Assembly: GCF_964204645.1 (NCBI RefSeq)
Contig: NC_134029.1
Location: 122,001-186,000, forward strand
DNA length: 64,000 nt
Reading direction: 5' to 3'
From: Tubulanus polymorphus
Taxonomy: Eukaryota > Nemertea > Palaeonemertea > Tubulaniformes > Tubulanidae
A program made the position numbers and the translations under genes. The notes under the pieces are model-generated. The model did not search any database. It had not been told where the DNA came from and saw only the letters and a list, made by a program, of their open reading frames with translations. Of this stretch, positions 1 through 64,000 are shown piece after piece. Every line of letters begins with the position of its first letter. Position 1 is the stretch's first letter.

Positions 1-340
1 TTTCAATGTTTTAACTGAGAACTGTCTGAATCCGGCTCCTAAAGTTAGAGCTTTTCAGATTGTTTGATCTCTTGAGTCCTGAGACTAATCAAAACTCTCT
101 TGGGAACTGGATGGGTCCCGGTTGCAAGTTCGCACTATATCACATGCGTTGTTAAGATTATTAATATATTCCTGAGAAGTCAAACGACTATGAGATATAA
201 ATATAATACACGATATCGGAGTAATTCATACATCTCACATCGCTATGACATAACCCTCGATCATATTCTATAAATAATTGTGTCCTTGACAACAATAAAA
301 CTCTAATCTCAGGTTTAACCAGATGAATTTCTCGTTTCAG
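1..340. other. Non-coding, probable intron
   Basis: No open frame or recognisable element was seen. The stretch ends in a good + strand 3' splice site (ctcgtttcag at 331-340), so it is most simply the intron before the next feature. Because the GALNT gene on the opposite strand appears to run off the left edge, it should also be GALNT intron. Confidence 0.5.
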
Positions 341-656
341 CGTCTCATTTCCAAGACGATTCGCTATTAGCTGATACTGATGATATATTCGGAACGTCAC
401 CCGGATTATCGGTGTACGATGAAAATATGTGGGGAAATTATCTAAAACCGGTCAGAGAAATAGAGAAACGTAGTGAGTATCAATAAAACCCCACATGCCA
501 CAGATCACTTCAACGTCCCGTATAATATGATGTAAACTGTTATTTACAGGTAGGAAGAGGGGCGACGTGAACGCGCTGTTGGCTAAATTGATTTCGATGT
601 CAGAAAATAGCCCTAGAGGGCGCGTCACCCGCTTCCGGTTTGGTACTGGGAAATAG
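341..656 (+). CDS. 3' end of an unrecognised gene, last two coding exons
   Basis: Two exons join in frame. Exon 341-472 follows a cag acceptor and ends at a gtgagt donor in phase 1; exon 550-656 follows tatttacag, restores the frame and ends at TAG. Together they encode the last 78 residues of a protein. The tail is acidic at first (SHFQDDSLLADTDD), then strongly basic with EKRSRKRGD, and ends RVTRFRFGTGK. The KR and RKR pairs could be convertase sites of a secreted precursor, but RFRFG followed by TGK is not a clean amidation signal, so this is speculation. A polyA signal AATAAA lies at 873-878. I do not recognise the family; upstream exons lie before the window. The gene appears to sit inside an intron of the opposite-strand GALNT. 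Confidence 0.5.
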
Positions 657-872
657 ATGATTAGTTCAGTGAAATGATGATAGATGGCGCTAGTAGTTGA
701 TTCCACGGGATTTGATTGGTCGATCCAGTTACACAGTAGATGTCATTTAGTCCAGGTCCACTAATTGGAACCAATGGGAGTTTGGACTAGTCCTAAATCG
801 AAGCAGTCTCACGGGCCAACCGACCCTCGCCCCACACATCACGACCTGTTTTTTCTAGAATGATCAGAACAC

Positions 873-878
873 AATAAA
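873..878 (+). terminator. Candidate polyadenylation signal
   Basis: AATAAA, 217 bases after the stop codon of the preceding + strand gene and followed by a T-rich stretch; consistent with its 3' end. Confidence 0.4.
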
Positions 879-1081
879 TTCACAAAGTTTATTCTCTTCT
901 CACTGAAGTAAAAACCAGGAATGAGAAAAACACCTGAAATTCCGCTGTAGTTATTTATATGAAAATACACCGAATTATATTTATTTTACTCTGATAATTG
1001 TTTGTGTATGATTTGTTTGTAATCCTGGATTGAGAAAAGGTTCCACAGTCGTGGGGCAGTGTGGAGAACAGACAGATGCTG

Positions 1082-1215
1082 CTCAGGTACAGCACAGGTG
1101 CAGCACAGGTACACAGGTACAGCACAGGTACAGCTCAGGTACAGCTCAGGTACAGCTCAGGTACAGCACAGGTACAGCACAGGTACAGCACAGGTACAGC
1201 CCAGGTACACAGGCG
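1082..1215. repeat. Minisatellite, about 10-11 bp unit
   Basis: Imperfect tandem copies of CAGCACAGGTA and CAGCTCAGGTA. All three + frames are open across it, giving spurious short ORFs. It lies in the inferred GALNT intron. Confidence 0.85.
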
Positions 1216-1540
1216 CAGCTGTAATACAGCTGTTCTGGTTTTAGTTTGTTATCATTTTGAATGATGTCGTGAATTATCACAGATAGATAAACAGAATTGC
1301 GACATCTGTATCCAGTTGCACAAGGGTCGATATCGTGATTAAACCCCATTCGGCTAGGTACGTGACGTAGCGAGTGCAAGCAAACTGAGGGACACGTGGT
1401 CCCGTCGGGAAATCGAGGGATTGGAAAGTTTTTTCTAGTCAGGGATCGAAAAACTAGAAAACTACTAAATAATACTACATGTATTTCTCTGAGCAAATTA
1501 TAAGATCTCTGAATGAAATAAAGATGGCGCTGATACTTAC

Positions 1541-3062
1541 ACGTCATGTCTGACGTCACGCAGGGATCTCTCGACGGATATCATATCACTAACGTATAAA
1601 TTAAAACGAGCCTCTTTCCAACCTTTATTTATGAGAGATTTAACTTCATCAGATTGTTTATCCTTATCAATACGAACCCCTCGACCATTCATACCCGGTG
1701 CTGTCTCATCACGTGGAAAGGTCACCACCTCATAATTATGAATCTGAAACGCAATAATTTGTTTATTTTGTAACAAATGTAGCGATGTGGACCATGTATC
1801 CCACTAGATACCAGTTATCCCGCTAGATGGCGAGCCAATCATTATGATAAAAATCTACCAACGACTAGATTTTGAGACTTAAATAAATCGTGGAAATTAT
1901 GGGTAGATTTCATCCTGGAGTCGTTGTCCTAATGCACACTGTTGCCACCTGTTGGATCCTAGCATGCCACAGTCGAATGGCCGGAGTCCCCCGTTAGTTT
2001 ACATATTGTTAACAGTTCTAAAAGTATTAAATCATTATCACATAAATGAATAGTAATAGTTATAGTATGATATATCGGGTGGGTAATCTGATATATCGGG
2101 TGGGTAAAGTGAAACAGATGTTCGATATATTCTGAGATTAGCAGTTATAACTATTCTTCAGTCTACAGCCTCCAGACTGAAGTGAGGGGCGTCCAGATGG
2201 TCTCGACACTGTCGAGAGAGAACGGCTCCAGATGGTACAACTACAGCACACATACACACGACTCCCCAATCAGAACGATCCCATTGTTTCTAGCATTTAC
2301 ATTGATTAACCTACAATTTACGTGATTTTAGGATAAAGGTCTCGCGCAGAAGGGCGCGAAATAGTTTTAAGAAAAACTAATGATAACTCGTGCGAACGAT
2401 TTTCTACCAAATATGGAAAATGTTGGCAAAGAAAGAGACGAAACCTTAGGTGATATCAGAGAATCATCCACGAGAGATTACCACGTCCATCGGATGTCTG
2501 GCGGGTCCAGACCTGGTGAATTATTGGAGATTAGTCAATGTTATTGTTACATGGACAGCGGGGCTAGGGTTTACAACGAGTAGTGAGATAGTGACAGATG
2601 AAGGCAGAATTCTAGCACCAGCATTTCACCGAAAATGATTAATTGAAATATTACTTGTTCATAAAATGGCACAATGTTGAGTTTAACATCTTTATCCGGT
2701 TCAACTTTATCCGGTTCAACTTTAACTGGAGCAACTGTAACTTTCTCATCTCCATCTCGGCTGCTGCTGATGTTGTGAACATTTTTCGGTATAAATTTCA
2801 GAGCTGCGTTACTGTCAATATTAATAATATTATCGCCCACACGGGGGCGCTGTTTAGGCGAACTATTGTTTTTCAATAATCTCTCGTTTATATTAAAAAT
2901 CCAGAAATCTTTTTTACTGCTTGAAATCATTTTCTGGTCCATTAAAATCAACAAAGCGATATCCGCTAAAAGCCAGAACAATGACGTCATAGTGACAATC
3001 GTGATTACTTTAGTGCGAGACATTGATCCAAACATCTTTCCTGAATTATTCGTTTGAGCCAT
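1541..3062 (-). CDS. Polypeptide N-acetylgalactosaminyltransferase, first two coding exons
   Basis: GALNT enzymes are type II Golgi membrane proteins that start mucin-type O-glycosylation by transferring GalNAc to Ser/Thr. Exon 1 (3062-2655) begins MAQTNNSGKMFGS, has a signal anchor at about residues 19-41 containing LFWLLADIALLIL, and then a stem with VEPDKVEPDKD. It ends at gtaata in phase 0. Exon 2 (1743-1541) follows tttcag and encodes APGMNGRGV, then KEARFNLYVSDMI and ERSLRDVRHD, matching the conserved segment just before the GT-A catalytic domain (family consensus PG..G.PV, FN...SD.I...R.LPD.R). It ends at gtaagt in phase 2, with the family Cys expected next. The catalytic exons with DxH and the ricin lectin domain were not found between 1 and 1540, so they must lie beyond the left edge. 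The paralogue cannot be assigned from this part. Confidence 0.85.
1744..2654 (-). other. GALNT intron 1
   Basis: Bounded by a gtaata donor and a tttcag acceptor on the - strand. It contains a short direct duplication, tgatatatcgggtgggtaa, near 2070-2108. Short + strand ORFs at 2380-2638 show no recognisable product. Confidence 0.6.
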
Positions 3063-4716
3063 TATAGAAATATCAATCCAATTCCGGAAGTGGAGTTTAC
3101 AACACTTCCTGCACAGAGATCGGTGTAACAGCTGATGTTAATAACGCGAGATTAAGAATTAAAACCTTGTTTTGAAGGGATTAAAACCCATGCGCCGCTG
3201 GGATAACAACAGTTCACTCAGTGAATGTGATCGATTTTGATTATGTGGCAGTCAAACAGTAACGACACCCGGTGCCTCAGCAGCGCCAATCGGCTCGCTC
3301 GTTAGCTCGGCGTCTGTCACACATGTCACACTTCCTTTCTCTCTCTGTGCAATAATCAGTAGTTTCAATCACATATTGTGGTGGATTGATTCCTGTCAAA
3401 AGATACGAAATCACTGCTGAGGGTGGGGGTCTGATGTACTCTCCCGGGACATCAGACCCCCTACCTCAGCCGTTTCCAGTCCCCACATGGATAATGTATC
3501 TCTTGCTCCGAGCTGATCCAACGCGAGCACGACATCCCCCCCTCCCCACCAACCCGGTACCTCCAGTCCCCTCCCGTCAGCTTGCGGGGTTGGGCATCAA
3601 ACCCGAGTCGCGTGCGTGGACTCCCGTCCCCTGTACCCTGGTGGACCCCAGCCACTCCCACCCAAGTACGTGCGGGACTTGCGGCTTCGGTACATTTGTC
3701 TTAGTTGATGTGGCATCAGCGGGCAACACCTCAAAGGCCGTCCCCGTCGTGAGGTTAAATGAATAATCCAATAGGTTTAGTCTTGGGATTGGAACCAAGA
3801 TCCAATTGCGACTAAATTTAGTCTCAATAAAGCCTAAACACATTTCCCGAAATTTGAGTTCAAATGACGCGCGTTAAACAATACAGAGCGTAACCTATCG
3901 GTGAATCTAGGAACTAATCTAATGCTGGGTAGAATAGAAATCTGATCGACGAATGGATTTGGAATTAGGGATGTAATTAGCTATCTATAATGAGTATTTC
4001 TAGTGAAGCATTGAATTGAATAACTATGAAGATCTTATTTTGTGAAGGTGATAATTTGAAACAGTGTAAAAGTTGTTTTTATACTTTACAAAAAACACCG
4101 TTTATAAACGGCGGGTAGATTTGTATGTTATAAGTACAGCAGTGAGCGCTCGTTTCGATCAGAAGGTCCGGTGCCATTGGAATTTGATCGTTTACCTGAT
4201 TTACTACCTATGTTCACATAGTTGTATATTGTATGCTGATGGCGTCCTTTGACTTTCTTTTATTTATTTGACCAATTCCATCCTCTGTATCGCCACCCCC
4301 CGAGTCGGGATCGAAGTTAACACGCTTCATTTCATCTTTAGTCAAATAAACAATGAATAATTCCTCTTCCTTCCATGTTGCGCATTCATTAATCGAACAA
4401 TTATTTGAAGCACATCTAGAATATCATTTATTCAATCAATCGTTACAATATATCATCTATAATACAATGTAATATATTTCATACATTGAATGTACATATT
4501 ACATAAATACAATGTATCATAAAATATTATTTTACAAATTATTTGCAACTTTAGATAGAACTATAACGTTACAGGTGACATTTGGTTAATCCAAACATGA
4601 TGATAATACAATAACTGATTATAGAGGGGGCTGCAGCTGCTCAAGACTAGGTTAAAGTCAGTTTAATAGCTAGTGAGGTCAAACATTATCTTTACAATTC
4701 ATCAAGCAGAATCCGA
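3063..4716. other. Intergenic region with GALNT promoter side and SDAD1 3' side
   Basis: The part just above 3062 should hold the GALNT 5' UTR and promoter. A GC-rich, proline-coding open stretch at 3386-3766 has no recognisable domain. Near 3765-3840 the sequence is weakly self-complementary (ccaataggttta, then ttggaaccaa, then gactaaatttagtc), perhaps a small fold-back element. A - strand AATAAA (ttt att at 4427-4432) lies about 285 bases past the SDAD1 stop and is a good polyA candidate. Confidence 0.4.
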
Positions 4717-6759
4717 TTAATTTCTCGAATGTTTCAGTTTTTTCAGTAATGTATGTTTTAAAGCTAGTTGTTTATCTCTAAATGATCGTTTTTGTTTACG
4801 TAATACTTTATGTTTAACCATCATGAAAGGTTTTGATTTACGTTTTTCAGAATTAGTCGTACTCGCGTGTTCGTTCATACGTTGTACTTTATAAGCGTAT
4901 TGTTGTCGGTCGTTGCGCCCGGCGATAACAGTCTCTAAACGTGAATCTTTATCGTGTGATTTTTTCTTATGAACGAGTTCGATGTCGTCTAATTTCACGA
5001 ATTCTCCGCGATCGATCGACTCATCCAATTTACGCTTTTTACCTTTACCCGACGTCGCCGACGTTTCTTTTTGAATTTGTAAAATTCGTAATTTTTCGAA
5101 TTCGTCCTGGGATAAAATGCGACCGGCTGAAACGACTTTAGCTCGTTCGATTCTTTCCTCCTTCGTTAGTTTCTCCACCTCCTCATTCTCCTCTAACTCC
5201 TCATCGGATGAGTGAACGACGTCTACCCACGATCCATCGCTGTCATCTTCATTTTCATCTTCGCACGATTCCCATCCATCCTCCTCGTTTTCCTCTACCT
5301 CATCGGGAGTCTGCAGCGTTTCGGCTCCGGGAATGAAATCTTTAGCGGTCGATGCGGCGTATTCCGAGACCTCGACTTCTCGCGAGGCGTCCGTGGGTTT
5401 TCCCCGATCTCGTTTATGTAATAATTCCGGATTCGTTTTACGGAATAGTTGTATAAGAGACCGAGCGGCCATTATTACACTCTTATCTCGATGCGTTTTA
5501 TACTCGGCTAAATCTCGTAATAGATCGGTATTCATCGCCAGCGGACACCGAGCGCAGATTTCTCGTACAGCGTTTAAACCGACCGCCATCACCTCACCGC
5601 TGTTACGTTCCGTGATGAAATTATTAGCGATCGTCATGACGATTGATTCGATAGTATCGGGCGGGACTAACTCGTGACTGGACTGCGCCGCGTACTGCAG
5701 TAGTTTGGTCACTTCGCGTTGATGCGGTTGAAGAAAACGTTGAATAAACGGATAGAAATTAAGAAGGAATAATTGATGAACTCCGATTAACCTCGACACG
5801 AAATTAATCATCATTAATTTCACCTCAAATCGCTCGTTAGTATTCTCTAACTGACGGAACATCCTTTCGGCGAAATCCTGAGGATCGTGAAGGTGATGCA
5901 GAGCCGTGTTGTCAAATACTTCTTTCTTCTGTTTCTTTTTATGTTTTTTCAAGGCGTTAAGAGCGCGATCGAGACGTTTCTGTCGTTTACGCGATTTCTT
6001 ACCGACGCGATGTTGTAGTTTCAATTCCGTAGCCGTTTTCTCATCTTCGTCGTCCGAATTATCGCTATCAGCGCCACCTTCCTCTTCCTGTCCGATAAAA
6101 AACTGTATAGAAGCAACGAGTAATTTAGTGATTTTAGAGAAACACGCCGTGCTGATCACGTTTACAGTTTTAGGATCTTTCCACACATTTCTACGATAAA
6201 GTTCGATCATCACATCCAGCGATTGTTTAGCCGCGATCGCGTTATTATCTTTTAACATTTTATACATAAAATTCTGTAAATTCGAGTTTAATTTCATGTT
6301 TTTATGTTTTGAATTGACGTTTTTGACGTCTTGAACGATGTAATTATAAAGAGTTTTACGCAGCAATTTATCGGAACATCGAAACAGTTCGAAGAATAAC
6401 TCGAGCACAGAGGGCGCCGGTATCAATCCTTTATTACGCAATAGAATCAACGCTTTACAGAAACTGAGCCTCATTTCCGGATCGAGAACTGTTGCGTGTT
6501 GATGTAATAAATCTCTCAATTGTTGCGGGAAATGTTTCAAATCGTCGCTGTAGCAACCTGAAATCTGCGCAAGGAACGTCACGAGTTCGATAAGAGTTTT
6601 CGAATGTTTTGACGGAGTCAACATAAAAATATCGAGGTTTGATTTATAATGATTGAATTGTTGAATGAATTCATCGCGATATGAACCCGGGTCGCGCTTT
6701 ATTAGATTCTGTAACTGTGGTAGGTTGCTGGGCAACTTGTTACCGCGACTGTTACTCAT
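4717..6759 (-). CDS. SDAD1: SDA1 homolog, 60S ribosome biogenesis protein, intronless
   Basis: 680 aa, against 687 in human SDAD1. SDA1 acts in the nucleolus and nucleoplasm in assembly and export of pre-60S particles. The start at 6759 ([17 protein letters not shown]) matches the family N-terminus; an in-frame ATG 25 codons upstream gives a hydrophobic extension with no family counterpart and was not used. Conserved blocks appear in order: [104 protein letters not shown] and YKTHRDKSV. An acidic region with [14 protein letters not shown] and HSSDEE follows, then the basic tail [18 protein letters not shown]. No frame break is seen. It has no intron in 2 kb, whereas COG1 and the PCSK gene nearby have exons averaging 140-170 bp. 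Confidence 0.97.
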
Positions 6760-7689
6760 TGTTGTCACACGCCTCGTAACAAATAAACTGTAAATAACAA
6801 TAGAAATATAAGTTATATATAGAAAATTACACATAGCGGAAAAAGGTTGGCTCCTGAAGACGACTAATTAGGATAGTCTGGTTAAATAAATTTACAGCTA
6901 ATAGGAAACTTTTCTGCTGTTTTCTTGAGTTATATCAGTGTTGGAATGTTGGATTCTATCGATACAACGTCTCAGTTTCACCAAGCCAAGGCCCGGGGTG
7001 AAATATACATCATTGATTGCGGATTGAAGGAATATGAACCCGCAGACAGCAGCTCCAGTTGAGTGAGGAGATACTGACTGAGGCATGTGTGAGAGAGAGA
7101 GAGGAGATAGAATCCCCAACCTTACAGTGATACAGCACAGCAGTCACACACTCCGACAGGTCCAGGAGGGAGGTCGAGAGGAGGAGGGAGGTAACTACAG
7201 ACTGACTGTGATGTCGATGATGACTGGTGTGGTGGAGTGAGGATGGGGCGTGTGGATGGAGTTGAGAGAGAGGTGTCGAAGCCTTGACACTGAGGGGTCC
7301 ACTACAGCTGTACTCTACCGGACCTATAACATACAATACATCTAACAATTACAGAAAACTAACCAGATAAATCTCAATAATCGCGCAACACCAGAACCCG
7401 GAAATAAAAACACGTGGCTGTGTGTATTCTATCACATGCAGTAGGAGTAGGTTCAAAATGAATACGGGTTCGAATCCTGAATATGTCGTAATCAGTGGCG
7501 TAAAGTTCAGTCCTGATTTATCAGTCTGAGTTTGTTCAGAAATATTTCTATCGAAAAAAAACATATATTGACTGGAAATCCTTTTTGTTTATGTTAACAT
7601 ATTCAACTAAGTTACGTTTCTGGTACTATTTAAAGAATTTCTCGATTTTTCTTCTCCTTAGCTGTCGAGTCCGGCCCGGATTCAAAGAA
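6760..7689. other. Intergenic, no gene seen
   Basis: SDAD1 5' flank followed by sequence with purine-rich patches (about 7130-7290). Several short - strand ORFs (6898-7564) have no recognisable product. A tRNA B-box-like motif, gggttcgaatcct, sits near 7466; alone it is not enough to call a SINE. Confidence 0.4.
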
Positions 7690-7860
7690 TTTATTCTTAA
7701 TATGAAAACCACGCGCTTTACCAATCTAATCCGTCGTTTCGCGGTTCCTGAATTTTCAAAGGTTAAAGATTACTACTTTAGTTCACAGAAATTCCGCTAT
7801 TGCAATTCATAGGGGCAGCACTGAACGGTTGTAATCTGATGCAGTCTTGCTATTTTACTG
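7690..7860. repeat. Left part of a duplicated UFM1 3' flank
   Basis: This matches 22824-22992, with shared stretches such as cgcggttcctgaattttcaa versus cgaggttcctgaattttcaa and ggggcagcactgaacggttg. The match stops at attttactg (7852-7860) and resumes at 10993, so this copy is interrupted by the next feature. Confidence 0.85.
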
Positions 7861-10800
7861 CGCAGCGCCTTCAGTGGAGACCTTCCAAGCGAGGCTCCGA
7901 TGTTGCTTGCCTTGTACACTAATCCTCTCTCATCCGCCGACCACACACTGGTCAGACTGGTTGGGACTATCTTGTTCCTGGCTGATGGTCGTGTCCGCCG
8001 GGCCAGAATCCTACGTAGTTCCTCAGTAAGGCCCAAATTCAGTTCTCGTATCTAGTCGACTAGTGGTCGGAACTAATAACCGAATGCGCTTTATTTCCGA
8101 ACTATTTCCAGACTATGGTTCCGACTAACTGATATTCGGTTTCACTTAGTTCGATTATAGTCGCGACTAACTCCGATAACCAAAGTTCGCCCAGCGTACG
8201 TGGGCCACCAGTCAATTTCAGTCTCCTCGTGATGGAATGAAAATGTTCCGGAATTTTCTGCAAATTTTTCAATTTCGAAACAACTGATTCCAGACAGCTC
8301 GGTGTAGGTTAGCTGTGTTTGTTTCAATACTCTAAATTTCGGCACAATTTTTCCTATTACTCGTCGTAATAGTTACCGATATGAAATTGATTTATTTTCC
8401 TCTAGAGAAAAAATGAAGCTTTCGCAGAAAATTCCAAAACAGGTTCATTCCACAAGTTCGAATTGTGAGTATTGTCCCACTGAAGTTCTCTTCGTCGAAG
8501 AAGGCTGAAAATCTAATCTTAGTCTTAGAAGTTTTCCTCAATGTCCAAGAGAAATGTGTCTGCTGCTTTCAAGGGTTCGAATCCAGCCCGAGTTGTCATG
8601 TGTCCACTGACGAAGGCTGCGACAGTGGGTCCGAATCAGGAATTAAAACACGATGTTCCCTTATTCCGTAGAGGTATAAACCGGGTCTAGAATAATTATA
8701 ACGAGACAAGTATAAGTATACAATATAGGTTTATTTGACGCACAAGCTTTCGCTACTAATCAGTATTTATAGGCAGACTGACACTAATTAGAGAGAACCG
8801 AGTGAGAAGAGTAATTACAAATACATAATACAATACATAATACAATACATGGTACAATACATATCATATTACAATATATGGTACAATACATAATACAATA
8901 CATAATATAATATATGGTACAATACATAATACAATACATATTACAATACATATTACAATACATATATCACAATACATAACTGAGTGAGTTGATATAATAT
9001 GATTAATTACAGAACCGCAAAATAAGTGATGTATCTTGGATGCGCAAAAAGACAAATAAAATGGCACGAGATTACATCAAAATAAAATGGCGCGAGATTA
9101 CATCCAAATAGAAATGCGCGAGATAACCTCCAAATAAAATGGCGCGAGATGAGACTTCGAAATAAAATGGTGCGAGATGAGACTTCGAAATAAAATGGTG
9201 CGAGATGAGACTTCGAAATAAAATGGCGCGTGAAAAATTTAATTCTATCATTTTAATGTGTAATATTGTATAACTGTATATTTGTCTATTGTTTTATATT
9301 TGTATCACTGTTATCTGTATGTGTTTTGGGGGGTTAATAGTCCAACCCTCCTAACTCTACATGTGTTAACGTTTATATAGTTTCTAGAAAAAAAGTTGTC
9401 AAGTCCAAATCGTCAATTCCTCATCCTACCAATGTCAAGCTTAACCCACAAAATCGTGGAAGCTTCGTTTTAAGGGGAGGGGTGAGGGTGGGGGGCGTTG
9501 GATAATTGTGAAATATATTCAAAATGCCTAAGATTTAACGGTTGAAATTATGTTTTAATTGGGGGGTCAAATAAATAGTTAAAACTAACATAAATTCTAT
9601 CAATTCTATTTATCTACAAGAACTATTAGACATGTCATACAAGTCGCACCTGAATTTTTTCAAGCCACTCTGTCATCATCATTCAACTTCGGGTTCGATC
9701 TTCTGTGGCCCGGGGGGTCTTTTTCTTCTCACTGAAATCATGGACGTATCAACTCTAGTTGACAAGTCCACGCTGAAATATGTCCTACCTTATTCAATTC
9801 GGACCGCTCTTTTCTTTCATCAGTCTGTTGTATCTTCCATGAAGCTGTAACACTGGGTACCGGTACCTGTTAATTAAACCTAATCTAACCCTAACCTAAA
9901 GTGCAACTATTTTTTCCTAAATCTAAACCTATAAAACATAATTTCGACCGCTAATGTTAAATAAATGTTCCACCTACCTTACAGCAACCTTGTTACGCGG
10001 ATGAAGCAGCAATTTGAAAATTTAATCCTTTTATTTAAGAGTCAATTTCAAAGTCAATTTTAAATTCCGTGTCCTGTTGCCAAAATCCAGTTGTATTAAT
10101 AACAAATAGTTTATCAGCTCAGCTGCGTTTGTTACAATTCTCTTTTTCTAAAACGTGTCCTATCTGAGCAATATCCAGCGACAGAGACTTCTTCGCCGTG
10201 TAGAATTTCCAAGTGTAATGACAACTTGTATGAGCGCCCACTAGTTTTTAACTGACCCCCTTAAAATTCGTAGCCGGTGATTGGTTGCATCACCGATAAC
10301 AAAAGCTTCGGGGAATGATTTCAAAAGGTATTGCAGGTAGGTCACTGGCCATTCTTGAATTGCGGTCAATGGCATCTTTTCTTTTGAAGTTTGAAAATGC
10401 TTCGAAGTTTGAAAACGCTGAGGTTATGTGGCGCTAATCGGCGATTATCCGGCCGGTTGCGTTGGTCTAGGCGTCGACATGAAGCCAGCCTTAGACGTCA
10501 CTTCGCGGAAGGAAGTTTAGAAAGTGTGAAGAAAAAAGTGTATTGAGTGTCAGAATATTAATACTTTCACCCTCACGCAAGCCTCATGGTTAGCGGAGCG
10601 CATGATCGGTTAAAAATATGCACGCCAAATTCAGACAAATTATGACAAATCTGTTACCCCGTATATAGATACTGAAATAATCATTTAAGTCTCACTCTTC
10701 ATAACTGCTGTATTATCAAAATATATAAAAATATCTACTTCAGTATAAATTATAATTAATGAAATTGAGCATATTATTCCCCAATTTTATTAACATTATA

Positions 10801-10992
10801 ATTAAGGATTATATTCTAGACTCCAATTCTCGTTTTGTTACTGAGTGGATTTCGTTATTCAACTTATTCCTGTTTTATAAGGAACACGTGTTTTATGTAT
10901 ACCGGTAGTTATTGCGTTTACATGTTGAGATCACGTGATAGCATGTCACATGTAGAAACAAAATGGCGGACCTGGTGTGAAAAAAAATTCGC
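7861..10992. mobile_element. 3,132-bp insertion flanked by a 9-bp direct repeat
   Basis: The 9-mer attttactg occurs at 7852-7860 and 10993-11001. In the paralogous copy the same two flanks are joined around a single attttactg (22984-22992). This is the pattern of a filled site with a 9-bp target-site duplication against an empty site. The insert has no transposase or reverse-transcriptase ORF that I can see and no convincing terminal inverted repeats. It carries AT-rich microsatellites (8820-8975), 29-bp-type repeats containing aaaatggcgcgagat (9060-9235), fold-back sequence around 8060-8170, and a B-box-like gggttcgaatcca at 8576. It may be a non-autonomous element or a composite. A deletion between the 9-mers in the other copy is the alternative explanation. 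Confidence 0.6.
8820..9235. repeat. Two short tandem arrays inside the insertion
   Basis: At 8820-8975 there is an AT-rich microsatellite of acaatacataat type. At 9060-9235 there are about six imperfect copies of a 29-bp-type unit containing aaaatggcgcgagatgagac. Confidence 0.8.
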
Positions 10993-11001
10993 ATTTTACT
11001 G

Positions 11002-13309
<2,308 letters not shown>

Positions 13310-13313
<4 letters not shown>

Positions 13314-13665
13314 AATGAAACCGGGTCCCGAGGTACAAACAATTACAAACTAATGAAACCGGGTCCCGAGGTACAAACAATTACAAACCAATGAAAACGG
13401 GTTCCGAGGTACAAACAATTACAAACTAATGAAACCGGGTACCGAGGTACAAACAATTACAAACTAATGAAACCGGGTCCCGAGGTACAAACAATTACAA
13501 ACTAATGAAACCGGGTCCCGAGGTACAAACAATTACAAACTAATGAAACCGGGTCCCGAGGTACAAACAATTACAAACTAATGAAACCGGGTCCCGAGGT
13601 ACAAACAATTACAAACTAATGAAACCGGGTCCCGAGGTACAAACAATTGCAAACTAATGCAGTTA
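13310..13665. repeat. Minisatellite, 38-bp unit, about 9 copies
   Basis: Near-identical copies of aatgaaaccgggtcccgagg followed by tacaaacaattacaaact. Only a few substitutions between copies, so the array is young or homogenised. Confidence 0.95.
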
Positions 13666-15000
13666 CATGGAGTGCGTAAATTATCTCATGCCCTTGATCC
13701 ATCTCAGAAAGCCCATCATTAGGGTTTTCTCTAATTCCCTCAATTGTGATTAGCTTAGCGAGGCAGAAAACCCATTATCGCTGCTATATTTAATAGAAAA
13801 TTACATCAATTAATTTTCACTAAAAAATTAAAACCCACTTCACACAAATTTAAAGGGATTTGAAGACACAACATTTATGAGTCTCTCTAGAGACATCGTC
13901 AAGTCTGAAGAAATAACTAAAAACAGGGAAAAATAGTGAGGGAAAAACAAGTTAATTGAGAAAAGTAAAGCTAGAGGTTGTTAAGTGTTTAGGTCGAGAG
14001 GTTTTGTTATTTTGTGCATAGGCTGTTCTAGTTATTTCTTCATTTACTTTTATCATTTTGATTCTGATTCTTGATAAATAAATTACGCCTTTTAAATTTG
14101 CATATAGCAGGGTTTAAATCCTATATTCTATGCCCGAGTCAGGCTATTATTCTATTAGCAAAAATGATACCACAGCTTTGAGAGACGAATCAGGGGATGA
14201 CTCCATTGTTTTTATGGATATGTGATTACGCAGTCTATGAAACTATCACAAACAGAACAACAGTCGCCTGCCCGTGTCGGCCAACACAATATAATACCAG
14301 TAATATATTTGACTTTAAACTTTACAATTGCAGATCTGGGAAATAAGTGGCAGCAAATCAATCTCCGGGTAGATAGCTGGTCCTTGTCCTTGTCACATGG
14401 CATATTGGTCCCCACTTCATCCTAGAATTAGAGAGAAAAACGTCTGCAAATATTACATTGAAAATGTTCAATTGAATAAACAGTCATCAGCATCAGCAGC
14501 AGCAGCAGCCGCAGCCGCAGCAGCCGCAGCAGCAGCAGCAGCCGCACTTCTTTCCGGAGAATCACTCAAGTTTTTTCTTCTCATAATATTACGCTTATAA
14601 CTCGTATTTTCACGTAAATATCAATTTTAGAAGCCAAATCTTCTGATCCATTCTAAATACCTCGCGTAGCCCGAAATGCCGGCAGCAGATAAAAATACGC
14701 CACAATATTGTCTGTGTCAGTGTTTAAACTTTCTTATGAAATTGTCTGCATGGTGCACGTGGCTGAGGGTAGATTTCAGATCTGCAGCTCAGGATACGAC
14801 CGGGAATATGACGAACCGAGCTGGAATCTGAGCGTTGTATATATTGTATTTTTACAGGTTATTCGTGGAATTCGTATAAAACCACGACTTATAGATAACT
14901 CGTAAAAATACGACTTACACGTGACTCGTACATCACGTAAGTCGTAGAAAAAGCGGCAGTCAGTCTCGAGGGCTACGACTTATGCGGGGTTGACTGTATT
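13666..15000. other. Intergenic, no gene seen
   Basis: Contains a CAG/CCG trinucleotide tract (about 14487-14545) that would read as polyalanine in one frame. The short ORFs around 14212-14425, present on both strands, show no family resemblance. Nothing else is supported. Confidence 0.4.
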
Positions 15001-15025
15001 AGAGCACAGTGGAGTGATGAAATAC

Positions 15026-16223
15026 TCACCATTTCTAAACTCATATCAGATAAGTTCAGTGCCATCTAGCAGGATTTCACTTCCAACAGTCATAATGTCA
15101 TGAAGTTAAGAGAACTGATGATTTTCTGAGAAAATAAATACATAAATAATTGAACTGTTAAGTTTTGTAACAAGCGAGAACCAGGTTGAATTGTATCGAG
15201 GATATTACTTACCGGTAGTTTCTTAAAACAGCTTCAGCAACTAGATCACAGCTTCTTGTGAATATTTTCAATTTCTCCAGCTCCAATAAGTGTTGGGCGT
15301 ATTGCATTCTGGAAAGAGAAAATTATGCCAGAAAATGGTTAATGAAATAAATAGAAACTGCAACTTGTTTGTGTTCGATTGACAGAAGACCTACCACGTT
15401 AATGAGTAGTTAATCACAATGTGTCGAGTATATGCAGATTTCTGAGGTGTTTGATGGTAGCTTTAGACTGCATCCTATAGTAAAGACCGATCAAAAACTG
15501 AAATTGAAGATCACCACAAATTACTGCAATAAATCGATATAAAACATTTCTGACTTGTTTGATTTGTGGAGCGCAATGTTAACTGCAAGTTCAGCTTTAT
15601 TTTAGACCCTAGAATACAACAGTTGTATAATTTTGATGATTCGAACTTTGACCAGAATAGAAGTGATTGAAAATTCGCCTTCACTGATTAATGTAGCTTC
15701 TAATCAGGAAATGAGTTTATAAATGTACAGTCAAACAGAGACTAGAATCTGTAGAGATATTTACCGGTACCGTATTGGTTTTGAGGATCTAAAGCGATGT
15801 CCATCTTAAACAAATGTGAAGTGAATTCCCAATGTTTACTGTTCACAGATTCTATCAAGGGTTCCAGTTATTTCAGCTCCTAAAAACAAATTTTTTTAGA
15901 AATTGTCAGTTAAGTTGTTATGAAATAAGAGCAGTTTCACACCAAATCAAAGACTTACCATTTTCGTCAATGTTTTCAAGCCAGCGGTATTTGAGGTTGA
16001 CTGCGTTGGGTACCAAAACCTCCATTGCTCTGTTAACTGAAAATATGTATGGAAAATATTAAGATGTTGATAATTCCAACTTCAGGACATAGATGAGTTC
16101 TAACAATTGAAAACTCACTTCAAACTAAGCAGTGATCTTTGAGTGATTGAATGCTGGAAACAGATAGAATAATTTATATAGACCAGTTCTCTAAAAATAA
16201 TGAATTTCCAAACAGGTTTTACC

Positions 16224-16255
<32 letters not shown>

Positions 16256-16710
16256 TTGCTGCTACTGCTGCTACTAGTGCTGCTGCTGCTACTGGTGGTG
16301 GTGCTGCTGCTGCTACTGGTGCTGTTGCTACTGGTGCTGCTGCTGCTACTGGTGCTGCTGCTACTGGTGCTGCTGGTACTGCTGCTGCTACTGGTGCTGC
16401 TGCTGCTACTGCTGCTGTTGCTGTTGCTGCTGCTGCCGCCGCCGCTGCTGCTGCTACTGGTGCTGATGCTACTGGTGCTGCTGCTGCTGCTGCTACTGGT
16501 GCTGCTGCTGCTACTAGTGCTGCTACTGGTGCTGCTGCTGCTACTGGTGCTGCTGCTACTGGTGCTGCAGTATGTATCTCATCCTGTAAATGAGAGTAAA
16601 ACAATAACAGAGACTGTGAAGAATTGTGTAGAGAAATTCATTACCAGTTTTGTACTTACCTTTAAATGAGCCTGTTTAGATAGTAAATTCTATTGCATTC
16701 ATTTCATTCT
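15026..16710 (-). other. Cluster of candidate small exons on the - strand
   Basis: Several segments have good splice consensus on both sides. 16590-16223: acceptor atttacag, donor gtaaaa in phase 1, reads DEIHTAAPV and then a long Ala/Pro/Val tract. 16042-15960: acceptor ttttcag, donor gtaagt, reads NRAMEVLVPNAVNLKYRWLE. 15887-15840: acceptor ttttag, reads GAEITGTLDRICEQ and a stop. The phases of these three join. A further segment at 15308-15213 (tttccag to gtaagt) reads MQYAQHLLELEKLKIF or, in another frame, NAIRPTLIGAGEIENIHKKL then stop. I recognise no family, and upstream exons are not defined. It could be a small gene, a non-coding transcript or chance. Confidence 0.3.
16222..16570. repeat. 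Imperfect trinucleotide and 12-bp repeat tract
   Basis: Long run of gct, gctact and ctggtg triplets. It reads as Leu/Val on + and Ala/Pro/Val on -. The - strand reading is framed by splice sites (see candidate exon cluster). Confidence 0.9.
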
Positions 16711-16796
16711 GAAAAGAAAAAGAAACAATAATCAGTGACAAAAGAGCAGAATGTAACATCTCAAATTATCAATCAATCAGACAGAAACAGTACAGG

Positions 16797-16994
16797 ATTT
16801 CTGTAGATTAAACTGCTGTACTTATTTCATACTGATTGAACAGTTACAGATACATGTAACATTGTGTACAGATACAGAGTACAGATCACTGCATTACTTC
16901 ATCCTGTGATTGAACAGTGATTTAATGTTCTCTCATCTTCATTAGATTCCCATCCATCTAACTAAAACATCAGAACAATTCAACTCATCTAACC
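16797..16994. repeat. Left arm of a 198-bp inverted repeat
   Basis: The reverse complement of this segment is found at 21016-21213 with the same length and very few differences. Inner ends read ctcatctaacc; outer ends read atttctgtagatt. The arms enclose about 4.0 kb of mainly tandem repeats. Confidence 0.9.
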
Positions 16995-17512
16995 TCCCGA
17001 CCCGACCCTCCCGGACCCCTTCCCTCCCGCCCTCCCTCACCCCTTCCCTCCCGCCCTCCCTCACCCCTTCCCTCCCGCCCTCCCTCGCCCCTTCCCTCCC
17101 GCCCACCCTCGCCCCTTCCCTCCCGCCCTCCCTAGCCCCTTCCCTCCCGCCCTCCCTCGCCCCTTCCCTCCCGCCCTCCTTCGCCCCTTCCCTCCCGCCC
17201 ACCCTCACCCCTTCCCTCCCGCCCACCCTCACCCCTTCCCTCCCGCCCACCCTCACCCCTTCCCTCGCCCTTCCCTCCTGCCCCTCTCGCCCTTCCCTCC
17301 CATCCTCCCTTACCCCTTCCCTCCCTCAATGCCCTCCCACCTAGTCCTCCCTCAATGCCCTCCCACCTGGCCCACCCTCAATGCCCTCCCACCTAGCCCT
17401 CCCTCAATGCCCTCCCACCTAGCCCTCCCTCAATGCCCTCCCACCTAGTCCTCCCTAAATGCCCTCCCACCTAGCCCTCCCTCAATGCCCTCCCACCTAG
17501 CCTTCAAAACGA
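16985..17512. repeat. Pyrimidine-rich minisatellites
   Basis: Two adjacent families: copies built on ccttccctcccgccctccct to about 17330, then copies built on tcaatgccctcccacctagc to 17512. Strong strand asymmetry (C/T on +) makes R-loop or triplex formation possible. Frames open on - (Gly/Arg/Glu-rich) are artefacts of the repeat. Confidence 0.9.
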
Positions 17513-18730
17513 TTTGCCATTTTTCACAATCATATCAATTTCATACATCAATTGCATCATTGACGGGACTCACAGATACTTTTCTACAATTTTGTAGGCA
17601 TTCAAATGATTATATGTCTAGTGCGGTCTTGAAAATCACATGACTTGAATTTTAGATGATTTCTTTATCAATTTCATCGAATTCATTCAAATTATTCCTA
17701 TTATTTCTACTCCCTCTAATAAGTATTCACAATACATCTCAGTTTCACGACAAGTTGCAGCAGTCGTCTGTAAACAGATTTCATTTCATCAAATGATGCG
17801 AGTTTGAGTTGTAGAGGTTTCATCTACAAAACATCAAACCAAACCCGAGGAACTTAATTTAAAATGTTGTAAGGGAGGGGGAAAAATGTTGTAAGGGAGG
17901 GGGAGGTATACGGAGGGTTCACCCGAACCGAGGAAATAAGCCCGAACCAAACCTCCACTCACAAAATGTCGTGAGAAAGGCAAACACAAACCAAGGACAA
18001 GAATGATGGCTGAGATCAAAACAATTAATGCTATTTATGTTGCTTCACGAATTCAACGTTGTCACTCTTATTATGAAACCGTTGTGGACTAATGACAGTT
18101 AGATGAGATATTTCTACTCTCTACTAGAGGTTTTATATAAGCAAGTTGTTTAATGGAAACTTACTCATAAGATTTATTAATTATTGATTATGAACTGCTG
18201 ATGTTTACAAAATATATACGTCAAACGGATTATTAATAATCCATTTGATTGTAAATCTGATTGTCTTTTCAAGTTAACACTTGAACCCAGTGGAACAAAT
18301 CAAACTCCAGCCATTTTCCTTCGTTTGCCATTTTTCATTTTTACTCTTTTCTCTGATTTTTAGCACATGAGTTGAGGTAGGAATAGACCGCTGCTCGCTC
18401 GCTAAGCGTGCAGGACACTAAACCTTCGAATTGCTCTCAGACCCCACTCTTTATATTTCATCTTTTTTTGAGTCGAGGTAGGAATAGACCCCTGCCCGCC
18501 CTCTAAGCGTGCAGGACACTAAACCTTCGAATTGCTCTCGGACCCCACTCTTTTTATCAGCATTTCATGCTGTTTTATCTTGTTGTTAGAAGCTCACGCG
18601 TTCGCTTTATTTTTTTCTTTTCATATGGCTTTTCCTTATTTTGTCGTGTCACTAGAACTCTCATCAGTTCCGACTGGGATCAAGTTTAATCTTTTAGAGA
18701 CAAACAACAAAAGTTTGTGTTAGTCGCACT

Positions 18731-18762
<32 letters not shown>

Positions 18763-18904
18763 CAGCACCAGCAGCATCAGCACCAGCAGCAACACTGATA
18801 CAGATGAATCTTTCATTAACTACGTCATTAGTTCCACATAAATCATTTCATTCTCAAACACTGAGTCGTGAAGGCAACAGAAATAACTTGTACAACTTTT
18901 CATT
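17513..18904. other. Intergenic, no gene seen
   Basis: A tandem duplication of about 103 bp starts near 18369 and 18472 (shared text gtgcaggacactaaaccttc and gaattgctct). A CAG tract lies at about 18729-18762 with irregular flanking copies to about 18797. No credible exon was identified. Confidence 0.45.
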
Positions 18905-19445
18905 CATGGCCCTGTTTTGGTGCCCAAGGAGTCAAAGATTGGTCCATGGCCCTGTTTTGGTGACCAAAGAGTCAAAGATTGGTCCATGGCCCCGTTTTGG
19001 TGACCAAAGAGTCAAAGTTTGGTCCATGGCCCTGATTTGGTGACCAAAGAGTCAAAGATTGGTCCAAGGCCCTGTTTTGGTGACCAAAGAGTCAAAGTTT
19101 GGTCCATGGCCCTGTTTTGGTGACCAAAGAGTCAAAGATTGGTCCATGGCCCCGTTTTGGTGACCAAAGAGTCAAAGTTTGGTCCATGGCCCTGATTTGG
19201 TGACCAAAGAGTCAAAGTTTGGTCCATGGCCCCGTTTTGGTGACCAAAGAGTCAAAGATTGGTCCAAGGCCCTGTTTTGGTGACCAAAGAGTCAAAGTTT
19301 GGTCCATGGCCCTGTTTTGGTGACCAAAGAGTCAAAGATTGTTCCATGGCCCTGTTTTGGTGACCAAAGAGTCGAAGATTGGTCCATGGGCCTGGTTTGG
19401 TGACCGAAGAGTTAAAGTTTGATCTATGGTTCTGATTTGGTGACC
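18905..19445. repeat. Minisatellite, 40-bp unit, about 13 copies
   Basis: Copies of catggccctgttttggtgac plus caaagagtcaaagattggtc, diverging at the right edge. 40 is not a multiple of three, so reading frames rotate between copies. Confidence 0.95.
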
Positions 19446-20734
19446 ACGCGGGGTAAATATAGCCCACGGCTTTGGTTTGATAACATGAGAATAAATTTGG
19501 CTCATGGCCTTCATTAAAGGTTAAGTCAGTTTTATGGCCCTGGTTTGATAAACTAAGTGTAGTTCAGTAACTGTATATAAAGGTTGCACTAGAGATGAAT
19601 TTTCATACGTGGAGCAGTTTATAATATGAGAAAACATGAGAAATTGAGAGTTGCATATTTTGAGTAGGAGAATCATCACTCATCACTAAGTTAAGACTTA
19701 CATACACACTGAATGTGATAATTCACTAATTTGAGTCTACTGTCAAATAATACATTGATCGAAGTCTAAAAACAATTATAAACTGACAAATTGATCGAGC
19801 ACTGATAGAATCTTAAATAACAGCGGAGGATGAAATGACTTTCATAAACTAATATGATCGTGAAAAATGGCAAAATACACTAGATATCCCCTATAATTTG
19901 TAAAGTTTATTCTCAGAAAATATGTCCCAACTTTTTGAAAAGGAGATAACTAATTATTAAGGATATCTATGAATAGTGATATACTGTGCCATGAAGGCAA
20001 ATGAAGAAGTGTGTCAATAAAAGTGATTACAAAACCTATCACTTATTCTAATGAGTTCTATACTCTTCTTCCAAAAATGAAGAGTAGGTCTCTGTCTAAG
20101 AATCTGCAGAAAAAAGAGGAAGCAGCGATGAATGTGAACTGCATCTCGACTCTCGTCAACAATTTTCTAAGTCGTCCTATACAGTTCTCAGTATTTACAG
20201 CCGATTTTAAAATAGCACAGAAGAAAATACATCTTTCAGCTGGAAATGTATCAGTAAACCGCCAGATATCAACAGTAATTATTACGTATGATTGTTGTTT
20301 CATTGAATTATTAATGAAACCGTTTTTTGATCGGAGCCAAGGAGCAGTTTGTGATCATTCAAAAAATATCTCTCATTCCTGACAACATTAAATAATGGCC
20401 CTAAAAATTGAAACGTCCCAATTCAGAAATCTGGGGGCAATTATCTCATAACGATTGAGAGAAGTGACGGTGAAATAACGTGCGCACTCACCGGGGATCA
20501 AACCCGGGTCTCATAGAAATAACAACTAGTAAAATAGAACGAGTCCAATTGGCCGATGGTTATACAGCTTACTGTAACATGACATGTTGCGGCCACATGA
20601 CGTGTTTCATAATGATTAATCCTTTCTTAGAATAATAAAAAGATGGGACACATTTTCTGAAATATCCTGAACTTCAAGACTAAAACAAGCTACGACCAAA
20701 CCTGTACCTAAACCCTAAAGCCCCACCCTATATC
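19446..20734. other. Intergenic, no gene recognised
   Basis: A 123-codon + frame at 20011-20382 (starts MSIKVITKPITYSNEF) is not repetitive but has no domain I know and no clear splice context. A B-box-like element occurs on - near 20490-20515 (gggtttgatcccc), possibly from a tRNA-derived SINE. Confidence 0.3.
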
Positions 20735-21213
20735 CCTCCCTCCAAAGTCCTACCACCACCCCTATATCCCTCCCACCCTCCCTCACCCCATCCCTCCCGC
20801 CCTCCCATACTCCTTCCCTCCCACCCTCCCTCACCCCTTCCCTCCCACCCGCCCGGACCCCATCCCTCCCGCCCTCCCTCGTCCCATCGCTCCCACCCTC
20901 CCTCATCCCATCCCTCCCACCCTCCCTCACCCCATCCCTCCCTCTACCCCTTCCCTCCCACCCTCCCTCTACCCCTTCCCTCCCCCCAACCATACCCACC
21001 CTCCCCGAACCCCACGGTTAGATGAGTTGAAATGTTCTGATGTTTTAGTTAGACGGATGAGAATCTAATGAAGATGAAAGAACATTAAATCACTGTTCAA
21101 TCACAGGATGAAGTAATGCAGTGATCTGTACTCTGTATCTGTACACAATGTTACATGTATCTGTAACTGTACAATCAGTATGAAATAAGTACAGCAGTTT
21201 AATCTACAGAAAT
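20735..21213. repeat. Pyrimidine-rich array and right arm of the inverted repeat
   Basis: 20735-21000 holds irregular ccctcccaccctccctcacc copies, C-rich on + like the array at 16985-17330. 21016-21213 is the inverted partner of 16797-16994. The arms are inverted but the C-rich arrays next to them face the same way, so this is not a simple inverted duplication of arm plus array. Confidence 0.85.
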
Positions 21214-21539
21214 TCTAACTCTTAAGATACACATGATCTGATTGTCACGAAGGAACATGATTGATAACAGTTGTATTATTGACATCAGGAACCAGTTTCA
21301 TATTGATTAGAAATAACATTTGAGTTGATCACAATTTAGAAAACCTGTAAACCCGCTTACAGAAATAACAATTCCAACCATGAACTGATTATAGCCAAAT
21401 ATTCACCAAAAGAAATTTGAAATGCAACAGGTTTCTGAGATTTCATTTCAAAACATGGTTTATAACAAACAATATAAAATTGGTCCCTTAAAATTAATTC
21501 AACACCCGATAAATAAAGAAGATTAATGTAACTTATCTT

Positions 21540-22640
21540 GAATTTCCACATAGGCTATAGTGATTCCTGATGTCATGCTGAATCCAAGAGTGATTCCCGA
21601 TGTTCTGTGCTAAATCAAAAAAAGTCTGGTAGTAAAACACTTCCTTGTTGTCCTGTGCTGAATCCAAGAATGATTCCCGATGTCCGGCGCGAAACCAAAA
21701 AAGTCTGATTGTGAAACACTGATTCCTTGATATCCTGTGCAGAATCTAAGAGTGATTCCTTGTTTTCCTGTGCTGAATCAAAATTCCCATTGAACATGTT
21801 GAAGTGATACCTATAATAGACAAATCTAAGATTGTTTTCTTTCCTTAGAAATAACTGCAGATATATCAAATTCAAAATTCAAACTTACAAATTAAATTGT
21901 TCGCTCCAATCTGCAGTTGGATTTACGGGGTTTTTCTATCCACAGTTTAGGTTTTGTATCTAGAGTTCAACATGAAATATAAACAAGAAAGTAATGAAGA
22001 AATGAACAGTTTAAATATCAGTGGTGTTGGAAGTGCAGCGACTGCAGCAGTGAAAGCCACGGCAATAATTTACTGAATGACGTTTTTTTTTCTTTGAATA
22101 TCACATTTTGGAAGAAATTAAGTAAATTCGCCGCGGCAATATTTAGAACCTGTCAAAAATTGCATTTGGCCGCAGCAATCAAAAATTGCTTCTAACGCGC
22201 GTGAATATTATCTGTTACTGAAACCGATGAAGATCATCATCGATATCATGGATGAACGGAGGCCTGTAGAGGCCTATTGCCATTGGTGTCCGTCCGGCAG
22301 GTTTGTTTGGTGAGGCGACTGATGAAATAAACTTACACTGTTCGATGTAATCAGTCGATGGAATCATTTTAGAACAAATTCCCATCACAAAACAGCGAGG
22401 TGAAGCCCATCGTGGTCTAGATATATCAGGATGGAATGACGTCGATATGCTCGACTGAGCGCCACCATGTGCACCGCCGTTTGTAGGATGTGACTCTGAA
22501 ATAATATGATTTTCCACAATATCTGAGATGGAATATTTTTCGCCATTTAAACCAATGTTACAAACACTTACCAAATATTGAAATACTGATTTCAGGGGTC
22601 GGGAAGGAGGGTGGCAATGTTTGTATTAGGTGAGGTTTTT
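21540..22640 (-). other. Candidate exons of an unrecognised - strand gene
   Basis: Segment A (about 22640-22570) reads QKPHLIQTLPPSFPTPEISI and ends at gtaagt in phase 1. Segment B, from 22499 after an atttcag acceptor, restores the frame and reads ESHPTNGGAHGGAQSS, then HPDISRPRWASPRCFVMG, ending either at a gtaagt donor near 22345 (after DYIEQ) or at a TAA at 22215. Segment C (21821 down) follows attatag and reads YHFNMFNGNFDSAQENKES with repeats of the DSAQ.(N/I)KES type. No family is recognised and the start is unknown; UFM1 ends about 1 kb upstream on the same strand. Confidence 0.3.
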
Positions 22641-22823
22641 GCTTAATTTCGTGTTATGGTAAAGCACGCCATTTTGATATTGCGTCATAGTGTACCTCAG
22701 ATTGGGATTCCCGCCGCTAGACTGGTCACCGTCACCTGCATTCGCAGTTTGGAACCGGCAACCAGTCTATTACAGGTCTCGGCTTCTTTTCGATTAGATT
22801 GGGTTTCTATATTCTACACAATA

Positions 22824-25225
<2,402 letters not shown>

Positions 25226-26340
25226 TTTTAACACTTTACACGGTGGATCTATCAATCAGCAGACATGGCATGACGGAGTGTAGGGTCGCTAAACGGCACG
25301 GATCGGAAACCTGTGATGTGATATCACCGGGGCCGTATAAAACAAAAACTGTGCTAACCGTACAGAGGAACGACGATGGAATTCTTGCGTCAAGACTTTT
25401 ATAAAACTGCCCTTATTTCTGGCCTACAATAAACAATGATGAGACCAGGGAGACCCACCTCCCTGATCAGACACACTTCTAACCTGAATCAGTCACTACA
25501 ACGTCGATTCAAGCGAGGGTCGAATTAATTCTAGGAAAAAGATCGTTAAATCATTCTTCACCTAGGAATCGCACGGTGAATGTCCAGGATTCCAATCCCC
25601 AACGCGGTGATGAGTTAACTTATGAAAAGTTAGAAGTATAAAATCTAATTTAATCAACGTTTGCTGGAATTGCAGGCAATCGAAAATAATAACTGAGGTG
25701 ATTGATTCAGTGTTTTTGGTCCAGCACTCGGGATGTCCCGTGATAAAACCGACTCCCCAGACAATGAGTGGGCTTATAGCTGAAAACAAACTTGATGATG
25801 CAACCAACACAAACTATTATAATATTGTGTAGTTTACTGATGACTTATAAGTTAGATCCAAAAAAGTAAAACGAAATGGAAAAGACTTTATTGCTTGTTT
25901 GTTTGAAGAACGAATTACATCAACCGCACTATATTCGCAGTCCTCTTCAACAACCTGGGTGTTGTTTGGTTGTATCAAATTTCACTAAAATTCTACTGCA
26001 GATGTTCATGCTGAAATATTCACGAATTTTTCGTCCTCGCAAAAGATGTAAAAATTGACCACTTCGCACATGTATCAAACTTGGTTATTTTACTAAATTT
26101 CTACAGCGGATTTTCATACAGAAATATTTATATATCAAATAAGCATTCATTTACAGGGGCCCGCTATATAAGGGGACATGGTCTTCCTTCACATTAAGGT
26201 ACCGGTGCCTTTTCTTCAAGACAGGTATAAACCTACAAATCTACTGATCCTCTGGAAATTGTAATCGTTATGACCTTGAGTCTCAGTAGAGCGGACCGAG
26301 AGGGCCGGAACGTGCAGCTAGCCCAGGTCCGGTCACTCTA
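25226..26340. other. UFM1 upstream region, no gene seen
   Basis: Begins with the UFM1 5' UTR and promoter side. Short ORFs on both strands have no recognisable product. No arrays. Confidence 0.4.
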
Positions 26341-26516
26341 AATATCATCATAGTTTCATGTAACTTGGCAACAGTTGCATAAAAATGGCGTCCACTTGGA
26401 TAGCGATGTAAATATTGTCAGCTCACTTCATATTCAATCTGAATCTAATCAATTCAAGAGATGGGAAACAAAGTGACGAAATTCTTTGGCAAATTGTCTT
26501 GTTGTAAAAAGGTAAG
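26340..26516 (+). other. Duplicate first exon of the myristoylated peptidase-like gene
   Basis: 26340-26516 repeats 27345-27511 almost exactly. It includes the 5' leader, the 51-bp coding exon 26461-26511 (MGNKVTKFFGKLSCCKK) and its gtaag donor. As the donor and phase match, it could act as an alternative first exon giving the same N-terminus, or be a relic of a 1-kb tandem duplication. The sequence between copies (26517-27344) contains no copy of exon 2. A short ORF at 26699-26890 contains VLMMDNIAQH, weakly like a DDE transposase fragment, but this is too little to call. Confidence 0.6.
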
Positions 26517-27455
26517 AATTCGGGTGGTTTTGGATGTTAGACAGAAAAAAAGCCCGAGAGCCAAGAATAAGATCCCCGACCCGCACGCGATCAGCCGTTT
26601 CTTCTCACGACTCAAGACACTTCAACCTGGCAAACTGGCATCCCACACCGGATCAACCATCATGATCTGATCAAGGCTATGTGTGACCATCGTGTGCGGT
26701 GAAAGTGAGGATCTGGCCAGAGTTTTATGGTCTGTGGCTCCAGCGCCAGGGCAGAGCCCATGATCCGTCAGCTGTACTCATGATGGATAACATCGCGCAA
26801 CACGTGCCTCAGTCGAACAGTTGCGACACTCTTCTCTCTCAAAACCCATGGACTTCATTTTTATCACTAAAATACATCGTGCATGTGTAACTTAAAAGAT
26901 AAAAGCCCGGGTGAAGTTAGATTTGAATTTGCAGTAGAATTGGAGTTCAAGAAAAATAGATGATAAAAACTTTTACCAATACGATCGACAAGTTAGAAAA
27001 TCAATTCTTAATATACATTCATAGAACTGGCTCTGTGGTGTCGTGTTAATAATAGAGGACAGCAGGGCGCTGTTTACTTCATACAATAATGACTTCTCTC
27101 TTCTCCCCGAGAAAGATTGGCGCACCGTCCCGGTCCTAGGTAGGTATAGGCTCTGGGCTGGTGAAAGAGAGAGAGAGAAATGTCGCATGGTTCAGGATTT
27201 TATCGCAACGGAGAACTTTTTATATGTAGTCTCTCATCTCAAGGGGTTTTGGTGCGATCTTTGGCAGAGCTGACCATTTAAAGGAGACGGGGAGAGTCGC
27301 TTGGGGAGTGTGGGGCCCGGTCGTATCTAACGACCGTATCTAAGGTTGTGACATCATAGATGTAACTTGGCAACAGTTGCATAAAAATGGCGTCCATTTG
27401 GATAGCGATGTAAATACTGCCAGCTCACTCAATCTGAATCTAATCAATTCAAGAG

Positions 27456-29961
27456 ATGGGAAACAAAGTGACGAAATTCTTTGGCAAATTGTCTTGTTGT
27501 AAAAAGGTAAGAGTTTGAATGCGCAGCAGCAGCAGCAGCAGCAGGAGCAGCTATAATAGTCGTCTTGAGCAAGACTCATCCCTTAGCTTTAATTAACATC
27601 ACACTGTATCCTGACTTGTGGGGGGTGTGGGGGAAGGCTCTTTATATGGCTTTCCCTCTGGCATGACGGTTACCTCAAGGCAAGGATCCATCAAATAAAA
27701 CTTTCAGATGAAGACAGCTTTTTTATTTATGATGAACATAGATTTTCTTCAAAACTTTATTTTGCAATTAAAAATATAATCTATCATATACATTGACCTA
27801 AATATACAAAATACTGATTTATAATCAAATCAATTTGGAAATGAATTAAAATAATTTCGTGACTTTTTAAGTAATTCCTCCAATGTTTAAACTGATACCA
27901 CTCTTATTAAATAGAAATCCTCTAGCCTACTAGTAGCGTATATACGGTTCAGTGGTTCTCATTTTCTTTTTGTAGTTCAGTCACCTCAAACACACATTAA
28001 TTAATTGTTCAATTAATTCTTTCGTCAATTAAACAGTCACAGAGACAATAAGTAGGCCTATAGGTAGGAGTCGAGGGAAGGGGTTTAGAGGGGTTGATAG
28101 GGTACTGAAACTAGATTCATCATCAGATTAAAACCAGGGCCCAATAACACATCATCACTTCAGTACATTCATTCTAAGGCTAACTTGTCCTAGACCTAAC
28201 ATTGTCTAAATCATGACTGTCCAAACCGGCCAAGGGAATATTCATCAATCAAGGGAATATTCATCAATTCCTTTAAAACTTTTAGCAATATATTCTTAAA
28301 TATTATACATGTAATTCTGTATTTATATTCAATCAATCTAAAATATCATTCCTTTAATTATCTTATTCTATTTTTTTATTGAAGCCTCGAAAGAATAAAC
28401 ACGACGAGGAAGTCATAAAGAAATTAGCGGCAGAGAGAAAAACTTCGAGAAAGAGTTCCTCTTCGTTAACCGATGAGTTCTGTACTCCTCCTACGCAATC
28501 CTCATCACACGCTACCCTCACTTCCGTTACTCAGTTACCCGGCAACACCGGCAACAATAATACAGGGTTACCGGGGTTACTAACAGTAGACAGTATCGAA
28601 GCGATGAAAGAATCGAGTGATAATACTCTAACATCGATCTCATCAATCCGTACCGAGGACGGCATTCCGTTACCATCGGTTACAGATATCACAGCTGTCG
28701 CTATAGATACCAACAACAATGATATCGTGATCGAAGAGGATATAAGAAAGTTCTCGCCGTCATCGTCATTTTCCTCTTCATCGATACTGCTTCGATCAGA
28801 CGTCATTCAAACATTCATCGCTCCTCATTCTCCTCATCATTTACAACTCGATTTATCATCTTCATCTTTATCTAACGAGCAGCGGATAGAGCAGCGGGTA
28901 GAGCAGCAGGTAGAGCTGATCGAGTTTACTAATCGATCGCACGGTATTCTCAGGGTTGTACAAGCTCATTATCATCAGGTCAGTTTAACTAACAATCAGT
29001 AAACTATGTATTACTAATATTAACCATTGAATCATCACCAGTGATCACTTAAACACTAATTTATGTAATGACACATCCCTGCAGCAGCTGCTGTTACTCA
29101 ACAATTCGATTATAAATTAAACTGGTTGATAGTGACAATTGAAACTGTTTTGTCACTAGGCTAACTTACCACCAGTTACCGGTTAAACTGAAACTAACTA
29201 CAGTCCCTGATTCTCAAGTGGCGCCAACACTTAGCGCCATAGTATAAATACTTTCTAATTCTCGTTTAAAATGATGAATATTTAATGATAAAGTGATGTA
29301 TTTACAGATGACCATTGAGTCGGGTCCGGTATCGGGAACACAGTGTACATCGATGGCTGTAACAGCTATCTATGCTGCGTATTACGGTAACCCGTTACTG
29401 ATGAACAGCAATCGTCTCGATGATATCCTTAAAGTAGGGAATGCCATTCACGTGTCGGCCGTTAAACATCTACTTCACGTTAACCAGTGCCGCAGTTTAT
29501 TCATTCATCCGTCCGAATACAGACCGGATATTCTCACGGACTCCGGCATGGATCGGTTAACAATAATCGCCGGACCGAGTATCAGCGGGAATCTGAACGA
29601 CGTCGAGATAGACGAGGAAGTATCGGAATTCGCTCTGCCGATACGCGAGGCAATCCTCCGCACGACCGCTCTACCCTACACCGGCGCCATCTTAACTATC
29701 AACTCGGAATCATTCGCAGTTATACCGTCACGTGGTCGCCGTGGTAACAGCGACGAGGAGAATGACGATACGATATTTGTATTCGACAGTCATTCACGAG
29801 ACCCGGACGGACGATCCGACCCAGAAGGCGCCGCTGGGTTATACCAGTATAAGAACGTTGATTGTCTGGTAGAATTCCTGCGAGACGTTCGGAAGAGAGA
29901 TGACGCAGACGGTGCATTGTTTGAAATGACTGGGATTCAGTTTGAAGAGCCACCTGATTGA
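27456..29961 (+). CDS. N-myristoylation-type protein with a C-terminal cysteine-peptidase-like domain
   Basis: Three exons in frame: 27456-27506, 28385-28978 and 29308-29961, giving 432 aa. The N-terminus MGNKVTKFFGKLSCCKK has Gly2, basic residues and a CC pair, a typical myristoyl plus palmitoyl membrane anchor. Residues about 18-200 are low-complexity, Ser/Thr-rich and acidic. The C-terminal 217 residues carry SGTQCTSMAVTAIYAA (Cys228) and, about 150 residues later, DDTIFVFDSHSRDPDG (Asp375, His377). This Cys...Asp-His layout, with Gln just before Cys, resembles the papain-fold deubiquitinase-like peptidases of the C76 type and related invertebrate proteins. That assignment rests on motif memory, not on a search. 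Exon 2 ends in gtcagt, a weaker donor. After the TGA the sequence aggtaaaa could be a 3' UTR donor. Part of exon 2 is duplicated at 36771. Confidence 0.6.
27507..28384 (+). other. Intron 1 of the peptidase-like gene
   Basis: Bounded by gtaaga and ttattgaag. Holds a CAG tract near 27522-27550 and otherwise AT-rich sequence with no gene. Confidence 0.5.
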
Positions 29962-29972
29962 AGGTAAAACAT

Positions 29973-30197
29973 GGTCAGATCCAGTCCAGTCAGACCTAGT
30001 CTAGTCAGACCCAGTCCGGTCAGACCCAGTCCGGTCAGACCTAGTCCAGTCAGACCTAGTCCAGTCAGACCCAGTCTAGTCAGACCTAGTCCGGTCAGAC
30101 CTAGTCTAGTCAGACCTAGTCTAGTCAGATCCAGTCCGGTCAGACCCAGTCCAGTCAGACCCAGTCCAGTCAGACCCAGTCCGGTCAGATCCAGTGT
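29973..30197. repeat. Minisatellite, 15-bp unit, about 15 copies
   Basis: Copies of gtcagacccagtccg with A/G, C/T variants. The same family is expanded to about 75 copies at 36873-37990. 15 bp keeps all frames open. Confidence 0.95.
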
Positions 30198-30260
30198 GTG
30201 CTGACACATTGACTACACTTATCTATAGCGTTTACATTAATACATCTTTTGTATATTTTA

Positions 30261-31435
30261 GCGATCAAAGGATTGTCGGAGGAGAAAGGAGTAGAGGTGG
30301 CGGAGTGGAAGGTGGAGTAGAGGTGGCGGAGTGGAAGGTGGAGGTGGAGTAGAGGTGGCGGAGTGGAAGGTGGAGCAGAGGTTGAGGCGTGGAAGGTGGA
30401 GTAGAGGTGGCGGAGTGGAAGGTGGAGGTGGAGTAGAGGTGGAGATGTGGAGGTGGAGTAGAGGTGGCGGAGTGGAAGGTGGAGTAGAGGTGGCGGAGTG
30501 GAAGGTGGAGGTGGAGTAGAGGTGGAGATGTGGAGGTGGAGTAGAGGTGGCGGAGTGGAAGGTGGAGTAGAGGTGGCGGAGTGGAAGGTGGAGGTGGAGT
30601 AGAGGTGGAGATGTGGAGGTGGAGTAGAGGTGGCGGAGTGGAAGGTGGAGTAGAGGTGGCGGAGTGGAAGGTGGAGGTGGAGTAGAGGTGGAGATGTGGA
30701 GGTGGAGTAGAGGTGGCGGAGTGGAAGGTGGAGTAGAGGTGGCGGAGTGGAAGGTGGAGCAGAGGTTGAGGCATGGAAGGTGGAGGATGAGTAGAGGTGG
30801 AGTAGAGGTGGCGGAGTGGAAGGTGGAGCAGAGGTTGAGGCATGGAAGGTGGAGGATGAGTAGAGGTGGAGTAGAGGTGGCGGAGTGGAAGGTGGAGCAG
30901 AGGTTGAGGCATGGAAGGTGGAGGATGAGTAGAGGTGGAGTAGAGGTGGCGGAGTGGAACGTGGAGGTGGAGTAGAGGTGGAGATGTGGAGGTGGAGTAG
31001 AGGTGGCGGAGTGGAAGGTAGAGCAGAGGTTGAGGCGTGGAAGGTGGAGGATGAGTAGAGGTGGAGTAGAGGTGGAGATGTGGAGGTGGAGTAGAGGTGG
31101 CGGAGTGGAAGGTAGAGCAGAGGTGGCGGAGTGGAAGGTGGAGGATGAGTAGAGGATGAGGAATTAGTGTTAGAGTACCACTGAACTACAGGTAAGATTT
31201 CCCCCAACCACTCAACTGTGTTTTACAATTCAAACAAATAATCACCTCATCACTTCTCTAACGCAGTTACCAGCAGACTGCTGACCAGTGTCCAGTGACC
31301 AGCAGACTGCTGACCAGTGTCCAGTGACCAGCAGGCTGTTGACCAGTGACCAGTGTCCAGTAGGCTGTTGACCAGTGACCAGTGTCCAGTAGGCTGTTGA
31401 CCAGTGATTCATCTTACTGACTTCATCAATACAGG
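30261..31435 (+). ncRNA. Possible spliced exons made of minisatellite sequence
   Basis: A good acceptor tatattttag precedes 30261. The segment then runs through an array of about 26-bp units (gtagaggtggcggagtggaa...) to a donor actacag/gtaaga at 31192. A second segment begins after ctaacgcag (31267), holds about five units of ccagcagactgctgaccagt type, and ends at atacag/gtaagt (31435). The first acceptor and the last donor recur in the duplicate copy at 38057 and 39007. They may be 3' UTR exons of the upstream gene or a separate non-coding transcript; no stable coding frame is present. Confidence 0.3.
30275..31160. repeat. Purine-rich minisatellite, about 26-bp units
   Basis: Diverged ggtggagtagaggtggcgga units mixed with gaggttgaggcgtgg variants. 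The long - strand Ser/Thr/Pro/Leu ORF over it (30185-31207) is a repeat artefact. Confidence 0.9.
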
Positions 31436-31989
31436 TAAGTATTGTAGGAGATGAGAGACACACAGATGGCGCTGACTGACAGACAGGAATAGTTCAATGA
31501 TGATTAATATTTAAGTATCGGTAATATTAATTCATTAACATTCCTAAAACCCTTATAACCCTAACCTTCTGACCCCTCCAACCCGTCCAAACCATTCATC
31601 TACTACATGTCAAAACATTAACAGTGGAATGAAATTCTAATTAGCAGATTTCCATGAACAAATGAATCTGTGTCCTGGCACCTCGGTTAATGACACATAT
31701 TTCTGTGTAAGTCAGTTATTTGTTGAAAGTGGTATTCATAATTGGTAAGTATTTTATATATTACAATTCTCTATTGAAATCTGGATTTGATCAGGAGAAT
31801 ATATTACGATTCATTCATTTAATATTTACAGATAAATAAATGAGCACTGGATTAAATAAAACTGGAATGTGACGATAACACTTCATACTACTGATCACAT
31901 CAACATTCATGAAGTTGATGAGTCAGAGTGAAGAGATCTGGATATCAACCACAGTTTAATGGTCTCAACTGGTTGAACCAGGAATGAAG

Positions 31990-32812
31990 AGACCAACTGA
32001 AACCAAGTGACCACTGATCAAATCAACGACTGGCAAAGTGACCACTGATCAAATCAACGACTGGCAAATCGACCACAGGTCAGACCTAGGACTGGCAAAT
32101 CGACCACAGGTCAGACCTAGGACTGGCAAAGCGACCACAGGTCAGACCTAGGACTGGCAAAGCGACCACAGGTCAGACCTAGGACTGGCAAAGCGACCAC
32201 AGGTCAGACCTAGGACTGGCAAAGCGACCACAGGTCGGACCTAGGACTGGCAAAATGACCACAGGTCGGACCTAGGACTGGCAAAATGACCACACGTCGG
32301 ACCTAGGACTGGCAAAGGGACCACAGGTCAGACCTAGGACTGGCAAAGTGACCACAGGTCAGACCTAGGACCGGCAAAGTGACCACAGGTCAGACCTAGG
32401 ACTGGCAAAGCGACCACAGGTTAGACCTAGGACTGGCAAAGCGACCACAGGTCAGACCTAGGACTGGCAAAGCGACCACAGGTCAGACCTAGGACTGGCA
32501 AAGCGACCACAGGTCAGACCTAGGACTGGCAAAGCGACCACAGGTCAGACCTAGGACTGGCAAAGCGACCACAGGTCAGACCTAGGACTTGCAAAATGAC
32601 CACAGGTCAGACCTAGGACTGGCAAAGCGACCACAGGTCAGACCTAGGACTGGCAAAGCGACCACAGGTCAGACCTAGGACTGGCAAAGCGACCACAGGT
32701 CAGACCTAGGACTGGCAAAGCGACCACAGGTCAGACCTAGGACTGGCAAAGCGACCACAGGTCAGACCTAGGACTGGCAAAGCGACCACAGGTCAGACCT
32801 AGGACTGGTCAG
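31990..32812. repeat. Minisatellite, 31-bp unit, about 26 copies
   Basis: Very uniform gaccacaggtcagacctagg plus actggcaaagc. It is absent from the duplicate segment at 39 kb, so it expanded here after the duplication or was lost there. Confidence 0.95.
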
Positions 32813-33044
32813 TGAATACAAGTATATGTTGTGTACACTAGTGTGGTATTTGTGCTGTATGTTTATGTATAAACTGTTTGTAACTTCTGTTTGATTTGAT
32901 CAATACAATCGATCTCAGTTTAGATGTAGTTATTTATTCTAACTGAAATATTGAATTTGATCAGATACGTTTAAACAGAAAGCATAAATTGTATCTGTAA
33001 CACATACAACACCATACCTGTATCAGCCAGCCCTCTATCTCAAA

Positions 33045-33345
33045 TACAGTCAGTACCAGAATGACATGTAGTCGCACCAGCCAGTACCAGAATGACATGT
33101 GGTTGCACCAGTCAGTACCAGAATGACATGTGGTTGCTAGCACCAGTCAGTACCAGAATGACATGTGGTCGCACCAGCCAGTACCAGAATGACATGTGGT
33201 CGCACCAGCCAGTACCAGACTAACATGTGGTCGCACCAGCCAGTACCAGAATGACATGTGGTCGCTAGCACCAGTCAGTACCAGAATGACATGTGGTTGC
33301 ACCAGCCAGTACCAGAATGACATGTGGTTGCACCAGGAGCCAGTA
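33045..33345. repeat. Minisatellite, 31-bp unit, about 9 copies
   Basis: Copies of agtaccagaatgacatgtgg plus tcgcaccagcc. The same family is expanded at 39112-39975. Confidence 0.95.
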
Positions 33346-33647
33346 GTAGGATTGTACCGGTACCGGTGTGAAGAGCGTCACCTCTCTGATATTACAATGT
33401 TAATATCTTAAACACTTTAATGAAATTACAGTTTTATGTCCAATAATTATCATCACTTTTTACATTAAAACTAATTGTTACGTTGTTCATTTGTATTTTC
33501 AAAATTTTTAGAGGTTAAAGATTTCATACAATGATCATAAATAATCACTTACTTTATAGCACCAGTTATTGCATAGTAATACATGAAATCATCTTAATTT
33601 ATCGAGGCCAAGAATTAAGCGCAGTTTTGGAAAATACAGCCATGTTT

Positions 33648-35661
33648 TTAGGAAGGAATTAGTTGGTACATTGGGTCAATAACCGGAATAATACCGAGTA
33701 TCGAAGACACAACTCCACAAAGACCTTGAATCCCGGAATTCGGCGCTATATAACCTAATGAACTCAGAGGTAAAATGATATCACATGAATTCTTTACACT
33801 ATCCAATAAAATCACTTTGTTTTCGATTAAACATTTAACGATTATTTGCGACCAGGTGTGAGTTTTAGGTTTCACACGGTTTCCAGATTGTTTCCCAACA
33901 ATCTTATTCCTCTTCTTGTAAACAATCTCTCTCATTATCGATACGTAAATCTCATTGATATCTCGAGTCAGATTTAGAATCAGCATCATCAGCCAAAACT
34001 CATATGATAATTGTGACCACGATTGAAGATCGATATGAACCAGTTTTAAACGATTCAATAGAATGATATTATCCGCTATGAAGTAAAGAGCATGCGATAT
34101 TTTTGAGAGCGTCACCAATAATCTCAAAGTAAAATCATCCAATCGAACAGTCCTCAAAGCTGACACGAGAATATCGAAACTTTTAGCAAATCTCAGAACT
34201 GAAAATTAGAAATATCAGTTCTTAAGTAAACACAAACAGTAGTACAGGAGAGTGACACAAAGAATACTGAGTCAGTCACTAATACAATAGAGGATGAATT
34301 GATAAATACCTTTTCTAGTTGTACTGATAGAATATTCGAGGTGTTTAAATTTCTTCACGAATTCTTCATTATTCGGTTTTGATTGTAAATACCACCAGAT
34401 AAATTTACTGCCATATTGTACAATTCTACAAATATAAATTACAAGAAGAATTTCAGCTACAATCTCTACATCATCCCTCTGTATACATAGTTATAGAAGG
34501 GTATAATTCAAGGGGGTTTAGGGGGACATGGTATAAACAGGTATCATTACCACAGCATACACTGTTATAGAGGGAAAGAAGGAACAGACAGATAATGTCG
34601 AGTCGCATCTTTCTGATATTTGGCATTTGCCAGCATTACAGTTCAATGTGGTATAAACAGTTACTGTTTAAACAAATTAAGTGACATTATAAAATTATTG
34701 CTTGTTAACAAATTCTTCGAGTATTTCTCTATATTTCTTAGTATCTCACAATTTCATGTATTTACGATATTTCTATGAGGAATCAATCATTTATTACGTA
34801 CGCATGAAATCTGACTTTTTTTTCACTTCAATAATCAGGGACTCATTATGGGAAAACCTTTTTTTTATATTTTCATACCAACGCGATTGATGACTGACTA
34901 ATTACACAAATTGTAATCAATATTGAATCGTATTCTATCAAGGACTCTTTCATTATATTGAATTATTATTATTAGTATTATAATTATTAGTATTACTGGT
35001 ATTATATATTTCGAGCACAGCTCGTGTGAGTTCAGCTTGTTCTCGAACCTTTTTAACCGTGTTATGTAATTAATTAAAGTATTGATTGTGTATGTATTTA
35101 TGGTTTATGAAAATAAATGTATGATTCCAGGGATTCCAGGAATCGTTTCTTCAGATTTATAGACCAGTTTAAAATTAAACTGGTCAATTTAAGACCAGTG
35201 GTCAACAGATGGTATCATAGCCTAAACTAACATTTCACAACCTTGGATTTTAGAATAACTATCCCTAGCTTCTGATTGGACCAATTGTGGTCACATGATG
35301 TAAACAAACTGACCATACCTACTGGGATAGCATGGACTCGCCCATCAGTTACTGGGTACCATACCGGTACCCCGGCACGAGCCCCCCCCCCCCGGGCACA
35401 GGGCTGCCCGGGAGTCCATTGATCTCTCATTAATAGTACAGATTCAACACATCTATCGTTCAATCACCAACATCTTCCTCTACATCATCACGTACATCAT
35501 TATGTGCACTGCACATCTGAGATAGTAGAACCACCATCCAAATGTACACCCCTCAGATTTTGATGCCCAGCTGAATAAAGAATCATGTCTCCCTACCTGC
35601 ACAGTTTATCCCTGCCAATAGTTTGGGAACTTATTTTTACAACTGTCTCAGCAATATCCAT
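33648..35661 (-). CDS. PEX11: Peroxisomal membrane protein PEX11, copy A
   Basis: PEX11 proteins bend and elongate peroxisomal membranes before fission. Three GT-AG exons, 35661-35597, 34425-34310 and 34198-33648, give 243 aa, a normal length. Exon 1 reads MDIAETVVKISSQTIGRDKLC, exon 2 IVQYGSKFIWWYLQSKP and YSISTTRK, matching the conserved amphipathic N-terminal region (QYG.R...WYL, STTRK). Exon 3 includes LRTVRLDDFTLRLL, SHALYFIADN and a C-terminus LLDSVKNSCDIILPLSSLGY then GLCGVVSSILGIIP, the hydrophobic hairpin near the PEX11A/B C-terminus. No frame break. It lies divergent to a broken COG1 fragment and is the tandem partner of copy B. Confidence 0.92.
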
Positions 35662-36413
35662 TTAATTATTGAGAAACTGCAAAATCAACGGGTTTTAATA
35701 CATTCACTGCCGGCCTAGTACCGTACTTCCCGGCGGTTCTGTCAACAGTACCACTTTGAATAGTACTCCCTGTGATTCTATCACCAGTGACACATTTGAA
35801 TATACTCTTAGCTGGTTCTAACTACGGTATTCACTGTTAGATATTTGCACTTCGCCACACTGAAGAATGACACAGTTCCCTGATTGGCTGACATGTGAAC
35901 AAATGCAGTTTCATTCTCAATCCTCATTGGTCAATTCCGAGGAGCGAAGGTTGACTATGTAACAGCTCCAGTGGCAACTTACGAGTACGTTTATGTGGCA
36001 CTTGGGGGCAGCACATGTCTATTACCAGCAAACACGTTTAAGACAGTAGTTTTAGCAGTCACCATCAGTAATAGTTCTGTAGTTCACCCGTAAACCTATC
36101 TTTATTCTGATTGAAATCGATTTTTAGTTCAACAGTTCATTTGAATCTCTATTTAAGTGTCATGGTTAAGATGTAACATGATTTTCAAGCTGTCTCAACA
36201 TGACCCCTCACTCGTCCCCCCCCCAACTCTTTAATTAAACTGTATTGTGGTAATCACTGCTGATGAAATATATGCTGACCCAGCCCTAAAAAACTCTTTA
36301 TTCCACCTGTTTAGTTTACTGCCTTGGCTCCCCCTCCTTGAGAGCGTTAGCCCCCTCCCCTGACTCAGCAGTGATTACCACATTTGACGGTGAATCATGC
36401 TCTGTACGTTTTC

Positions 36414-36720
36414 TCATTTCATAGGTGAACGTCGAGGTTCTAGAAACGTATAAAAGATGGCGTTACTGGAGAGAAACTCATAAGATAACAGCGAGACGTA
36501 ACAGGATCTGATAGATACTACAATGAAAACTAGCGCTGATAACAGCAAGAGGTTACAGGATCTGATAGATACTACAATGAAAACTAGCGCTGATAACAGC
36601 AAGAGGTATCGGGATCTGATAGATACAGCAATGAGAACTAGCGCTGATAACAGCAAGAGGTATCGGGATCTGATAGATACAGCAATGAGAACTAGCGCTG
36701 ATAACGTAGTGTTAATACTG
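36414..36720 (+). pseudogene. Broken COG1 5' fragment with exon 3 expanded as a 54-bp coding repeat
   Basis: 36180-36470 matches the COG1 upstream region and exon 1 start (shared gtgaacgtc, then aaaagatggcgt), but the frame from ATG 36457 stops after eight codons. Exon 2 and both first introns are missing. From 36490 to 36705 there are four contiguous 54-bp copies derived from COG1 exon 3 (43329-43395), each encoding SKRYRDLIDTAM(K/R)TSADN. Homology ends at 36705, where sequence joins a fragment of the peptidase-like gene. It is the distal end of the left unit of the tandem duplication. Confidence 0.85.
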
Positions 36721-36770
36721 TAGCCTACCTGATTGACACCTCCTCTTCATCATCAGCATCCAAAACTTTG

Positions 36771-36872
36771 ATCTATCATCTTCATCTTTATCTAACGAGC
36801 AGCAGCAGCAGGTAGAGCTCAGTCTGATAGAGTTCACTAGTTCATCGTACGGTATTCTTCTCAGAATTGTAA
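36771..36872 (+). pseudogene. Fragment of exon 2 of the peptidase-like gene
   Basis: Matches 28853-28965 (atcatcttcatctttatctaacgagcag, then gtagagct...gagtt(c/t)act, then acggtattct). It lacks the rest of exon 2 and all of exon 3. It ends at attgtaagt, a consensus donor not present in the parent, directly followed by the 15-bp array. Proximal end of the right unit of the tandem duplication. Confidence 0.75.
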
Positions 36873-37990
36873 GTCCCAGTCCGGTCAGATCTACTCCAAT
36901 CAGACCTAGTCCGGTCAGATCTAGTCCAGTCAGATCCAGTCCGGTCAGATCTACTCCAATCAGACCTAGTCCGGTCAGACCTAGTCCGGTCAGACCTAGT
37001 CCAGTCAGATCCAGTCCGGTCAGATCTACTCCAATCAAACCTAGTCCGGTCAGATCTACTCCAATCAGACCTAGTCCGGTCAGACCTAGTCCGGTCAGAT
37101 CCAGTCCGGTCAGACCCAGTCCGGTCAGATCCAGTCCGGTCAGACCCAGTCCGGTCAGATCTAGTCTAGTCAGATCCAGTCCGGTCAGACCCAGTCCGGT
37201 CAGATCCAGTCCGGTCAGATCCAGTCCGGTCAGATCCAGTCCGGTCAGATCCAGTCCGGTCAGACCCAGTCCGGTCAGATCCAGTCCGGTCAGATCCAGT
37301 CCGGTCAGATCCAGTCCGGTCAGATCCAGTCCGGTCAGACCCAGTCCGGTCAGATCAAGTCCGGTCAGATCCAGTCCGGTCAGATCCAGTCCGGTCAGAC
37401 CCAGTCCGGTCAGATCCAGTCCGGTCAGACCCAGTCCGGTCAGATCCAGTCCGGTCAGATCCAGTCCGGTCAGATCCACTCCGGTCAGATCCAGTCCGGT
37501 TAGACCCAGTCCGGTCAGACCCAGTCCGGTCAGACCCAGTCCGGTCAGACCCAGTCCGGTCAGATCCAGTCCGGTCAGATCCAGTCCGGTCAGATCCAGT
37601 CCGGTCAGATCCAGTCCGGTCAGATCCAGTCCGGTCAGACCCAGTCCGGTCAGATCCAGTCCGGTCAGACCCAGTCCGGTCAGATCCAGTCTGGTCAGAC
37701 CCAGTCCGGTCAGACCCAGTCCGGTCAGATCCAGTCCGGTCAGATCCAGTCCGGTCAGATCCAGTCTGGTCAGACCCAGTCCGGTCAGATCCAGTCCGGT
37801 CAGATCCAGTCCAGTCAGATCCAGTCCAGTCAGACCCAGTCCGGTCAGACCCAGTCCGGTCAGATCCAGTCCGGTCAGATCCAGTCCAGTCAGATCCAGT
37901 CCGGTCAGATCCAGTCCGGTCAGATCCAGTCCGGTCAGACCCAGTCCAGTCAGACCCAGTCCAGTCAGACCCAGTCCGGTCAGATCCAGT
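36873..37990. repeat. Minisatellite, 15-bp unit, about 75 copies
   Basis: gtcagatccagtccg copies with gtcagacccagtccg and gtcagacctagtccg variants. Two long - strand ORFs (430 and 215 codons, LTGLD and TGSDR repeats) arise because 15 is a multiple of three and no unit holds a stop; they are not treated as genes. Confidence 0.97.
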
Positions 37991-38056
37991 GTGTGCTGAC
38001 ACATTGACTACACTTATCTATAGCGTTTACATTAATACATCTTTTGTATATTTTAG

Positions 38057-39010
38057 CGATCAAAGGATTGTCGGAGGAGAAAGGAGTAGAGGTGGCGGAG
38101 TGGAAGGTGGAGTAGAGGTGGCGGAGTGGAAGGTGGAGTAGAGGTGGCGGAGTGGAAGGTGGAGCAGAGGTTGAGGCGTGGAAGGTGGAGTAGAGGTGGC
38201 GGAGTGGAAGGTGGAGTAGAGGTGGCGGAGTGGAAGGTGGAGGTGGAGTAGAGGTGGCGGAGTGGAAGGTGGAGTAGAGGTGGCGGAGTGGAAGGTGGAG
38301 TAGAGGTGGCGGAGTGGAAGGTGGAGTAGAGGTGGCGGAGTGGAAGGTGGAGTAGAGGTGGCGGAGTGGAAGGTAGAAGGAGAAGTGGCGGAGTGGAAGG
38401 TGGAGCAGAGGTGGCGGAGTGGAAGGTGGAGGTGGAGTAGAGGTGGCGGAGTGGAAGGTGGAGTAGAGGTGGCGGAGTGGAAGGTGGAGTAGAGGTGGCG
38501 GAGTGGAAGGTGGAGTAGAGGTGGCGGAGTGGAAGGTGGAGTAGAGGTGGCGGAGTGGAAGGTGGAGGTGGAGTAGAGGTGGCGGAGTGGAAGGTGGAGT
38601 AGAGGTGGCGGAGTGGAAGGTGGAGTAGAGGTGGCGGAGTGGAAGGTGGAGTAGAGGTGGCGGAGTGGAAGGTGGAGTAGAGGTGGCGGAGTGGAAGGTA
38701 GAAGGAGAAGTGGCAGAGGAGTCGAAGGTCGAGTTGAGAGTGGACTAGGAGGAAGTAGAGCAGGCTGTTGATCAGTGTTCAGTGTCCAGTGACCAGCAGG
38801 CTGTTTACCAGTGACCAGTAGACTGCTGACCAGTGTCCAGTGACCAGTAGACTGCTGACCAGTGTCCAGTGACCAGCAGACTGCTGACCAGTGTCCAGTG
38901 ACCAGCAGACTGCTGACCAGTGTCCAGTGACCAGCAGGCTGTTGACCAGTGTCCAGTGTCCAGTAGGCTGTTGACCAGTGATTCATCTTACTGACTTCAT
39001 CAATACAGGT
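38057..39010. repeat. Duplicate of the 26-bp and 29-bp arrays
   Basis: Corresponds to 30261-31435. 38080-38750 holds the ggtggcggagtggaaggtgg array, more homogeneous than the left copy; 38765-38975 holds ccagtgaccagcagactgct units. The acceptor at 38057 and the atacag/gtaagt donor at 39007 are kept, but the internal donor and acceptor pair is gone. Confidence 0.9.
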
Positions 39011-39111
39011 AAGTATTGTAGGAGATGAGAGACACACAGATGGCGCTGACAGACAGGAATAGTTCCGCAATTTTAATTATTTTAGCATTCCTAAAACCCT
39101 TAAACCCCTAA

Positions 39112-39978
39112 CCCTCCCAGCCAGTAACACACTGACATGTGGTCGCACCAGCCAGTAACACACTGACATGTGGTCGCACCTGCCAGTAACACACTGACAT
39201 GTGGTCGCACCTGCCAGTAACACACTGACATGTGGTCGCACCTGCCAGTACCAGAATGACATGTGGTCGCACCAGCCAGTACCAGAATGACATGTGGTCG
39301 CACCAGCCAGTACCAGAATGACATGTGGTCGCACCAGCCAGTACCAGAATGACATGTGGTCGCACCAGTCAGTACCAGAATGACATGTGGTCGCTAGCAC
39401 CAGTCAGTACCAGAATGACATGTGGTCGCACCAGCCAGTACCAGAATGACATGTGGTCGCACCAGCCAGTACCAGAATGACATGTGGTCGCACCAGCCAG
39501 TACCAGGAGACTGACGTGTGGTCGCACCAGCCAGTACCAGAATGACATGTGGTCACACCAGCCAGTACCAGAATGACATGTGGTCGCACCAGTCAGTACC
39601 AGAATGACATGTGGTCGCACCAGCCAGTACCAGAATGACATGTGGTCGCACCAGCCAGTACCAGAATGACATGTGGTTGCACCAGTCAGTACCAGAATGA
39701 CATGTGGTCGCACCAGTCAGTACCAGAATGACATGTGGTCGCTAGCACCAGTCAGTACCAGAATGACATGTGGTCGCACCAGCCAGTACCAGAATGACAT
39801 GTGGTCGCACCAGCCAGTACCAGAATGACATGTGGTCGCACCAGCCAGTACCAGGAGACTGACGTGTGGTCGCACCAGCCAGTACCAGAATGACATGTGG
39901 TCACACCAGCCAGTACCAGAATGACATGTGGTTGCACCAGTCAGTACCAGAATGACATGTGGTCACACCAGCCAGTTT
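39112..39978. repeat. Minisatellite, 31-bp unit, about 28 copies
   Basis: agtaccagaatgacatgtgg plus tcgcaccagcc, with a variant end block reading agtaacacactgacatgtgg. A block of about 354 bp repeats within it (a gctagcaccag variant at 39393 and 39742; a gagactgacgtgtgg variant at 39507 and 39855), showing block duplication. Confidence 0.95.
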
Positions 39979-40262
39979 GACACCAGTGAGGGAGCGTCAC
40001 CTCTCCGATTTTACTTTTATGCTTCATGAAATTACAGTTTCATGTCCAATAATTGTCACCTATTCTAACATTAAAACTAATTGTTACGTTTTTCATTTGT
40101 ATTTTCACATTTTTAGAGGTTAAAGATTTCATACAATAATCATAAATAATCACTTACTTTATAGCACCAGTTATTGCATAGTAATACATGAAATCATTTG
40201 ACTAAACCTTAGTCTTTTAAGGCCTAGAAATACGAACAGTTCGTGAAAATACAGCCATGTTT

Positions 40263-42386
40263 TTAGGAAGGAATTAGTTTGAACATTGGGTCAATAACCG
40301 GAATAATACCGAGTATCGAAGACACAACTCCACAAAGACCTTGAATCCCAGAATTCGGCGCTATATAACCTAATGAACTCAGAGGTAAAACGATATCACA
40401 TGAATTCTTTACACTATCCAATAAAATCACTTTGTTTTCGATTAAACATTTAACGATTATTTGCGACCAGGTGTGAGTTTTAGGTTTCACACGGTTCCCG
40501 GAATGTTTCCCCACAATCTCGTTCTTCTTCTCCTCGTAAACAATCTCTCTCATTATCGATACGTAAATCTCATTGATATCTCGAGTCAGATTTAGAATCA
40601 GCATCATCAGCCAATACTTATTCGATAACTGTGACCACGATTGAAGATCGATAGGAACCAGTTTTAAACGATTCAATAGAATGATATTATCAACTATGAG
40701 ATAAAGAGCTTGCGATATTTTTGAGAGCGTCACCAATAATCTCAAAGTAAAATCATCCAATCGAACAGTCCTCAAAGCTGACAGGAGAATATCAAAACTT
40801 TTAGCAAATCTCAGAACTGAAAATTAGAAATATCAGTTCTTAAGTAATCACAAACAGTAGTACAGGAGAGTGACACAAAGAATACTGAGTCAGTCACTAA
40901 TACAATAGAGGATGAATTGATAAATACCTTTTCTAGTTGTACTGATAGAATATTCGAGGTGTTTAAATTTCTTCACGAATTCTTCATTATTCGGTTTTGA
41001 TTGTAAATACCACCAGATAAATTTACTGCCATATTGTACAATTCTACAAATATAAATTACAAGAAGAATTTCAGCTACAATCTCTACATCATCCCTCTGT
41101 ATACATAGTTATAGAAGGGTATAATTCAAGGGGGTTTAGGGGGACATGGTATAAACAGGTATCATTACCACAGCATACACTGTTATGAAGGGAAAATAAG
41201 TAAAGAAGGTACAGAGAATATTGCCGGTAGCCGGTATACAATGTCAGGTCACGCCCTGCTGATATTTGGCTTTGACAATGAGCCCTAACTAAGACCAAGG
41301 GGCTAGGGCTTTCATCTTTTGGGAGGGAGGATATCAATCAGTACAATTTGGAGTAAAACTGTTACTGTTAGTGACATGATTCAATGGGTTCTCATATCTA
41401 TTTATTCCTTAGCATCCCCAGATGGATCAGATCAATAGACAATTTTAGAATTAATTAAACTGGCCAATTTAAGACCAGTGGTCAACAGATGGTATCATAT
41501 CCTAAACTAACATTTCACAACCTTGGATTTTAGAATAACTATCCCCAGCTTCTGATTGGACCAATTGTGGTCACATGATGTAAACAAACTGACCATACCT
41601 ACTGGGGTAGAATGGACTCGCCCATCAGTTACCATCCCTCTAACATTGGATTGAACTAACCCTAGGGTTAGGGTTACCATACCTCTAAGGTTAGAATGGA
41701 CTAAACCTAGGGTTAGGGCTAGCATCCCTCTTGGATTGAAATGGACTAACCCTAGGGTTAGGGTTATCATCCCTCTACTAGGATTAAAATGGACTAACCC
41801 TAGGGTTAGGGTTACCATCCCTCTAAGATTAGAATGGACAAACCCTAGGGCTCTGATTGGTCTACTAGACCTGGTTGCTTGACTGACCACATTCTGGACT
41901 GGTCACTCGGTGGATCCAGATTCACTTAGGCCTAGCTCCTCGATCCTCATATTAAGAACATACAGCATTTCAAGAACAGATTCTAAACTCCAGAAACCGA
42001 GACAGAAATTACTGGCATTGGTTCATAATAATGCCCTAGAGATAAAACACCAGCACTGATAGCGGTCCACTAATCTGGAGTACCCCCCCCCCCCAGCAGC
42101 AGGAGCCCCAGCCCTGCTGCGGTTACAGGGCTGCACATGAGACCACTTTAGCCTATCAGTTGTTTGCAAATTCTACACAGCTAGCATTCAACCAACATCT
42201 TCCTCTACATCATCATGTACATCATTATATGCACTGCACATCTGAGATAGTAGAACCACCATCCAAATGTACACCCCTCAGATTTTGATGCCCAGCTGAA
42301 TAAAGAATCATGTCTCCCTACCTGCACAGTTTATCCCTGCCAGTGGTTTGGGAGTTTATTTTCACAACTGTTCCGGCGATATCCAT
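40263..42386 (-). CDS. PEX11: Peroxisomal membrane protein PEX11, copy B
   Basis: Same three-exon plan as copy A: 42386-42322, 41043-40928 and 40816-40263, giving 244 aa. Exon 1 differs in a few residues (MDIAGTVVKINSQTTGRDKLC). Exon 2 encodes the same residues as copy A. Exon 3 differs at scattered positions and has one extra residue near YEEKKNEIVGK. All splice sites and the stop are kept, so both copies look functional. Copy B is divergent from intact COG1 (ATG at 43035, 649 bp away), suggesting a shared promoter region. Confidence 0.92.
41440..42300. other. PEX11 copy B intron 1 with telomere-like repeat
   Basis: Within the intron between exons 1 and 2. 41640-41850 has about five copies of a 43-45 bp unit containing taaccctagggttagggtta, i.e. 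head-to-head CCCTAA and TTAGGG motifs. This array is absent at the corresponding place in copy A (around 35350). A run of c is at 42085-42094. Confidence 0.7.
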
Positions 42387-43034
42387 CTAAATGTTGAGAG
42401 CTGACACAGTGTAATTAACGGGTTTTAAAGACAATAGTTTTAGAAGAAGTCGGTGTCACTTGATTGCGATAAGAATGAGTTCAGAAAGCCGGCGCTAGAT
42501 GTCGCCAGCTGACGGTGTATTTACACGTATTGACAGTTCAGCGACTCGGGGGCAAGTTACAGCAAACCCTCTACTTACCTCTTACTTGTAAACCTATCTG
42601 TAACCCTATAGAGGTGAGTGATCACCGTCCCCGCACTGCCCGGTGTTTGGATCCATCACTTGTTGCTGATATGGCGCTGAATTCTCTGAACATATTTAGT
42701 GAATAGTCTGTGTGTACCACTCCCGGTCCCTGACCCATATATTCAACCCCTCACTCCGAACCCCTCACTCACCCCTGGCCAACCTCCCTTGCTTCATCCA
42801 CTGCAGCTCTTGAGAGGGTCCGACCTTTAAAAAAACTTAATTCGACCTGCAAAGTTCAGATTACTGCCTCTCAGTCGAGTTGGCTTCTGTCCCCGCGCGC
42901 CATGGCGTAACTTACCTCCCCCTCCCCAGATTCAGCAGTGATGATATTACCACATTTAACGATGAATCAGGCTGTGTATGTTTTCTTTTCCTGTAGGTGA
43001 ACGTCAAGGTTAAAGGAACGTAAAGGAATAAAAG
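42387..43034. promoter_or_regulatory. Divergent PEX11B-COG1 intergenic region
   Basis: 649 bp between two start codons facing apart. The duplicated counterpart (35662-36456) keeps parts of it, including cagcagtgat...taccacattt(g/a)acg(g/a)tgaatca just before the COG1 leader. Those conserved stretches are the best candidates for promoter elements. No TATA box is placed with confidence. Confidence 0.4.
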
Positions 43035-46000
43035 ATGGCGTCACCGGATATGGACATCAATATGATATTTGATAAATTCACAATCGAAGAAATTCGTAAC
43101 ATTGAGAAAAAAACAAGGTTTGAATAAATATCAATCAATTTGTAAATAATCACTGATTATAGTTAAATTATATAAACCGATATTTATCTCAGGTTGGACA
43201 TAGAACGGAAGAAAGAAGATTTAAGACAGATGGTCGGGTATGTATTAGTGTATATATCAGTTACTAGGGGGCGCTGTCACAGTGATTAGTGTATATATGA
43301 CTCACTAGGGGGCGATGTATATTTACAGCGAGAGGTATCGGGATCTGATAGATGCGGCAGATACAATAACATCGATGAAAACTAGCGCTGATAACGCAAG
43401 TATTGATAATCAACCTGATCAACTGATAGTTTGATACGGTAGGTTTCAGTGTGTCGGTTTTTACTGTATTTACAGGTGATGAAATCAGTGAATAAAATAC
43501 AGGAATATTGTCAAACATTGAAACAGAATCAGATGATTAAAGGAGTTTCAGTTAGTTATAAAACATCTACTAATACCAACAAGTAAGATATACCTTCCTC
43601 AATAACTCATCAGTGTGAGTTCCTCAATAACTCATGTGTGAGTTCCTCAATAACTCATGTGTGAGTTCCTCAATAACTCATCAGTGTGAGTTCCTCAATA
43701 ACTCATGTGTGAGTTCCTCAATAACTCATCTGTGAGTTCCTCAATAACTCATCTGTGAGTTCCTCAATAACTCATGTGTGAGTTCCTCAATAACTCATCA
43801 GTGTGAGTTCCTCAATAACTCATCTGTGAGATCCTCAAACTCTTTCTGTATTCTGATTATTCTGTAGGAAGAGAACTGAATGTCGATTCCTGTCGATTGC
43901 TGCACAGATTAAACTGTTGTTGGACACACCAGAGAGGATATGGACAGAACTGGACAGCAGTGAATATTTAAAGGCTACTCAATTATATCTAGTAGCGAGA
44001 CACGTTCATACTTCATTACAACTAGATACACAACAATCAACAGCTATACACACGTGGTTTCCTGTCCTCACTCGCCAGTGGACGGCTATAAGTCACTTCA
44101 GAGCTAGTATACTACAGGTAAACTGTCCCCTCACTCGCCAGTGCAGGACTGCCTCATTCATTAATCCCTCACTCACCAGTGACTGATTTTGTAGGAATGT
44201 CGCCAAGTGCTGAAAGATTCATCTAAACCTGTGAAAGTGATCACAAACAGTTTATGTTCGATAATACTGTTAGAAGATTCGAATCCTAGACAAGTTTTCT
44301 ATGAATTCCTGCTCGCTAGGTCTGTAAGTATAAAACCTAGATCAGTTCGGTTAAAACATTGCTTTATGGTGAAACACTATGAGTTTGAGAAACCCACACT
44401 ACAATCTGAATAGTTTCCTTCAAGCTTATCATTTATTGATTTGATGTTTTGACTATAACCTAACATCAGTATTCCTGGACCCAGTTCCACAGTTGTGAGT
44501 TAGAGTTAACTCTGAGTTAAAGTTAGTTCATTTTCGATGAGTAAACTTGGAGTTAAATCTTAACTCGGAACTGTGGAACTGGACCCTGAAGATGACTATC
44601 AGATTATAGTCGAAACGTCAATTGAATAGATAATTAGTTTAAAGGAAACTTCTCAGATTCTAGTGTGGGATTCTTTATATAAACATTGCTTCCATTTCAT
44701 CTAATCTCAGTTCAACATTTCCTCTAATCCCAGTTCCACATTTCCTCTAATCCCAGTTCCACATTTCCTCTAATCTCAGTTCCACATTTCCTCTAATCTC
44801 AGTTCAACATTGATTTCTTGTCTGTATCTATTTTTCACAGAATTCGATTCTACAATTGTTTAAATTGGATCAACAATCAAACTCGATTAAATCACAAATC
44901 TGTTCAGTAGTGAATATACTGTGTACGACCATACAACAGATATATCAGATATTTCATAGCGACGACGAAGAGGAAACCACTGCTGTGAATGAGGAGATGA
45001 AGGAGGAGACAGAGGAGGTACACAACAACGGCAACATAAAAAATACTAATCTACTCGTGAAAACATTACAGGAAATATCTGAGAAACATAAAGCAGGTGA
45101 GTACACGATGAACCACTAGAGGGCGCTGGTTTAAATACTCTCTCAATATTGTGGCTTTTTGTCGAACTGTGGAATTGTTATCTATTTCAGAACAACTGTT
45201 ACAGAAAGATCATGTTGGAACTAGTATTCTAAAGTCTGTAGCTGGTAAGTATAGTTCTGGAGGCAGTTCCTCAATTATACAGTTAAAGTTAGCTACTGGA
45301 TAGATGCCTTAGTGACAATTAAAATTACATTGTAAACATGATGTTTGTCTCCACCAGTGTTAACTGTATCCTAGTTTAAGGTAACTGTAGTCACTAGTCT
45401 AGGTGTTTGTTTAGTTTAACTATTTCTAATTAAAACTTGATCGAAATAGATTTTCAGTTTATCGTACAAACTCCTATAACGGGAATATCGACCAATCAGC
45501 TTCGAGAGAAATCTCATCAGTGGTTAGAGACGTGTTTAAGAGACGTAACTGACGGTGTTTGTAAATTATTGAGTTACATCACGAGTATCCGGGCGATGAC
45601 CTCAATACGAGACGACATCTGGAATCAATTATCAAACTCTGAAATATCTCACGACTGGAATTCAATTTGTGAACGCGTTCTAAACAGAGATATCTCAATC
45701 TGGGACGATTTCCTGAGAAAACTGTTCATACAACGAGTCAATGTAAGTAAAATCGTCTATCCCTGAATATTGAGTACTACCTGAAACAGTCCCTGGCAAG
45801 TGTGTATTTTGTATTTATAGGAAATTCTCGAAGGCCAGTTTGACAACGCGTTACTGACTACAAATCAACATCTGGAGAAAATTCTCAATGAAATCATTGG
45901 TTCAGAGAGGTAAATAGCACTCTTCCATTCTCTCTCTCTCCCCTCTCCTCCCTTCTCTCTCTTCCCTTCTCTCGGTCTCTCTCTCCTCTCCCTCTCTCTC

Positions 46001-49000
46001 TCTCTCCCTCTCTCTTCTCTCCTCTCCCTCTCTCTCCCTCTCCTCTCTCCTCCCTTCTCTCGGTCTCTCTCTCCTCTCCCTCTCTCCCTCTCCTCCTCTC
46101 TCCTCCCTTCTCTCGGTCTCTCTCTCCTCTCCCTCTCTCCCTCTCTTCTTCTCTCCCTCTCTCTCTCCTCTCCCTCTCTCTCCCTCTCCTCCCTTCTCTC
46201 TCTCTCTCCCTCGCCACTCTCTTCTCTCTCCTCTCCCTCTCTCTCCTCTTTCCCTCTCTCTCTCCTCTCTTCTCTAAATCTCACGTCTATGTTGTATTTC
46301 AGAACTGTATCGTTGGATAGTGATTTAACCACTTACGTTTGGAAGGAACATATCTCAGATATAGCGAGTGGAGCTGCGTGGACGCCATCTATCTCTAAAT
46401 CACTAGCAGACGCTGCTGGATTAACTATGAAATCAAAGATGTATACGCCTAATTTACAAACGTAAGACTGACCCCCCTCAAAGTTTCCTCATTCTACGTC
46501 CTCCGATTCAGGAATCTGTGATCAGATTCTCTTTGATTTTTTTGTAGTTTGTGTAAAAATTTGGACAATAAACTGAAATCATTGTTGGAAGATATGAGTT
46601 ATTATACGACAGCGCCACCTGGTGAGACTCATCGTGATGCAGCAACTGCAGCTACAGGTGGAGTGTTTGACAGAACTGCTGATAATTTATCAATTCATTC
46701 ATTCTTACAAAACACTTGTGAACTCTGCATTAAGAGGTAGCGAAGTCATTCCATAAAATTCAACCAGTATTTTAACAATCCACCTTGAATATAAAGATGA
46801 TTTATTCAATTAATTATAGGTTGCTGGGTAATATAAACTCACTAGTAACGCAGTATAAATCATTGTTGTCATCGTCGAGGCAACAGGCATTGATAGATGG
46901 TATATTATTCTGCGGTAGATTGTGTCAGGCTATCGGAGATCTCTGTCCAAACATACAACAATGTATCATCGGTTTGAACAAACAATCGGACACAGTGAAG
47001 TAAGTAAACTAGCCTGGGTACCCTTACTCTTACTGGGAGTTACCCTTCTCTTACTGGGAGTTACCCTTACTCTTACTGGGAGTTACCCTTACTCTTACTC
47101 TATTTCTTACCAGAAGTTATCGGTATTGTTGTTATTGTGTTATAGGTCGAATCGTAGACATTCTAGTTTAACAACATCAAAGAGTAAAACAGCAGCAGCA
47201 GCAGACGACCCAAAATGGACAACAATTAAACAGTTACTGTCAGACGAGTCTTTATCAGCTTACAAGTGAGTGAAAATACGGAGGGAGGGGTAGGGGTAGA
47301 CATGGGGGAGGGGGAGGGTAGACTGACAGAGGGAGGGATAGGGGTAGACAAAGGGAGGGGGATGGGTAGACTGACAGAGAGGGAGAGGTAGACTGGTCCA
47401 TCTGATTCTAAAATGAAGTATGACAACGCTTATAGGTTTTGGAGTCACTGTTTTTAGGGCTTGTTTTGTGTTTTTAGGGTTTGGAGATGTTTCACATCAG
47501 ATTCAATGATAACGCAACTTAAACAGTGTTTACTGGATACAAGTTTACAAGGTTTACTACACAACTCTACTGTAAGTTAATCAGACTGATTACTCCAAGG
47601 TTACATACACAACTCCTACTCCTGCTGCTCCTACCGTTGCCGCTGCCGCTGCTGCTGCTGCTACTTGCGAGGTGTTTATATTGATTATTATATTATTTAG
47701 AAATGGGATGAAGTATCAATAGAAGAGGAATCAGAATCAGGACGAGTGATTCGTTCTAGTATTCATATTCCGATGCAGGTGTCGCCGTATATACAAACAT
47801 TTCTATACAATCTGTGCACAGAAATCAACAGGATCGGAGGCCATACTGTTAATAGGTAAGACTCATAATTCAGGCACTGATGCTTAGGCTTAAACTGCTA
47901 TGGGCTGAGACGTAAAGGAGTGGCTAAAAATTATGACCCCAGTCCGTAGATAGTAACAGTCCATCTGTGTAACCTCAATGTTTCTGTAATTGATCCGTGT
48001 AACCTCAATGTTTCTGTAATTGATCCGTGTAACCTCAATGTTTCTGTAATTGATCCGTGTAACCTCAATGTTTCTGTAATTGATCCGTGTAACCTCAATG
48101 TTTCTGTAATTGATCTGTGTAACCTCAATGTTTCTGTAATTGATCCGTGTAACCTCAATGTTTCTGTAATTGATCCGTGTAACCTCAATGTTTCTGTAAT
48201 TGATCCGTGTAACCTCAATGTTTCTGTAATTGATCCGTGTAACCTCAATGTTTCTGTAATTGATCCGTGTAACCTCAATGTTTCTGTAATTGATCCGTGT
48301 AACCTCAATGTTTCTGTAATTGATCTGTGTAACCTCAATGTTTCTGTAATTGATCTGTGTAACCTCAATGTTTCTGTAATTGATCCGTGTAACCTCAATG
48401 TTTCTGTAATTGATCCGTGTAACCTCAATGTTTCTGTAATTGATCCGTGTAACCTCAATGTTTCTGTAATTGATCTGTGTAACCTCAATGTTTCTGTAAT
48501 TGATCTGTGTAACCTCAATGTTTCTGTAATTGATCTGTGTAACCTCAATGTTTCTGTAATTGATCCGTGTAACCTCAATGTTTCTGTAATTGATCTGTGT
48601 AACCTCAATGTTTCTGTAATTGATCCGTGTAACCTCAATGTTTCTGTAATTGATCCGTGTAACCTCAATGTTTCTGTAATTGATCTGTGTAACCTCAATG
48701 TTTCTGTAATTGATCCGTGTAACCTCAATGTTTCTGTAATTGATCTGTGTAACCTCAATGTTTCTGTAATTGATCTGTGTAACCTCAATGTTTCTGTAAT
48801 TTATAGGAAAGTTTTATGTGAATTGATTGAACAAACAACTGATGAACTGGTGAATGTATACAGCGAGTGCATAAAACCACCCATAGATGGCGTGGCAGTC
48901 GTACCATTTACTCAGAATCGAGCGTTACAAATGCTGTTCGATATTAGATTCATTTCATACATGTTTCCACGAAAAGACGATTCTGCGGTAAGTGAAATCA

Positions 49001-50165
49001 GCGAAATCTGTGAAACCAGTCAAATCTGTAAAACTAGCGAATTCAGTGAAATCAGTCAAATCTGTGAAACCAGCGAAAACAGTCAAATCTGTAAAACCAG
49101 CGAAATCAGTAAAATCTGTTGAATCAGTGAAATCAGTAAAATCTGTAGAATCAGTGAAACCTCTATGTTGTGAATTTTTAATTGTTATTTCAGACGAATA
49201 AACTCTACCAGAAGAAACTGTTGGGAATTATTGAGGATTTAGAGAATCACATCGATCCGTTCGATTTAGACGTATTTATGCCTTACGTTCAATCGCACCT
49301 GACTAAACTGACCCAACGCTGCTCCGTAAATATCCATCATTCATCTATATCAATATAATTATTGATTGAATTGTTAATAAATTGATTGTTATTTGATTGA
49401 TTGTAGATGTTGTATGGCTCAATAGCCGGTTTAGACAAACCCGTTTCAATAACCAGTCGCAGCACGCCATCATCTACAACTACCAGTAACCAAGAACAAC
49501 ACAGCATTATTCAACTAACCAACAATCAAACACGGTTTTCATTGTTACCGTTGAGTACGACTAATTTAAATAAATCACATATTACTATTCCGAAGGTAAG
49601 ACTAAAACGAGGAAGTTCAACCAGGGGGACTTTTAGATATCGATATTGAATAATATTTTTACTGTTTTAAGGAAATTGAATCTAAAGATAAGGTACAGTA
49701 TATCGAATATATCCATGCCTCTTTCTGATTGGTCGTAGTTCACCACGCCCCCCTATCAATCAATCTATCAATCAAACAGATTCTGTCAATCAATCAAACA
49801 GGTTCTACCGGTGGTTGTGGGTTGTGTGATTAGTAGAGACCTTTCTCTCTTGCACTCTGTTTAATCTGACCCTTCCTCGCTCCCTTCATAGAGCACAGAC
49901 GATCAGTTGAATCTGACTCCATGAACCTTGTTATCCCTCCGCTGTTCGTCAAGTCTTTGGACTGCGGAACTGGATTCAGAATTCTACCCATACATGTATT
50001 TACAGTGATATGTTTATTTTTCAGTTGAATCAACCGACAGTAAATCAGAGTATGACGGATCTCAGCGATTTCCCTCCAGAATTCCAGAATTTACCCCCAA
50101 AACGAAATGAGTCGTTTTATAATCGATTGGGTACAATTTGGTTCTCGAACATTGGTGGAAAATAG
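43035..50165 (+). CDS. COG1: Conserved oligomeric Golgi complex subunit 1
   Basis: COG1 is a lobe A subunit of the COG tether for retrograde intra-Golgi vesicles. I resolve 21 exons: 43035-43117, 43193-43237, 43329-43395, 43476-43582, 43868-44117, 44195-44323, 44841-45096, 45191-45244, 45450-45742, 45821-45909, 46303-46461, 46548-46736, 46820-46999, 47146-47265, 47478-47571, 47701-47855, 48807-48987, 49194-49325, 49407-49595, 49672-49692 and 50025-50165. All phases agree and the product is 977 aa (human 980). Conserved segments include ERYRDLIDAADTI, PERIWTELDSSEYLKATQLY, EDSNPRQVFYEFLLAR, TSIRDDIWNQL, GRLCQAIGDLCPNIQQCI, LCTEINRIGGH, PFTQNRALQMLFDIRF, DPFDLDVF and SLLPLSTTN. Intron 3 uses a GC donor (aac/gcaagt). 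AATAAA is at 50250. The 21-nt exon 20 (EIESKDK) is the least certain. Confidence 0.96.
43605..43845. repeat. Minisatellite in COG1 intron 4
   Basis: About eleven copies of tgtgagttcctcaataactc at(cag), 22-25 bp, beginning about 20 nt after the intron 4 donor. Confidence 0.95.
44477..44586. mobile_element. Small fold-back (MITE-like) element in COG1 intron 6
   Basis: Left end ggacccagttccacagttgt followed by gagtta...gttaactc; right end is the imperfect inverse (gagttaaatcttaactcgga, actgtggaactggaccc). 110 bp, no ORF. Related half-copies occur near 61035-61075 (ccagttccacagttgtgaat). Target duplication not obvious. Confidence 0.55.
44700..44815. repeat. 23-bp tandem repeat in COG1 intron 6
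   Basis: Five copies of cctctaatctcagttccaca ttt. Pyrimidine-rich and ending about 25 nt before the exon 7 acceptor, so it forms part of the 3' splice region. Confidence 0.85.
45920..46277. repeat. Polypyrimidine tract, COG1 intron 10
   Basis: About 360 bp of ctctccctctctctc with embedded gcccttctctcggtctctct units, starting 11 nt after the donor and ending 25 nt before the acceptor, so nearly the whole intron is C/T on the sense strand. Glu/Arg ORFs on - are artefacts. Confidence 0.95.
47930..48800. repeat. 30-bp minisatellite filling COG1 intron 16
   Basis: About 28 copies of tgatc(c/t)gtgtaacctcaatg tttctgtaat, essentially identical except for one C/T position. The last copy runs to 48800, so tttctgtaat of the array plus ttatag forms the acceptor of exon 17. 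The 285-codon - strand ORF is a repeat artefact. Confidence 0.97.
48990..49160. repeat. Short tandem repeats starting at the COG1 exon 17 donor
   Basis: Irregular gtgaaatcagcgaaatctgt units. The first unit overlaps the donor gtaagtgaaatcag (48988), as if the array grew from the splice site itself. Confidence 0.85.
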
Positions 50166-51812
50166 TCTTCAGTCTCCTCAACATTTCTCCTTTCTATCTG
50201 TGGTTTTAAGGGGCTATAATTTATTGCCGTTTCATATGATTGTAAAAATAATAAATAAATAATAAATAAATAATATATTTATCTCTTAATGAAGATCACA
50301 GTTATTTTTATTGGAAATATATAGTGTGTATACATAACATTATTATAATATTAATAATTATATTTATCTGTTTACTACAAAATGTCACTCAGTGAAAACA
50401 TGCGTACAATGGATTAATGTGGGAAAAATAAAAAAAACCAGTTTTGAAATTACAACAGTTTTTTGTTGTTTTTGTTTAATTCTCGATGAAATTTCGACGT
50501 TTAAAAAGATGGAGAACAGACATGGCTGGTAAGCCACGCCCATTGTGAAGATGGATGACGCATACAAACACCACGAATAATTTAAACTCAACAATATCGT
50601 AACCAATAGCGATGATGATATGTTAATTAGTAACTGATCACATTGTTACGCAATTTTGTTGCACAGATTTTATTAAAAACTTAACAGAAAATCAACTTCA
50701 TTCATTCAAACATTCACAACACAAGACGTCAGTTATATTTCGAATGTCGATCCATTCATCAATAAAAGTCTCTTAGTTCTGATCTATTTACAGAAATACT
50801 GAGTAGATATTGATTAGCGATCGATCAGGATCCAGTTCCACGTATGACTCGAGTTCGTTCATGTGTGGAACTGAGTGCTGTTCATTTACAGTTTTTATCT
50901 ATTGAGACCATTTTCATTCGTAATCTCGTCTTTATCTGACTAGATATTAGCTGTGTTTGTAGCCAATAGGGGCTGAAATATTTCAACAACCACTGGAGTA
51001 AAATAACAGCAATAAAATAGCGATGATGAGTGAATTGAATTTGTTCTAGATTTGAGCATTAATAAACTACGCGATGAATGATGATTATCTGTTTATAAAA
51101 TGATTGGTTAAAATAATTATCTAAAAATGCAAATTGAAGCAATAACTAAAAAAGCATTTTGAATCGGGGGGACTGGCTCCCTGATTTCAGGGAAGGAGGG
51201 CCCCACTTCCTCCCTGGTTACATCAAGCTCTATCGGTTTGAATTATTTACACTGGGATTGGATGAAAACAAACAGCTTGATCGTCCCAGGGATCTGGCTA
51301 AGTCGAACACAATGTAGGTGTAAGTAGCCTGCAGTAGGTGTAAGCCCACTGTAGGAGGGAGGCCCAGAGTGGGAGGGAGCCCACTGTAGGAGGGAGGCCC
51401 AGAGTGGGAGGGAGCCCACTGTAGGAGGGAGGCCCAGAGTGGGAGGGAGCCCACTGTAGGAGAGAGGCCAGAGTGGGAGGAAGCCCACTGTAGGAGGGTG
51501 GCTCAGAGTGGGAGGGAGGCCCAGGAGTCAGCCGGAGTTCATTCTTGTTTTCATTAAGAACAGATACTTTGGTGGAAAATGTTATTATTTGAAGTAAAAG
51601 AACTTTGTTTAATCCCGGCTACAGACAGACCTGGTCCAATTACCCAATCGAGGCTTGGATTTAAGATCAGTCTCAGTTCTATTCAGAGCCGGTCGGTCTG
51701 ACAGTTAAACCGTGTAAGTTTTAAACGCGCGCGTAGCCTGTAAGTAAGAGCTAACAGTAGTTTATACTGAGCAGTAAATATAAAAACATCTTATACTAAA
51801 ATCATCGTATTA
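50166..51812. other. Space between convergent COG1 and PCSK genes
   Basis: Holds the two 3' UTRs. COG1 polyA candidates are at 50250-50270. A 36-38 bp minisatellite (cccactgtaggagggaggcc plus cagagtgggaggga) lies at 51340-51525. No gene is seen; short - strand ORFs at 51230-51488 derive from the array. Confidence 0.5.
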
Positions 51813-54800
51813 TCAATCAATAATAACATCCTCATCACCAGGATACAGCTCCATTTCCTCTTCATTATCCCCCTCCTCATCATCGTTATAGTCATCTTTA
51901 GTTAATAATATTTTATCTGTGTGATGGTTGTATTTGGTTGGTAAAGCCTGATATCGGACTTCGGGTTTGAAACATAATAAACCATTTGAATACAACTGTA
52001 ACGCGCCGAATACAACGAAATATAAACACACTATAACGATACAACTCATTACCGCGACAACGCCAAAATAATGACTCGATAAGAGAACGTCGCTCCCGGT
52101 GATCGGAGACTGGCGATTCTCAATCCCGACCTCGAGCGGGGACAATTCTTTAATATTACGATCTTCTAAACAAATACCTGAAAATGACATCAGGTTTATA
52201 GATTAGTGATCCTCAACCACGTTTTACTGTTAACTGATTATAGCGTAAACCACCTACCTGAATCCGGATGACAATTACAGCAGTTATCTCTAACGGTATC
52301 CGAGCAACAGAGGACGCATTCACGACTCTGTTCGTTATAAACACGCGTAGGGTAACAGGAAGTACAATTACTAGATCCACGACCTTGACACGTACGACAT
52401 AGCGGGTCACATGACTTACATTCCTGTAATAATAGTGAGAATGTCGCGAGGATTTCTCCAATAAATTACCGTCTAACTTTAAAAACAATGTTTATACCTT
52501 CGATGAAATGCTGTAGTATTTATCTAATGGACAGGAAGGAACTCGTTGACATATTCCATTTATCAGCATGTAACCATGGTTACAACTTCTACAACTACGA
52601 GGACCTTCATCTGAATAGAGAGAGAGAGAGGAACACATTGAATAACAGCAGCGGCAGCAGACGGACAGATGGAGGGGCAGACGGGCAGATAGACAGCTTC
52701 AGAGAGATGAATCTTACCTGAACATGACCTACAGGTCCGGTGACATTTAAGGCACTGAGTTTTCAAAGATTTGTAATATCCGGCTGGACAATTATTTAAA
52801 CATCTACCGGATAATAAAACCTTCCCAGTCGCGCACACGGTACACTCATTAGAACTCAGTCCAGTACACTCTATACATAACTTACTACATCGTTTACAAA
52901 CACTAGATACATCTGGGTAAAACCTAGAAAACAGTTATAACAGAAACTATTTAAAGTATCTTCAAAATAGAGATTTTGTTATTATAATCATCGAGTTCTA
53001 TAACTGTGAAGTCCGGTAACAGATCCACTTTTATACATACCCCGAATTACATTTTGTTTGACATTCTCCATTTGATAAAACGAGACCATGTTCACATTTC
53101 GTGCATTCGTTTATTCGACCACCGGAACACCTGCGACAATTCATGTGACACTCGCGACACTCTGACACCTGCGATGCGTCCTGGCCGCGGTCCGTATGGA
53201 TATAATAACCTCTACCACAATGACTGACACATTCACCCTGATCTAAATACCTGCAAACAGATTAACCCTTTAGTCATTAATCCATTAATCTCCTTAAATC
53301 CATCTGACACAAAATCAACAAACATAGGTTTTAGGGCCATTTATATAAAGCATGTTTGCATCAATAGAAGAGTGAGAAGGGGGACTTGACATTTCTCCCT
53401 TCAAACTACTTCATGTATGACCCCTAAATCTAGGTGAAAGACTGGAGAAATTGGGTGAGATTTTGATATTTCTTACATGTTTTGTTTGCAGGATAAACAA
53501 TCAAATCTCGTTTCACTGCTGCATGTTTTACATTTGTTGTGACATCGATGACAAATTCCTGATTCATCTTTATATTCATCTAAAATACAATGACAATACA
53601 ATTCATTACTAATAACATCAAAGAGGATCAGTTTGATACGACCACAGTGAAAGGAGAGTAGTTTGAGGTGACCACAGTGAAAGGAGAGTAGTTTGATAAG
53701 ACCACAGTGAAAGGAGAGTAGTTTGATATGACCACAGTGAAAGGAGAGTAGTTTGATACGACCACAGTGAAAGGAGAGTAGTTTGAGGTGACCACAGTGA
53801 AAGGAGAGTAGTTTGAGGTGACCACAGTGAAAGGAGAGTAGTTTGATAAGACCACAGTGAAAGGAGAGTAGTTTGATATGACCACAGTGAAAGGAGAGTA
53901 GTTTGATACGACCACAGTGAAAGGAGAGTAGTTTGAGGTGACCACAGTGAAAGGAGAGTAGTTTGAGGTGACCACAGTGAAAGGAGAGTAGTTTGATAAG
54001 ACCACAGTGAAAGGAGAGTAGTTTGATATGACCACAGTGAAAGGAGAGTAGTTTGATACGACCACAGTGAAAGGAGAGTAGTTTGAGGTGACCACAGTGA
54101 AAGGAGAGTAGTTTGAGGTGACCACAGTGAAAGGAGAGTAGTTTGATACGACCACAGTGAAAGGAGAGTAGTTTGAGGTGACCACAGTGAAAGGAGAGTA
54201 GTTTGAGGTGACCACAGTGAAAGGAGAGTAGTTTGAGGTGACCACAGTGAAAGGAGAGTAGTTTGAGGTGACCACAGTGAAAGGAGAGTAGTTTGATAAG
54301 ACCACAGTGAAAGGAGAGTAGTTTGATATGACCACAGTGAAAGGAGAGTAGTTTGATACGACCACAGTGAAAGGAGAGTAGTTTGAGGTGACCACAGTGA
54401 AAGGAGAGTAGTTTGAGGTGACCACAGTGAAAGGAGAGTAGTTTGATACGACCACAGTGAAAGGAGAGTAGTTTGAGGTGACCACAGTGAAAGGAGAGTA
54501 GTTTGAGGTGACCACAGTGAAAGGAGTGTAGTTTGATGTGACCACAGTGAAAGGAGAGTAGTTTGAGGTGACCACAGTGAAAGCAGTGTAGTTTGAGGTG
54601 ACCACAGTGAAAGGAGAGTAGTTTGAGGTGACCACAGTGAAAGGAGAGTAGTTTGAGGTGACCACAGTGAAAGGAGAGTAGTTTGAGGTGACCACAGTGA
54701 AAGGAGAGTAGTTTGAGGTGACCACAGTGAAAGGAGAGTAGTTTGAGGTGACCACAGTGAAAGGAGAGTAGTTTGAGGTGACCACAGTGAAAGGAGAGTA

Positions 54801-57800
54801 GTTTGAGGTGACCACAGTGAAAGGAGAGTAGTTTGAGGTGACCACAGTGAAAGGAGAGTAGTTTGAGGTGACCACAGTGAAAGGAGAGTAGTTTGAGGTG
54901 ACCACAGTGAAAGGAGAGTAGTTTGAGGTGACCACAGTGAAAGGAGAGTAGTTTGATACGACCACAGTGAAAGGAGAGTAGTTTGAGGTGACCACAGTGA
55001 AAGGAGAGTAGTTTGATACGACCAAAGTGAAAGGAGAGTAGTTTGATGTGACCACAGTGAAAGGAGAGTAGTTTGAGGTGACCACAGTGAAAGCAGTGTA
55101 GTTTGAGGTGACCACAGTGAAAGGAGAGTAGTTTGAGGTGACCACAGTGAAAGGAGAGTAGTTTGAGGTGACCACAGTGAAAGGAGAGTAGTTTGAGGTG
55201 ACCACAGTGAAAGGAGAGTAGTTTGAGGTGACCACAGTGAAAGGAGAGTAGTTTGAGGTGACCACAGTGAAAGGAGAGTAGTTTGAGGTGACCACAGTGA
55301 AAGGAGAGTAGTTTGAGGTGACCACAGTGAAAGGAGAGTAGTTTGAGGTGACCACAGTGAAAGGAGAGTAGTTTGAGGTGACCACAGTGAAAGGAGAGTA
55401 GTTTGATACGACCACAGTGAAAGGAGAGTAGTTTGAGGTGACCACAGTGAAAGGAGAGTAGTTTGATACGACCAAAGTGAAAGGAGAGTAGTTTGATACG
55501 ACCAAAGTGAAAGGAGAGTAGTTTGAGGTGACCACAGTGAAAGGAGAGTAGTTTGAGGTGACCACAGTGAAAGGAGAGTAGTTTGATACGACCACAGTGA
55601 AAGGAGAGTAGTTTGAGGTGACCACAGTGAAAGGAGAGTAGTTTGAGGTGACCACAGTGAAAGGAGAGTAGTTTGAGGTGACCACAGTGAAAGGAGAGTA
55701 GTTTGAGGTGACCACAGTGAAAGGAGAGTAGTTTGATATGACCACAGTGAAAGGAGAGTAGTTTGAGGTGACCACAGTGAAAGGAGAGTAGTTTGAGGTG
55801 ACCACAGTGAAAGGAGAGTAGTTTGATGATGTGACCACAGTGAAAGGAGAGTTTACCTGGTTTACACGCTACCGATCGAATACAAACTGCATTGTTTAAC
55901 TGTAAATTAGGTTTACACGATAAACACTGATTATATTCGGGTCCAGAACACGTTTTACAGCGACCATCACAACTAAATACAAAAATACAAATACAAATCA
56001 ATATTACAAACCCCCTTCTCAACGCTGTCCTCAATACTGTAAGGTTTTGTTGATTACAAACCTGAGACATTCAGCTGCTAGTTTATTGCCGTAGAAACCA
56101 GGCGGACAGACAGACACGCAGGTACCGTTAATAAAAAATGCACCTGTCAGACAAGAGATGCAGTTACGATCAGTCGATCCGGTACATTCTTTACATTTAC
56201 TGCTGCACGTGTAACAACTAGATCAATAAACAACAATATAAACAATCACAGTTAGATTGATTACAGCGCCACCTGTGAGGAGAATATAGAACTACACAGC
56301 GCCACCTGTGTGTAGAATATAGAACAACACAGCGCCACCTGTGAGTAGAATATAGAACTACACAGTGCCACCTGTGAATAGAATATAGAACTACACAGCG
56401 CCACCTGTGAGTAGAATATAGAACCACACAGCGCCACCTGTGAGTAGAATATAGAACTACACAGCGCCACCTGTGTGTAGAATATAGAACTATGTACGTA
56501 CCCTCCATTAGCTCCACGGAACTGATTCATTCTACACCGCGTAACACATCTATTCTGATCGAGTGAAGCGCCACCTGGACAACTAGTACATTTATCAGCA
56601 CGATGTCGACACGTCTGGCATGTCGGGTCACACTGTTTACACGTCATAGCAGAGACATCTATCAACAATACATTATACTAAATTATCATCTGAGATTCTC
56701 ATATCTATCTGAGATTCTCTCATATTTATCTGAGATTCTCATATCTACGCGAGATTGACACATCTATCTGAGATTCTCCCATATTTATCTGAGATTCTCA
56801 TATCTACGTGAGATTGACACATCTATCTGAGATTCTCAAATCTATCTGAGATTCTCGAATCTATCTGAGATTCTCATGTTTTCAGTTAATTTCGAGGTTT
56901 AACACGTAATGTTGTTACCTGCGTAATATTCATCAGGACAGGTGGCAGCACATGTACCGAGTTGATCGATGAAATAGAATCCGTCTGCGCACGATGAACA
57001 CTGAGTGCGATCTGGTCCGATACACGTCCAACACGACTGATCACACTGGATACATGACCTCTGTTCCGGGTTACTATAGTAACCAGTATCCGGACACTGT
57101 GACACGCATCGACTATATAAACAATCAAATATCAATCAATAATCTAATCACTAAACTGCGGCAGCGGATTACGGATTGCGGATCAGTTTTTTACCCGTTT
57201 GTTCGAATTCTAAAATGTCTACAATCAACGCACTCATCAGCTGAGGGACCATGGCAACCACTTAAACATTCTACATTACATTTCTACAACAATCAAAACA
57301 GTTTTAAACAATAAACCATCGGTCGTTAATCCTGTCGGTCAGTCAGTACGCCAGCCAGCGCACCGGTCACTCAGTCCGCCAGTCAGCCGACCGGTCAGTC
57401 AGTACGCCAGTCAGCCCACTGGTCAGTCAGTACGCCAGCCAGCCGACCGGTCAGTCAGTACGCCAGCCAGCGCACCAAACACTCAGTCCGCCAGCCAGCG
57501 CACCGGACACTCAGTGCGCCAGCCAGCCGACCGGTCAGTCAGTCCGCCAGCCAGCCGACCGGTCAGTCAGTCCGCCAGCCAGCCCACCAGACAGTCAGTA
57601 CGCCAGCCAGCGCACCGGTCACTCAGTCCGCCAGTCAGCCGACCGGTCAGTCAGTACGCCAGCCAACCCACCAGACAGTAAGTCCGCCAGCCAGCCGACC
57701 GGTCAGTCAGTGCGCCAGCCAGCCCACTGGTCAGTCAGTACGCCAGCCAGCCCACCGGTCAGTCAGTCCGCCAGCCAGCCCACCAGACAGTCAGTACGCC

Positions 57801-60800
57801 AGCCAGCGCACCGGTCACTCAGTCCGCCAGCCAGCCGACCGGTCAGTCAGTGCGCCAGCCAGCCGACCGGTCAGTCAGTGCGCCAGCCAGCCCACCGGTC
57901 AGTCAGTCCGCCAGCCAGCCGACCGGTCAGTCAGTCTGTCTGATACTTACCAGTTGATCGTTTCCATAGTAATCAGGATCAGTAGTTTGATCGAAGTAAT
58001 CAGAATCGTATTGTGTTGTTGGATTCATCTCCGTTCGTTCAGTAACTCGACTATTTTTAGAGCGGCCATTTTTATGATGCATGCTGGTATGTTTAGTAAC
58101 TGGATTATGCTCTGTTCCGTACATGATGATCTGCCATTCTAACAATTCACCTAGAAATACAATCAAAACTTCTCTGAATTAAAATCTGAAAACAGCTGCG
58201 CCACCTATAATCAGTGATACGTACCGTTATTACTCATACTGCCAGTATTCTGTATAGTAAGCGTCCACTTGCCGCTCGGGTTTTCCCCCCAATATTGCAC
58301 GGACATCAGCGGCCATCTATCGAATTCTCCAGCCTGCGTGTCGTGTTTCCGTGGTACCAATAGCGTCGATTCAGTTCCGTTCGGTGACAACAATAGAATC
58401 TTTAACGCTCCCCGGCGACTGTATCTTAGCGACAGCTTCAACTGAACGTGTTCTAAAAAGCGCACCGTACTATCGGCTCGATCGTGACAACCATTCGTTT
58501 CTATAGATACAGCTATTCCTCCACCCTCTATTAGTCTATTAATTACAGAAAATTACTCTCAATACTTTTAAATCTAATGGTTTTAATTGTTGTGAAAACG
58601 ATAGTAACTATAGTAACGGACAAACCTGTGAGTATTATCGGTGACGGATGAACAGACGTGTTGAGGAGGGACAGTCGACCAAACCTCAGCGAGGTCTACC
58701 ATAGCGCTAGCATCCATTAAACCATAACCATACTTTAAACTCACTAAACGACAATTCACAATCAGTTTGAATTCACAGTGAATGAAATTCAGTAGTTTTA
58801 ATAGTTTATAATAAATGTACCTTTTCTACCGACTCCATTTATAATCCATTCGCCATCGATCATAGGAGCAGGATTAGCAGTTAGTACGACTATATGCTGT
58901 AAATCTCTCCATGTTAAAGAAGGACTGAAATGATAACATGGAATAAACACCGCGATGAATCTCACAATGAATCTCACAATGAATCTCACACTGAATCTCA
59001 CAATGAATCTCACAATGAATCTCACAATGAATCTCACAATGAATCTCACAATGAATCTCACAATGAATCTCACAATGATTCAGCTGATTCTCTATGTTAC
59101 AGTTTATACAAACTTACTTTGCCTCTAAAGCTAAAGCACAAATTCCCGCAGCAAGAGGAGCTGAAGCCGAGGTTCCTGTATGACTCTCTGTACACTGATT
59201 ACGTAAATCTGTCGTCACCTAAATATACATGATTACAGGAGTAACAGGGGACCTGATTATAGGAGTAACAGGGGACCTGATTACAGGAGTAACAGGGGAC
59301 CTGATTATAGGAGTAACAGGGGACCTGATTACAGGAGTAACAGGGGACCTGATTACAGGAGTAACAGGGGACCTGATTACAGGAGTAACAGGGGACCTGA
59401 TTACAGGAGTAACAGGGGACCTGATTATAGGAGTAACAGGGGACCTGATTACAGGAGTAACAGGGGACCTGATTACAGGAGTAACAGGGGACCTGATTAT
59501 AGGAGTAACAGGGGACCTGATTACAGGAGTAACAGGGGACCTGATTATAGGAGTAACAGGGGACCTGATTACAGGAGTAACAGGGGACCTGATTACAGGA
59601 GTAACAGGGGACCTGATTACAGGAGTAACAGGGGACCTGATTACAGGAGTAACAGGGGACCTGATTACAGGAGTAACAGGGGACCTGATTATAGGAGTAA
59701 CAGGGGACCTGATTACAGGAGTAACAGGGGACCTGATTATAGGAGTAACAGGGGACCTGATTACAGGAGTAACAGGGGACCTGATTACAGGAGTAACAGG
59801 GGACCTGATTACAGGAGTAACAGGGGACCTGATTATAGGAGTAACAGGGGACCTGATTACAGGAGTAACAGGGGACCTGATTACAGGAGTAACAGGGCAC
59901 CTGATTACAGGAGTAACAGGGCACCTGATTACAGGAGTAACAGGGGACCTGATTATAGGAGTAACAGGGGACCTGATTACAGGAGTAACAGGGGACCTGA
60001 TTATAGGAGTAACAGGGGACCTGATTACAGGAGTAACAGGGGACCTGATTACAGGAGTAACAGGGGACCTGATTACAGGAGTAACAGGGGACCTGATTAC
60101 AGGAGTAACAGGGGACCTGATTACAGGAGTAACAGGGGACCTGATTACAGGGTATCTACCTGAGGTACAGCACAGGCACACAGTAACAGGGTATCTACCT
60201 CAGGTATGGCACAGGCACACAGTAACAGGGGACCTGATTATAGGGTATCTACCTCAGGTATGGCACAGGCACACAGTAACAGGGGACCTGGGGCGCAGAT
60301 GCTCAAAATTTGGTCACAGTTAAGAAGTGACATAGTGACTACTGAGATTGTTGGTCCAGCTAGTAGGTAACTTTAACCAACCCAACTGATGAGCCAATGG
60401 CTCTACTAGCAGGTATTGTGATAACTGGCTCTTCTAGCAGGTATTGTGATAAAATCATCTAAATGAACCTTTACTGTTCTAATGTGAAGTTTAGACTGTG
60501 ATATAGAGATCATCTTATTCCCTTATTTTACAAACTGAATAAATCACGAATTGAAACATGAAATCTTACAATTTGTCGTTCCTTGATGGGTAGATTTTCT
60601 CCACTACTGTAAGTTGTCGCTAGTGTTGATGAACACTCTTCGAGATACCAGGGTTTTTTATTATTTTCCGATACGCTACTGATCGATAGGGTATACACAC
60701 TATTAGTGTATCCATCACAGTTACATGAATCATCGTTATTACCACCATTACCTGACGCCCAAACAAATATAGATCCTTTACCGTTACGACCCTACAACAA

Positions 60801-62715
60801 CAACAAGATAACAACAACACGCTGTTTGTATCACATCATATCAATAGATGTATCTCTCTGCTGGACTGGATATGTATCTCATAATCTCGTTACAACATTA
60901 GTATTTCTGAAGATGACTCTGAAGGACTCAGAGTGTTTCATCAATGGTTATTGTGTACTGTATTTAAAGCAGGAGGATCAATTTTTCCAACATTTTTACG
61001 GTTGTTCATTTAACTTGTTCAACTATAAGAAGAGGTTAAGACTCCAGTTCCACAGTTGTGAATTAAGAGTTAACTCAATCAGGGGTGGATCCTAGCACTA
61101 TTCCACTGTATTCCAGAATATAGCCAGAAAAATATGAATAACAACATATTTTCTACAAGTACCTAATCTACCAGGTCCAGAATGCCTTTAAATACAAGGG
61201 AAAAGAGTGAATTTTTTCTTGGGGAGGAACCCAAACCCCCCTTTAATGAGCTCCGCCGCCGGCATATCATCGTGCAATAATTTGTAGGAATATAGTTATA
61301 TTGAATACAGAATTGTGTAATTGGATCGCGAACATTCGCAATCTTCAGTAAACATATCATACCTTCTTAGCTCCTTCCTGAAAAGCTTTTTTAGCGAGTG
61401 CAGCTGGACCATCTACAACTTTCCCATTATCATCCGGTCCCCAACTAGCTGAATATATATCTATATGTTGTCTGTTTAAACTGAGAGATGAAGCTTCTAC
61501 GACGTCACTGACATCACCATCTAACATACGAACTCCTGGAAATATTATTCATCATCGGTTTTATTATTATTGTTCTGTTCATGACGTTTACTATCAAAAC
61601 TTAAACTCATTTATCAGAGTCAAAACTAACCAAATTTATCCGTCAAAACTGCATAATACACCAGATTTAATCTGATCATAGATATATATTGTCAAATCTA
61701 AATATTCATCATGTAGTTTTGACTGTACACCCACACCCTATAGTCTGACATTTGACTTCATCCCCCCTGATGAAGTTCTCTAACTTCTAGTATTAGACAC
61801 TAGTCAGGTGTAGACACTAAGAGTGTGTAAATAAAACCTGTTTAATCAAATACTTCGATCCAAATGACTTCATCAAATACAGAATGCGTAACCGTGATAT
61901 TTCATCGAGAGATTTTTGCGTGGTTTTTATTTTTAAGGATGTGAACATCTTAGAACGGTAAGTAGAGTCTGAGGGCAGTAAGAGAGGGGAGGGGAGAGGG
62001 GGAGAGGGGGAGAGGAGAGGGGAGAGAGAGGGGGAGAGGGGGAGGGGAGAGGGGGAGAGGAGAGGGGGAGGGGAGAGGGGGAGAGGAAAGCAGGTTTGAT
62101 ATAATATTTATGGAATATGGATTATGGAATAAACCCAGGTACAGACTGAGAGTAAATAATAAATATCTAATGGAGATTGATTGAGATTATAGGAGTAATG
62201 GTACAAGGAATGATAGTAACTACGACTCCCGGAGTAACGCTATGGGTGACACTAACTACTGACGGGTAGTTACTACTCCCGGAGTAATACTATGGGTGAC
62301 ACTAACTACTGACAGGTCATCTTCAAATGTCAGAGATATTTCATTGTACAATACGTGATGCTTAATTCAGATTTATAGCAGCAGAAAGAGACAGTCAGCC
62401 CTCCCCCTCCTCTCCCCTCCCCCTCCCCCCTCCCTCCAGCCGTTATCACAATACCCCTGGGTCAGAGATATTTCACTGTCATACATCATATTTCAGATGT
62501 TGTGTCCTTGTAAAACAAACTGCCCCCAGCATACAATATATACATAAATAAATAACAGAGAAAGTGAGACAGAGAGAAAAGAGGAGACATTTTGACGGTT
62601 CAGTGCCCCCCCCTCAAACCGCGTACCTCCTATTCTAGCGTTATACGCTACACCTACACCACATTTATTGTTATTAGCGATAGCGGAAACTTCTCCAGCG
62701 CAACGAGTTCCATGT
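51813..62715 (-). CDS. PCSK5: Furin-type proprotein convertase, PCSK5/6 group, membrane form, 5' end outside window
   Basis: Ca-dependent subtilisin-like protease that cuts precursors after basic pairs in the late secretory pathway. 19 phase-consistent exons: 62715-62627, 61535-61363, 60791-60570, 59218-59118, 58924-58821, 58743-58626, 58535-58225, 58150-57951, 57283-57195, 57112-56919, 56658-56502, 56217-56062, 55972-55857, 53579-53477, 53250-53041, 52923-52718, 52610-52498, 52423-52258 and 52177-51813; 1,063 residues. Visible: catalytic His in [18 protein letters not shown], oxyanion Asn in VWASGNGG, catalytic Ser in [36 protein letters not shown] domain to [14 protein letters not shown], about a dozen furin-like Cys repeats, a membrane segment starting YFGVVAVMS, and an acidic cytosolic tail ([10 protein letters not shown]) with YQAL, typical of PC5B-like TGN recycling. 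The Asp-catalytic exon, prodomain and signal peptide lie past 64 kb. PCSK5 versus PCSK6 is not resolved. Confidence 0.95.
53630..55850. repeat. 30-bp minisatellite, about 74 copies, PCSK intron
   Basis: gaccacagtgaaaggagagt agtttgaggt with unit classes gaggtg, gatacg, gataag and gatatg. It lies between PCSK exons 55972-55857 and 53579-53477 and directly touches the donor (gtttac at 55851-55856). 30 bp keeps frames open, creating 865- and 736-codon - strand ORFs. Higher-order structure is described in the findings. Confidence 0.98.
56262..56495. repeat. 33-bp minisatellite, 7 copies, PCSK intron
   Basis: cagcgccacctgtgagtaga atatagaactaca copies that end at about 56490, just below the donor of exon 56658-56502 (donor bases 56500-56501). 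33 is a multiple of three, so ORFs run through. Confidence 0.95.
56690..56880. repeat. 19-20 bp tandem repeat, PCSK intron
   Basis: About ten copies of tctgagattctcatatctat with cgagattgacacatctat variants, ending about 40 nt below the donor of exon 57112-56919. Confidence 0.9.
57325..57945. repeat. 28-bp minisatellite, about 22 copies, PCSK intron
   Basis: ccagccagccgaccggtcag tcagtgcg with caccagac and cactggtc variants. It reaches the gtaagt donor (57945-57950) of exon 58150-57951. Confidence 0.95.
58948..59085. repeat. 12-bp repeat, about 11 copies, PCSK intron
   Basis: aatgaatctcac copies with one cac tga variant, between exons 59218-59118 and 58924-58821. The intron is under 200 bp and the array is most of it. 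Confidence 0.95.
59227..60295. repeat. 24-bp minisatellite, about 39 copies, PCSK intron
   Basis: gattacaggagtaacagggg acct with a tata/taca variant, then a degenerate block (60140-60295) with cacaggcacacagtaacagg. The array begins 9 bp above exon 59218-59118, so the branch-point region of that intron lies in the repeat. All six frames are largely open; ORFs of 320 and 364 codons are artefacts. Confidence 0.97.
61550..62620 (-). other. PCSK intron with purine-rich tract
   Basis: Between exons 62715-62627 and 61535-61363. Contains a ggggagaggggga tract (61975-62095), a duplicated 50-60 bp segment (actcccggagtaa(c/t)(g/a)ctatgggtgacactaac, 62225-62310) and a ctccccctcc stretch at 62400-62440. 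No exon seen. Confidence 0.5.
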
Positions 62716-64000
62716 CTGAAATAAATATACAGTTTAATCAATTCATTGTCATTCTATATACAAGGCCGGATCATAGGCTATAGATCACTGTAAGATTATC
62801 TCTCACCATTTCTATTTTCTGAATATAATTTTGAAATGTTTAAACTGCTGTTGGATGACGTAGGGTTTTACTGGATTCATTGATTCTATTTCTGATAAAT
62901 ATTTCATCTATTTGAAAAGGTCTTAGTTTTATTCTTAAATTTGTTTTTCTCCAAAAAATAAATCGATTGTTTTTGTAACTCACGAAGCCGAATTGAAATA
63001 GTTTAAAAGCGTCGAGTATAAATAATTCACAACTAATTAAACGGCACCGATAATTAGACAATACTGAAAACGGCACTGATAATTAGTCAATATTGAAAAC
63101 GGCATTGATAATTAGACAATACTGAAAACGGCATTGATAATTAGACAATATTGAAAACGGCACTGATAACTAGACAATATTGAAAATGGCACTGATAATT
63201 AAAGAATATCCGATAGTAATTAATGACCGTCACCAGACAGACCCCCCATCAGCCATTACCGGTATTCTAGTGAGACCTACGAATAATTGAATTTAGTTTC
63301 ATTTATAAGAGATGAAAGTACAAGCCTTAAAGGTACCATTAACCGAGTCAGTATCAGTCTGCAGGTGAAGCATTAAAACTGCCGACAGCGGCATCCATTT
63401 ACCAGCGGCCGGCTTTTAGCTATTCATTCTATTATTTCGTATCGAATTTGTAACGCAGTATAAACACTATATATTCTATATAACAAACAAAAAAACACCT
63501 GAAAACCATAAAAAAATGTCGAGGTTTATATCATATTGTATTTATATAAAATAATCAGATTCATCCTTAACCAGAAACTAAAACCGAGCAGCAGGGAGAG
63601 AGAATTCATACCACAATCAGTTACTGAAAACATCAAAAACATTAATGTGATTAGTGAGTGGACACTGAGTGGATGAGTGGAAGAAGTGGATGGAGTGGGA
63701 ACTCGTGTGATTAATGTTTTATCATATAAAGCACTGAGTAGGATTTATAGCTCACTATCACACACATAGTTAAATAGACCGGTAACATTTATACCATACT
63801 AGGAGAGTATGTAGGGTGTATAAACCAGGAATTATTTTTACGAAGAAAACCTTCTCATTTTCACTTTCTACAAAGTTATAAACCGGTTATTCGTTCCTGG
63901 ACATTTATTGTCTGTTTCGAGATTTATGTTAGTTTGAAATGGAAAGTGAAATCGTAAATATTTTTTCAACAACTGATTTTAATGGTCTCCGTGGCTGCAC
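62716..64000 (-). other. Upstream PCSK intron, no exon seen
   Basis: No exon for the catalytic Asp motif was found here. A 29-30 bp repeat (gaaaacggcactgataatta gacaatatt), about five copies, is at 63035-63200. The rest is AT-rich. Confidence 0.5.

Follow-up and report, generated by a model that had tools for sequence, protein, structure and literature searches.

The 64,000-nucleotide window analyzed here (coordinates 122001-186000 on contig C5 of a 267.8 Mb, 77-contig eukaryotic assembly) contains a tandem segmental duplication in which PEX11 is present twice and intact, and the pattern of divergence between its units is best explained, with a probability of about 0.78, by one old tandem duplication followed by patchy interlocus gene conversion. 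When the window is compared with itself, a colinear direct diagonal links ~28.8-36.7 kb with ~36.7-43.4 kb at offsets of ~6-8 kb, and the sequence has no N gaps. Homologous blocks were called from a blastn chain with the arrays masked; seven were found that keep their order and orientation in both units, and no inverted matches between the units were detected. Each unit contains, in order, the tail of peptidase exon 2, arrays of 15-, 26-, 29- and 31-bp repeats, PEX11, the PEX11-COG1 spacer and the start of COG1. The units and blocks (left/right) are:

28823-36741 (approximate), forward strand: left unit, from the masked blastn chain
36742-43433, forward strand: right unit, from masked blastn; the right boundary, within COG1 intron 3, is an estimate made by eye
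28823-28960/36742-36871: block, peptidase exon 2 fragment
30196-30287/37991-38082: block separating the 15-bp array from the 26-bp array, identical at 92/92 positions
31408-31569/38982-39116: block
33362-34588/39982-41206: block, PEX11 exons 2-3
35151-35347/41427-41627 and 35375-35698/42099-42428: two blocks, PEX11 intron 1 and exon 1
36351-36487/42918-43067: block, COG1 promoter and start, after which COG1 exon 3 matches

The first-pass annotation of this DNA had described two colinear direct units with the same content, and this is confirmed by the self dot-plot it proposed, with coordinates that were correct to within ~50 bp. It had also invoked a single event, which is plausible given the one novel junction, near 36741/36742, where COG1 is joined to peptidase exon 2. 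Its statement that the duplication joins three genes holds for PEX11, which is intact twice with all splice sites and stops as claimed, but is overstated for the other two, because the left unit retains only a truncated relic of COG1, and the right unit one of the peptidase gene.

33648-35661, reverse strand: left PEX11 (alpha/beta type), exons 35661-35597, 34425-34310 and 34198-33648, 243 aa
40263-42386, reverse strand: right PEX11 (alpha/beta type), exons 42386-42322, 41043-40928 and 40816-40263, 244 aa
43034-47850, forward strand: 5' part of the intact, single-copy COG1, with later exons further right
36458-36741, forward strand: left COG1 relic, with start codon, early stop and four 54-bp units from COG1 exon 3
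27459-29961, forward strand: intact peptidase gene (Herpes_teg_N/C76-like, Pfam PF04843), exons about 27459-27509, 28385-28978 and 29309-29961
36742-36871, forward strand: truncated peptidase exon 2 relic, exon 3 lost

Both PEX11 copies have three exons, conserved GT-AG introns and the stop codon, and match nearly the full PF05648 profile (E values of 4e-56 and 3e-57; 190 and 194 bits against a curated cut-off of 23.8). Over 243 codons they differ at 34 nucleotides, giving 18 amino acid changes, together with one codon indel. The Ks-type comparison that had been suggested for the pair yields, by counting, a pS of 0.100 and a pN of 0.032 (Fisher p = 0.001), so at least one copy is constrained; purifying selection has kept at least one of them and probably both, although a dN/dS below 1 may stem from constraint on one copy only. 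Elsewhere in the genome the PEX11 stretch matches only through short pieces of dispersed repeat, and the genome search returned one other PEX11 locus, on C12, which we take to be of the gamma type from motifs rather than from a tree. On that reading the duplicated gene appears to be the only alpha/beta-group member in this genome.

The two orphaned gene ends have decayed. The right COG1 copy encodes a Vps51/EXO84/COG1 N-terminal domain (PF08700, E = 1e-18), and beyond the duplicated 5' part the gene is single-copy. An intact 5' coding region was sought in the left copy and not found: its ATG frame reaches a stop after 8 codons, most of exon 1 through intron 2 is gone, and the exon 3-related sequence is amplified four-fold (a 4 x 54-bp array), which is why this relic was compared by local matches. 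The intact peptidase gene matches Herpes_teg_N (C76-like) with an E value of about 1e-6. Its right fragment is 18.7% diverged from the left copy over 123 sites and directly abuts the 15-bp array, ~1 kb between exon 2 and that array being missing from the right unit, exon 3 included.

Divergence between the units is not uniform. A two-rate model (a two-state HMM) over 2,240 aligned sites is preferred to a single rate with 2dLL = 204, and gives event rates of 1.1% and 24%, the latter possibly inflated by misalignment at block edges. The PEX11 introns are 0-2.5% diverged, against 12.4% for the PEX11 3' flank and 18.7% for the orphaned ends, the relic alignments being short (~100-130 aligned bases each). 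The PEX11 block is continuous with few gaps, and its longest stretch of identity, 338 bp, extends from intron 2 through exon 2 into intron 1; a run of this length was reached in 0 of 20,000 shuffles within the block. A contrast between hand-picked segments gives a p of about 5e-23 but is descriptive only, since the segments were picked with the data already in view, a post hoc choice from which only the HMM and the run-length shuffle are exempt. Unusually identical tracts inside diverged paralogues, as are typical of interlocus gene conversion, are present, among them:

34094-34566 (partner 40712-41184), unstranded: near-identical tract, putative conversion, 3 events in 473 sites, from the end of PEX11 exon 3 across intron 2 and exon 2 into intron 1
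30124-30343 (partner 37919-38138), unstranded: near-identical tract, running from the end of the 15-bp array through the spacer into the start of the 26-bp array

If there had been no exchange after the duplication, these near-identical tracts would cap its age at ~1%, which conflicts with the decayed ends. Later gene conversion best explains recent-looking islands in an old duplication, as it fits both the islands and the decay. We propose that a single ancestral duplication in tandem, whose breakpoints lay in peptidase exon 2 and COG1 intron 3, produced a second copy of a 7-8 kb segment that would already have contained four minisatellites and one PEX11 alpha/beta gene. The promoter region between the head-to-head PEX11 and COG1 genes would have been copied too, leaving each PEX11 copy with a start and upstream region of its own. 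The orphaned right peptidase and left COG1 ends would then have decayed. Patchy conversion would later have re-homogenised PEX11 exon 2 with its introns and the array-edge spacers, and the array interiors, a dispersed-repeat insertion and the copy-specific arrays would have diverged independently. It is conceivable, if improbable, that minisatellite edges start the recombination, in which case the array-adjacent identical tracts would be conversion tracts and the array interiors would turn over freely; the pair would then serve as a natural assay for conversion driven by minisatellites in a metazoan-like genome.

We consider it unlikely that the duplication is old and the islands reflect patchy functional constraint in introns and spacers with no conversion at all. 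Exon 2 and the intron parts could hold splicing or regulatory elements, and some islands may indeed be under non-coding constraint. However, 338 bp are unchanged across an intron-exon-intron stretch that lies beside exon 1, where 9 of 65 bases differ; identity is 86% in exon 1 and ~98% in the neighbouring intron, unlike an effect of coding constraint. Identical islands also flank minisatellites where there is no gene; that introns and intergenic array edges show conservation and an exon does not makes constraint the weaker account.

Slightly more doubtful is a recent duplication by unequal exchange between diverged haplotypes, whose ancestral allelic differences would make up the mosaic. This accounts for bimodal divergence with no need for conversion, but the ~1% age cap leaves too little time for the decay of the orphaned ends (18.7% divergence, a 1-kb loss and a four-fold array), unless the alleles were already defective. 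Least probable of all is an assembly artefact in which two haplotypes of one locus were set in tandem: a false duplication would likewise end within genes at the join, but there is no N there, the left COG1 (exon 1 to intron 2 lost, four-fold array) and the right peptidase end (exon 3 lost) are unlike alleles of intact genes, the spacers are 19% diverged or unalignable and the remainder of COG1 is single-copy, and a true old tandem duplication, unlike haplotypes placed side by side, should show decay at both orphaned ends.

The arrays do not provide a clock for repeat growth. They and the unit-specific inserts are, all on the forward strand except the unstranded dispersed repeat:

29974-30195: left 15-bp array, 15 units (14.8 copies)
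36876-37990: right 15-bp array, 74 units (74.3 copies)
30288-31143: left 26-bp array, 856 bp
38083-38743: right 26-bp array, 661 bp
31264-31407: left 29-bp array, 5.0 copies
38786-38980: right 29-bp array, 6.0 copies
33047-33336: shared 31-bp array, left copy, 9.1 copies
39117-39976: shared 31-bp array, right copy, 27.3 copies
32028-32808: left-only second 31-bp array, no match elsewhere in the genome search
41628-41850: right-only 45-bp array, starting where identity with the left unit stops
35754-36014: dispersed repeat present only on the left, with 39 or more further matches across the genome at 72-85% identity

The duplication is probably younger than all four shared arrays. Genome searches matched the 31-bp arrays only to the duplicated locus, and the 26-bp array has few, weak matches (70-83%) elsewhere. 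The left 15-bp array has the unit string CFBBGGLHFFADDBJ and the 74-unit right string ends in ...AAADDBJ; only the last five units (ADDBJ) are in the same order in both, and the common unit variants differ in frequency. Not all of the arrays grew in the same unit: the left unit has the longer 26-bp array, and the right unit has the longer 15-bp and 31-bp arrays. The first-pass annotation had stated that the arrays differ greatly in copy number between units; its proposal of an internal clock for minisatellite growth is unsupported, because divergence is bimodal (1.1% versus 24%), so that no single time separates the copies, and the 15-bp unit order cannot be aligned beyond the shared edge. Array lengths cannot be turned into a rate.

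This is a fairly ordinary duplication, in that independent PEX11 duplications and conversion mosaics are both already known. PEX11 has been duplicated independently in many lineages (PMC8172628). As in other lineage-specific alpha/beta paralogues, an alpha/beta-group gene is the one duplicated here, with a single gamma-like gene on C12, but these copies are still in tandem with shared flanks and visible relic ends. Conversion mosaics in segmental duplications have been catalogued for human (PMC3790853) and likewise comprise near-identical tracts in diverged paralogous segments; here there is one pair, with tracts called by run length and a two-rate model without an outgroup. In a marine invertebrate, the sea urchin, tandem segmental duplications in the Sp185/333 immune cluster are associated with short tandem repeats (PMC5103432); that cluster is a large, fast-diversifying family, in contrast to the one housekeeping pair here. 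The locus adds a well-resolved instance of lineage-specific PEX11 duplication and illustrates how patches of an old duplication can come to look young through gene conversion, a warning for attempts to date array growth or duplications by overall divergence or by the Ks of one gene.

Several minor features deserve mention. Minisatellites are abundant in the window, with 95 Tandem Repeats Finder rows; among them is a 30-bp unit array at 53640-55852 with 74 copies. Another 30-bp array, at 47963-48801 in the COG1 region, stays partly open across all three forward or reverse readings; its match to Pfam Pentapeptide_4 is compositional and probably a low-complexity artefact. The third COG1 intron (~43402) has an apparent GC-AG boundary (AAC/GCAAGT...CAG/GTG), the sole frame-keeping reading by eye. 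A long open reading frame at 36737-37999 in the right unit is not a gene; it is the open frame of the 15-bp (5-codon) array and has no upstream start. The left intron insert at 34590-35180 was rejected as a whole element, its dispersed matches being two short pieces (~50-60 bp). Peptidase exon 1 is locally duplicated (26358-26517 and 27360-27512, 93.8% identity), and its product, MGNKVTKFFGKLSCCKK, resembles a myristoylation/palmitoylation anchor. Open reading frames of ~690-700 aa with a Herpes_teg_N-like domain are present at L025:649-2721, where an OTU domain is also encoded, and at further places on C1, C5, C7 and C9, and their near-equal scores across several contigs suggest a mobile element.
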